42,481 nt of DNA from a virus (IMGVR_UViG_3300010148_000028:1-42481); one strand, 5' to 3'. Shown: positions 1 to 42,481, counted from the stretch's first letter. Numbers and translations are program-made. Notes: a model not told the origin generated them from the letters alone.

Positions 1-386
1 TGAACTAATCTACCGAGTTGCATTTTCATATTTTGATCTTCAGAGTCTTTATCACTAAATGCATTAGTTCTATTTAACTTTGTTCTTACTAATCTATTAG
101 CTTTATAATCAGGAAAAATTTTCCTTCTTCTTTGTGACCCGCCTTTTCCATCAAAACAAATTATTACTCGAGTAGGTTGAAGAGTTCTTATTGCAAAACC
201 AATTGACATTAAAAATCCTGTTATACCTCCGACATGAATACCATCATCATTTGTTACAGGTGATACAGCAAAACTTCTTATAAACGTATTTAACCCATCG
301 ATAATTAAAACTTTATCGTTAGGTGAAGCAGTAGAAGATTTTCCTTCTTCTAAATTTTCTAATATACTAAAATATTTCTTTTTCAT
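1..386 (-). CDS. 5'-3' exonuclease / RNase H-like (FEN family), 3' end outside window
   Basis: The gene runs off the low-coordinate edge of the window; 128 codons are visible from ATG at 384-386. After a short charged leader the protein reads VLIIDGLNTFIRSF, the metal-binding first strand of the PIN/FEN fold, and then IICFDGKGGSQRRRKIFPDYKANR split across residues 68-91, which matches the family pattern of Asp-Gly-Lys-Gly, a basic cluster and YKANR. Members of this family (T4 RNase H, the 5' nuclease domain of Pol I) remove RNA primers and flap DNA at replication forks. It is the last gene of the replication cluster after gp32 and uvsX, but a terminator (396-437) separates it from uvsX. A weak GAG ribosome site lies upstream. 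The family call is firm; the choice between RNase H and a general 5' exonuclease is not. Confidence 0.85.
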   Translation of the reverse strand, partial: MKKKYFSILENLEEGKSSTASPNDKVLIIDGLNTFIRSFAVSPVTNDDGIHVGGITGFLMSIGFAIRTLQPTRVIICFDGKGGSQRRRKIFPDYKANRLVRTKLNRTNAFSDKDSEDQNMKMQLGRLV

Positions 387-395
387 TTTATTCTC

Positions 396-437
396 AAAAA
401 AAGGTAGGGACATCAGCGTTATGCATCAGTCCCTACC
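396..437 (-). terminator. Rho-independent terminator after uvsX
   Basis: On the minus strand a perfect 9-base-pair stem (GGTAGGGAC at 437-429 with GTCCCTACC at 411-403) with a 17-base loop is followed by seven Ts (402-396). It lies downstream of the uvsX stop and just before the exonuclease start, so it should end or attenuate the gp32-uvsX transcript. Confidence 0.85.
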
Positions 438-560
438 GTGAGCTGCTAGTTTTATATGATTTAGTATCGAGTAATATAGCTCTCCTCTCTACATTGGTAT
501 CAGCACATATAAACGTTCACATTAATATTCACAGGGCTATAGGACTGTAAATACTACTCA
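438..560. other. Short intergenic stretch after uvsX, no gene seen
   Basis: I see no open reading frame with a usable start, and no second hairpin, in this 123-base gap. The sense strand has an isolated GAGAGGAGAG purine run (a possible ribosome site) but no initiation codon follows it in an open frame. A TATATT occurs here without a matching -35 box at 17 bases. Confidence 0.5.
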
Positions 561-1673
561 TTATCCTTCTGGGACAGGTTCATCACTTATCGATATATCA
601 TCAATTCCTATAGTATCTGTTTTATACTCCATTACTAGAGCATTACAGATCTTATGATATACCTCTTCTTTAATAGTAGGATTTTCCTCTAAAAGCTTTT
701 GCCAATCTTTCGATAAAAATTTATGAGATTTCCCATCTTCGCTCACATACGTGTACCACGCACCACCTGCTGATACAAGTTTTTGAGCTTTCATAACCTT
801 TAACCAACCACCAAAATCATCGACACCGGAATCGAAATAAATTTCAAATTCAGCTTTTCTTAATGGAGGTCCCATCCTATTTTTTACAACTTGAGCTTGA
901 GTCTTAATACCGATAGTCTCATCAACGCCGTTTACTTTAGCTTTAATTTGACCCATAGATTTTAATCTCAATCTACAACTTGAATGAAACGCGATAGCCT
1001 TACCGCCAGAAGTAGTCCAAGGATCACCAAACATAACACCAAGCTTTTGTCTCAACTGATTAGTAAATATAAGAGCTACTCTTTGTCTACCTACCATTTG
1101 AGTTACTTTTCTCATAGCTTTAGATAATACGATTGCCTTGGAAGTTGCCCAACCATCTTTACTGTAGTCTGCTTCACTTTCTACAGCTGTTGTAGCTGCA
1201 GCTACTGAATCTACAACGATAGATACTAACCTATCTTTACTAGATTCTCTAACTTTAGTAATAATACTTTCTATAACTTCGAAAATATCCTCTACAGTTT
1301 CTAACTGGACATATAACATATTTTCTACATCAACACCAATGCATCGAAGAAACTCTTCATTCATTGCATTTTCAGTATCGATATAAACTGCTAAACCACC
1401 CTGCTTTTGCGTGTTAGCTAATAAATGAGCAGCTAGTAAAGATTTACCACTACCTTCTAAACCAGTTATTTCGGTAATTCTACCAACTGGTATTCCTCCA
1501 TTAGCACGATTTGCAATAGCAAGGTCAAGCATTGACGATCCAGTAGAAATCCACTCTGTTAAATCAGTAGGTGTTTCTTCTGAACCATCTAAAAAATATG
1601 CTACCTTATAGTCTTTGAATTTTTTATTTAAGCTATCTGCTAATACAGAAGCTAAATCATCTCTCTTTGACAT
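561..1673 (-). CDS. uvsX: UvsX, RecA-family recombinase
   Basis: This 370-residue protein is a RecA/UvsX strand-exchange ATPase that forms filaments on ssDNA during recombination-dependent replication and repair. Seen directly: Walker A GLEGSGKS at residues 71-78, the YIDTENAMNEEF segment that follows the ATPase P-loop in RecA, a Walker B strand (SIVVDSVAA, about 149-157) and the L2/DNA-binding region TNQLRQKLGVMFGDP...TTSGGKAIAFHSS, very close to bacterial RecA. The Walker A is the RecA form rather than T4 UvsX's atypical one. The C-terminus is acidic (DDISISDEPVPEG), as in RecA proteins. It follows the gp32 gene by 13 bases and is followed by a terminator, so the two are probably one transcript. 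Length fits the family. Confidence 0.95.
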   Translation of the reverse strand: MSKRDDLASVLADSLNKKFKDYKVAYFLDGSEETPTDLTEWISTGSSMLDLAIANRANGGIPVGRITEITGLEGSGKSLLAAHLLANTQKQGGLAVYIDTENAMNEEFLRCIGVDVENMLYVQLETVEDIFEVIESIITKVRESSKDRLVSIVVDSVAAATTAVESEADYSKDGWATSKAIVLSKAMRKVTQMVGRQRVALIFTNQLRQKLGVMFGDPWTTSGGKAIAFHSSCRLRLKSMGQIKAKVNGVDETIGIKTQAQVVKNRMGPPLRKAEFEIYFDSGVDDFGGWLKVMKAQKLVSAGGAWYTYVSEDGKSHKFLSKDWQKLLEENPTIKEEVYHKICNALVMEYKTDTIGIDDISISDEPVPEG

Positions 1674-1686
1674 ATATTATAACCCC

Positions 1687-2439
1687 TTAGTTTTTGAATA
1701 ATTCATCGAATGCTTGATTAACGTCATCAACCTTTTTATTTTCATTAGCTGTTTCTTGAGCAGGTGCAGAAACATCATTACTTTCATCTTCTGGATTTAA
1801 CCACTCAGCTAATGCTTGTTTAAGATCATCATAAGATACTTCCTTAAATATATCAGTAATCTCTTTTTGACCGTCAGTAATTTTACTTGCTACATCCTTA
1901 TTGTCAGTAGCTTGAGTTTGATTAGGTTTTACTCTAATCGACGTTTTAGGAAAGCTTCCAGCTCCCTCAGCAGCGATAAATTCAACAGTAACATCTCTTC
2001 CGTTCATAACATCAGTGATATCACCATAATCAGGATCAGCGATAATACTCAATAATTCTTGATATACAGTTTTACCGAATCCCCAGAATTTTACACCTTC
2101 ACTTTCTTGACCTCTAACAATAACAGGAACATAAGTTCTCATTTTAGGTTCCATTTTTCTAGCCATTTGCCAATCTTCTTTATTACCAGAAGATTTAAGT
2201 TGTTCACAGAACTCAACTATTGGATCAGCTTTACCGAAAGTTACGGGTGATAGATAAATCTTCTTACCAAGATTATAATGAAAATATAACTCCTGAAAAG
2301 GGTTATCTTTATTATACTGATAAGGTACGATTCTAATTGTTTGTTTGCCCGGTTCGGGCTTCCACAGGTTATTTTGTTTACCTGTTGTAGTTTGCAAGTT
2401 AGTTAATTTCTTGCGGATAGCGTCTAAATCAATTGCCAT
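1687..2439 (-). CDS. 32: gp32-like single-stranded DNA-binding protein
   Basis: This 250-residue protein should coat ssDNA at the replication fork and load or regulate UvsX. It has a short basic N-terminus (IRKKLTNLQ), an OB-fold-like core beginning KPEPGKQTIRIVPYQY, aromatic-rich segments (FQELYFHYNL, KFWGFGKTVYQELL) and a final acidic tail (NPEDESNDVSAPAQE onward) of the kind gp32 uses to recruit partner proteins. The position directly upstream of uvsX supports the call. It appears to lack the His-Cys-Cys-Cys zinc ligands of T4 gp32, since only one Cys is visible. The ribosome site is AGGAG, and a sigma70-like promoter lies at 2525-2553. Confidence 0.87.
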   Translation of the reverse strand: MAIDLDAIRKKLTNLQTTTGKQNNLWKPEPGKQTIRIVPYQYNKDNPFQELYFHYNLGKKIYLSPVTFGKADPIVEFCEQLKSSGNKEDWQMARKMEPKMRTYVPVIVRGQESEGVKFWGFGKTVYQELLSIIADPDYGDITDVMNGRDVTVEFIAAEGAGSFPKTSIRVKPNQTQATDNKDVASKITDGQKEITDIFKEVSYDDLKQALAEWLNPEDESNDVSAPAQETANENKKVDDVNQAFDELFKN

Positions 2440-2457
2440 TTTTTAACTCCTATTTTT

Positions 2458-2465
2458 TATTTATT
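2458..2465 (-). promoter_or_regulatory. T4-late-like box AATAAATA before gp32
   Basis: The sense strand reads AATAAATA 19 bases before the gp32 ATG, one base off the T4 late box TATAAATA. The surroundings are very AT-rich, so a chance match is likely enough to keep confidence low. Confidence 0.3.
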
Positions 2466-2494
2466 AATTATTAATTGTCATTTGTTATTCTATA

Positions 2495-2502
2495 ATAAAT
2501 AT
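2495..2502 (-). promoter_or_regulatory. Recurring ATATTTAT element before gp32
   Basis: The sense strand reads GATATTTATTATAG, a member of the set of ATATTTAT elements found between genes throughout the window. It lies 56 bases upstream of the gp32 ATG. It may be a late promoter. Confidence 0.4.
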
Positions 2503-2515
2503 CGCCTGACGTGAT

Positions 2516-2989
2516 TTATCCTTTAATATAAGAAATATTTTTCATTCTAGCAACATTTTTACAATGTAAATAGAATTTTTTTAGGTTATGCGGAAATTCT
2601 TCCATCATACTTCTTATTTCAAATTTATCAATTCCGAACGTTTTATGCAAAGCATCTACTAATTTTATTAAACGTTCATTCTCTGTATTATAACCATCTT
2701 CAAATAATTTATTTCTACGTTTATAATACTTCATTTGAATATCAATATATAGATTATCTCTTTTAGGATCATCAAATCCTTTATAATTTTTTTCAAACTC
2801 TTCTAACTCTTCTTTCATCCAATGCATTTCATATTTAGCTTCTTTGAAAAATTGAGGGTAATCGAAATCACCATTTTCAATTTTATCTAATAGCGGTGCA
2901 GAAGGTTTTAATGATTTGTGTACAGGAAATCTTCTCCACCAATAAAAAGGTAATCTACTTCTATTTTTAGGTTTTTTAGGTATTCTCAT
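2516..2989 (-). CDS. Conserved-looking protein of unknown function
   Basis: I do not recognise this 157-residue protein. It opens with a very basic, Pro- and Arg-rich segment (RIPKKPKNRSRLPFYWWRR) and continues as charged, probably helical sequence rich in Lys, Glu and aromatic residues. The likely start is the ATG at 2987-2989, which overlaps the stop of the upstream membrane-protein gene in a TAATG junction and has GGAAG just ahead. A TTG three codons further upstream is less likely. The basic start could bind nucleic acid, but that is only a guess. Confidence 0.7.
   Translation of the reverse strand: MRIPKKPKNRSRLPFYWWRRFPVHKSLKPSAPLLDKIENGDFDYPQFFKEAKYEMHWMKEELEEFEKNYKGFDDPKRDNLYIDIQMKYYKRRNKLFEDGYNTENERLIKLVDALHKTFGIDKFEIRSMMEEFPHNLKKFYLHCKNVARMKNISYIKG
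2525..2553 (-). promoter_or_regulatory. Sigma70-like promoter for gp32-uvsX
   Basis: The sense strand reads TTGCTA, a 17-base spacer ending in TTTCT, then TATATT. Box, spacer length and the TTCT before the -10 are shared with promoters at 4162, 7980 and 27523. The -35 region lies inside the 3' end of the preceding gene, giving a leader of about 80 bases before gp32. Confidence 0.6.
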
Positions 2990-3330
2990 TACTTCCAAAA
3001 TATTTGAATTAATACTAGTGTTACAGCTAAAATTAAACTTACTAAAGTTTTAGTAGTTATTCCTTCACCCATCATAACATAAGTACATATAGCCATTACT
3101 ATCATACCAGCTCCAAAACCAACCAATCTACCTGGCCATAACAATCCATCAAATCCTTGTACAACATACTTTGTTGCGATTATTAATATATAAGAAATAG
3201 GTATTCCGCATAGAGCAATCAACATAGGATTATCTTTTGGCCATTTCCATATAAACTGAGAGTTAGTTTGAAACCAAATCATAGCTTGACCTACAATAAA
3301 CAATATAAACCCAATTAATATATTATGCAT
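2989..3330 (-). CDS. Small membrane protein with four predicted membrane segments
   Basis: The 113-residue protein is mostly hydrophobic, with likely membrane helices near residues 3-22, 37-60, 66-90 and 95-112, separated by short loops that contain Trp and Lys (FIWKWPKDNP, FDGLLWPGRL). It overlaps the preceding gene (3323..3598) by 8 bases and shares a TAATG junction with the next one, so it belongs to a translationally coupled run. No holin hallmark beyond size and hydrophobicity is visible; transport or membrane remodelling during infection are equally possible. Confidence 0.7.
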   Translation of the reverse strand: MHNILIGFILFIVGQAMIWFQTNSQFIWKWPKDNPMLIALCGIPISYILIIATKYVVQGFDGLLWPGRLVGFGAGMIVMAICTYVMMGEGITTKTLVSLILAVTLVLIQIFWK

Positions 3331-3598
3331 ATCTTTTCCAAATTTTATTTAAGATAGTTTTAGTTTCTTTGTTAAACTGAAAATAGTTATTTAACATTCC
3401 AGATAATCCTGATTTTACTTTATTTACATAATCCATATCTTTACCAAACATAACACCATTAGGAGAGTCCATAGGTGTATCACCATTCTTGTTCTCCCAC
3501 GCTCTCATACGCTTAAGCAGTTTAGCTATTTTTATAAGACGCTGGTCTAAATTAGGACCACCATCTACATAATCTCTCCATGTCCATTTTTCATCCAT
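3323..3598 (-). CDS. Small protein of unknown function
   Basis: This 91-residue soluble protein is not recognised. It starts MDEKWTWRDYVDGGPN and is rich in Lys, Asn and Trp. It includes the segment GDTPMDSPNGVMFGKDMDY and probably folds as helices. The ATG at 3596-3598 follows the previous stop by 3 bases, and its end overlaps the membrane-protein gene, so it is cotranslated with its neighbours. Confidence 0.65.
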   Translation of the reverse strand: MDEKWTWRDYVDGGPNLDQRLIKIAKLLKRMRAWENKNGDTPMDSPNGVMFGKDMDYVNKVKSGLSGMLNNYFQFNKETKTILNKIWKRYA

Positions 3599-3601
3599 TT
3601 C

Positions 3602-3832
3602 TTAAAATACCTTATAATTCCATAATTCGCCACATTCATCATCTTCATCTACCAACACTAATAAAAGATCTCTATGACCTAAAATATGTTTAACAGCTGC
3701 ATAATCAGAATCTGATAGTTTATTCCAATAACCAAATCTAAGGGTTAAAACGTTATTCTTATCAGCGCCAACCTCAACTTGACAATCAACTACTTTTTGA
3801 ATCTCTACTAATTTTTCTACTTCTATTCTCAT
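3602..3832 (-). CDS. Small acidic protein of unknown function
   Basis: This 76-residue protein has a beta-strand-like N-terminal half (RIEVEKLVEIQKVVDCQVEV) and an acidic C-terminal end (VDEDDECGELW). No family is recognised. It is the first protein gene after the tRNA and lies directly ahead of the 3323-3598 gene, with a 3-base gap. Confidence 0.6.
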   Translation of the reverse strand: MRIEVEKLVEIQKVVDCQVEVGADKNNVLTLRFGYWNKLSDSDYAAVKHILGHRDLLLVLVDEDDECGELWNYKVF

Positions 3833-3846
3833 AACAATTTTTTTAG

Positions 3847-3920
3847 TGAATCAGGAAGGATTCGAACCTTCGACCGTCGCCTTAGAAGGGCGATGCTCTA
3901 TCCAGCTGAGCTACTGATCC
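3847..3920 (-). tRNA. tRNA-Arg (anticodon UCU)
   Basis: A complete cloverleaf of 74 bases can be read on the minus strand. The acceptor arm is GGATCAG (3920-3914) with CTGATTC (3854-3848), containing one G-U pair, and the discriminator is A at 3847. The D-arm contains AGCTCAGCTGGATAGAGC, the anticodon stem-loop is CGCCCTTCTAAGGCG with anticodon TCT, and the T-arm contains GGTTCGAATCC. CCA is not encoded. UCU reads AGA and AGG, common Arg codons in this AT-rich genome, so the tRNA may relieve codon shortage in a host that uses AGA less. Confidence 0.97.
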
Positions 3921-3937
3921 GTTATAATATACGAACT

Positions 3938-4135
3938 TTATTTCGTAAATGCAACAAATAAGCACATACCACCTAAACAAGTAGCAGCCATAAAGAATCC
4001 CATTTCGTTCAAAGGATCAGCAAAGTCGATATAATTTAATATATCTCCAGTACCAGTCATCCAAGCGACAACTAAACAAAGGATTCCGAACATAATAATC
4101 ATTGATTTTTTTGATAACATAACTAAACTTTTCAT
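3938..4135 (-). CDS. Small membrane protein, two membrane segments
   Basis: This 65-residue protein has a basic N-terminus and two hydrophobic stretches, around residues 11-27 (SMIIMFGILCLVVAWM) and 46-63 (GFFMAATCLGGMCLFVAF). Function is unknown. It is preceded by an unusually dense promoter region holding both a sigma70-like promoter (4162-4190) and a TATAAATA box (4150-4157), and it is followed by tRNA-Arg, which may share its transcript. Confidence 0.65.
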   Translation of the reverse strand: MKSLVMLSKKSMIIMFGILCLVVAWMTGTGDILNYIDFADPLNEMGFFMAATCLGGMCLFVAFTK

Positions 4136-4149
4136 ATCTATAACGTTTT

Positions 4150-4157
4150 TATTTATA
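4150..4157 (-). promoter_or_regulatory. T4-late-type box TATAAATA
   Basis: The sense strand has an exact TATAAATA 15 bases before the ATG of the 3938-4135 gene. In T4 this octamer is the whole recognition element of gp55-dependent late promoters. It directly follows the TATATT box of the sigma70-like promoter, so early and late control could be stacked here. Confidence 0.5.
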
Positions 4158-4158
4158 T

Positions 4159-4166
4159 ATAAATAT
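4159..4166 (-). promoter_or_regulatory. Recurring ATATTTAT element
   Basis: The sense strand reads TTATATTTATATATAAAT. The element overlaps the -10 box of the sigma70-like promoter at this locus, so only one of the two readings may be functional here. Confidence 0.35.
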
Positions 4167-4190
4167 AAGAACTATTTTACAATATTCCAA
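4162..4190 (-). promoter_or_regulatory. Sigma70-like promoter
   Basis: The sense strand reads TTGGAA, a 17-base spacer ending TTCT, then TATATT. It is upstream of the small membrane gene and tRNA-Arg and shares its layout with the sites at 2525, 7980 and 27523. Confidence 0.6.
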
Positions 4191-4208
4191 CTGTTTTAGG
4201 GGGTATTT

Positions 4209-4613
4209 TTAATTTTTTTTCACTTTAATGTGAATAATATCGTGAACTGCTGTATCTATTCTACGTAGACCATCATCATTGGTAAGTAAAATACAATCTC
4301 TGTAATTTTCCCAATCAAGTTGGTACGTAGTGTCAAGTATACCGTTATTTACTATTTCGATTGCTCTATTGAGAGCGTTAATGGTATAAAGGGTATTAGT
4401 GTGTTTCTTACGATGTAATGATATAGTTTGTTCAAGCTTTGTATTATCAATTGTTTTATCGATATTATAAGTACACATAAGATCAAAGGTATTATCTTTA
4501 TCTTCTAATACAAAAATTTTATTGTAAACGATATCATAAGTATCAACAATAGTATCAACCGTTTTTCTCAGCTTTCTTTGATTTGAAAAAGTGCATAATA
4601 ATTGAGTCTGCAT
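4209..4613 (-). CDS. Protein of unknown function
   Basis: This 134-residue soluble protein begins MQTQLLCTFSNQRKLRKTVD and alternates short charged and hydrophobic segments (DIVYNKIFVLEDKDNTFDLMCTYNID), suggesting an alpha/beta fold. The middle part resembles a helical segment (LYTINALNRAIEIVNNG) and the end is strand-like. Its ATG overlaps the stop of the 682-residue gene in a TAATG junction, so translation is coupled to it. No function is proposed. Confidence 0.7.
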   Translation of the reverse strand: MQTQLLCTFSNQRKLRKTVDTIVDTYDIVYNKIFVLEDKDNTFDLMCTYNIDKTIDNTKLEQTISLHRKKHTNTLYTINALNRAIEIVNNGILDTTYQLDWENYRDCILLTNDDGLRRIDTAVHDIIHIKVKKN

Positions 4614-6661
4614 TATATTTTCCCCAACACTAATCTACCTGGTTTAATACTACCACCTGAAACAGAAAATGCTAGTGTATTTTCATTACCTGATCTCATA
4701 TCAACTTGCGTGTAGTTTGTACCTGTTTCATTAATTGAATGTAACACAAAAACTTTAACGGCAGCGTGCCCACCTTTTGGAACTATCGAAGAATCAACAA
4801 CTATACCTGGAATATATTTACCATCCTTTACAGCATCGTTCATTTCCATAGCTTTCAATCTATCCTCTCTAAACTGTTTACCACTTTTTAGGAATTCATA
4901 TGCTTTACCACTAGGATCAGTACCATATACTTTGAATAGAGGAAGTTCAGTTCTACCGAAATACATTTCTTTTTCTAGCTCAACAAATTCTTCAAGAACT
5001 TTAGATACATCTTTTACTGTTCCTGACTCACTTTTTAACATTGCTGTAATATGTTCATATGCCATAAAGTTAATCATTAATTTTAGTGCGTATTTTGCAC
5101 CTTCATCAATAGATGATGGTTTTCTTAACTCAGGAGCTCTAGATTGCTTAGTACCATCTATACCATCATCAGGCTTATCTAATAATTTTTTTAGATTATT
5201 CCACTCTGAATTAGCCATGTTATGAAGAGCTTTAAGTTCTGACATATTTCCCTGTAATGCTAATTGACTGCACATTTTTGCATATTCGCTATATGTATAT
5301 TTTTTACGAGCTTCTTTTAACTGTCTAACACCTCTATCAAATCTACCTTTCATAAATTTATCTAATTTAGGTGATGGTTTTGAGTATCTAGCAGATAATT
5401 TTTTTACAACACTTTTACTAAAATTAGATACTTTAGATTTTACTTTATCAATTAATGTAGTAAAAGTATCTTTTATATATTTTAGACCTTGTTTGAAATA
5501 ATCTCCAAGTCCTTCAGTTAATATAAACATAGAATCACCATGCTTTATTACTTCATTGGTAAGTTGTAATCTCCATGTATCTTCAGGCGTTTTAGTACCA
5601 TACATATCTCTAAAACTTTTTACAATTCTACCTAATTGAGCACCACCATCAGATTTTTTATTACTTATTTGATAAAATTCATCCCCAGATTCAGTTGTAC
5701 ATTTTCCTTTGCTATCAAATGTAACTTTATCTTTAGCAATATTAGCTATAAGTGTTGCTGGATTAGATTTAGTTATAATTGTATCAGCTGTATTATCTTT
5801 GAAACCTTTAGAATCTAAATTCTCATTACCATAGCCTGCACTATAAAATTTATTGATACTTTTATGGATAAAATTCCACCCTTTACATCCATGCGCTTCA
5901 GCAAATTTTTGAATACCAATAGCTAATTGTAATGCTTGTAATAAATCTGGTATTGTTGTAAGTTTACCCTTTAATCCAGAAGCACCAGCTGATTCAGGCC
6001 CTAGTGCACTTTCAAATGCAGCTACAGCTGCTTTCTGATCATTTAATGTTACATTAGGATTATTTATTTTATTATAGTGGCTTACAGCATCAAAATACAA
6101 TCCAGTACAAGCTGCAGATTCTAAAGTATTTTCATCCCACTTAACCATTGAGCCGGATTTACCTTTTTGAACTTTACCAAACATACCTCCAAGCTTACCT
6201 TTAGGTCCAGTTATTTTATAAACGTCATTTCCTGATTTTATATAGAAAGTAATACCTGCACCAATATTAACTTCAATTGCGTTATCGACTGGGCTTGATT
6301 TGAAAAACGGCCCTTTGGGAGGAGTAATACCACCTCTCTTAAAAAGATCATCAGTATTTTTAATTGCAATAAATTCAGTACCAACAGTATATTTATCATC
6401 GAATACTGACGCTTCAGTAAGTAGTTTATCTTCACTAATAATTTTTCCTACTTCAACACAAAACTCTTGAAAAGTTTTAGATGAATGTTTAGCAGGATCA
6501 ACAACGCGAGGTATATATTCTTTTATAAAATTTTCATCACATCCATACTGACGTAACACACTTTCTAGAATCTGAATATGAGTTCTATTGTGTGGATCTG
6601 GACACCCGTCATTGACTTTATATGCCCAATCAGTTAACGCTTTTTCTATAAAATATTTCAT
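4613..6661 (-). CDS. Large protein of unknown function, possibly gp21-processed
   Basis: This 682-residue protein is not assigned to a family. Residues 1-80 form a distinct, Cys-containing head (FIEKALTDWAYKVNDG). Two sites match the T4 prohead protease rule (Leu/Ile-x-Glu before a small residue): LTE/A at 81-84 and LTE/G at 381-384. They would split it into a head, a middle domain and a basic C-terminal domain. After the second site come amphipathic helices rich in Lys (DYFKQGLKYIKDTF, KSKVSNFSKSVVKKL). Together these make it a candidate internal capsid protein ejected with the DNA, but a cytoplasmic enzyme is not excluded. The ribosome site is AGGA. Confidence 0.75.
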   Translation of the reverse strand: MKYFIEKALTDWAYKVNDGCPDPHNRTHIQILESVLRQYGCDENFIKEYIPRVVDPAKHSSKTFQEFCVEVGKIISEDKLLTEASVFDDKYTVGTEFIAIKNTDDLFKRGGITPPKGPFFKSSPVDNAIEVNIGAGITFYIKSGNDVYKITGPKGKLGGMFGKVQKGKSGSMVKWDENTLESAACTGLYFDAVSHYNKINNPNVTLNDQKAAVAAFESALGPESAGASGLKGKLTTIPDLLQALQLAIGIQKFAEAHGCKGWNFIHKSINKFYSAGYGNENLDSKGFKDNTADTIITKSNPATLIANIAKDKVTFDSKGKCTTESGDEFYQISNKKSDGGAQLGRIVKSFRDMYGTKTPEDTWRLQLTNEVIKHGDSMFILTEGLGDYFKQGLKYIKDTFTTLIDKVKSKVSNFSKSVVKKLSARYSKPSPKLDKFMKGRFDRGVRQLKEARKKYTYSEYAKMCSQLALQGNMSELKALHNMANSEWNNLKKLLDKPDDGIDGTKQSRAPELRKPSSIDEGAKYALKLMINFMAYEHITAMLKSESGTVKDVSKVLEEFVELEKEMYFGRTELPLFKVYGTDPSGKAYEFLKSGKQFREDRLKAMEMNDAVKDGKYIPGIVVDSSIVPKGGHAAVKVFVLHSINETGTNYTQVDMRSGNENTLAFSVSGGSIKPGRLVLGKI

Positions 6662-6674
6662 AAATTTCCTATAT

Positions 6675-6682
6675 ATAAATAT
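6675..6682 (-). promoter_or_regulatory. Recurring ATATTTAT element before the 682-residue gene
   Basis: The sense strand reads GATATTTATATATAGGA, 14 bases before the ATG at 6661. Confidence 0.4.
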
Positions 6683-6690
6683 CTAGATAC

Positions 6691-7956
6691 CTACTCAAAG
6701 GTATAAAGATTCATTTTATTATAATTATGTCCCGTTTTACATTTTACTGGGTAAATCATTGTATCTTTTATATTATTTAATAAAGATATTTCATTAGGGT
6801 GAATGTCAAATAATAGCGCATCATAGGTATATAATACAAGCTTACTTTGATAATCTTTCAACATATTTTGTATCGACTCAATTATTAAAACATTCTGTTC
6901 AGTTTCCATAGATTGAATTAGATAATTAAATAATGTTTGAGGTTTAATATCTCTATCTTTGAGATTCTCTGCATGAACCTTTCTTTTGAATATAGGTGTT
7001 TCTACATAACCTTTACTAATATAAATATCCCAAAGTTCAAAAATATAGCTCTTTACTTTACTAAAAAATGGAATATTTTCAAACTCTTTAGGAACACCAC
7101 CATATAATATTTTGAACGATACTGCTTTAGATTCATTATACTCATCTTTAGTTATAAGATCTTTTCCAAAATAATATTTACCTAAATAAGTATGCATAGA
7201 AGTTTTAGGTAAATCATAGTTAATCATTTTTGCAATTAATCTTAAATGATATGCATCGAAATCAAACTCTACTAATTTACCTTTATCGAATCTACTAATA
7301 TATTTTTCTCTTGTACCATCTTCTTTATTTAACGCTGCATAGTTTATTCCATTAAATGAATTACTTGGTCTACCTGTAGTTGTCCATAAATTATATTTAG
7401 TAAATTCAACACCGTTATAAGTTGCAAGTCCATTATTTTCAATACTTCTAAAAGCAGGTATCACTTTTTTATTATATTCAGTAAAACCAGGTAAATTTTT
7501 ATTTTTAATTACTTGTAATGTTTTTTCTTTTATTTTATTACAATACTCTAAATGTTTATAGACTGGTATAACATCATTTATATTATCAAGCTTCCAATAC
7601 TTATTATAAAAAAACTTATGTGATTCAGTATATAACTCTTCTTTATTAATATTATATAAATTTGTAAGATAGTATAACGCATCAATATTTATAGAATTTT
7701 TTATACCTGTACTATAAGTATATTTAATATTATCATTATTAATAAAGCTTAAGCTATCGATATTGTAGATTTTATCAGAATGATTTACAAGAATACAGTA
7801 AGTCTTTTTCGAATTAATAATATAAATATACAAAAGTGATAATTTGTTAATTACTCTATGTTTACGAATATCACTGTATATAGGTATTACTATTGATTCA
7901 GAATTATTATACTCAACTTTTAGTTGAGATAGTATTTTATCATTATCTACAATCAT
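6691..7956 (-). CDS. Divergent family A DNA polymerase-like protein
   Basis: This 421-residue protein carries the palm and fingers motifs of Pol I-type polymerases. TTTGRPS (192-198) matches TGRLSS. Motif A is DFDAYHLR (232-239) and motif B is KAVSFKILYGG (277-287), keeping the Lys, Phe and Tyr at the positions of Pol I K758, F762 and Y766. NYLIQS (344-349) matches the N845/Q849 segment, and motif C is YTYDALLF (376-383). Changes stand out: the steric-gate Glu (Pol I E710) is His237, the motif B Arg754 position is not Arg, and the HDE triad is Tyr-Asp-Ala. Both catalytic Asp residues (232 and 379) remain. The N-terminal 190 residues hold no clear exonuclease motifs. It is much shorter than Pol I. 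The ribosome site is AAAGG, and a sigma70-like promoter is at 7980-8008. Confidence 0.85.
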   Translation of the reverse strand: MIVDNDKILSQLKVEYNNSESIVIPIYSDIRKHRVINKLSLLYIYIINSKKTYCILVNHSDKIYNIDSLSFINNDNIKYTYSTGIKNSINIDALYYLTNLYNINKEELYTESHKFFYNKYWKLDNINDVIPVYKHLEYCNKIKEKTLQVIKNKNLPGFTEYNKKVIPAFRSIENNGLATYNGVEFTKYNLWTTTGRPSNSFNGINYAALNKEDGTREKYISRFDKGKLVEFDFDAYHLRLIAKMINYDLPKTSMHTYLGKYYFGKDLITKDEYNESKAVSFKILYGGVPKEFENIPFFSKVKSYIFELWDIYISKGYVETPIFKRKVHAENLKDRDIKPQTLFNYLIQSMETEQNVLIIESIQNMLKDYQSKLVLYTYDALLFDIHPNEISLLNNIKDTMIYPVKCKTGHNYNKMNLYTFE

Positions 7957-7979
7957 TATAACCTTTTGAAACTTTACCT

Positions 7980-8008
7980 AATATAAGAAAAACTATTCAA
8001 ATAAACAA
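7980..8008 (-). promoter_or_regulatory. Sigma70-like promoter for the polymerase-like gene
   Basis: The sense strand reads TTGTTT, a 17-base spacer with TAGTTTTTCT, then TATATT followed by AGG. It is nearly identical over the spacer's second half to the promoter at 27523-27551. The -35 box abuts the stop of the upstream gene (8009), so it starts a new transcription unit. Confidence 0.65.
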
Positions 8009-8623
8009 CTAACTTCTAGAATAATCAGAATCACTCTCTAGACTCCTATTATCCGTATCATTAACTACCGGTGCTGTCAAAGGTGATTTATATAAATCAG
8101 GATCTTTACGCAATCTTCTTGTTGACTGCGGTTCATTTGAATCTGGACTTTTAGAAACTTGATAAGAAAACCATTCTGCAACATTTTTTCTTAATTCTAC
8201 AGGCGCTTGAGCAACTGCTATATCAATTACTTCACGCTTTCTCATTTCAACAGTTTTTCTATTTTTTTGTTGTTGTGGCCAGTAAAAATTTATTAAAAAA
8301 TAAATTCCTTTAGCTAATTCTTCTTCAAATTCTGCAGCTACATCAGGTGCAACTTCTCTAATCTCACCAGTATATCGTAATATAATTGAACGCTTTCTAC
8401 TTTCAACTAATAAATCACTTATAGGGATAGGTCCATTTATAGGAGGTGGTAATATATTTGTAGTTGCGAGACCTTTTCTATTTTCATACTCTTCTCTATG
8501 ACCTAAATCAGTATACTCATCGCCTTCAGTAAAGAATTGTAGACCAGTCATAGATTGTTCAGCAGAAGGATCTCCGTGTATCGATTCATGTTTATATTCT
8601 TTACTGTTATCTTTTTCAGCCAT
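8009..8623 (-). CDS. Virion-region protein of unknown function
   Basis: This 204-residue hydrophilic protein begins MAEKDNSKEYKHESIHGDPS. A Pro-rich stretch (ILPPPINGPIPISDLL, 77-92) precedes a helical domain (about residues 100-170) rich in Arg and Glu. It lies directly after the baseplate hub gene (10-base gap), has a good AAGGAG ribosome site, and is the last gene before a promoter. That places it in the baseplate operon, so a baseplate or tail-assembly role is plausible but unproven. Confidence 0.7.
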   Translation of the reverse strand: MAEKDNSKEYKHESIHGDPSAEQSMTGLQFFTEGDEYTDLGHREEYENRKGLATTNILPPPINGPIPISDLLVESRKRSIILRYTGEIREVAPDVAAEFEEELAKGIYFLINFYWPQQQKNRKTVEMRKREVIDIAVAQAPVELRKNVAEWFSYQVSKSPDSNEPQSTRRLRKDPDLYKSPLTAPVVNDTDNRSLESDSDYSRS

Positions 8624-8633
8624 TTTTATCTCC

Positions 8634-11600
8634 TTATACTAAATTAATATTTGGATTTTCTTTATTTTTAGTATGTATTTTTCTACCGTAAAATTTTGAC
8701 GCTGTTTTTGCACTTTCACTCATCGATGGCATTTTCACGCCATTAACAGTCTTACCAATCATTTCAAGGTGTCCTGGGTCCCAACCAATATGAGTAGGTG
8801 AATATTTTTTCTTAGTATTTACTTTTGAAGCATCTGGATCATAATCACCATTTTTCTTATATTTATTTCCTTTCCAAGAAAAATCTCCACCCCATCTAAA
8901 TCCTTCCATTTTACCATATCTTGCTGCTTCTGCCCAAAACTTAAATGCTTGATCTTTTACAAACTTTTTACCTTTTTCAGCTATAGTCTTTTTATTATTA
9001 CCATATGAATAACGCTTATCTATAATATCCATAGCTTGTGAATTAGGTTCACCTTTTTCGTTAATTGCACAGTGATTACCGAATGTAACTTGTGATTTTC
9101 CAGATGAAGCTTTTTTAGCTTGAGATTTAAGAGATCTAAAACAAGTTACAATTTGAGGTTGCCATCCATCAGCTTTTAGTTTAGCTTCAACTCTTAACCA
9201 AGCTGCTGCAACAGTAGGATGAAGAGCATCTAAACTTTTATTATCTTTAGGACCATTAGCACCGCCAGATTTGAAAGTAGTTTTCTTTTTATATTCAGTA
9301 GGTGGTTGCTCTACAATTTTTGCTTCAGGCTTATTACCTGAATCACTTATCGGTCTCATTAATGTACCTATACTTGTTGACCAATCTTCTGGCGTAATAC
9401 TATGATCTACGGAAGTAATTTGTAAAGCAACAGTATCTCGATACCTATCAGGTAATATACCACCTTCACTGGTAGTCTTTATATGAATCGCATTACCCAT
9501 ATATATACCTGATATTCCATGTAAAGTTAATGATACGTCAATAGGAATAGGTGGCCTGTATGAACCAACGGTTTGAGTATCACCATGAATATATTTTCTT
9601 ACATATTGTTCAGCTATTCTTACACCTTCTTCGATAGGTTCAGTTTCGTCAGTTCCATTTAATTCAATCCTTCTAGTATCACCTAATAGGTTTCTATATG
9701 AATTTAATAATTTTTCTTCAGCAGCTTGTCTATCTTCTGCAGATCCAGTTGTATTACCTAATATTTTAATAGATGAGATAGATTTTAATCTATCAGATAT
9801 ACCTGCACCATACATTTGAAACATCTGTATCGATGAACCTTTTTCATTACCTGAGCCCATAGTACCGTAATATGCCATTGTAGCTAATTCATTAGGTATT
9901 TTAGATTGTATCTTAACATCTCTTAAAACATTATTAGTACCAGCTGCAGCAAATTTATAAATTTTATATCCGTTAACTTCCTGCATTCCTGTCCACCCAC
10001 TTGAATAATCATCAACAAATTCAGTTGGTGTGTAATTTTCATCAATTATACTTATTTGACCTAAAGCTGAATTAGTAAGCATTTTGAAACTCCATGGCTT
10101 ACCACATGCTGTATTTACTGCATCAAGAATCGTTAAACAAAATTTTCTAACATTTTCAGATTTTTCAGCTGATTCTAATACTAAATCTGCATTTATCATA
10201 ATGTTTCTTAAAATGCCACTATTAGTTGGAACATTAGGTAATCCGTTAGGACCAATTCCTATAAATTTATTAAAGCAATCTTCTCCTTTTAGATATTTAG
10301 AAGCTCCTGATAGACCCGCATCTAATAAATGTTCACCTCCACTTGCACCACCTGAACCATCTGCAGTAATAATCATAGCATCTAAAGTTTCTTGACCTGG
10401 AATATAACAAACAGTTGGATCTAGTGATCTTAATCCTGAGTGATTAACGATATGTACAGGCTTCCAAACTTCTCTATTTCTTGATTGAGGTGTAAGTAAT
10501 CCATCATCATCAAACTCGACACCAACTAATTTAGCAACATCAGGATCTAAAGACGCTTTTTCATTATCAGTCATTCTTGCACAAGATCTAAATAAAGTAT
10601 CAAGAGTTGTGTTATTATCATTTTCTTCGTTTTGTCCAGGCTTAACTGCTTTAGGCATATATAATTCGTTTATAATATAATCTTCTATAAATCTCCACGT
10701 TACATATGTATTACCATAAACTACAGAACCTACAGGTAATAAGTTAGCTGTCTTACCCATTACATAATCATAACCTAATTCTTCGGTTACATTTTCTCTT
10801 ACTTTACTATCAAGACCACCAATTCTAGGTGCATGTACAGGTTGATTGTTTGCATAAATTACTTTATGAAATTTACCACTTCCACTTAACCTTACAGGTT
10901 TTTTACCTGATTTGAAATCATCGCTGTTAACCCAAGAAAGCATTCCTAAATTTTGAGCTGTATTTGTTATCTCAGCATCAACTTTCATATTTTCATTTAA
11001 TTCATTTTCTCTATCATCTGCTTTTTGATTATCAATACCTTTAGCTTTAGCAACTAGATCAGCTACTAACTGTTCATCTGATTTTGCATTATCACCTTCA
11101 AAAGATGCAACCTCTTTATAATTACCATTATCATCTTTAGTATATACTGTTATACCTGTCTGTTGTTCAACTGCATACGGTCCATATTGTCCCCAATCAA
11201 CCTTTTGACCGGTTTCATCAAAATATGTTTTACCATCATCTGTACTTTTCCATCCATATTTTTTAGCTGCTGCATCTTTAGACATATACCCTTTTATATC
11301 TTCTGAAGAAGGTTTAACAGTACGTTGACCTAAAGGTATATCTTCCTGTCCAGGATCTTCCATTTTAGGTATTAATTTTTTAACGCCCCATGGATTAAAC
11401 CAATTTCTATAATTTAAGTAAAGGTTGTTACCTGATGTTGTATGATCAACTATACCACTAAATGTTATTACCCAAATAGTATAATGTTTTCCTAAAGTAG
11501 AACCTTTCTTACTTGGTTTAGGATCTCTTTTTATAAAAAAATCACCATCACGAAGTTGGTCTCCCCATTTCAACTCCATGTTAGCCATACCATTATCATT

Positions 11601-13247
11601 TGAACCACCAGACCATAAAAAATCACTAACCTTACTATTTTGAAATCTATCTTCTAAATAATCTAAATCAGGTTTTCCACCATTAGGTCTAGTAATTTTT
11701 GACATATCTACTATACCTTTTCTTGCGTCTGTTACATTAATTCCAGCTTTCCTTATATCATCAGCATACATACAATATGCAACACATTTATTCCACCAAG
11801 TTCTATCACCTTTAATTAATGTTGTTTTTTGACGTTTTCCTCCTTTGAACTCTCCTATAAAATATTCTTCTTTAGAAGAACTACCTGTTGATTCTTCAAA
11901 TTGTAAATCACCGTTTTGATCTTTAGTAATTTTAACATTATAAGCACTGGTATTTAATTTTTTAGGATTTACTTTAACTGTTATACCAGATTCACCACCA
12001 CCATCTATTGCTACATCTTGTTCACCAGCTGGATCACCAAGTTCAATTTTACCTATATTATTCTTTGATTGTTTAGAAGCATTATCTTCAGCTGGTGCAG
12101 CTTCAACAGCTCTACTTTCTTTTTTAATTAAAGAAACTATAGTTCTTACATCTGAAACTTGGATTTTTTTGCCTTCAACCTCCATTTCACCACCACAATC
12201 AAAACTTACAGTAGGAATACCGGTCGCTAATGAGCCAGGTGATACAACATCAACTCTACAATCATATCCACCAGCACCATCATTAGTCCAATTAAATTTG
12301 GTTACTACACCTAAAAGTCCATCGTAAATACCTGCATCAGGTCCAGTTGGGTCAGTTATTACCGCGTTTGCTTGCTCTTCTAAATTATATAAAGGTCTTG
12401 CATCGCCTGGGAGTCCTTTAGTAATACCATATGACTTTCTTAATATTTCAGTATTTATAAGATTAGTATTACTTAAAGTACTACCATCTGTTATTAGTTC
12501 AACATTTATAGGATCAATATATTTTGTAGGATGAAACCATCCCCATTCTACAAGTACAGATATACCAGGAATCATATACATCATTTCTATAGCTTCTAGA
12601 TCATCAGTATTAAAAACTTTTATATCGAAAGAAGCTCTTCTAATAGTTCCTAAGTCACCTTTATTACTTACATTTAATGCTAAAATGCCGGGCACTGGAC
12701 TTGATTTCATTCCAAGTACATCTTGCCCTCTCCAACCTTGCGCTGTTGATCTATATAAAGAATGCCCGGAATTACCAATACCTGCAACATTACCAGCACT
12801 ATGACGGACACCAATATCTTCATTAAAATTATTTGCTTTCCAATCAGCTGCACTACCATAAGGTCTACCTGCTACCCATTGTCTACCGCCTGCGTCACCT
12901 GAAACGCTTGAATCAGTTCCAGCTTCTCCACTTTCAACCGTTTGATACCCACCACCGTGATTAATTCCTTTACCACCCCAGATTATCCAATCTCTCCAAT
13001 CAGGTACTTCAGGAACATTATATATTGATACATTAGGATTAGCTAAAAAAGTTGTTTGTGGTATCGCAAATGGACAAACTCTTATCCACGGTGTTCTCTC
13101 TTGAAAGTATCTAAAAGCAGCTGTTTGATCAAGATCAGTCATTGCTTGATTAGGACCTCTAAAAGTTAAAGCATTAGTATCAGCATCTAACCGTCTTACT
13201 ATTAACGGGTGCATAGCATCAAGAAATATTCCTCTGAACCCTGACAT
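8634..13247 (-). CDS. Baseplate hub / tail-associated cell wall hydrolase
   Basis: This 1537-residue protein is the largest in the window. The first 380 residues look like a hub domain; PGISVLVEWGWFHP (227-240) is its most telling segment. Around 480-620 a Cys488 in WWNKCVAYC, a GDFF motif and a His588 in GKHYTIWVI resemble a CHAP or NlpC/P60 hydrolase. The C-terminal part (about 1340-1500) is an M15-type peptidase: FGNHCAI (His1392) with SQAMDI (Asp1407), then WDPGHLEM (His1493, Glu1495), the usual zinc ligands and catalytic Glu. T4 has gp27 plus gp5 with lysozyme here; this protein seems to merge hub and wall-cutting functions. It follows the LysM/gp53-like gene by one base. The M15 call is strong, hub good, CHAP tentative. 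Confidence 0.85.
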   Translation of the reverse strand: MSGFRGIFLDAMHPLIVRRLDADTNALTFRGPNQAMTDLDQTAAFRYFQERTPWIRVCPFAIPQTTFLANPNVSIYNVPEVPDWRDWIIWGGKGINHGGGYQTVESGEAGTDSSVSGDAGGRQWVAGRPYGSAADWKANNFNEDIGVRHSAGNVAGIGNSGHSLYRSTAQGWRGQDVLGMKSSPVPGILALNVSNKGDLGTIRRASFDIKVFNTDDLEAIEMMYMIPGISVLVEWGWFHPTKYIDPINVELITDGSTLSNTNLINTEILRKSYGITKGLPGDARPLYNLEEQANAVITDPTGPDAGIYDGLLGVVTKFNWTNDGAGGYDCRVDVVSPGSLATGIPTVSFDCGGEMEVEGKKIQVSDVRTIVSLIKKESRAVEAAPAEDNASKQSKNNIGKIELGDPAGEQDVAIDGGGESGITVKVNPKKLNTSAYNVKITKDQNGDLQFEESTGSSSKEEYFIGEFKGGKRQKTTLIKGDRTWWNKCVAYCMYADDIRKAGINVTDARKGIVDMSKITRPNGGKPDLDYLEDRFQNSKVSDFLWSGGSNDNGMANMELKWGDQLRDGDFFIKRDPKPSKKGSTLGKHYTIWVITFSGIVDHTTSGNNLYLNYRNWFNPWGVKKLIPKMEDPGQEDIPLGQRTVKPSSEDIKGYMSKDAAAKKYGWKSTDDGKTYFDETGQKVDWGQYGPYAVEQQTGITVYTKDDNGNYKEVASFEGDNAKSDEQLVADLVAKAKGIDNQKADDRENELNENMKVDAEITNTAQNLGMLSWVNSDDFKSGKKPVRLSGSGKFHKVIYANNQPVHAPRIGGLDSKVRENVTEELGYDYVMGKTANLLPVGSVVYGNTYVTWRFIEDYIINELYMPKAVKPGQNEENDNNTTLDTLFRSCARMTDNEKASLDPDVAKLVGVEFDDDGLLTPQSRNREVWKPVHIVNHSGLRSLDPTVCYIPGQETLDAMIITADGSGGASGGEHLLDAGLSGASKYLKGEDCFNKFIGIGPNGLPNVPTNSGILRNIMINADLVLESAEKSENVRKFCLTILDAVNTACGKPWSFKMLTNSALGQISIIDENYTPTEFVDDYSSGWTGMQEVNGYKIYKFAAAGTNNVLRDVKIQSKIPNELATMAYYGTMGSGNEKGSSIQMFQMYGAGISDRLKSISSIKILGNTTGSAEDRQAAEEKLLNSYRNLLGDTRRIELNGTDETEPIEEGVRIAEQYVRKYIHGDTQTVGSYRPPIPIDVSLTLHGISGIYMGNAIHIKTTSEGGILPDRYRDTVALQITSVDHSITPEDWSTSIGTLMRPISDSGNKPEAKIVEQPPTEYKKKTTFKSGGANGPKDNKSLDALHPTVAAAWLRVEAKLKADGWQPQIVTCFRSLKSQAKKASSGKSQVTFGNHCAINEKGEPNSQAMDIIDKRYSYGNNKKTIAEKGKKFVKDQAFKFWAEAARYGKMEGFRWGGDFSWKGNKYKKNGDYDPDASKVNTKKKYSPTHIGWDPGHLEMIGKTVNGVKMPSMSESAKTASKFYGRKIHTKNKENPNINLV

Positions 13248-13248
13248 A

Positions 13249-13548
13249 TTAGTATCCCGAAGTATTATTCTTATTAGAAGTAGTTATTCCTTGAGGATCA
13301 GCTGGTAAGCGTAATATTTTACCATCATCAATATTAAGTGTTCCTTTACCTATACCATTTGCGTCAGCAATAATCCACCAAAAATCTCTATTGCCATAAT
13401 ATTTATGAGCAATAAGATCTAATCTATCTGTTGTAGTAACTTCAACATATCGATCATTAGGTGAGAAAGGTATTTTACCTAATACATACGTAGATTGTAT
13501 AGGCTTACTTCTTTCTTTTTTTAATAAACTGTTAGCTTTATATCTCAT
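13249..13548 (-). CDS. LysM-like baseplate protein (gp53-like)
   Basis: This 99-residue protein has a basic N-terminus and then a LysM-type core: YVEVTTTDRLDLIAHKYYG followed by NRDFWWIIADANGI and a leucine-rich end with DDGKILRLPAD. Phage baseplate proteins of the gp53 and P2 gpX type use this fold to join hub and wedge. The neighbours (tube-cap-like protein before, hub after) support a baseplate-centre role. T4 gp53 is about twice as long, so it may be nearer to the short LysM proteins at the tip of simpler contractile tails. Confidence 0.8.
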   Translation of the reverse strand: MRYKANSLLKKERSKPIQSTYVLGKIPFSPNDRYVEVTTTDRLDLIAHKYYGNRDFWWIIADANGIGKGTLNIDDGKILRLPADPQGITTSNKNNTSGY

Positions 13549-13565
13549 TTAATAACTCCTATATA

Positions 13566-14921
13566 TTACCCAAATACATTTAAGTTAGTTTCAGGATTTC
13601 CTGGTGTTTCAGTTGGCTTTTTTAATCCCGCTGATTCATTAACATTAAATAAACCACCGTTATTATCATCTGCTCCTGGTACTCTATTATGTAATACTTT
13701 TAGTCCTATAGATATTGTACAAACTCTAGGCATAACAAATCTTGTATAACCATTACCTTCTCCTTTTGCATCAAGCTTTCTTCTTTCTTTACGCGTTTTA
13801 GGAAACTTTTTTATTTTAGATTTTACTTTTTGTACTTCTTCTTCTGAAGCATTTGCTTTTTCTAGTGTTTGTACCTTCTTCTCTCTTCCTTTATTTATTT
13901 TACGTTGCACCGCTTCTCTTAACTGCGCTCCGATAGGTGGTGTTAAAGTAATCGAATCGTGATGTATTTCAGGATCCTCTATTTCCCACATCATTTCTTC
14001 ATTAGGTGTAATTGCCATTGAAGTCATAGCACAAAGTTCATCATCAAGATAGTTACCTATTGTTACTTTACATAATCTACCAGCAAATCTAAATCCACTA
14101 TCTCCATCTGATTGAGGTAATACAAACTCAGCTAGTTTATTTATTCTTTTCCACATTGGCCTTAAATCTTTACCTGCAACAGCAGCTACTGTTAAATCGA
14201 AAGCAATTTCTCGAGTAAATCCTCCATATGAAACAACACCTTGAGGTCTTCCTACATACATTGTTTCATTCCAAGTTGGTGTTACTGTATCTGATAATCC
14301 AGCTATCATACCTCTCATTGGAACCATTACTTCATCACCAGCAGCATCAAATCCTTTGAATAAAATAGGTATTAAATCAGGTACACCACCAGCAGTTGCA
14401 GTATCAAGTAAACGCGAATCATGTGATCTATCATCTCCATATAATAGTCCATAACGTTTTCTTACATCTTTAGATTGTAATCCTTTATCTTTGAAAATAG
14501 ATGTAATTCTTTCAAATGGCTTTTTTGGATCAAAGTTAACAGGTATATCAGCGTATGTATTTGTAAGTTCAGTTGGTAAAACACCTAGCTGTTGAGCAGT
14601 TCTTAAAGCATTCGTAGCAGTTTTAAGAGCTTTACCAGCTACTGTTGTGTTAATAACAGGAGCTACAAGATATTTACCTGCTGTAAATAATCTTGGTTCT
14701 ATAGATCTAAATGAACCTAAAAGATATAATCCACCTAATATAAGAGCACCTCTACCTTGTCTTCTTAAACCTGTATATCGTCCAGCAAAAGCTTGTTGCT
14801 GTACATTAGTTTGCGAAGGTAAGTAATTTCTTGGCTTACCACCATATCTATCTTTTTTGAGCTGATCATAATATCTTCTCATAGACTTTTTTTGATTTGA
14901 ACCTGGCTGTAGTATTCCCAT
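13566..14921 (-). CDS. Baseplate/tail-tube cap-like structural protein (gp48/gp54 position)
   Basis: This 451-residue protein has a basic N-terminus, one hydrophobic segment near residues 58-72 (GALILGGLYLLGSF) and a central part with the pattern TPTWNETMYVGRPQGVVSYGG ahead of REIAFDLTVAAV and LRPMWKRINKLAEFVLP. I associate that arrangement with tail-tube-joining structural proteins of T4-like phages. A basic coiled region (REAVQRKINKGREKKVQTLE) follows. It sits between the tape measure and the LysM protein, where a tube initiator would be expected. The structural role is likely; the exact T4 equivalent is uncertain. Confidence 0.65.
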   Translation of the reverse strand: MGILQPGSNQKKSMRRYYDQLKKDRYGGKPRNYLPSQTNVQQQAFAGRYTGLRRQGRGALILGGLYLLGSFRSIEPRLFTAGKYLVAPVINTTVAGKALKTATNALRTAQQLGVLPTELTNTYADIPVNFDPKKPFERITSIFKDKGLQSKDVRKRYGLLYGDDRSHDSRLLDTATAGGVPDLIPILFKGFDAAGDEVMVPMRGMIAGLSDTVTPTWNETMYVGRPQGVVSYGGFTREIAFDLTVAAVAGKDLRPMWKRINKLAEFVLPQSDGDSGFRFAGRLCKVTIGNYLDDELCAMTSMAITPNEEMMWEIEDPEIHHDSITLTPPIGAQLREAVQRKINKGREKKVQTLEKANASEEEVQKVKSKIKKFPKTRKERRKLDAKGEGNGYTRFVMPRVCTISIGLKVLHNRVPGADDNNGGLFNVNESAGLKKPTETPGNPETNLNVFG

Positions 14922-14922
14922 A

Positions 14923-16743
14923 TTATAATCCCATCGGTGCTTTTTCTAAATGAATAGCTTCGTTAAGTGCATAACCGTCAACACTTAGTACTCTACCTTT
15001 ATGAACAGCAGCTATTAGTTGATCCATTTTATCTAATAATGGTTTAAGATTAATACTACCGTTTCCACCCCCTTTTGTTCCATGACTAGGGCTCATTGAA
15101 ACACCATCGTTCTTTGTTCCTTGGAAAATACCCCCTTCTTGAGGTGACATTACTATCGGTCCACCGTTAGGATCAATTCCAAGGTCACCAGTTGGTACAG
15201 TAGCAGGTGCAGGACTTGGAGATGTCATCATATATCCTAATAATGCACCAACACCTAATGCTACAGCAGCCATTGCAATCACAGTACCTAAACCAAATGT
15301 GGCAGCAGCGTTAGTTGTTAATGCAGCTGTTGCACTCGCAGTTCTTAATCCTACTTCAGCTCCTAATTTAGGTAATTGAGCAGCTGAGGCAGCAGCAGCT
15401 TTCTTTTCATTTTGAGCTTTAACCATAGCAGCAATAGATTGTGCAACCATAAGTCCTTGAATCACCATCTGTATACCTTGAAATACCATTGCTAAATTAT
15501 TAGCATGCTCAGAGTCTTCTAATTGTTGAGCTGCAATATCAAGCATATTATTTTCAAAATTCATTCTACGTTCTTCACCGGTGGCAGCAGCTTCATCACG
15601 CTCTAACTGTAACCCAAATTCTGCTATTTTACCCTCTCTAATTAATGCTTCTGTTTCTGCAATTTCTTGAGCTTTTTTAGCATCTTCAGCTCTTGTTTTT
15701 TCCAGCTCTTTAGCATTTTTTAATTTCAATATATCAACACCTAATGCTTCATTAAGTGCACTAATTTGCAATGAGTTTAAGCCATCAAGATCACCAGCTT
15801 GAGCAACAACCTCTTTTAACATTGCTTCATGATCACCTTCGATAGCCAATGCTCTAGCTTTATCTAGATTCATGTTTTTACCGGTCATTACATTAGCAAT
15901 CATTTGCTTTTCAATACTACCTTCTACATCTAATAAAGACTTATTCATGTTAACTACATCATTTAACTCGAATCCTAATCTACGAGCTGCAACAGCCATG
16001 ATTCCAATTTCATCACCTGACATACCAAACGTTCTTGCCATCTCTGCACCAGAAGCAGCTATATCTTTCATTACACTAGAAAACTTAACACCTGATGCAT
16101 CAGATAAAGATTTAATACCTGCCATTAAGTTAGTTGAGGTTTCTAAAGTAGCACCAGAAGTTTCAAACATTAATTTACTAAAATTAGCAGCTTCACTTGA
16201 AGATATTCCTAATCTTTTAGAAGCAACATCTAGATTTACAGCTTGTTCAGCAGTAAATTTCATAGCTCCTCCATATGCGTCATTTAATGCACCCATGGTT
16301 GCTACAGAATCTTTCAAGTTAGTATTATACTTGTTAGAACCTTTCATTTGTGCTAAAATTTCAGTATTTAGCTTTCTAGCTTCATTAACATTAACGCCCA
16401 TAGCATCCGCAGTACTTCTAGTATTATCACTACCACGTTTAATAAGATCTTGCATTTTATCAAGTACAGTTACAAACGCTGTACCTACTGCAGCTAGCTT
16501 TTTCATACGGCTAGCTTTTTCTTCTATCTTATCAGAAAGTTCAATCTCAAGACTTAATTCCTTTTCTTTAATCTTAAGATTAGCTTCGTTCATAGCCTTG
16601 ACTTTAGCCTCTTGATTGAGGTACTCTTGGCTTTGATCGTTCTTCTGTCTTAAGACTTCCAGGTATTTTTCTTCCAAGGCCTGTTTTTGACTGGCCATCT
16701 CTACCTGTTTTTTAAGAATATTTAACTCTTTCTCTGAACTCAT
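14923..16743 (-). CDS. Tail tape measure protein
   Basis: This 606-residue protein sets tail length and is ejected early in infection. It starts with a long coiled coil (about residues 1-80, full of Glu, Lys and Leu), continues with Ala/Gly-rich helices and has two long hydrophobic regions, near 407-425 (NLAMVFQGIQMVIQGLMVAQ) and 480-505 (TFGLGTVIAMAAVALGVGALLGYMM). A Pro/Gly-rich linker and a short C-terminal domain follow. This layout (coiled coil, hydrophobic patches) and the position just downstream of the frameshifting tail chaperone pair are typical of tape measures. It is about the size of T4 gp29 (590 residues). Confidence 0.85.
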   Translation of the reverse strand: MSSEKELNILKKQVEMASQKQALEEKYLEVLRQKNDQSQEYLNQEAKVKAMNEANLKIKEKELSLEIELSDKIEEKASRMKKLAAVGTAFVTVLDKMQDLIKRGSDNTRSTADAMGVNVNEARKLNTEILAQMKGSNKYNTNLKDSVATMGALNDAYGGAMKFTAEQAVNLDVASKRLGISSSEAANFSKLMFETSGATLETSTNLMAGIKSLSDASGVKFSSVMKDIAASGAEMARTFGMSGDEIGIMAVAARRLGFELNDVVNMNKSLLDVEGSIEKQMIANVMTGKNMNLDKARALAIEGDHEAMLKEVVAQAGDLDGLNSLQISALNEALGVDILKLKNAKELEKTRAEDAKKAQEIAETEALIREGKIAEFGLQLERDEAAATGEERRMNFENNMLDIAAQQLEDSEHANNLAMVFQGIQMVIQGLMVAQSIAAMVKAQNEKKAAAASAAQLPKLGAEVGLRTASATAALTTNAAATFGLGTVIAMAAVALGVGALLGYMMTSPSPAPATVPTGDLGIDPNGGPIVMSPQEGGIFQGTKNDGVSMSPSHGTKGGGNGSINLKPLLDKMDQLIAAVHKGRVLSVDGYALNEAIHLEKAPMGL

Positions 16744-16749
16744 ATACTA

Positions 16750-16947
16750 TTACTTTTCGTATTTAGCTACAACTGCATCGAAATCAGCTATAGCTTTTTT
16801 TAGATCTGCAACCCTTGCTTTTACTTTAGGGTCTTTCATTGCTTGTTTACGTGCAAGTCTATCGATAAGCTTGCCACCGAAATAGACACCTAGTACGCCT
16901 TTCAAGGCTGTATCAAGAAATCCTTCTCGTAAATTTTGTTTGCTCAT
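16750..16947 (-). CDS. Small basic helical protein in tail operon
   Basis: This 65-residue protein starts MSKQNLREGFLDTALKGVLG, has one weakly hydrophobic stretch (KGVLGVYFGGKLIDRLA) and ends as a Lys-rich helix (VADLKKAIADFDAVVAKYE). Function unknown. It lies between the tail chaperone pair and the tape measure gene (6-base gap), a place often held by small assembly factors. The ribosome site is GGAG. Confidence 0.65.
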   Translation of the reverse strand: MSKQNLREGFLDTALKGVLGVYFGGKLIDRLARKQAMKDPKVKARVADLKKAIADFDAVVAKYEK

Positions 16948-16979
16948 AATATCTCTCCATATGTATGGTTTTATATATT

Positions 16980-16987
16980 ATAAATAT
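16980..16987 (-). promoter_or_regulatory. Recurring ATATTTAT element before the tape measure region
   Basis: The sense strand reads GATATTTATAATATATA, 33 bases before the ATG at 16947 and just past the stop of the chaperone frame at 16996. Confidence 0.4.
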
Positions 16988-16995
16988 CAAACTAT

Positions 16996-17226
16996 TTACT
17001 TTTTACGTGGAATATTCGGTAGGTTACCCTTAATAGATTTTACTTTTTTATTTTGAGCTTCTATAACTTCATTACGCTCTTTTACTTTTTTAACTACGAG
17101 TTTCTGATAGAATCTACGCAGATCTATAGGCATAGTATATAGTTCAGACCACGAGAAGCCTGGTCCGTTGTCTAGTATATAAAACAACGTTTGGTGCAGA
17201 ACGGCCCTGTAATCAGAGCCTAGGCC
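16996..17226 (-). CDS. Tail chaperone second frame, probably made by ribosomal frameshift
   Basis: This open frame encodes 76 residues after a run of seven Ts (17233-17227) near the end of the gp26-family gene. It has no convincing start of its own: the longest possible version begins with TTG inside the upstream gene, and the first in-frame ATG (in YTMPIDLRRFY) has no ribosome site and would drop the segment SDYRAVLHQTLFYILDNG. Reading the Ts with a +1 or -2 shift joins the upstream protein in-frame at GLGSDYRAV. Phage tail assembly chaperones are commonly made in two forms this way, just upstream of the tape measure gene. The end is Lys-rich. A sequencing error in the T run would mimic this. 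Confidence 0.65.
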   Translation of the reverse strand, partial: GLGSDYRAVLHQTLFYILDNGPGFSWSELYTMPIDLRRFYQKLVVKKVKERNEVIEAQNKKVKSIKGNLPNIPRKK

Positions 17227-18058
17227 AAAAAAAGGAGGTGTCAATTGGCAGAGCCATTTCCTGATAAAAATCTTCAGTTGGAATATCAATAACAACTGTT
17301 AAATCAAAATCAGGGTTAATATCTAGCATAAACTTCCTTAAATGTAATGAATCTTTAGCAAGTAAATAGTTATCTACAAAGCTATTAATAAATTTAGGAT
17401 CATCATTACCGTCAATACTTACAATACATTCTTTTAATGTAGTTGTTTGATTTCTTAAAGGAATACCTGCTTTTTCTTGAGATCTGATAGCTTTTTCGAT
17501 CGACTTTTGCTCTACAATTGTTTGTAGCTTAAATACTACAACCTTTTTACTTACTGGCAACTCATATTCAAATTCTCTTGAATTTTTATATAATGACTCG
17601 TCAATATCTTTAGGTTTAAGTATATTCAAATCTACTGTATGAGGTATTTCTTTACCAGTGTCAGGATGTGTTACAGTAATATCGTAATCACTTCCATAAC
17701 CAAGGAGCCTTGCAGCTAACATTACAGCACTTCTATCACCCATAATCATTTCATTCATATTTACTGGCTGTCCTTTACCATTACCTACAACAATAGCTTC
17801 ATATAATTTATCTAATGCTAGTCCACGTTTAAGGTAGTTAGGATTTGTAAGTATATCTTCATCTTTAGCGGTCATATAGCGTATTTCTACTTCACCTGAA
17901 GATAAAGGATGGTCTAGTGGATATACTAATCCTTTAGATGGTAATGGTACTATTTCTGTTGGAAATAATGAATCATTATCATTTTTTGATTTACTTTCTG
18001 ATTGAGCGTTTGCAATAATTTTTGCTTTTATTTGAGCGTCTGTTAACTTTTGTGCCAT
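17213..18058 (-). CDS. gp26-family baseplate/tail assembly protein
   Basis: This 281-residue protein has the family's N-terminal signature PLPSKGLVYPLDHP followed by GEVEIRYMTAKDEDILTNPNYL (about residues 37-75). T4 gp26 belongs to the baseplate hub pathway; related proteins act as tail assembly chaperones. The rest is alpha/beta with charged helices (EQKSIEKAIRSQEKAG). The frame ends at TGA (17213-17215), six codons after a TTTTTTT run, and overlaps the second chaperone frame. A terminator (18104-18130) separates it from the tube gene upstream, and an ATATTTAT element (18088-18095) and TATAAATA box (18070-18077) precede it, so it starts a new unit. The ribosome site is AGGAG. Confidence 0.8.
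   Translation of the reverse strand: MAQKLTDAQIKAKIIANAQSESKSKNDNDSLFPTEIVPLPSKGLVYPLDHPLSSGEVEIRYMTAKDEDILTNPNYLKRGLALDKLYEAIVVGNGKGQPVNMNEMIMGDRSAVMLAARLLGYGSDYDITVTHPDTGKEIPHTVDLNILKPKDIDESLYKNSREFEYELPVSKKVVVFKLQTIVEQKSIEKAIRSQEKAGIPLRNQTTTLKECIVSIDGNDDPKFINSFVDNYLLAKDSLHLRKFMLDINPDFDLTVVIDIPTEDFYQEMALPIDTSFFWPRL
17227..17233 (-). other. Slippery run of seven Ts (candidate frameshift site)
   Basis: On the sense strand the frame is TCC TTT TTT TGG CCT AGG CTC TGA. Skipping one T (+1) or slipping back two bases (-2) enters the open downstream frame; a -1 slip reaches TAG within three codons, so -1 is excluded. Confidence 0.6.
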
Positions 18059-18069
18059 TCTATAACTCC

Positions 18070-18077
18070 TATTTATA
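18070..18077 (-). promoter_or_regulatory. TATAAATA box before the gp26-family gene
   Basis: The sense strand reads TATAAATAGGAG, an exact T4 late box running straight into the ribosome site. If used as in T4, transcription would start past the GGAG, so it may instead be a fortuitous match beside the ATATTTAT element at 18088. Confidence 0.35.
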
Positions 18078-18087
18078 TTGTTCTATA

Positions 18088-18095
18088 ATAAATAT
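18088..18095 (-). promoter_or_regulatory. Recurring ATATTTAT element before the gp26-family gene
   Basis: The sense strand reads GTATATTTATTATAGAAC, 30 bases before the ATG, right after the terminator at 18104-18130, as expected for a promoter that restarts transcription. Confidence 0.45.
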
Positions 18096-18103
18096 ACACC
18101 AAC

Positions 18104-18130
18104 AAAAAAAGTCCTAGGATTTCTAGGACT
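18104..18130 (-). terminator. Rho-independent terminator after the sheath-tube unit
   Basis: The sense strand has AGTCCTAG (18130-18123), a 5-base loop and CTAGGACT (18117-18110), followed by a run of seven Ts (18110-18104). The other strand also carries a T-rich tail, so it could act both ways. It follows the stop of the 67-residue gene. Confidence 0.85.
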
Positions 18131-18153
18131 TTCTTTATTTTTGAGTAGCGATA

Positions 18154-18357
18154 TTATTTTTCAGCAGTTACTGTAAAAATTACTTTATTACCATATCCAG
18201 CAGTAGCCATAGTAGTATGTACAGTTAATGTATCATCAAGAGTTAATATATAATCATTAACATCTTTTGCTAATCCAGCACTACCTGAATCGACTGTAGC
18301 TGTTACATCTACTAGAAACGTTTTAACTTTAGTATTAGCTTGTGTACGTGCTGCCAT
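18154..18357 (-). CDS. Small protein after tail tube, unknown function
   Basis: This 67-residue protein is Thr- and Val-rich with strand-like segments (KTFLVDVTATVDSG, DYILTLDDTLTVHTTMAT, KVIFTVTAEK), so it is probably a small beta domain. It follows the tail tube gene by 11 bases with an AAGGAG ribosome site and is the last gene before a terminator. That makes it the final member of the sheath-tube unit, and a minor virion protein or decoration is possible. No family is recognised. Confidence 0.65.
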   Translation of the reverse strand: MAARTQANTKVKTFLVDVTATVDSGSAGLAKDVNDYILTLDDTLTVHTTMATAGYGNKVIFTVTAEK

Positions 18358-18368
18358 ATCTTATCTCC

Positions 18369-18872
18369 TTATAGATCCCAAAGTGCCCAATCGTATTTCA
18401 TTGTTACTGAAATCTCTAATGGTTGATCGTTAGCCCAATCATATTCACCAAACTCAGCTGATGATATGAAAGCACCTTTCAATATGAATCTTTCACAAAT
18501 ATTTCCTGCAGGATCTAATCCTTCTACAGTTACTTCTTTTTTATACTCTGATGGATAACCAGCTAGCCCAGTTGCTGATTGATATCCTAATCTTACCCAA
18601 TCTATTACATAAGTAGCACCAGATGGTATGATTGGATCGTATAATGTCATTGATACATCTTGCCAATCTGCTTTACCTTGTAATTTTCTATAAGTATTAA
18701 TATGATCTAATTTAATCTCACCGAAACTTATTCCAGGTCTAGTTACTTTTTTAACTAGAAACGAAGGAATGTTTGCAACTGTCATAACAAACCTATTGGC
18801 TGTCTTGGGTACAAATAATTCTTCAGGTCCGGCCATGAATGATTCGGGGCTAAATTGTTCGAAATCTGGCAT
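18369..18872 (-). CDS. 19: Tail tube protein gp19
   Basis: This 167-residue protein is the size of T4 gp19 (163). It has the typical content of tube proteins: NRFVMTVANIPSFLVKKVTRP near residues 26-46, a central YDPIIPSGATYVIDWV segment, and an ending of alternating strands, FISSAEFGEYDWAND followed by LEISVTMKYDWALW, as in many contractile-tail tubes. Tube hexamers stack inside the sheath and form the DNA channel. It comes directly after gp18 in transcription order, as in T4, with an AGGAG ribosome site. Confidence 0.93.
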   Translation of the reverse strand: MPDFEQFSPESFMAGPEELFVPKTANRFVMTVANIPSFLVKKVTRPGISFGEIKLDHINTYRKLQGKADWQDVSMTLYDPIIPSGATYVIDWVRLGYQSATGLAGYPSEYKKEVTVEGLDPAGNICERFILKGAFISSAEFGEYDWANDQPLEISVTMKYDWALWDL

Positions 18873-18885
18873 TGTTATTCTCCTC

Positions 18886-18901
18886 TATTTATTATAAATA
18901 T
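18886..18901 (-). promoter_or_regulatory. Recurring ATATTTAT element with AATAAATA before gp19
   Basis: The sense strand reads GATATTTATAATAAATAGAGG; it combines the recurring element (18894-18901) with a near-T4 late box (18886-18893) 14 bases before the gp19 ATG. It fills nearly the whole gap between gp18 and gp19 and could raise tube protein output over sheath. Confidence 0.45.
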
Positions 18902-18903
18902 CA

Positions 18904-20676
18904 TTAATCACCAAAAGTTGCACCTGTTGGTAAGACATTAAAGTCTATTACTATGAATTCTGCTGCTTTAGCTGGTTGTAAGAATATATCACCTTTTAAG
19001 ATATTTCTATTGATTACATCAGGTGTATTGTTTGTAGTGTCCATTACAACTTTGAAAGCAAAGAGTCCTTGGTTAGCTTGAACTTCTTCCATGTAAGGAA
19101 CAACTGAAGATAAGAATCTATTTCTAGTAGCTACAGTATTGTTTTCGAATACTAGGAATCTAGAAGTTGAAGCAATAAATTTCTTAAGATTAATTAATAG
19201 TCTTCTTACATTAATTCTATCTAATGCAGAAGCTTTTTTCTGTAATGTTTTTTGACCCCAAGCACATACTCCTACTCCAGGAAATGTTGCTATAGGATTT
19301 ATTTTACCTTCATACAAAGTATCTCTATCTGTATGAGTTAAGTTTCTTTCTGCTCTAATAGCATTAATACCACCTCTGTTTAATCCAGCAGGAGCAAACC
19401 ATTCTGCAGCAATTGAGTCATTAAACGACATTACACCAGGCATTACTACTGAAGGTGGTACCCATCTATTCAATCCAAGTTGATTATCAGCAATCTTAAT
19501 CCATGGCCAATACATAGCTGCATAACTTGTATTATAATCGTTAGCTTCACCTGTCACAGTCGATAGTGTAGTTGTATTATGAGGTACTGGGTCAACAATT
19601 GCGATTGCATCCCCTCTAGTTTCAGCTACTGATATTGCTTTATTAACAACAGCAGCATGCTGGTTTTGATTTGCACCAGGTACTAATATCATATTAATAT
19701 CATAAAAATCTTGATTAGCTAGTAACTGAAGTCCTTTAGCATAAGCACTACCACCATTAGCATTAGCAAGATCATTTAGATCATATCCTTGAGAGTTAAG
19801 TGATGTAATATTTTCATAGTACTTTCTAGCACCTGAAACAGTGCTACCATCAGCACCACCGCCAAATGCTCCACCTAATGATCCTGAACCGTTAGCAGGT
19901 AAAGAAGCAGATGCAGCAGGTACTCTAACTGAACCATTTTCATCTAAATAGTTTACAGTTTGTTTATGAACCTCAACTCTTACTAGCGTAGATTTATTTT
20001 CATAATCACCAACTGATTGAATATAAGGATCAGATTCGGTACCTTGAATTTGGAAATATGAATCACCGATAGCTTTACCGATATAATTACTTGTATTAGG
20101 ATCCAAGTTAACACCGTTAAATTGTTCAACGATTACTTTATTATTATTTGTATCATTACCTCTTCTAATATTAACATTAAAGGTACCAGTTTCATTATTT
20201 TTACCAGTTATCTCATATCTTAAATTATCTTTAGTACCTTCAGGTAATAGATTGTTTGCACCTTCAGTAACTGTTCCATCAGAAGCTACACTGTTTAATG
20301 TTGCTCCATGTGATAGTGTATGTAAAGTAAATGATTTACTTCCAGCTGTTGTTGCTGCAGATGAAGTATTAACACTAGCTGTAGCTACAGAAAAACCATC
20401 TCCTGCTATTCTTACAACTGTTAATGCACCACCAAACTGCAAATATCTTTCTGCTGTATGAGATGTTAAGAATTGATAGTAATCACTTCCAGATTGGAAA
20501 GTATCACCAAATTTATCAACGTATTCTGCGTATGTAGAAACTAGTGTTGGTACAAGTACAGGTCCTTTTACAGTAGGACCTACTATTGCTGCACCAATTT
20601 CTCCAATACCAGCGGGTAAAAACGATAGATCATTTTCTCTGGTAAAGACGCCCGGGCTAACTATTTTTTCTGCCAT
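18904..20676 (-). CDS. 18: Tail sheath protein gp18
   Basis: This 590-residue protein opens with the sheath signature SPGVFTRENDLSFLPAGIGE and AAIVGPTVKGPVLVPTLV (about residues 7-46). It has a variable, Gly/Ser/Asn-rich middle part (including SGSLGGAFGGGADGS) and a conserved C-terminal domain with NPIATFPGVGVCAWGQKTL, RRLLINLKKFI and PAKAAEFIVIDFNVLPTG. Sheath subunits contract to drive the tube through the envelope. T4 gp18 is 659 residues, so this one is somewhat shorter. It follows the neck genes and a small coiled protein, and gp19 comes next. The ribosome site is AGGAG. Confidence 0.95.
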   Translation of the reverse strand: MAEKIVSPGVFTRENDLSFLPAGIGEIGAAIVGPTVKGPVLVPTLVSTYAEYVDKFGDTFQSGSDYYQFLTSHTAERYLQFGGALTVVRIAGDGFSVATASVNTSSAATTAGSKSFTLHTLSHGATLNSVASDGTVTEGANNLLPEGTKDNLRYEITGKNNETGTFNVNIRRGNDTNNNKVIVEQFNGVNLDPNTSNYIGKAIGDSYFQIQGTESDPYIQSVGDYENKSTLVRVEVHKQTVNYLDENGSVRVPAASASLPANGSGSLGGAFGGGADGSTVSGARKYYENITSLNSQGYDLNDLANANGGSAYAKGLQLLANQDFYDINMILVPGANQNQHAAVVNKAISVAETRGDAIAIVDPVPHNTTTLSTVTGEANDYNTSYAAMYWPWIKIADNQLGLNRWVPPSVVMPGVMSFNDSIAAEWFAPAGLNRGGINAIRAERNLTHTDRDTLYEGKINPIATFPGVGVCAWGQKTLQKKASALDRINVRRLLINLKKFIASTSRFLVFENNTVATRNRFLSSVVPYMEEVQANQGLFAFKVVMDTTNNTPDVINRNILKGDIFLQPAKAAEFIVIDFNVLPTGATFGD

Positions 20677-20720
20677 TTATTGTCTCCTAATATAATTACC
20701 AAGTATATAATTATTCTTAT

Positions 20721-20728
20721 ATAAATAT
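20721..20728 (-). promoter_or_regulatory. Recurring ATATTTAT element before gp18
   Basis: The sense strand reads CATATATTTATATAAGAAT, 45 bases before the sheath ATG, within a 71-base gap with no other feature. Confidence 0.4.
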
Positions 20729-20747
20729 ATGACAAAAACCTCAAACT

Positions 20748-20993
20748 TTACTTTGTAACAGTAAATTCTCCTGTATCAATATTTAATGTGCCGTCACCAT
20801 AAGTTTCCTTAAGCTGTTCTAAATATTGACTACGTTCTTCAATTATGCCATTTATTTTGTTTAATATATTTTTTTTCGTTTCCTTCAAGGTAAGAATCTG
20901 TAATTCAGTATCTCCTAACCTTGTAGTAAATTGTGTTTGTAATTCGATTGATCCCTTGATTTTATTAAGCTCGTCTTTCTTAATTTTAGTCAT
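20748..20993 (-). CDS. Small coiled-coil protein in neck-tail block
   Basis: This 81-residue protein is mostly a charged helix (DELNKIKGSIELQTQF, LKETKKNILNKINGIIEE) with heptad-like Leu/Ile spacing, and ends with a short strand-turn motif (YGDGTLNIDTGEFTV). Its place between the gp15-like tail completion gene and the sheath suggests a small assembly factor. It is not in T4 at this position as far as I can tell. Function unknown. Confidence 0.65.
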   Translation of the reverse strand: MTKIKKDELNKIKGSIELQTQFTTRLGDTELQILTLKETKKNILNKINGIIEERSQYLEQLKETYGDGTLNIDTGEFTVTK

Positions 20994-21007
20994 AACATTT
21001 CTCCTTA

Positions 21008-21805
21008 TTAAATTTTAGTTATATCCGATACAACTGATTCGCCTAGCTGTATTTTTGTTTTAGTTAATACCTTAGAACTTCCTTGTTGTATTTGTTTTTG
21101 TATAGTCTTAGGTATAATATGTCCTTCTATTGTTAATGAAAATTCACTCTTTACTACTCGATCCTCTCCTATAGCTAATTCAACTGCGCTAGGAAATTCA
21201 TCTACTTTAGCTCTAACCATATATTTACTTTTATCACCCCAATATCCTCCTTCACCGTAACTTATAGCTTCGATAATTGTATTCATCTGAGTTAAAAATT
21301 CAGTATAAACAACGCAGGAATAATTTACAGTAATATAATCAGGTACAACTATTTTTTCTAGCACTCTAGAATATTTAGCACCTGTTTGTCTTTGATTAAG
21401 CATTGTTAATCTATCATACCTTTGATTAGGATCTCTACCTCTATCTACAAAAGTATAAATAGGTTTATTAGCATCAACTTTATTACCAAGATTTCTATTT
21501 TTTGTGATACTATCTCTCTTAAATGTAAGAATAGGTAATTGTATTTTACCTCTTGAATCTCGTCTTAAATCATTAGTTTGATAACTTTTCCAATTTTCTG
21601 GAGATGCATATTTTACAGGCACTTTATTAATATTACCACCACTATCAGTTATCTGAAGTTTTAATACTTCATCAAAATAATATTTGATAGTTTCATCGAT
21701 ATCATATAACCCAATAGATAAATCTTTATTATTATCATTATCTCGTCGAGTTTGTTCTGCTCGATTAACATTATTTCTATTATGTTTAATATCTTTATTT
21801 GCCAT
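21008..21805 (-). CDS. Tail completion / sheath stabiliser, gp15-like
   Basis: This 265-residue protein matches the size of T4 gp15 (272), which caps the tail tube and sheath and docks to the neck. The N-terminal third is hydrophilic (Asn/Arg/Asp-rich). The middle to end holds VVPDYITVNYSCVVYTEFLTQMNTIIEA and SAVELAIGEDRVVKSEFSLTIEGHI, a strand-rich pattern I associate with this family. Gene order (gp13, gp14, this gene, then sheath) agrees with T4's 13-14-15. Its ATG overlaps the gp14-like stop in a TAATG junction. The assignment depends partly on position. Confidence 0.7.
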   Translation of the reverse strand: MANKDIKHNRNNVNRAEQTRRDNDNNKDLSIGLYDIDETIKYYFDEVLKLQITDSGGNINKVPVKYASPENWKSYQTNDLRRDSRGKIQLPILTFKRDSITKNRNLGNKVDANKPIYTFVDRGRDPNQRYDRLTMLNQRQTGAKYSRVLEKIVVPDYITVNYSCVVYTEFLTQMNTIIEAISYGEGGYWGDKSKYMVRAKVDEFPSAVELAIGEDRVVKSEFSLTIEGHIIPKTIQKQIQQGSSKVLTKTKIQLGESVVSDITKI

Positions 21806-22401
21806 TATCTATAAAGTCCGTTTATTTCGCTAGTAATACTTTTAATATTACTCTCTGATGGTGATTCAATATTTAATCTAGATTTTCTAGTTAAATGAGC
21901 AGCTGCTATAGTAGATAAACTTTCACCGTGCATATCTGTAGTACTACTAAAGCCAAAATCTTGTGCATCACCTTCTATTACGTTTTGATTTCTTCCAAAC
22001 AAATATTGATTTTTTGTTAAACTATCAATTTCCCAATAATTAGAGTCATAGTATACTAAATCGCCAATCTGTATGCTAAATGCAGATTCTTCACCAGTAT
22101 CAAATTTACTATTTTTACTCCATACATCTTCATTAAGAAAACTATATGTAATTTTTTGATTAATATCTATACCGTAATCTGTCTGCATATATTCTTGATC
22201 TTCTCTATTTACCATTGCATGAAGTAAAACACCTGTTCTCCAAGCTTTATCACCATTAACACCTTCACCATATAAATTAGTATTCGATTTAGTAATATAA
22301 GGCTTAAACACAATTACAGGAGTATCAATAATATCTTCCATTACTTCTTTACTGAAGTGCTTAATAAGCTTTCTATCGTTAGTTCTACCAAATATAGGCA
22401 T
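21805..22401 (-). CDS. Neck protein, gp14-like
   Basis: This 198-residue protein starts MPIFGRTNDRKLIKHFSKEVME and contains a connector-like segment, FSIQIGDLVYYDSNYWEIDSL, seen in many head-completion and neck proteins. It is shorter than T4 gp14 (256). The neck proteins close the packaged head and take the tail. It lies 5 bases after the gp13-like gene and is coupled to the gp15-like one. A neck role is likely; the exact T4 equivalence is inferred from order. Confidence 0.65.
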   Translation of the reverse strand: MPIFGRTNDRKLIKHFSKEVMEDIIDTPVIVFKPYITKSNTNLYGEGVNGDKAWRTGVLLHAMVNREDQEYMQTDYGIDINQKITYSFLNEDVWSKNSKFDTGEESAFSIQIGDLVYYDSNYWEIDSLTKNQYLFGRNQNVIEGDAQDFGFSSTTDMHGESLSTIAAAHLTRKSRLNIESPSESNIKSITSEINGLYR

Positions 22402-22406
22402 AATCG

Positions 22407-23558
22407 TTATCCAATATATATGCCGTATGGCATTTTATTCATAGTTTCTTGGTGGAAGTTAGCAATATCATTTTGCTTTTCCATTAATTGACGTTTAGAG
22501 GCTGCTTCTAAATCTTCTCTCAATTCTGATATTAGAGCATCTCTTTCAGCAGCACCTTCAGAACGTAGAGTATCACCGTCTAAAGATACATCGCCGTTAG
22601 GTATAGGCATTGAACCATATTTACCTCTAATAGAACCTAATAGTTCTTTAACTAATGCTAAAGTGTATTTTTTTATCCACTGTTTACCAGGATCGTTAAT
22701 ATTATTATAGGTCATATTATTATATTGTGCATTAGAAAAATCTGAAACTAGCCCACCATCAAATGATATAGTTCTTCTATCACTTACCTTAATATAATGG
22801 AAGTGTAAATTATAAGAATCCTCAGGTAAAGGAAATATTCTTAATCTATTACCCTGTATATGAAACGAATAAGCTGATTTTCTCATTAAATCATTAAATT
22901 CTATAGCTTGTACACGTAGTAAATCATCATACATTGGCATTAATAAATAATTAATTGCTGGTGAATAGTTACCCCATCCAAATGAGTTTAACATTTGCTG
23001 TGAACCTAACCCAGAACCAATATGTGGATCAAAGAAACGTGTCATAGCAGGTGTAGCTTCATAAAATACTCTTCTGATTTCTATTGAGTCAGAGCCTGCT
23101 GTACCATTTTCTAAAGTTACTAAACTAGAATCTGTTAAATCGTATACACCTTTATCTTTTGACATTGATACAGAGCCTGTATATAGTTTAACGTCACCAC
23201 CAACGCCGGCTTCAGTACCATAAGCTTTAGATATACCTATAATATCATCTAATCCCGAATTAAAGTGTTTATGGGTATAGTTAGATCCGGTTGAATTACC
23301 TCTCAGTGTTAATAAATTTTCTTTTATATTAAATCTATTTACTTGAGATGAATATTCCGTTACAGCTTCTTCAAAGCATGCAAAGAAATTTTGATCTTGT
23401 AGCTCAATATCGACAATAGGATATCCTATCCTTCTAGCACACCAATCAGCTACCTTAGGTCCATCAGTTTGGAAATCAGAGTGCTCATCGTATATACCAA
23501 AAGGAGTACTACCGCTAATGTCACCAGCTGTTCCATCATATACAGTTGTTGTTGCCAT
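22407..23558 (-). CDS. Neck protein, gp13-like
   Basis: This 383-residue protein includes DWCARRIGYPIVDIELQDQNFFACFEEAV (split here over residues 38-66), a segment seen in gp13-type neck proteins, and later LRIFPLPEDSYNLHFHYIKV. It ends with a charged helix (ERDALISELREDLEAASKRQ). T4 gp13 is 309 residues, so this one is longer. Together with the next two genes it forms the neck module between head and tail genes. An ATATTTAT element (23590-23597) and an AGAGG ribosome site precede it. Confidence 0.75.
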   Translation of the reverse strand: MATTTVYDGTAGDISGSTPFGIYDEHSDFQTDGPKVADWCARRIGYPIVDIELQDQNFFACFEEAVTEYSSQVNRFNIKENLLTLRGNSTGSNYTHKHFNSGLDDIIGISKAYGTEAGVGGDVKLYTGSVSMSKDKGVYDLTDSSLVTLENGTAGSDSIEIRRVFYEATPAMTRFFDPHIGSGLGSQQMLNSFGWGNYSPAINYLLMPMYDDLLRVQAIEFNDLMRKSAYSFHIQGNRLRIFPLPEDSYNLHFHYIKVSDRRTISFDGGLVSDFSNAQYNNMTYNNINDPGKQWIKKYTLALVKELLGSIRGKYGSMPIPNGDVSLDGDTLRSEGAAERDALISELREDLEAASKRQLMEKQNDIANFHQETMNKMPYGIYIG

Positions 23559-23589
23559 ATTATTCCTCTATAGATATTATTAGTCTAAT

Positions 23590-23597
23590 ATAAATAT
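23590..23597 (-). promoter_or_regulatory. Recurring ATATTTAT element before the neck genes
   Basis: The sense strand reads GATATTTATATTAGACTAATAA, 32 bases before the gp13-like ATG, between the phoH stop and the neck operon. Confidence 0.42.
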
Positions 23598-23608
23598 CAA
23601 ATCAAAAG

Positions 23609-24286
23609 TTATTTAGCTTGTTTTTCTTTATATACCTTGAGAATATCATCTAATATAGGATGTCTATGATTTTCTAGTAATTCTATAGTATGAAGCCCGT
23701 TTACTGAATTAACTGATGATAAAAATTGAAGACCACTATCCCCGCCTTTTTTCAAATCAACTTGCTGTGAATCACCACAGAACATCATTCTACTATTTAA
23801 TCCAATTCGTTGAAGTATCATAAGTGTTTGTTCATGATCTAAATTTTGACATTCATCTACTATTACTGATGCATCTAAAAAAGTTCTACCTCTCATATAT
23901 GAAACTGGTACAATCTCTATTTGACCATCTTTTATCATTTTATCAACACGTTCTCGTCTTAACAATTGATACATGTTGCCATAAATAGGTGCTACCCATG
24001 GAGACATTTTTTCTTCCATATTACCAGGTAAATGTCCAAGATCTTCTTTGGATATAGTCGGACGGGTAATAATTATTTTTTTCCTTCTTTTTTGTAGGAC
24101 TTCCTGAAGTGCGATTTGGCACGCTAACAAGGTCTTACCCGATCCGGCTTTACCAAGAATTATCGAAACAGTGTTATCTAAAATTTGTCGTTTAGCTTCT
24201 TTTTGTTCATCGTTCAAAGATAATAAAAAACGATAACCTTTCTTATTATTCTTTGCACCTGCGTCTTTAGAAAATGGTTGTGCCAT
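23609..24286 (-). CDS. phoH: PhoH-like ATPase
   Basis: This 225-residue protein is a PhoH-family P-loop ATPase. Seen: Walker A GKAGSGKT (45-52), the ITRPTISKEDLGHLPG segment, MRGRTFLDA, Walker B with VIVDECQN, then LMILQRIG, FCGDSQQVD and the C-terminal LENHRHP. Family members are tied to RNA metabolism and, by loose association, phosphate starvation; the role in phages is unresolved. The unusual point is its location inside the virion gene block, just after the capsid gene and before the neck genes, behind its own terminator and promoter-like element. That suggests late expression or a transcript level set apart from the capsid gene. Confidence 0.94.
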   Translation of the reverse strand: MAQPFSKDAGAKNNKKGYRFLLSLNDEQKEAKRQILDNTVSIILGKAGSGKTLLACQIALQEVLQKRRKKIIITRPTISKEDLGHLPGNMEEKMSPWVAPIYGNMYQLLRRERVDKMIKDGQIEIVPVSYMRGRTFLDASVIVDECQNLDHEQTLMILQRIGLNSRMMFCGDSQQVDLKKGGDSGLQFLSSVNSVNGLHTIELLENHRHPILDDILKVYKEKQAK

Positions 24287-24298
24287 ACTGTTCTCCTT

Positions 24299-24314
24299 TA
24301 TTTATAATAAATAT
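24299..24314 (-). promoter_or_regulatory. ATATTTAT element plus TATAAATA box before phoH
   Basis: The sense strand reads GATATTTATTATAAATAAAGGAG. It joins the recurring element (24307-24314) with an exact T4 late box (24299-24306), 13 bases before the phoH ATG and just past the capsid-gene terminator. Confidence 0.5.
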
Positions 24315-24336
24315 CAATATGTACATATATATCCAT

Positions 24337-24360
24337 AAAAAAAGCCCTCCGAAGAGGGCT
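24337..24360 (-). terminator. Rho-independent terminator after major capsid gene
   Basis: On the sense strand AGCCCTC (24360-24354) pairs with GAGGGCT (24349-24343) around a TTCG loop closed by C-G, a very stable tetraloop, followed by seven Ts (24343-24337). It lies 27 bases after the gp23 stop. Confidence 0.93.
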
Positions 24361-24386
24361 CTTAATATAATAAATTCTAAAAAGAA

Positions 24387-25928
24387 TTAGCTGATTGTTA
24401 CAGCAACTTTTCCGTAGAATTCTGGTCTTACAACTTTCTTCGCGTATCTAGTCATTACACCTTTTCTTGGAGTAAAGTTAGTTGGGTCATACACTAGAGG
24501 AGTCATAATTAATGGAATATATGGAGCATAAACAGCACCAGTTTCCAAGAATTGATTACCTCTGAATCCCATTAAGATACCATCAGATGTAGCTCTGTAA
24601 GGGTTTTTGTAGATAGTATATCTATTTGCAAAAGCACCTACTTTAGTTACACCAGCAGCGAACTGAGTAGCAGTTCCATCTGTATCAGCTGTGAATCCAG
24701 GAATAGATTCGATAATAGCAGCAATCTCTGGCGACATTACAGCAAAGTTAGCTCCACCTCTCATAGTTAATTTATGAATAGAGTTAGAAACTTTTTGCAT
24801 TTCGTAGCCTAAAGTTTGTGCCCATGTTCCTAGGTCGTATCTTGCAGTTGCATTAGTTACACCAGAAGGAGCATATCCATTAGCAGCAGTGTTAAGTTCA
24901 AAAGAACCAGCATTAGCTGTTACAGTACCAGCAGCTCTATCTAACATTGCTAAAATTTCCATATCGATTTCCATCGAGATGTACTCTGATAACATTGAAG
25001 TTAATTCTGCTTCTGCATCAATTGAATGATAAGCATTCAAGTCTTGAGCAAATTCAGGTGACCAAACAACTTTTAGTTTTCTAGTCTTTGCAACAAGAGC
25101 TTCTTGCTTTAATTGAACATTCATTTCTGGAATACCGATATCATCAGAACCATCAGAAACTGAACCAGCAGGTGTAGCATTTGAATCTTCAAAGTCACCT
25201 CTGTTAGCAGCAACAAGTGTATTCTTGTAATAATTTACAGTTAATACGTCTGTAGCAAGTAATTCTTCAGAAGCTTTGAATGTAATCGTTGTACCATTAG
25301 TAGTAGTAGCTCCTTGAGTTGATACTACAGTATTACTTGATCCTGAAGTTAAGAAGAATGCATCAGCAATATCTAGATCAGCTTCAGAAGCTGAAGCGAT
25401 TGGAATTGCAAATGTAGCAGCAGCATTAACAGTACCGCCTGTATCACCAGCTAATAAAGCTTGTGTTACTTTCTTCAATGAGTAAGCATCTTTACCAGTA
25501 CCATAAAGTCCACCTGTTGGTGAAGATGATGATGAAGTATTACCCATTACATCAGTACCTTGTGTTTGGTTTCCACCTACTGTTGTTCCATATTTGAAAT
25601 CTAACCAGAATACTAGTCCTGATGGTAGGTTCATTGGTTGTACACTAACGAATTCTTTTGCAAAGATTTCGCCGAAAATACGTCTAACTAATGGTAAAGC
25701 AACACCGTTCCACTCTTCTGAGCTAGCACCACCAATTTTAGAGTTTTCAGTTACAAGTTCTCTTGCCTGATTTTCTAATAAGATTGCAGTGTTATGCTTT
25801 TCGTAATCGTGATCGATTCCTTCAAGTAATCCAGTCTTTTCCCATTTAGATACGTATTTTTTTGTCTCATTCAACTGTTGTCTATAAGTTGATTGAGCAT
25901 CGTTTAATAAATTTGAAATGTTTGACAT
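24387..25928 (-). CDS. 23: Major capsid protein gp23
   Basis: This 513-residue protein is near T4 gp23 in length (521). The N-terminal about 65 residues are helical and charged, like the gp21-removed propeptide. Then follow NGVALPLVRRIFGEIFAKEFVSVQPM and LPSGLVFWLDFKYG, a standard gp23 core segment, with RKLKVVWSPEFAQDLNAYH, the helix MEIDMEILAMLDRA, and at the end GVMTRYAKKVVRPEFYGKVAV, also typical. It is preceded by the scaffold gp22 gene (37-base gap) as in T4, has an AGGAG ribosome site, and is followed by the strongest terminator in the window. Codon use is less AT-extreme than neighbours, as expected for an abundant product. Confidence 0.96.
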   Translation of the reverse strand: MSNISNLLNDAQSTYRQQLNETKKYVSKWEKTGLLEGIDHDYEKHNTAILLENQARELVTENSKIGGASSEEWNGVALPLVRRIFGEIFAKEFVSVQPMNLPSGLVFWLDFKYGTTVGGNQTQGTDVMGNTSSSSSPTGGLYGTGKDAYSLKKVTQALLAGDTGGTVNAAATFAIPIASASEADLDIADAFFLTSGSSNTVVSTQGATTTNGTTITFKASEELLATDVLTVNYYKNTLVAANRGDFEDSNATPAGSVSDGSDDIGIPEMNVQLKQEALVAKTRKLKVVWSPEFAQDLNAYHSIDAEAELTSMLSEYISMEIDMEILAMLDRAAGTVTANAGSFELNTAANGYAPSGVTNATARYDLGTWAQTLGYEMQKVSNSIHKLTMRGGANFAVMSPEIAAIIESIPGFTADTDGTATQFAAGVTKVGAFANRYTIYKNPYRATSDGILMGFRGNQFLETGAVYAPYIPLIMTPLVYDPTNFTPRKGVMTRYAKKVVRPEFYGKVAVTIS

Positions 25929-25965
25929 TTTTTGTCTCTCCTATTTCTTAAATACGTTAATAATT

Positions 25966-26958
25966 TTACAATAAGCCAGCTAATCGCTTCATACGATTTG
26001 CCATGCCATTTGATTCAACAATTTGTCCTTTCGGAGCTGTTGAGTTTGATTTTCTAGAAGCGAATCCTTCAGTTAAGCCTTTCTTTGAAACTGACTTACC
26101 AGTAAATGATTCAGCTAAAGTAGAATATACTAACTTAACTTCTCTCAAATTAGATGCTCTATCGAATGTTTCGATAACTTTCATCTTTTGAGATTCACTT
26201 AAGTTATTACCCTTAAACAATTTGTTTGAGAATAATAATTTAGCATTTAGAAGATTAACTTCTTGAAGTGTAGATTTAAGAGATCTGATAGTATTATATG
26301 CTTCTTCAAGTTCAGCATCTTTATCTTCCTCTTCTTCCATTTCTTCTTCGTCTTCATCTTCTTCAGTTAGTGATCTGATTACTTCATCTAAATCGATTTC
26401 TTCATCATCACCTTCCTCTTCTTCTTTAAGCTTACCTTTACCAGGATCTTCGGTATCGTTACCAGCTTGATCCATTTTGTTATCGCCTTTTCCGATATCG
26501 CTTGAGTCAGATGCTTCACGCATTCCTTCTTCAGCTTCATCTTCATCTTCGCCTTCAAGTTCTCTAATGATAGATTCAAGGTCAAGGTCATCCTCTTCCT
26601 CGTCTTCTTCACGCATTCCCTCTTCAGCTTCCTCTTCGTCCTCTTCTCTCATACCTTCTTCTTCCTCTTCGTCTTCTTCTCTCATACCTTCTTCAGCTTC
26701 ATCGTCGCCATGCATTCCTTCTTCGGTTTCGTCGTCGGCATGCATACCTTCTTCAGCTTCTTCCTCGCCATGTTCCATTTCTGCAACATCAACGTCTTCT
26801 TCTTCATCTTCCATATCATCTTCTTGCAATTTTGCAGATAACATAGATTGAAGTTTAGGTGTGAAAGCTTCTTCTAGAGCAAGTTTAGCATTAGCGATAG
26901 CAGTTTCTCTAACAGCTTTTGCATCAGCAATTGCTTCTTTTAACAAGTCTTTTGACAT
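25966..26958 (-). CDS. 22: Prohead core scaffold gp22-like, with acidic repeats
   Basis: This 330-residue protein should form the core around which the capsid assembles and then be degraded by gp21. The N-terminus is a helix (LLKEAIADAKAVRETAIANAK). Residues 45-150 are almost entirely Glu, Asp, Met and Gly, with a repeated EEGM core at about 69-72, 79-82, 89-92, 100-103, 112-115 and 143-146. A second acidic block follows, then a helical C-terminal domain (LLFSNKLFKGNNLSESQKMK) that probably contacts gp23. Position just before gp23 fits. T4 gp22 is 269 residues; the extra length is mostly the repeat. The ribosome site is GGAG. Confidence 0.85.
   Translation of the reverse strand: MSKDLLKEAIADAKAVRETAIANAKLALEEAFTPKLQSMLSAKLQEDDMEDEEEDVDVAEMEHGEEEAEEGMHADDETEEGMHGDDEAEEGMREEDEEEEEGMREEDEEEAEEGMREEDEEEDDLDLESIIRELEGEDEDEAEEGMREASDSSDIGKGDNKMDQAGNDTEDPGKGKLKEEEEGDDEEIDLDEVIRSLTEEDEDEEEMEEEEDKDAELEEAYNTIRSLKSTLQEVNLLNAKLLFSNKLFKGNNLSESQKMKVIETFDRASNLREVKLVYSTLAESFTGKSVSKKGLTEGFASRKSNSTAPKGQIVESNGMANRMKRLAGLL
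26593..26766 (-). repeat. Tandem acidic repeat coding region in gp22
   Basis: The bases encode a run of about five units of 10-12 codons ending in EEGM followed by H or R and a D/E-rich stretch (gp22 residues 65-122). The DNA is nearly all GAA/GAG/GAT codons, so unit number can change by slippage. Confidence 0.85.
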
Positions 26959-26970
26959 AATTTGTCTCCA

Positions 26971-26978
26971 ATAAATAT
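26971..26978 (-). promoter_or_regulatory. Recurring ATATTTAT element before gp22
   Basis: The sense strand reads CATTATATTTATTGGAGAC; it overlaps the ribosome-site region 13 bases before the gp22 ATG, closer than for other members. Confidence 0.3.
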
Positions 26979-27030
26979 AATGTGGAAATAAGATTATTAG
27001 GAATCTTAATAGATATTAATTTTGTATCTA

Positions 27031-27051
27031 ATACTATATAAATGATAGTAT
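27031..27051. other. Inverted repeat in the gap before gp22
   Basis: ATACTAT and ATAGTAT (7 bases each) flank a 7-base AT-rich loop, in a 168-base gap that otherwise holds only a terminator and two ATATTTAT elements. It could be an operator or an RNA hairpin, or a chance match in AT-rich DNA. Confidence 0.3.
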
Positions 27052-27064
27052 ATTTTGTACACAT

Positions 27065-27072
27065 ATAAATAT
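27065..27072 (-). promoter_or_regulatory. Recurring ATATTTAT element after the terminator at 27094
   Basis: The sense strand reads CGTATATATTTATATGTGTAC, just past the terminator and 107 bases before gp22, suitable for restarting transcription into the scaffold and capsid genes. Confidence 0.4.
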
Positions 27073-27093
27073 ATACGTAAATATAAAATATAT

Positions 27094-27120
27094 AAAAAAA
27101 CCCGAAAAATTTTCGGGTTT
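27094..27120 (-). terminator. Rho-independent terminator before the gp22-gp23 unit
   Basis: The sense strand has AAACCCGAA (27120-27112), a 5-base AT loop and TTCGGGTTT (27106-27098) followed by a T run to 27094. The opposite strand also ends in Ts, so it may act in both directions. It follows the stop of the 27127 gene by a few bases. Confidence 0.85.
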
Positions 27121-27126
27121 CTTTTA

Positions 27127-27486
27127 TTAAAATGGTAATTCAGGTCCAGTATTTTTAGATGGTGGGACTATCCATGTAAAATTATCCCAATACTGTTTAC
27201 TAATTTTATCTCTCAACTGTTGCTTTCTAACAGCATCTTGCATCTGTTTTCTACGTTTAGCTGAAGGTTTAGTATACTCTTGATTAGCTCTAAGTTTACC
27301 AACGATATCAGCATCTTTCATTTGACGTTTCAAGTAACGTAAACTCTTTTCTAAAGCTGCTGGTGAGCTATCAGGTACTTTAACTCCTCTCGGATTACCT
27401 GGTAAATAAAAGTCTTGTCTAGACCATCTTTTTCTTCGAAAGGCTTTTTTAGGAGGGCCTTGGCCTCCTTCATAATTTTTTCGCAT
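27127..27486 (-). CDS. Small, very basic protein of unknown function
   Basis: This 119-residue protein is rich in Lys and Arg over its whole length (KKAFRRKRWSRQDFYL, YLKRQMKDADIVGKL, KRRKQMQDAVRKQQLRDK) and ends in a short hydrophobic-Pro segment. The high charge suggests binding to DNA, RNA or the acidic scaffold protein encoded next. It stands as its own unit: a sigma70-like promoter (27523-27551) precedes it and a terminator (27094-27120) follows. That isolation within a head gene block is odd. Confidence 0.65.
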   Translation of the reverse strand: MRKNYEGGQGPPKKAFRRKRWSRQDFYLPGNPRGVKVPDSSPAALEKSLRYLKRQMKDADIVGKLRANQEYTKPSAKRRKQMQDAVRKQQLRDKISKQYWDNFTWIVPPSKNTGPELPF

Positions 27487-27522
27487 TTTTATAATTTTAG
27501 TTAAACGATTATTAATTACCTT

Positions 27523-27551
27523 AATATAAGAAAAAAACTACAATAAACCAA
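27523..27551 (-). promoter_or_regulatory. Sigma70-like promoter for the small basic protein
   Basis: The sense strand reads TTGGTT, a 17-base spacer with TAGTTTTTTTCT, then TATATT followed by AAGG. It is a near copy of the promoter at 7980-8008. Confidence 0.65.
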
Positions 27552-27557
27552 CTATTA

Positions 27558-27971
27558 TTAACTGAATCTTAATACGGTTACTCGCTTTAACCCTTTTAAT
27601 AATTTATCTGTAGGGACTGCTGCTCTACCTACTACGGTTTTGTTTTTATCTTTAATATAATCTTCTTCAGTTTGATGCATAACATATAATTCTGTTACTC
27701 CAACCTCTTGGTCTCTTAGGTACTGTTGAGATTGATGCAAAAAATAGACATCCCCACCTTTTTCTTTTTGTACATAATGATATTGAACATGAGTAAACAT
27801 TTTACCACCTTCAAAAGTTTTTAGATGTTTTAGAGATTTAATATGATCACTTCGAGTTATTCCAATTCCCAATTTCTTAAGAGCGTCAATTACTTTGTTT
27901 GCATTTTCAGGTTTATCAGCTTTGAAACTGTATCCTGTAAATTCTTTTAGTATTTGCTTTAGTTTAATCAT
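27558..27971 (-). CDS. Unknown protein with capsid-targeting-like N-terminus
   Basis: This 137-residue protein begins MIKLKQILKEFTG, close to MKLKNILKES of the 28923 gene and to the shape of T4 capsid-targeting sequences that end in Glu and are cut by gp21. The rest is a compact alpha/beta domain: a segment with a possible GxGIT loop (LKKLGIGITRSDH), a His/Tyr-rich strand (THVQYHYVQKEKG) and VYFLHQSQQYLRDQE. Function unknown. It lies in the gp21-gp22 interval, where T4 head-internal protein genes are rare but core proteins occur. It may be packaged in the head. Confidence 0.65.
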   Translation of the reverse strand: MIKLKQILKEFTGYSFKADKPENANKVIDALKKLGIGITRSDHIKSLKHLKTFEGGKMFTHVQYHYVQKEKGGDVYFLHQSQQYLRDQEVGVTELYVMHQTEEDYIKDKNKTVVGRAAVPTDKLLKGLKRVTVLRFS

Positions 27972-27975
27972 ATTA

Positions 27976-28920
27976 TTACCACTTATTAAATTGATTTTTT
28001 AACATATATCCAACGTATTGTTTAATCTTAAGTGCGTATTGAGCTCTTTGTTCACCATAGTATTCAGCTGAACGTTCATCGCTTTTAGATTTATTATCAT
28101 AATCAGTATATCTAGCATAATTATCTAGAATCTGATTTTGTAGTCTTGTTACGTATTGTAGCTCATGTATTTTACCACCTATGTCAACACCCATTGCTTG
28201 GTATTTAGTCATTGTACCTTCTTTAACCGCTTTCTCAACTAATTTATTAGAGTATTGAACAGCAGCAAGTACTTGTTTGTGTATTTTTTCTGATTTATCA
28301 GCAGAGTTAGCTAAAGCTTCTTTATATCTTTTTAGATTTTCTTGCTTGAATTCTTTATCAGTTTTGAATGCTGTTGCACCAAATTTTATGTTAGCACGCA
28401 TTCTTTGTTTGTCTTTTAGTGCATCTCTTTTATTTTCATAATTTATTTGAAATACTATATGAGGCATTTCAGACATACTTTTAACACTTCTTGCACCTAC
28501 TTTATCTATACCAACTTTATCCTTACCACTATATCCATATTTAGATTTCGGTCCTAAACCATTTTTAGTTACATATGCTACCTTACCGCCTACCATCATT
28601 CCGATCATTTGACCTTTTTTAATTTTATTAGTCCAACCATATCTACCTGATTCTTGAAAGTCAAAATCTTTAATAGCTAAAATAAGATATATACCTTGTT
28701 TACCATATAATTGAGCAGGAGTTTTCGATACTCTTTTGATATCAGCATCAGTAATTGAGTTCCAATCTAGCCCGGTTTTAACACCAGCTTTTAGAAATGC
28801 AGATTTTTCCCATTTACCCATACCACTAACTATAGATTGTAATCTTTTAGATCCAAATCTTTCTGATAAAAGAAATCTAATTTCTTCTGATACTAATTTT
28901 CTTAGTTGAGTTTCTTTCAT
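27976..28920 (-). CDS. Unknown head-region protein
   Basis: This 314-residue protein is basic (many Lys, Arg, Tyr). Its first 21 residues form an amphipathic helix ending LLSER, and the start MKETQLRKLVSEEIRFLLSE again looks like a targeting segment. Middle: strand-rich with GIYLILAIKDFDFQES and GQMIGMMVGGKVAYVTKNG; the second half is helical (LKRYKEALANSADKSEK, KQVLAAVQYSNKLVEKAVK). No family recognised. It has the strongest ribosome site of the window (AGGAGG) and sits within the head module, 4 bases before the next gene, so an internal head protein is a fair guess. Confidence 0.65.
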   Translation of the reverse strand: MKETQLRKLVSEEIRFLLSERFGSKRLQSIVSGMGKWEKSAFLKAGVKTGLDWNSITDADIKRVSKTPAQLYGKQGIYLILAIKDFDFQESGRYGWTNKIKKGQMIGMMVGGKVAYVTKNGLGPKSKYGYSGKDKVGIDKVGARSVKSMSEMPHIVFQINYENKRDALKDKQRMRANIKFGATAFKTDKEFKQENLKRYKEALANSADKSEKIHKQVLAAVQYSNKLVEKAVKEGTMTKYQAMGVDIGGKIHELQYVTRLQNQILDNYARYTDYDNKSKSDERSAEYYGEQRAQYALKIKQYVGYMLKNQFNKW

Positions 28921-28922
28921 GA

Positions 28923-29618
28923 TTATCCTCCTATTCTAGAATATGTTAACATATCATTCATTGCTTTAAGTGCTTTTTTCTTTGCACTATCAAATTCTTT
29001 ACCATATCTACCTGAACCACCACCTTTTTTCAAACCAGAAAGAGCCATGTAAACTTTCTTAATGTTTTCAGCTTCTTTACTTGTTTTCATTTTAGGTGCA
29101 GCTTCAGCAATTTTAGTTAGTTTAGTTTCGTTTTTAATCGCTTTAGTAATAGCAGCTCTTTTCTTTGCTAGATACTCATCAGACTCATCCTCATCACCAT
29201 CGTTATCGATATCACCATCTTCTTTACCAACAGCATCCATAGCTTCTGATATATCATAGTACTTGCCTAATTTGTGACCAATATCTTCGAATACTGATTC
29301 AAGCCTTTGTTGAAGAGTAGATAGTTCAGTAGCAGCTTTTTCAAATAATTTAGCAGATTTATTTACTTCAGACATATCTCTTTTTACAGTAACAGCATCA
29401 AACCAATCACCTGTTTCTTGTAAAGCAAGATTAGAAGCTCCTTTAGTCATGCTTTTAATCGCTTCTACCATATCTTTAATTTCATTAGTTTTATATACTT
29501 TAGCACCGTAATCGTTAAATTTAGATACAGCATTCATAACATCTCTTTTTTCTTCTTTAGTAAGAGATCTATTGAATGATTCTTTTTTGCTTTCTTTTAA
29601 TATATTTTTTAATTTCAT
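28923..29618 (-). CDS. Unknown head-region protein with calcium-loop-like motif
   Basis: This 231-residue protein has three visible parts. The N-terminus MKLKNILKES is a capsid-targeting-like segment ending in Glu-Ser. A helical middle follows (about residues 20-125). Then DGDIDNDGDEDESDEYL (134-150) with Asp at every second position, like EF-hand or dockerin calcium loops, leads into a basic helix (AKKRAAITKAIKNE). The end is Gly-rich and basic. The role is unknown; packaged internal protein or scaffold component are the main options given its place between gp21 and gp22. The ribosome site is GGAG. Confidence 0.7.
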   Translation of the reverse strand: MKLKNILKESKKESFNRSLTKEEKRDVMNAVSKFNDYGAKVYKTNEIKDMVEAIKSMTKGASNLALQETGDWFDAVTVKRDMSEVNKSAKLFEKAATELSTLQQRLESVFEDIGHKLGKYYDISEAMDAVGKEDGDIDNDGDEDESDEYLAKKRAAITKAIKNETKLTKIAEAAPKMKTSKEAENIKKVYMALSGLKKGGGSGRYGKEFDSAKKKALKAMNDMLTYSRIGG

Positions 29619-29632
29619 GTATACTCTCCGTT

Positions 29633-29974
29633 TTAGAATAAATCGTCTTCGACGCGATCTAATAGTGTTCTAAATATATTACGCCCTAGTAATACACCTC
29701 CTGGTTCCATATGAGATGGTGTATCCTTAAACTTGTATTTTTTATAAATCTTATCAGCAATTCGCTGGAACTCTTTGAACTCAAATTCGCTATTTGCTTT
29801 ACTTACAACTTTACCAACTTCCTTACCAAACTTTCTAATATTATTATCATCGAATTCATCAGAAAAATCATCAGCTAGCTCAATAACATATTTAGCTAAA
29901 TCTTTTACTTTAACAGTTTTATTTTCAGCTAGATATTTATCTTGCCACTCTTTAATATTAAACCTACTACTCAT
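29633..29974 (-). CDS. Small unknown protein next to gp21
   Basis: This 113-residue protein starts MSSRFNIKEWQDKYLAENKT, where the LAE/N step again looks like a prohead protease site. It continues as acidic helices (DLAKYVIELADDFSDEFDDN) and a basic stretch, then HMEPGGVLLGRNIFRTLLDR. It follows gp21 with only 1 base between stop and start, and a GGAG ribosome site within the gp21 3' end. Function unknown. Confidence 0.65.
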   Translation of the reverse strand: MSSRFNIKEWQDKYLAENKTVKVKDLAKYVIELADDFSDEFDDNNIRKFGKEVGKVVSKANSEFEFKEFQRIADKIYKKYKFKDTPSHMEPGGVLLGRNIFRTLLDRVEDDLF

Positions 29975-29975
29975 T

Positions 29976-30605
29976 TTAGTTATCTCCAGGTAATGAACAT
30001 TTGCAAGTTAAGTCGCAAAGCATTTCACTAATAATAGTATTTACTTTGAAAAATTTATCTTTTTTAATTTTACTGCCAACTGATTCATTCATAGGCTTCA
30101 TGAAAGCTCCATGTGTTGATGGATTTGAAACGAAATCCCAGCATACTAATTCAAAATCATTTTGTACTGCAACAGTATCTTCACTAATTTGTTTTACTGA
30201 ACCAAGTCCTCTAGATGATATACCAAGTTTAATACCTGATCTTAATAGCTCTTTAAGTATATTACCTGATGGTGTTGAAAGAACTTCAACTTTACCCATT
30301 ACATCATCTCCGTTCCACCATACATCTAATATATTATGAGAAGCGTTAGCTAAATTAACTACAGAAGTATCAGGATGATCTAATTCACCTAAAGCTCTTC
30401 TTTCAGATATTTGAACTTTTTTATATTCGTTTACTTCTCTCATTAGAATATCTTTTGGGTATACTCTTCCGTTTTGATTTTTCGCACCAGCACGTTGCAA
30501 CACACCTGACACAATAACTCTACCATTATTCTGTTGTTCAGATTCAATAATCATTTGTGGTGATATATCAAATGGTGTATAATCTATAAGTAATGTTTTA
30601 CTCAT
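29976..30605 (-). CDS. 21: Prohead core protease gp21
   Basis: This 209-residue serine protease cleaves scaffold and capsid proteins as the head matures. Seen: NNGRVIVSGVLQRAGAKNQNGRVYP near residues 26-50 (split), catalytic His77 in GELDHPDT, and the nucleophile region SGIKLGISSRGLGS (123-136), Ser130 or Ser131, all standard for T4 gp21. I place the start at the ATG 30603-30605, preceded by GGGAGAG and overlapping the stop of a 41-residue gene in an ATGA junction, rather than at the in-frame GTG five codons upstream. The size is like T4 gp21 (212). Confidence 0.95.
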   Translation of the reverse strand: MSKTLLIDYTPFDISPQMIIESEQQNNGRVIVSGVLQRAGAKNQNGRVYPKDILMREVNEYKKVQISERRALGELDHPDTSVVNLANASHNILDVWWNGDDVMGKVEVLSTPSGNILKELLRSGIKLGISSRGLGSVKQISEDTVAVQNDFELVCWDFVSNPSTHGAFMKPMNESVGSKIKKDKFFKVNTIISEMLCDLTCKCSLPGDN

Positions 30606-30727
30606 CCTAATCTCTCCCACGTGCTACGTTTTCGGTATAAATCGAAAAATATACGAGCAAGTTCGGTGCGAATAATTTTTCGCATTTCTTCGATAGTAAT
30701 ATTTTCATTAATAATATCTTTGCTCAT
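30602..30727 (-). CDS. Tiny 41-residue gene before gp21
   Basis: An open frame from ATG 30725-30727 to TGA 30602-30604 encodes 41 residues: MSKDIINENITIEEMRKII, then RTELARIFFDLYRKRSTWER and LG. Its ATG follows the upstream stop directly (TAAATG) and its stop overlaps the gp21 ATG (ATGA), so it is tightly coupled on both sides, which argues it is real. It is helical and charged. T4 has the small core proteins 67 and 68 between genes 20 and 21; this may play the part of one of them, though no sequence match is claimed. Confidence 0.7.
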   Translation of the reverse strand: MSKDIINENITIEEMRKIIRTELARIFFDLYRKRSTWERLG

Positions 30728-31168
30728 TTAGAATTTCCTTAATTTTTCACCAATACGCATCATACGTTCTGATATCTTATATAAATTATTTCTAGTAGAT
30801 TTCCAGTATTGTTTATTATCAATACCTTCTTCTGTTTTTAATTTTATATTCTGATTAATAATACGTTCAATTCTAAAAAGTTTACTACTAACTTCTTTTA
30901 TAGATTTATTAACTTTTTGTTTAGCTGAAAAATCATTATTCTTTTTATATTCATTATATGAAACTTCATTAAGAAAAGAAGCAGATGCCATTTTTCTAAA
31001 TTTAGATTCTTTTACTTTTTTATACCCTGATTTTTCAACATCATCATCATCTAAATCACCAAATGCATATTTAGTATTATATGCTTCACCTGCGCCTGTT
31101 GTAGATATTTCTTCTAGTTCTTCTTCAACTTCTTTTAATTTTTTTTCTAATAATTTATTTAACGACAT
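30728..31168 (-). CDS. Head-core protein candidate with TTGAGEAY motif
   Basis: This 146-residue protein begins with a Glu/Lys coiled coil (NKLLEKKLKEVEEELEEI), followed by the distinctive STTGAGEAYNTKYAFGD (about residues 22-38), an acidic patch (LDDDD) and a basic helical end (KLFRIERIINQNIKLK). I have seen similar Thr-Thr-Gly-Ala motifs before a Tyr/Ala-Phe step in marine T4-like phage proteins, but no function is known to me. It overlaps the upstream gene by 14 bases and touches the 41-residue gene. It stands where T4 has gp67/gp68 prohead core proteins. Confidence 0.7.
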   Translation of the reverse strand: MSLNKLLEKKLKEVEEELEEISTTGAGEAYNTKYAFGDLDDDDVEKSGYKKVKESKFRKMASASFLNEVSYNEYKKNNDFSAKQKVNKSIKEVSSKLFRIERIINQNIKLKTEEGIDNKQYWKSTRNNLYKISERMMRIGEKLRKF

Positions 31169-32021
31169 TATTTAACTCCTTAATTAAATTATAAGAACGA
31201 AGTACAGAGACTAAATGCTTATCTCTTATTTTATTTTCTTTTTTTATAAGCTTTAATTGATCTGATACTTCTTTAAGCTTTATCTTTACAACCTTATCAC
31301 TTACTTTAGGTGTAAGTAAACTTAAAGCTTTAGTTACAATGTTTACTTCTTTAATAATATATTTTTTTAATGAAGAAAGATTAGATATATTATTAATATA
31401 TTCTTTTAGTAAATTTTTCTGCTTAACGTTTAATTTACCATACTTTTTATTAAATTTCTCAAGTAAAATTTTATAAGATAATAATCTTAAATCCTGATCT
31501 TGTTTAGAATACTCTTTAATAATAGTTTCTTTTGTATTTTTAGTACTTCCAAATTTTTCAAGAATATGCTCAGTAAGAAAAACTCTACTTTTCATTACAT
31601 TCATAGGATTAGAAAATCTTTTATTGTTTTTACTCTCAAGTATTTTATAAATAGATGCATTTAATTTATAATTAGCAACATGAGATTTGAAAAAATCTTC
31701 TAAATTGTATTTTGACTTTATTTCTTTTATAAGGTTATATTTTTCTCTATTAAGTTTAGCACTTGATAGTTTATTATGTTCAGCAACTACTACATCAATA
31801 AATTTTTCAGCTCTAGCTTCATTTTTATATTTTTGAACTTGTAACGCTTTATATAAATTTAATTCCTTACTCAAATACGAATTTTTGTTAAAAAATTCTT
31901 TTACAATAAAAATAGCTGGTGATTTCTCAATACCATTAATAGTATCAGATGTTATTTGTCGAGTAAGTAACTCGAATAACACACCTACATTTTTTATTTT
32001 ATTATGTTTAATGTTTGCCAT
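31155..32021 (-). CDS. Helical protein of the head module, unknown function
   Basis: This 288-residue protein is very rich in Lys, Asn, Ile and Leu and predicted helical throughout, starting MANIKHNKIKNVGVLFELLTRQ. Segments such as EARAEKFIDVVVAEHNKL and SDQLKLIKKENKIRDKHLV look like long helices. It lies between portal gp20 and the core-protein-like genes, so a role in prohead core or portal assembly is plausible. An ATATTTAT element (32054-32061) lies just ahead. Confidence 0.7.
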   Translation of the reverse strand: MANIKHNKIKNVGVLFELLTRQITSDTINGIEKSPAIFIVKEFFNKNSYLSKELNLYKALQVQKYKNEARAEKFIDVVVAEHNKLSSAKLNREKYNLIKEIKSKYNLEDFFKSHVANYKLNASIYKILESKNNKRFSNPMNVMKSRVFLTEHILEKFGSTKNTKETIIKEYSKQDQDLRLLSYKILLEKFNKKYGKLNVKQKNLLKEYINNISNLSSLKKYIIKEVNIVTKALSLLTPKVSDKVVKIKLKEVSDQLKLIKKENKIRDKHLVSVLRSYNLIKELNNVVK

Positions 32022-32053
32022 ATTACTATTCCAATATATACATCTATGCTTAT

Positions 32054-32061
32054 ATAAATAT
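32054..32061 (-). promoter_or_regulatory. Recurring ATATTTAT element after portal gene
   Basis: The sense strand reads GATATTTATATAAGCAT, overlapping the last base of the portal stop codon, 33 bases before the next ATG. It contains TTGATA with a plausible GTATAT 17 bases on, so it could also be read as a sigma70-type site. Confidence 0.42.
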
Positions 32062-33830
32062 CAACTTGTTTGCAAAGAATCATCATCTATCAAATTATTT
32101 TCACTTAATAATGATGGTTTTTTGTTTTTGTCTATACTTTTAAGTAAAGAGTCGATATTCTCTCTATATGTATGTTTTATGCTTCTATCTCTATTCTTAA
32201 TATCTCTTATACGCGTGCCATTTCCTGTAGGATCTGAACCTCTAACATGATCTTGTGTCCCGTATTTAGTACCTTCAGGTGGTCTTCCAACAGGATTAAT
32301 TGATGATTCAGTTGGTTCATCATCATCTGGCTGTATTTTTGGATCAGCAGCTGGATCTTCACCTTCGTCTTCAATTTTAGTTTTTCTAAATGCTTGCTTA
32401 ACATCTTCAATAACACTCGCTCTTTCTTTTTCAATTTCTTGATCTGACATATTAAAGATATTTTTATATACCCAATCTTCAGACATCATTTTACCATCTT
32501 TCATATCTCTAGCAAGATCAACTTTTTCTTTCCAAAGTGATATCTTTTCTTGTTGGTAAATAGTTGAAGAGTTAGTTAATCCTAAACTAAAATCAACTAA
32601 TTTTTCATCAGTATATCCCTGTGAGTATAGATGTACTATAGCAATTTTAGTAAGTTCAGAAGTTACTATTCTTTGTATACGTTCTATAGTTCTTGCAAAT
32701 CTCACATCTTCAGCAGCTAGTGTAGCTTTACCTTCAGTTGTTTCATCATATCCTAAAAATGCTTTTGGTATTTTTAACCCTGCAAATATTTTATTTTTTA
32801 GGTAATCGACATCTTCAATACCACCAAATTCCATGCCTGATAATGAATCTATTTCAGTACCTGATTGACCTCCTCTTACAGGTAAGTAAAAATCTTCTAG
32901 CATATTTTGCATATTAAACTTAAGATTATATTCACCAGTTGTTTGATCTATATAAGGAGTTTTTTTCATTTTATCGATAACTTGTCTCATATAGTTATCA
33001 ACTTCATTAGGAGGTATATTACCTATATCTATCTTAAATACTCTCTTTTCAGGTGCACGCATAATTCTATGAATCATCATAGCATCTTCCATAAGAGTTA
33101 ATTGTTTCCAAACTTTTCTAGCACCTTCAAGCATTGATTTACCATAAGGTAAAAAGTTAGTATCAGACAATAATCTAAAGTGAGCTACTTCATAGTTTTC
33201 AAAATCTTTTCTAGTTGTTTGACCTCCACTAGATGATTGACCAGCTAATGAAATATCATGCACAAATTTAACATACTCAGGTTTAGCAGGGTCGGTACCT
33301 TCTTCTCTTACCATTTCATAAGTTGAAATTGGTTGTGCATTTGTTACACCTAATTTTTCTGTAATATCTAACTTTAAGTAAAAGTCACCATACTTACACA
33401 TATTACGTATCCAAGGCCATAGATTAAATTCAATATTAAGTACATCATAGAATAAATTATGTAATATTTTTTCAATATCTTGATCTTTACAATTTATACT
33501 TAATACTTGATCGAATTCATTTTTTATAGTGGATTCATCAGCATAAATATCTAATGCTGAAGAAATAATAGAATCATCATCCATCGATTCATAGTCAGTA
33601 AATAAATTTAATCTTTGTACTTGATAATTTTGATATTGATTATATGTTAAATTACTTAATGAGCCGTGTAGTTTAGTATATCTATCTATGAGTCTATTAG
33701 TTGCTAATCCACTATTAGATTGAACTTTATTTACATCAATAACCTTTAATTTATTTGTTCCAACTCTACGTACTACTGCATTAGTTGAAAATAATGTTTG
33801 CAGTCTTCCAAAAAAAGTCTTATCTGCCAT
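32061..33830 (-). CDS. 20: Portal protein gp20
   Basis: This 589-residue protein forms the ring through which DNA enters the head. Typical gp20 parts seen: SIISSALDIYADESTIKNEF, FYLKLDITEKLGV, a central helix with MIHRIMRAPEKRVFKIDIGNIP, YLKNKIFAGLKIPKAFLGYDE (about residues 350-370) and a late helix with VEIT-like acidic patches. T4 gp20 is 524 residues; the extra C-terminal tail here (from about 505) is Pro/Asp-rich and low complexity (EDEGEDPAADPKIQPDDDEP). It follows gp17 by 12 bases, with an AAGGAG ribosome site. Confidence 0.94.
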   Translation of the reverse strand: MADKTFFGRLQTLFSTNAVVRRVGTNKLKVIDVNKVQSNSGLATNRLIDRYTKLHGSLSNLTYNQYQNYQVQRLNLFTDYESMDDDSIISSALDIYADESTIKNEFDQVLSINCKDQDIEKILHNLFYDVLNIEFNLWPWIRNMCKYGDFYLKLDITEKLGVTNAQPISTYEMVREEGTDPAKPEYVKFVHDISLAGQSSSGGQTTRKDFENYEVAHFRLLSDTNFLPYGKSMLEGARKVWKQLTLMEDAMMIHRIMRAPEKRVFKIDIGNIPPNEVDNYMRQVIDKMKKTPYIDQTTGEYNLKFNMQNMLEDFYLPVRGGQSGTEIDSLSGMEFGGIEDVDYLKNKIFAGLKIPKAFLGYDETTEGKATLAAEDVRFARTIERIQRIVTSELTKIAIVHLYSQGYTDEKLVDFSLGLTNSSTIYQQEKISLWKEKVDLARDMKDGKMMSEDWVYKNIFNMSDQEIEKERASVIEDVKQAFRKTKIEDEGEDPAADPKIQPDDDEPTESSINPVGRPPEGTKYGTQDHVRGSDPTGNGTRIRDIKNRDRSIKHTYRENIDSLLKSIDKNKKPSLLSENNLIDDDSLQTS

Positions 33831-33842
33831 TTTTTATACTCC

Positions 33843-35423
33843 TTATAATAACCATGTTAAATCTTCTTTGTTGTTTCCTAAATTCATATTCCATGAATCG
33901 TCAGGATCAGCTTTTTGCGTGTAAACTCCATTGTATGATGTATTTGTTCCCATCAATCCTATAGCTCTTTTATTAAGTTCTAATCCTTCGTTTCTTAATT
34001 TCAAAGCTGTATCACGAATATACATAGCAATAGAGAATGCCATTACTAAATCATCGTTATACCCAGATTGTGCTTCCGGTCTAGACCCTCTCCAAACGAA
34101 AACAAACAGTTCGTCAATAAGTCTAGTCGAACGCACAACACACGCTTTTTCTCTAAAATAAATATCTAGCTTTGATATCAAAAGTGGTCTAGTCCTAGCA
34201 GATGTTGTAAAACCTGGTACCATTTGTGATTTATCTTTCATATCATAGCCTTTTTTAAGCTGAACTTCAGGATCAACAACACCATCGTGTTTATATGTAT
34301 AATATAAATTTCTATAACCTCTATCTATTGCAGGTTGTAAAGCTGCCCATCCTATATTAGCGTTCTCAACTACTAATAATGCTTCATTATATTCAGTAGC
34401 AACATTTACTAACATATTACCAAACTCTTTAACACCTATTTGACCTTTATATTCAGCTACTTGAGTAACTGACTCAATATCAATAACATGAAAGGTAGAG
34501 TAGTCTGCACCATCACCTCTTGCAACGTCTGCTACAACAACATAATCTTTTGTATAATTAGGATATTCCCATACCCAGTATGAATTATCATGACCTCGTT
34601 TTTCGACAGGATCTTGACACATATTAGTTTTATACCATTCTAATAAAGGACCAGGTATAACTGAATTACCAGATGAAATAAAATCACAATCACATTCTTG
34701 AGCTGCTTGATCAGTACCTAGAATTACATCTTGTTCATCTCTCCATGTTTGATTACGTTCAGGATGCACTGTCCAGTGTAATCTAATAGTACTAAATTTA
34801 TTTTCGCCGTTTTCAGCTTTTACCCATTCTTTATGAAACCAATTACCTACTCCATTAGGTGTTGATAACGCAATACATCTACCACCGGTAGCAAGAGTTT
34901 GTTGTGCTGAAGTCCATATTTCATCAATACCATCAATAAATGCTGCCTCATCAATAACTAGCAAAGATAGTGCTTCAGATCTACCAGCATCGGGAGATGA
35001 AGAAACTGCTTTACATTGAGACCCATTTTTTAATCTTAATGATAATTTATTATCTTCTAAAACTTGTCCTCTTAACCAGCTAGGTAAATTTTCATGCATT
35101 ACACGTATTTTAGTTACAAGATTTTTTGCTGTATCTTGTTTAATTGCAATAACTAATGCGTTAAAGTCAGCATTAAATATCATACCCCATAGAGTGTATC
35201 CCGCTGTAAGAGTAGATATACCTAATTGACGTGATTTAAGAATAATATTATAATCATGATCTTTGAACTGCGTAAGAGCTTTTTCTTGAAATGGATATAA
35301 ATCAAAATTTATTTTACCCCGGGTTGGGTGTTGAATTTTACAATACTTCCTCATAAAGTGTACAGGATCTTTTGCGCACTTTATATACTCTAATTGTATT
35401 ATTTGTTTTATATCTTTAGCCAT
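33843..35423 (-). CDS. 17: Terminase large subunit gp17
   Basis: This 526-residue protein packages DNA. ATPase: DLYPFQEKAL adenine-binding Q motif, Walker A-like SRQLGIST (64-71), Walker B LLVIDEAAF (154-162) and coupling motif ALSTPNG (185-191). Nuclease (RNase H fold): VVVADVARGDGADYSTF (295-311) and a late GYNDDLVMAFSIA with its acidic pair. T4 gp17 is 610 residues. No small terminase (gp16) is recognised nearby. The ATG at 35421-35423 follows an ATATTTAT element with no visible ribosome site, a possible leaderless start. Confidence 0.95.
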   Translation of the reverse strand: MAKDIKQIIQLEYIKCAKDPVHFMRKYCKIQHPTRGKINFDLYPFQEKALTQFKDHDYNIILKSRQLGISTLTAGYTLWGMIFNADFNALVIAIKQDTAKNLVTKIRVMHENLPSWLRGQVLEDNKLSLRLKNGSQCKAVSSSPDAGRSEALSLLVIDEAAFIDGIDEIWTSAQQTLATGGRCIALSTPNGVGNWFHKEWVKAENGENKFSTIRLHWTVHPERNQTWRDEQDVILGTDQAAQECDCDFISSGNSVIPGPLLEWYKTNMCQDPVEKRGHDNSYWVWEYPNYTKDYVVVADVARGDGADYSTFHVIDIESVTQVAEYKGQIGVKEFGNMLVNVATEYNEALLVVENANIGWAALQPAIDRGYRNLYYTYKHDGVVDPEVQLKKGYDMKDKSQMVPGFTTSARTRPLLISKLDIYFREKACVVRSTRLIDELFVFVWRGSRPEAQSGYNDDLVMAFSIAMYIRDTALKLRNEGLELNKRAIGLMGTNTSYNGVYTQKADPDDSWNMNLGNNKEDLTWLL

Positions 35424-35429
35424 GTATAT

Positions 35430-35437
35430 ATAAATAT
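35430..35437 (-). promoter_or_regulatory. Recurring ATATTTAT element before terminase
   Basis: The sense strand reads CTATATATTTATATATACATGG, with the terminase ATG only 6 bases after the core. If it is a promoter the mRNA would start at or beside the ATG. Confidence 0.4.
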
Positions 35438-35449
35438 ATAGAAATTAAA

Positions 35450-35845
35450 TTATTGAATTTGACCTGCCAAGTAAATTGCTGTCGATGTTCCTACAACGCC
35501 GACTACAACACCAAACCACCTTTTATTATACCACTTATCAGTTATTTTTAATCTATCTGAATATAGTTTAATTTGGTCATTAAGCATTTCGATTTCATAA
35601 TTTTGATTTAGAATTATAGTTTCATTAGTAAAATTAAGATTAGTCTTATTTAATAATTGTAATTCAAGATCTGCGATTAATACAGTTTTAATAGAATCTT
35701 GGTATTCTAAAGTATCAACTGCTAGAAAGAATGCATCTAATTCAGATTGAGGTATTTTAACTATTTTATCTTGAGCACAACATTTTTTAGGAGCAGCGCA
35801 AGACGCTAGTATTATAATTCCTAAAATATATAATATTTTTTTCAT
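35450..35845 (-). CDS. Candidate unimolecular spanin (lipoprotein with C-terminal membrane segment)
   Basis: This 131-residue protein has a lipoprotein signal (basic start, hydrophobic ILYILGIIILASC) with lipobox LASC, so Cys16 would be lipidated and outer-membrane bound. A coiled-coil-like middle (about residues 45-105) follows, and then a hydrophobic C-terminal helix (WFGVVVGVVGTSTAIYLAG, about 109-127) that could sit in the inner membrane. That layout is the hallmark of unimolecular spanins, which span the periplasm and fuse the membranes in the last step of lysis. T1 gp11, the type member, is about this long. Neighbouring small membrane genes support a lysis module. Alternative: a structural or superinfection-exclusion lipoprotein. 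Confidence 0.6.
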   Translation of the reverse strand: MKKILYILGIIILASCAAPKKCCAQDKIVKIPQSELDAFFLAVDTLEYQDSIKTVLIADLELQLLNKTNLNFTNETIILNQNYEIEMLNDQIKLYSDRLKITDKWYNKRWFGVVVGVVGTSTAIYLAGQIQ

Positions 35846-36141
35846 TACTTTTTACTCCTATATTTGTTCTTAAAATCAGAAACTGTTTTTTTAGCTGATT
35901 TAGTTGATTTTACTTTACTTTTAGTATCTTTTATTTTTTTATCTTGCTTAACAACTTTTTCTTCAATCTTCTTTTTTTCCTTTTTAGATTGTTCAGTTTT
36001 CTTTTTTATATCCTTTATTTTCTTTTTATTATCTTTAAGGTCTTTTTTGAATTGTTTTTTACTACCACGTCCTGCTGACATAGCAAAAATACCTAAAATA
36101 ATTGCTCCAATACCTAATAATACTTGCCATAACTTTTTCAT
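35845..36141 (-). CDS. Basic coiled-coil protein with N-terminal membrane anchor
   Basis: This 98-residue protein has one membrane helix at the start (LWQVLLGIGAIILGIFAM, about residues 4-21) and then an extremely Lys-rich coiled coil to the end. Its stop shares a base with the ATG of the spanin candidate, so the two are translationally coupled. In lysis cassettes such a type II-like protein could be an inner membrane spanin or a holin-associated protein, but the charge density is unusual. Function unknown. Confidence 0.6.
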   Translation of the reverse strand: MKKLWQVLLGIGAIILGIFAMSAGRGSKKQFKKDLKDNKKKIKDIKKKTEQSKKEKKKIEEKVVKQDKKIKDTKSKVKSTKSAKKTVSDFKNKYRSKK

Positions 36142-36145
36142 AATC

Positions 36146-36559
36146 TTACTCCTTGTCTTTTAATCTATTATAAATTTTTCTAGCTTTTTGATAAACTTGA
36201 GTACCTTTTTTTGCCTTTAACGCTGTTCTTAATTTAACATCATTGCCAGTCTTAGGGTTTTCAATTCTTCTATCACCATGAGTTTTTCTAACATCTATTT
36301 CTTCTAAATCAACAGGTTCATTAGAAATAGCTCTATTAAAGTCAAGTTCAGCTTTCTGAACGATTTTATGCATATTAATAAGAGCTTGTTTTAATTTATC
36401 TTTCTTTTTAGGATTTTTTTCTGCAACAAAAGCTTTTCTTAATTTTTGTTGTTTAAGTTGAATATCTTGAAGAGCTTCAACGGCTTTTCTAAATCCTTTT
36501 GTCATAGATGCTTCTAACATCTTTTGTACTTCTTCTTTTATTAAATCTTTTATTTTCAT
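36146..36559 (-). CDS. Unknown basic helical protein with targeting-like N-terminus
   Basis: This 137-residue protein, starting at ATG 36557-36559 (a TTG four codons upstream is less likely), begins MKIKDLIKEEVQKMLEASMT. The ILK/LIKE start resembles the capsid-targeting-like segments of the head-region proteins, and MLEA/S offers another gp21-like site. The remainder is a long basic helical region (RKAFVAEKNPKKKDKLKQAL). A segment KTHGDRRIENPKTGNDVKL follows. It lies 2 bases after the XhlA-like gene. Function unknown; it could be packaged or may just share an N-terminal amphipathic motif. Confidence 0.6.
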   Translation of the reverse strand: MKIKDLIKEEVQKMLEASMTKGFRKAVEALQDIQLKQQKLRKAFVAEKNPKKKDKLKQALINMHKIVQKAELDFNRAISNEPVDLEEIDVRKTHGDRRIENPKTGNDVKLRTALKAKKGTQVYQKARKIYNRLKDKE

Positions 36560-36561
36560 AA

Positions 36562-36816
36562 TTAATCCCAAAATATCATTTTAGTTAATATTCCAATTAG
36601 TGCTATCCAAATTGACCATAAAACCTTTGTAGTAGATTTTCTAAACTGAGTATTCTTATTTACTCTAGCTATAGTGCCTTCGTCAGGATTTAGTAAACGT
36701 TCTTTAATCATAGAAAGATCGGCTTGCATTTTATCTTGATTCTTTTTAACATATTCAAGCTCTTGCTTTACTAAATTAATTTCATTACTTAAATGCTCGT
36801 TGGTCAGTCTAGCCAT
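36562..36816 (-). CDS. XhlA/holin-like coiled-coil membrane protein
   Basis: This 84-residue protein (ATG 36814-36816; a TTG start four codons upstream is less likely) has a coiled-coil N-terminal part (residues 10-42, NEINLVKQELEYVKKNQDK) and one C-terminal membrane helix (TTKVLWSIWIALIGILTKMI, 62-81). That matches the layout of the XhlA/hemolysin-type proteins that work with holins. It overlaps the zinc-ribbon gene by 8 bases and leads a run of four small genes ending with the spanin candidate. A membrane-anchored scaffold with no lysis role is also possible. Confidence 0.6.
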   Translation of the reverse strand: MARLTNEHLSNEINLVKQELEYVKKNQDKMQADLSMIKERLLNPDEGTIARVNKNTQFRKSTTKVLWSIWIALIGILTKMIFWD

Positions 36817-37372
36817 TTCTCTTCTCAATTATTTTTTCTAAATTTTCGTTAAACTCTTTTTTAAGTGTTTCTGAATCTTTACCGCCGCTCCAGTCCTCAA
36901 TATCACCTGCTTCAGTAATAAATTGTTTTGAATTTCTTGATTCTAACCACTCATCATATTCAGCTTTTATATCATTTATAAATGCGTTAAAATTTTTACT
37001 GTCAAATTGTTTAGACCACTCTTCATACGTTCCATTACTTATCATTTCTTGTTCCCAAATAGTAACACAAGTTAGACACATTCCCCAGCGTCTAAACATT
37101 TTTTTATGAGCTGGATGTGATAATGAATTTATACATTTAGGACATGATAAGGGTATATTAATTAATTTTCTAGCATTATCCATTTTATTAATTGTACGCT
37201 TAATACCATTTTTTATAGTCCAAGTTTTTCCTCTTTCTTCCCAAACATCACCTTCTTTACGACTATCTTCTTTTTTCAAATACCCACTACGAATTTTAGT
37301 TTTAGAACTAAAGTTACCTGAAACTAAATTTCTCATTCTTTTTACTTTACTTGTTGATATTCCTTTTTTCAT
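36809..37372 (-). CDS. Zinc-ribbon protein of unknown function
   Basis: This 187-residue protein has a basic N-terminal part (STSKVKRMRNLVSGNFSSK, then GDVWEERGKTWTIKNGIKR), a four-cysteine zinc site (Cys77 and Cys80 in CPKC, Cys99 and Cys102 in CLTC) and an acidic helical C-terminal part. Residues 151-156, FITEAG, form another Ile-x-Glu/Ala site of gp21 type. The Lys/Arg-rich head and zinc ribbon suggest nucleic acid binding. It lies 8 bases after the nucleotidyltransferase-ligase gene and overlaps the next gene. Function unknown. Confidence 0.7.
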   Translation of the reverse strand: MKKGISTSKVKRMRNLVSGNFSSKTKIRSGYLKKEDSRKEGDVWEERGKTWTIKNGIKRTINKMDNARKLINIPLSCPKCINSLSHPAHKKMFRRWGMCLTCVTIWEQEMISNGTYEEWSKQFDSKNFNAFINDIKAEYDEWLESRNSKQFITEAGDIEDWSGGKDSETLKKEFNENLEKIIEKRNG

Positions 37373-37380
37373 AATAACCC

Positions 37381-39783
37381 TTAAAACGTCATCATACCTG
37401 CAATTTGATTTATAGGACCAAATGCACCTGTAAGTTTATATGTTTTACCTTTATATATAAATACTAATCCTTCAGATGGTATTACAGCTTTCCATCCACC
37501 AATAGAATTTAATTTATTTAATTGTTGACCCATTCTATTTAATTTTTTAATATCACCGCCTTTACGAACATCACTAATAGCTTTTGATACTTGCTTCTTT
37601 ATATTCTGTATAGCTTTGTCTGGATTTACTGCTAAAAAGTTTTCTACGTTTTTAAGAACTTCAACGCCTAACTCAAAAAATAATAATTCAAAAGGTTTCA
37701 TAGTATCTTGTACTGCACCTTTATGCTTTTGTTTATCGAATTCAATTATTTTTTCTCTTAATTTTTGATCTTCAATATTTTTAGCATTTAGTCTAAATGA
37801 TTTATCGAAAAAGGCCCAGCGTTTTACTAATCCCATTTTAATTCTATTTTCTAAACCTTTGAAGTTTTTATCAATATAATTATCCCACCAAGCTTGATGA
37901 TAGTCAGCGAACATATTTGAATCTTTCATATTATATGGTGACATAAGTTTTTGTAATTTCTTAGTAAAGTAAGGTATTTTTTCACCAAAGTTTTGAACTG
38001 GCTTTACTTTTAGTACATGGGGTCCTATTATACTAAAACTCTTTTGAATATTAGCATCAACTTGTTTAATCATGCCTGCTAATATTCTTGCACCATCTTT
38101 TACTGTACCTACAGGAGCGCCTTTTTCGTATCTTAATACACCATGAAATTGTAATTTAGGTGCATCATAAACTATAACGTTAGAAGATTGAGGATACATT
38201 ATCTCCATATTCATCCAGTTGTTACCATCGTTAAATATTTTTAATTTTTGTTTCTCTGATAGTCTAGATATAGCTTTACTTAAATCTCTAAATGCATATG
38301 TAAATGCTTTTTCTATATTACCTCTACCTTTCCATTTAGCAGCAAAGGTTTTAGCATCCATTCCACCTCTCTTAATATCACCATTATTTCTAGCAGCTTT
38401 TAATTCAGTATCCCATGTAATAAATAAATTTTGACCATCAGTTTTTTCAGTTGCTGCTGATTCAAGATTAAGTTTACCTTGAAGAGCAATATTAATCATT
38501 TGTTTGAAATCACCAAAGGTTAGTTTTTTATCATCAAAAGGGTGAGACATATGTCCGTAAGCACCACCTTCTAATATTAAACCTTCATTCATTAGTCTAA
38601 ATTTTAATAATGGTCTGCCGTTTATTAAAATATCACCTTTTTCATTCTTAGAGATAGTTTTTACTACTATTTTTTTATTCTTGAATTTACCACCTAATAC
38701 AGTATCACCTATTTCGATAGGAATTTTAATTTCTTCGTTAGTTGGTATTTTTACTTCTTTATTAGGTTCTGGATGTTTAGTAGATTCATCAGCTCCTAGA
38801 TAATTTAATAATTCATAGCCTAGTGATTTAGCTAATTTATCTTTTTCTGCTTTCCATTTTCTATAAGCTGTAATATTTGGATATTCTTTTGGAGCAACTG
38901 TAGTAGTTTTACCTGCAACACCAGAAGGAAAGTTAGATGGCTGCCTTGTGTTTGAATATCTAGATGGTTCTTTTAATAATTCACTGTCTCCTGAAAGATA
39001 ATTTATAACTTGCATACCAAACTTTTTTGCAATACTATCAGTAGATTGTTTATAATGTCTTTGAGTTTGATACCATGTTTGAGGACCATCATCTACATTT
39101 CCACCTGCTACATTACTATTTTCTTTTATTATTTTTTCAACTCTTCCTGAAGCAATAAAATTTAGTATAGATTCATTAACACCTAACTTTTTGGTAATAA
39201 GATTATAATTTTTCATATGTCCAAAAATATGTTTGAATAATTGAGCTCGTGATTTGCTATCTATAGCTTTAGCACCTAACGCCTGTCTTATTGCCGTACC
39301 TGACATTTCTCCGTAACCTGGTACTTTCAAACTAACATGAGGAGCAATTAAAGTGTATGCACCCTCTTTATATCCCACTTCTGCTTTTCCTTTCCAAGGC
39401 CTAAAAAATTTGCCTCCTAACCGTTGTGCATCTTTAGCACCAATCATAAATACAGCAGCTGTTGTTTTTGGATCATATTTTTTTAACAGTTCAACGGCTT
39501 GATAAGGATTTTTAACTTTTATAACGTTTCGTATTCCGTGTGAGTTTATAATTTTTTTCTTTTCATTAAATGAAAAAGGAGATTTAGGAAGGTCTACTTT
39601 ATCAGATGTTACAACCCATGCGTCTTTGAATTTGGATTTCAACCATTTATAAGTTTCAGCATGATGTTTACCCATAGGCTGAAATCTTCCAGGGTAGATA
39701 GCAACTATATTTTTTATAGTTGTTTTCTCTTCTGATATTATTTGATCAGCTAACCAAGTTCCTAAATTTTGTTCTCTATTCAT
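37381..39783 (-). CDS. Fusion of HIGH-type nucleotidyltransferase and ligase-like domain
   Basis: This 800-residue protein joins two nucleotidyl-transfer folds. Residues 20-200 form a cytidylyltransferase/NMN adenylyltransferase-type domain: VAIYPGRFQPMGKHH (27-41, the HxGH-type motif) and EMSGTAIRQALG (159-170, the ISSTxxR-type motif). Residues about 400-720 hold a DNA/RNA ligase-like domain: EKTDGQN (446-452, the KxDG lysine nucleotidylation motif), AARNNG (464-468) and NMEIMYP (525-531). A linker carries two related repeats (236-276 and 300-340) and LILE/G, a gp21-like site. It could charge and transfer nucleotides in NAD or nucleic-acid repair. The ATG directly follows an ATATTTAT element without a ribosome site. 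Confidence 0.8.
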   Translation of the reverse strand: MNREQNLGTWLADQIISEEKTTIKNIVAIYPGRFQPMGKHHAETYKWLKSKFKDAWVVTSDKVDLPKSPFSFNEKKKIINSHGIRNVIKVKNPYQAVELLKKYDPKTTAAVFMIGAKDAQRLGGKFFRPWKGKAEVGYKEGAYTLIAPHVSLKVPGYGEMSGTAIRQALGAKAIDSKSRAQLFKHIFGHMKNYNLITKKLGVNESILNFIASGRVEKIIKENSNVAGGNVDDGPQTWYQTQRHYKQSTDSIAKKFGMQVINYLSGDSELLKEPSRYSNTRQPSNFPSGVAGKTTTVAPKEYPNITAYRKWKAEKDKLAKSLGYELLNYLGADESTKHPEPNKEVKIPTNEEIKIPIEIGDTVLGGKFKNKKIVVKTISKNEKGDILINGRPLLKFRLMNEGLILEGGAYGHMSHPFDDKKLTFGDFKQMINIALQGKLNLESAATEKTDGQNLFITWDTELKAARNNGDIKRGGMDAKTFAAKWKGRGNIEKAFTYAFRDLSKAISRLSEKQKLKIFNDGNNWMNMEIMYPQSSNVIVYDAPKLQFHGVLRYEKGAPVGTVKDGARILAGMIKQVDANIQKSFSIIGPHVLKVKPVQNFGEKIPYFTKKLQKLMSPYNMKDSNMFADYHQAWWDNYIDKNFKGLENRIKMGLVKRWAFFDKSFRLNAKNIEDQKLREKIIEFDKQKHKGAVQDTMKPFELLFFELGVEVLKNVENFLAVNPDKAIQNIKKQVSKAISDVRKGGDIKKLNRMGQQLNKLNSIGGWKAVIPSEGLVFIYKGKTYKLTGAFGPINQIAGMMTF

Positions 39784-39787
39784 ACTT

Positions 39788-39795
39788 ATAAATAT
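39788..39795 (-). promoter_or_regulatory. Recurring ATATTTAT element before the fusion gene
   Basis: The sense strand reads GATATTTATAAGTATG; the core ends only a few bases before the ATG, as at the terminase gene. Confidence 0.4.
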
Positions 39796-39825
39796 CTAAT
39801 TAATATTAAAAATTATATAAATTAC

Positions 39826-42481
39826 CTAAAGTAATTCATACGAGTAAGCTAGTCCTTTTATAGTTACACCGTTAGGAACATCTGCAGTCATTAAAACGCG
39901 ATTACCTGTACCTTCGGTATTAATTAATTTTCCTGCTTCTGTTTTAGATAATAATGTAAGTCCTAGACGTTTATAGCCTGCTTTTGGTGGACATACAACA
40001 GATGCAATTCCCGTCTTTACCGAGTCCATGGTACCGCAAAATGGAGGAATGCTAGGTACTTCTAATCTATATGTTGCTGCCCCTCCTACTAGAGCACATC
40101 CGTTTACTTTAGTTCCAGGTGGTATTGGCCAAGAATGTGTTACTTGTATTGTACCAGCTGAAACATTTTTTAATGAGCCTGATATGAATTCAACATCTGT
40201 CATATCTACAGGAGTTAATTCATTTCCAGAAAATCCAACATATACTGAATCTCCTTGTCCTCCACCTAATACTGCATTAAGGCTGTTTTTATCAGTACCG
40301 TACATAAAGGTTCCTGCAGAAGCTCCTATAACTAATGCACCAGTACCAGCTCCGTCATCAACTCTTATATTTGCTTGTTTACCAATAAACTCGAGCTCAG
40401 GAACTGTATCTAAATGTAATTGTGCACGAAGAGAGTTGCTGCCGAGAAACTGTATATCATCGCCATCAACATCAATTTTATAATCACCAGAAATATCTAG
40501 CAAATGATTACCGTCAACAGTTATTGTAGGAACGGTACCGGTAGTTATAGTAAGTTTATCAGAAGATCCATCGGAAAAGAATATATCTTCCCCACTTGCA
40601 GCTAACCTTATATCTGTACCAGTTTTAATAGCTAGAGAATCCGAAGATACAATTTGACTATTATCAATAGTTATATTACCTGTTTTATTGCTAATAGATT
40701 CTACTCTAGCTAAAGATCCAGTGGTAGTACTTGAACCTGAAATATTTGTTGAATCAGTTGCTATTATATCACCAGCTACTTGTATTCCAGTATTAGTTGT
40801 TTCAAACTTTTTTACATTATTATAATAAAGATTTACTTCTCCATTACCTTCAAAAGTTGCCATGTTTTCGTCAGCCGGTGATATAATGTTTACACCAGCT
40901 CCACCTTTAATATTCAATCTTCCTGTACCAGAATCATGTATATATGAATTAGCCCCATCGTGGAATATTTTCAAATCTTGTGAGTTTCCAAAAGATATTG
41001 TTCTATTATCGTCCATTTGAATTGCTTCAAATGTTCCTGTTCCACTTGCACTTATATCTCCTGAAGCTGTTATATTACCATCTTCGTCAATTGCAAATAT
41101 TTCACTACTATTTACACCCGGTACAGTTGTTGAGTTTATTGCATTGTAAATACTGAAAGAACCAGAATGTCCAGCTTCTAACGCATTTATTATAAAAGAA
41201 ACGCCATTGTCTGATACTATTGCAGGTTCTTTTGCAATTTCAGTTCCTACATCAACACCACCATGAAACTTAATTGTATTTACATGTCCTGGTATAGAAA
41301 TTGTATTTTGTTGTATACTAGTATATACACCTCTTAATGGATCGCCTGCTCTTACTAATGCCGCGTTTAGATTACCACTTGCACTTACATTACCATCAAT
41401 ATTTACAGGGGCATCAATAAATTCGTGAGAACCATTTGCTCGATAATAATTTTTTTCTTTAGAAGTACCAAATACCACACCCTTATTAGTATCACTAATA
41501 CTTCGATAGTTAACAGCTTGCACATAACCTTTTCCTGCGCCTGCTGCACTTTGTGATTCTACATAAATACCAGCAGATGTACTTATTTCTCCTTCGAAGT
41601 CACTGCGACCTCCAACTACTAAAGTTTCGCCTGCTGTTATATTTGCTATTTTAATATTTGATTCTGCGGTTTTATCTGCAGTTTTTACAGTAAGTCCGTT
41701 GGTAGGGTCAAATACTAGATTACCTTCAACTGCTTTCGTTGAAGCATTTCTAAATTCAATAGTATCACCATCAGTAATAATATGATTAAATGAGCCGGTA
41801 GTAAATATTAAACTTGTTCCTGGAGTACTAGAGCTTATACTTCCTGTAATTACTAGATCACCTGACATTGAAATAGAACCGCTCATAATAGTAACGTCTG
41901 AACCTTTAGATTTTATTGCACCGTCTACTATAAGTATTCTTTTTCTACAATTCCATCTTAATGCTGGATTTGTTTTTACAGTTTCACATGCTGTAGGGTC
42001 ATTATCATCATCTACAAAGGTAATAAATCTTTCTGCGTTTGCATCACAAGTTATAGTTTTAACTTTATCAGAACAATCAGCATTTGTGGCGTTAGTTGCA
42101 TTAGTTACATTATTAATAGTTCTTGTAAATGTTGTTCCATCATATAAAGTAAGTGTTACATTATTACCAGTACCTGTATTCATTGATTTAACAATATTAG
42201 AGCCTGATATTACTCCACTTGCACTTATGTTACCTGAAGCAGTTACATTACCAGTTACTTTGAATCGACCGTTATTGAAATGTACTATATCTTGTTTTAT
42301 TTCTAATTTTTGCGTTCCACCTACATACATTTCTATTTCATCAGAAGTTCCTCCATTGTGAATATATGTATTTCCTGCAGGTGTAAGACCAGCTGAATCA
42401 TTTCCATCTAAAATTAGTTTTTGACCTTCGTTTATTACAATATCACCGGATGCTGATATATTATTACCAATTATATTTCCA
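39826..42481 (-). CDS. Large repetitive virion protein (tail-fibre-like), 5' end outside window
   Basis: The frame stays open to the high-coordinate edge of the window, so the true start lies beyond it; about 884 residues are visible. It is Ser/Gly/Asn/Thr-rich with many short repeats of the type NxxASGxISASG and GSxxxTGS, plus QDLKIFHDGANSYIHDSGTG (about 1.3 kb from the end), all typical of large fibre or adhesin-like proteins of marine T4-like phages that form beta-helices or trimers. The C-terminus is Cys- and Pro-containing with WPIPPGTKVNGCALVGG and FCGTMDS, a likely tip or chaperone domain. Role in host recognition is inferred. Confidence 0.8.
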   Translation of the reverse strand, partial: GNIIGNNISASGDIVINEGQKLILDGNDSAGLTPAGNTYIHNGGTSDEIEMYVGGTQKLEIKQDIVHFNNGRFKVTGNVTASGNISASGVISGSNIVKSMNTGTGNNVTLTLYDGTTFTRTINNVTNATNATNADCSDKVKTITCDANAERFITFVDDDNDPTACETVKTNPALRWNCRKRILIVDGAIKSKGSDVTIMSGSISMSGDLVITGSISSSTPGTSLIFTTGSFNHIITDGDTIEFRNASTKAVEGNLVFDPTNGLTVKTADKTAESNIKIANITAGETLVVGGRSDFEGEISTSAGIYVESQSAAGAGKGYVQAVNYRSISDTNKGVVFGTSKEKNYYRANGSHEFIDAPVNIDGNVSASGNLNAALVRAGDPLRGVYTSIQQNTISIPGHVNTIKFHGGVDVGTEIAKEPAIVSDNGVSFIINALEAGHSGSFSIYNAINSTTVPGVNSSEIFAIDEDGNITASGDISASGTGTFEAIQMDDNRTISFGNSQDLKIFHDGANSYIHDSGTGRLNIKGGAGVNIISPADENMATFEGNGEVNLYYNNVKKFETTNTGIQVAGDIIATDSTNISGSSTTTGSLARVESISNKTGNITIDNSQIVSSDSLAIKTGTDIRLAASGEDIFFSDGSSDKLTITTGTVPTITVDGNHLLDISGDYKIDVDGDDIQFLGSNSLRAQLHLDTVPELEFIGKQANIRVDDGAGTGALVIGASAGTFMYGTDKNSLNAVLGGGQGDSVYVGFSGNELTPVDMTDVEFISGSLKNVSAGTIQVTHSWPIPPGTKVNGCALVGGAATYRLEVPSIPPFCGTMDSVKTGIASVVCPPKAGYKRLGLTLLSKTEAGKLINTEGTGNRVLMTADVPNGVTIKGLAYSYELL

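Follow-up and report, generated by a model that had tools for sequence, protein, structure and literature searches.

Does the 800-amino-acid gene at positions 37381-39783 of this virus fragment encode one protein whose two enzyme activities are coupled, or a precursor that is taken apart into separate enzymes? The fragment, whose full 42,481 bases we call the window, comes from a marine T4-like phage. A preliminary description had proposed that a single protein here fuses a nucleotidyltransferase to a ligase and may couple cofactor production or nucleotide activation to end-joining. A single long reading frame does exist, on the minus strand, opening with an ATG at 39783 and closing with a stop codon at 37381, and the plus strand of the same interval is riddled with stops. 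The gene sits within a late-gene block, and tail sheath, tail tube, PhoH and UvsX are among the other genes of the block and window. The genes that matter most here are listed below; in this and later sequence motifs, a slash marks a predicted or known cut position.

37381..39783, minus strand: polyprotein-like gene of 800 amino acids (leader, nucleotidyltransferase, linker, RNA-ligase-like domain), from the reading frame and its relatives
29976..30620, minus strand: T4 gp21-like head maturation (prohead) protease, predicted to do the cutting (phrog_207, E 2.9e-57)
24387..25928, minus strand: major capsid protein, with its own maturation site VTE61/N62 (ELVTE/NSKIGG) (phrog_138 and alignment with relatives)
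32061-33830: portal
33843-35423: terminase
39826-42330: upstream neighbour, tail-fibre-like (phrog_8745, phrog_13518)

The window also holds one tRNA-Arg (TCT) gene (3846-3920, minus strand) and two minus-strand reading frames with no Pfam or PHROG match, of 1537 (8634-13247) and 682 (4613-6661) amino acids.

The nucleotidyltransferase and RNA-ligase-like domains

Both enzyme-like regions of the protein, with the residues that define the second, are located as follows.

39121..39729, minus strand: HIGH-superfamily nucleotidyltransferase domain (GRFQPMGKHH, SGTAIR), residues 19-221, from Pfam PF01467 and VIA
37384..38568, minus strand: RNA-ligase-type nucleotidyltransferase domain, residues 406-800, in which a helical insertion separates motif IIIa from motif IV, from the model, VIA, Foldseek and invariant motifs
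38443..38445, minus strand: K447, predicted adenylated lysine of motif I (KTDG), invariant
38389..38391, minus strand: R465 (AARNN), invariant
38203..38205, minus strand: E527, motif III (MEIMYP), invariant
37471..37473, minus strand: E771, motif IV (EGLVF), invariant
37435..37437, minus strand: K783, motif V (YKLTG), invariant

All of the motifs named in the preliminary description are present, namely GRFQPMGKHH (residues 32-41), MSGTAIR (160-166), KTDG (447-450), AARNN (463-467) and MEIMYP (526-531), and the set lies far above chance expectation. Two further ligase motifs, absent from that description, follow downstream: EGLVF (771-775, motif IV) and YKLTG (782-786, motif V).

For the N-terminal region, the nucleotidyltransferase assignment made earlier holds. 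Pfam CTP_transf_like (PF01467) matches residues 29-122 above its cutoff (E 1.3e-4), and when the whole protein is modeled, residues ~24-204 align to NadD, PPAT/CoaD and NMNAT structures with VIA Z scores of 10-11.7. As modeled, residues ~24-204 adopt a HIGH-superfamily nucleotidyltransferase (NadD/CoaD/NMNAT-like) fold, and NadD, CoaD and NMNAT are matched about equally. The name NMNAT could not be taken from profiles, as the NCBIfam NMNAT models match far below cutoff, and a sequence search of the PDB returned weak PPAT matches only and no ligase. Residues S161, G162, T163 and R166 of the SGTxxR motif are invariant. The HIGH motif takes the form GxHH in most members, including this protein, and the canonical form (HSGH or TQGH) in a few; because GxHH replaces [H/T]xGH, nucleotidyltransferase activity is not assured and could be reduced or altered. 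Its most likely product is NAD+ or a related dinucleotide.

The C-terminal region, modeled alone (pLDDT 77, pTM 0.67), gives RNA ligases as its top structural matches: VIA Z is 7.7 for NgrRnl of Naegleria, 7.5 for fungal Trl1, 7.1 for T4 Rnl1 and 6.8-6.4 for T4 Rnl2, followed by other ligases and one capping enzyme. The top ~43 rows are covalent nucleotidyltransferases throughout (Z 7.7-4.8, 150-204 residues aligned), and the first Foldseek rows are mostly RNA ligases, with a best E of 4e-3 and probability of 0.97 to Rnl1. Z scores below 8 would by themselves be weak, but the consistency of the match list together with the motif set makes the fold convincing. Residues E446, K447, D449, G450, R465, E527, H547, E771, G772, K783 and L784 are invariant in 39 diverse sequences with identity down to 42%. 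On the model, then, residues 406-800 form an RNA-ligase-type covalent nucleotidyltransferase, with moderate fold scores. The earlier ligase assignment is upheld on the two points by which it was to be judged: KTDG lies inside the predicted nucleotidyltransferase fold, and Lys447 is conserved in every one of the 39 homologs. The PDB search found no sequence match to solved ligases, and no C-terminal domain of the Rnl1 or Rnl2 type was identified. DNA ligases, considered as a model for DNA end-joining, score below the RNA ligases, mostly at Z ~4.6-6.2 and at best 6.7, versus 7-7.7. End-joining by this domain is possible, with RNA a likelier substrate than DNA.

Domain boundaries, linker and internal starts

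In T4, the prohead protease gp21 cuts at L/I-X-E, and short N-terminal sequences target head proteins to the head before gp21 removes them (PMC9026906). Examples, with cut marks set by this published rule, are MKTYQEFIAE/A (ipII and ipIII), MAKINELLRE/S (gp24) and FLTE/AEIGG (gp23). Sites of the same form mark the end of the leader and both domain boundaries of the present protein.

39730..39783, minus strand: N-terminal amphipathic leader MNREQNLGTWLADQIISE, residues 1-18, predicted capsid-targeting, with a predicted cut after E18
39121..39123, minus strand: E221, predicted P1 Glu of junction II (IIKE/NSNVAGG), resembling the major capsid protein site
38569..38571, minus strand: E405, predicted P1 Glu of junction III (LILE/GGAYGHM)
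38569..39120, minus strand: variable linker with a VDDGP motif, residues 222-405, the insertion point for other enzyme modules in relatives
38593..38730, minus strand: small mobile module (GDTVLGGKFKNKKIVVKTISKNEKGDILINGRPLLKFR), residues 352-397, missing from many relatives

Conservation at these sites was counted in 48 non-redundant relatives. At the leader end, E18 is kept in 45/46 and a P3 [ILVF] in 45/46; at junction II, E221 in 48/48 and P3 [IL] in 45/45; at junction III, E405 in 48/48 and P3 [LI] in 48/48. P2 is variable at all three, and the sites sit in poorly conserved segments. Across the linker the model is of low confidence at residues 217-245, 259-307, 322-353 and 394-413. Junction II is strikingly similar in sequence to the capsid maturation site: it reads IIKE/NSNVAGG here and IIKE/ASNTQPG in relatives, compared with LVTE/NSKIGG in the window's major capsid protein, which corresponds in place to FLTE/AEIGG of T4 gp23, and QLI[DSQK]E/A[SN]xT in capsid proteins encoded on the same contigs as relatives of the gene. 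By resemblance, the E18, E221 and E405 sites fit the gp21 rule, and the leader looks like that of a T4-type internal head protein. The leader, helical over residues 7-20 in the model and ending IISE18, nevertheless differs in sequence from the T4 10-mer, and its P1' residue (E19) is less typical than A, G or S. The pattern [LIVF][LIVFM]xE within the first 22 residues occurs in 7 of 40 window reading frames versus 3.8 expected, so that the leader motif by itself is weak evidence.

Five other minus-strand reading frames near the capsid genes (25966, 27558, 27976, 28923 and 36146) begin with residues like T4 capsid-targeting leaders, such as MKLKNILKE/S and MIKLKQILKE/F; they are candidate internal head proteins, although the enrichment is weak. 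One of them (28923-29618, minus strand) carries the motif EDGDIDNDGDEDESDEYLAKKRAAITKAI, very similar to a stretch of the S-SCSM1 virion protein ORF92, and this stretch links the reading frame to a 'cytidyltransferase' PHROG.

The whole protein has 122 relatives in IMG/VR, 77 of them long and aligned here, and a ligase-profile scan places the ligase domain at at least 545 loci. The preliminary description had suggested searching for the same domain order, and the pairing does recur: among the reading frames examined, 125 contain both domains, and the order is nucleotidyltransferase then ligase in nearly all viral contigs and the reverse in three loci (L269, L271 and L273). Reading frames with the ligase alone nearly all start at a contig edge. 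The Microcystis phage Mel-JY01 has a 639-residue version that reads IIAE/GGLGGHM at the site, and several UniProt homologs are named 'Cytidyltransferase-like'. In one relative (L061:257-2617) a break near residue 617, in the ligase domain, splits the gene into two reading frames.

The linker ranges from about 115 to nearly 1000 amino acids across relatives, some of which carry a polyA-polymerase/CCA-adding head (E 1.5e-29), an ATP-dependent Zn-protease domain or ParB-like segments within it, and 14 reading frames place a PNK/zeta-like P-loop kinase ahead of the nucleotidyltransferase. The mobile module of ~45 residues (consensus GDTxxxGKFKNKxVVVKTIxxNEKGDxLINGR) also turns up in HTVC008M, as part of a small gene of its own (AGE60462), and elsewhere in the polyproteins. 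An [LIVMF]xE motif comes directly before it in 32 of 39 instances, compared with a background of ~5%. The family thus combines at least two domains of disparate activity in one polypeptide, as polyvalent proteins do.

Several individual relatives extend this picture. A 1909-residue precursor (L267:510-6236) joins the CCA-adding/polyA-polymerase head (E 1.5e-29) and a ParB-like segment to the nucleotidyltransferase and RNA ligase. Judged by eye, segments inserted in the linkers of L097 (3361-7221) and L108 (2136-6914) resemble an ART/DarT-type domain (IYHYTDKKGLAGILKSNSI) and a metallopeptidase (VLHEIDHARDL), respectively, neither with a Pfam match. In L047, L036, L017, L026 and ~20 other loci, an unfused PNK/zeta-like kinase gene stops where the polyprotein gene begins or shortly ahead of it, and has a leader of its own, MIKLxDILNE/GVYDPGIFKAVF (MIKLxDILNE/G). 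The HTVC008M kinase matches a polynucleotide-kinase PHROG; in the window, no kinase gene was seen adjoining the polyprotein gene.

At junction III, 22 other relatives have Met in place of Glu, in a frame that stays open from upstream. In 19 of the 22 (which are not independent of one another), AAGGAG precedes this Met at Shine-Dalgarno distance, typically as GGAAAGGAGTTATTATTAATG GGT GGA, whereas codon usage would predict AAG GAG in about 6.5% of sequences. The combination of AAGGAG and Met is a specific sequence pattern, and internal translation in this subgroup would yield the same GGAYGHM-type ligase N terminus. More distant homologs begin MNKTLLTE/GGVAGHLAH (L271) or M/GGVAGGMAH (L273). 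Taken with the Met variants, these starts suggest that a free GG... end of the ligase is reached in three ways: by a cut, by an internal start and by the gene's own start.

Possible fates of the protein

We think it probable that the gene encodes a head-packaged precursor, cut by the prohead protease to release an NMNAT-like enzyme and an RNA ligase, rather than a stable bifunctional enzyme. Three observations led to this reading: the recurrence of [L/I]-x-E at segment ends, the unconfident structure of the linker and the use of the linker as a slot for modules. The 18-residue N-terminal helix would serve as a T4-like capsid-targeting sequence that brings the precursor into the prohead core, where the gp21-like protease would cut after E18, E221 and E405 by the same rule as on the major capsid protein. 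Cutting would free a nucleotidyltransferase of ~200 residues, a linker piece and a 395-residue RNA ligase starting GGAYGHM. The mature enzymes would pass into the host together with the DNA and go to work as infection begins, the ligase adenylating K447 and sealing RNA broken by host defences or nucleases, and the nucleotidyltransferase most simply making NAD+. Beyond the predicted folds, motif residues, conserved sites, modularity, internal-start variant and recurrent pairing, which the analysis shows, we infer packaging, cutting and injection, with RNA as the ligase substrate and NMN as the nucleotidyltransferase substrate; injection with the DNA is suggested by the leader, the sites and virion mass spectrometry of relatives. 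The kinase and CCA-adding modules of relatives point to a role in RNA repair, a process important in phage-host conflict (reviewed in PMC7824862).

The coupling proposed in the preliminary description is where that account fares less well: its two domain assignments stand, but the boundary sites, variable linker, flipped order and internal start tell against physical coupling. In a true bifunctional enzyme, the nucleotidyltransferase would regenerate NAD+, or supply some other activated nucleotide, for use by the ligase attached to it, and infected cells would contain the two domains as one polypeptide. The pairing is ancient and has kept recurring (128 nucleotidyltransferase-ligase reading frames, plus the reverse order in L269, L271 and L273), which could mean that both enzymes must stay together, and an adjacent gene for a KWDG protein, possibly ligase-like, precedes the nucleotidyltransferase gene in S-WAM1 and S-SZBM1, both families also meeting in PHROG 455. 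Yet a conserved cut-type Glu stands at both domain boundaries, the linker can be as short as ~115 or as long as nearly 1000 residues and can hold unrelated enzymes, internal starts would uncouple the ligase and cyanophages keep the two as separate genes; we therefore regard a lasting fusion as unlikely. We find it less likely still that the [L/I]xE sites are structural, with LLxEGGAYGHM simply opening the ligase fold as its first strand or turn, the leader being an ordinary helix, and with no cutting at all. GGAYGHM does belong to the conserved ligase domain, and the adjoining conservation could be partly structural, but residues 394-413 are of low confidence in the model, Glu alone is exchanged for a Shine-Dalgarno-preceded Met in a whole subgroup and L273 begins M-GG without LxE. 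The motif moreover recurs at the leader, at junction II in unrelated sequence and before the mobile module (32/39 versus ~5%).

T4 RNA ligase 1 doubles as a catalyst of tail-fibre attachment. The present protein might likewise be a late-acting cytoplasmic enzyme or assembly catalyst of the kind exemplified by T4 Rnl1 (gp63), and its late gene block, its tail-fibre-like neighbor (39826-42330; phrog_8745, phrog_13518) and several BFVD matches that bear the name of tail-fibre attachment catalyst are in keeping with this. Such a role would, however, leave the nucleotidyltransferase, the leader, the cut sites and the inserted kinase and CCA modules unexplained, and possibly related cyanophage genes adjoin primase and MazG rather than tail-fibre genes, so we consider it very improbable.

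Extending the precursor reading beyond this locus, we see about an even chance that marine T4-like phages use in-head polyproteins, with a leader and prohead-protease cuts or with internal re-initiation, to deliver swappable RNA-repair and nucleotide enzymes (PNK-like kinase, CCA-adding enzyme, RNA ligase and NMNAT-like enzyme) as the DNA enters. If this is true, tailed phages, like RNA viruses, make polyproteins that a protease cuts during assembly, loading swappable enzyme kits into heads. It would account for the repeated appearance of NMNAT-like enzymes in cyanophage virions and would place a predicted RNA ligase at the outset of infection, the stage at which anticodon nucleases and NAD-depleting defences operate. 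The cut sites would then also offer a handle for detecting further injected proteins in marine phages, among which the family is common (at least 545 loci).

Relation to known systems

The preliminary description knew of no enzyme with this pairing. As far as sequences go, that is partly wrong, given the 'Cytidyltransferase-like' UniProt homologs and PHROG 455, whose function is unassigned there and which has regions matching both a KWDG protein and a cytidylyltransferase; a functional description was not found in the papers searched. In S-WAM1 and S-SZBM1 the KWDG protein gene lies directly 5' of the cytidylyltransferase gene, and the KWDG gene occurs in 471 phage records, a related cytidylyltransferase in 532. 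Homology of our ligase domain to this cyanophage KWDG family was considered and set aside (hhalign gave only a 34-column match, probability 1.8%); the two do have similar motif I, IV and V patterns, and the KWDG family may account for some of the BFVD matches.

Injected polyvalent proteins (PMC5512222), T4 capsid targeting and virion NMNATs are already established. Searches of the open-licence literature yielded no prohead-protease sites at every enzyme boundary, no RNA ligase in a polyvalent-type protein and no internal-start variant, and nothing on this fusion or on prohead-protease-cut phage polyproteins beyond surveys of polyvalent proteins and of NAD and RNA repair.

NMNAT-like proteins were detected by mass spectrometry in S-SCSM1 and S-SZBM1 virions and are reported for S-CBWM1 and S-CREM2 (PMC10665884), although the authors of one virion study warn that enzymes of this sort might have been carried along as contaminants in CsCl preparations (PMC10665884). 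These cyanophage virion NMNATs or cytidylyltransferases (S-SCSM1 ORF91, S-SZBM1_140 and S-CREM2 ORF154) are likewise HIGH nucleotidyltransferases of T4-like marine phages. Those of S-SCSM1 and S-SZBM1 begin MKSFLQFLKE/A and MRFRQFIIE/A, close to MKTYQEFIAE/A of T4 ipIII, so that their leaders end FLKE/A and FIIE/A, the type seen in our protein. They differ in being separate genes, beside a KWDG protein in S-SZBM1 and S-WAM1, with no polyprotein described. The S-SCSM1 virion protein encoded beside the NMNAT, ORF90, was checked as a ligase and is not one, and S-SZBM1_141 (KWDG), the ligase-like partner, was not found among the S-SZBM1 virion proteins in the text searched.

NadM-Nudix and NadR, found in KVP40-like and other phages, are NMNAT fusions with two functions. 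They likewise join a HIGH nucleotidyltransferase to a second nucleotide enzyme, but that partner is a Nudix domain or a ribosylnicotinamide kinase, whereas here it has an RNA-ligase fold. T4 Rnl1, NgrRnl and Trl1 share with our ligase domain a common fold and the motif set KxDG, R, E (III), EG (IV) and K (V); our domain differs in that a long helical stretch is inserted between motif IIIa and motif IV, and it has no detectable sequence match to solved ligases.

Polyvalent proteins (Iyer et al. 2017, PMC5512222) are similarly large and mix kinases, ParB-like domains, Pol-beta nucleotidyltransferases and peptidases, and they too are predicted to be injected. In the portions of that account drawn on here, any processing is assigned to built-in metallopeptidases, whereas our boundaries carry prohead-protease-type sites together with a leader; RNA ligases are discussed there but not listed as parts, and HIGH nucleotidyltransferases do not appear in those portions. 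T4 Alt and IPI-III (PMC9026906) offer the other half of the likeness, with a short leader ending [LI]xE, a gp21-type protease and early-acting cargo. Each T4 internal protein, however, is a single protein from which only the ends are removed, whereas the precursor proposed here would be cut at internal sites to yield several enzymes.
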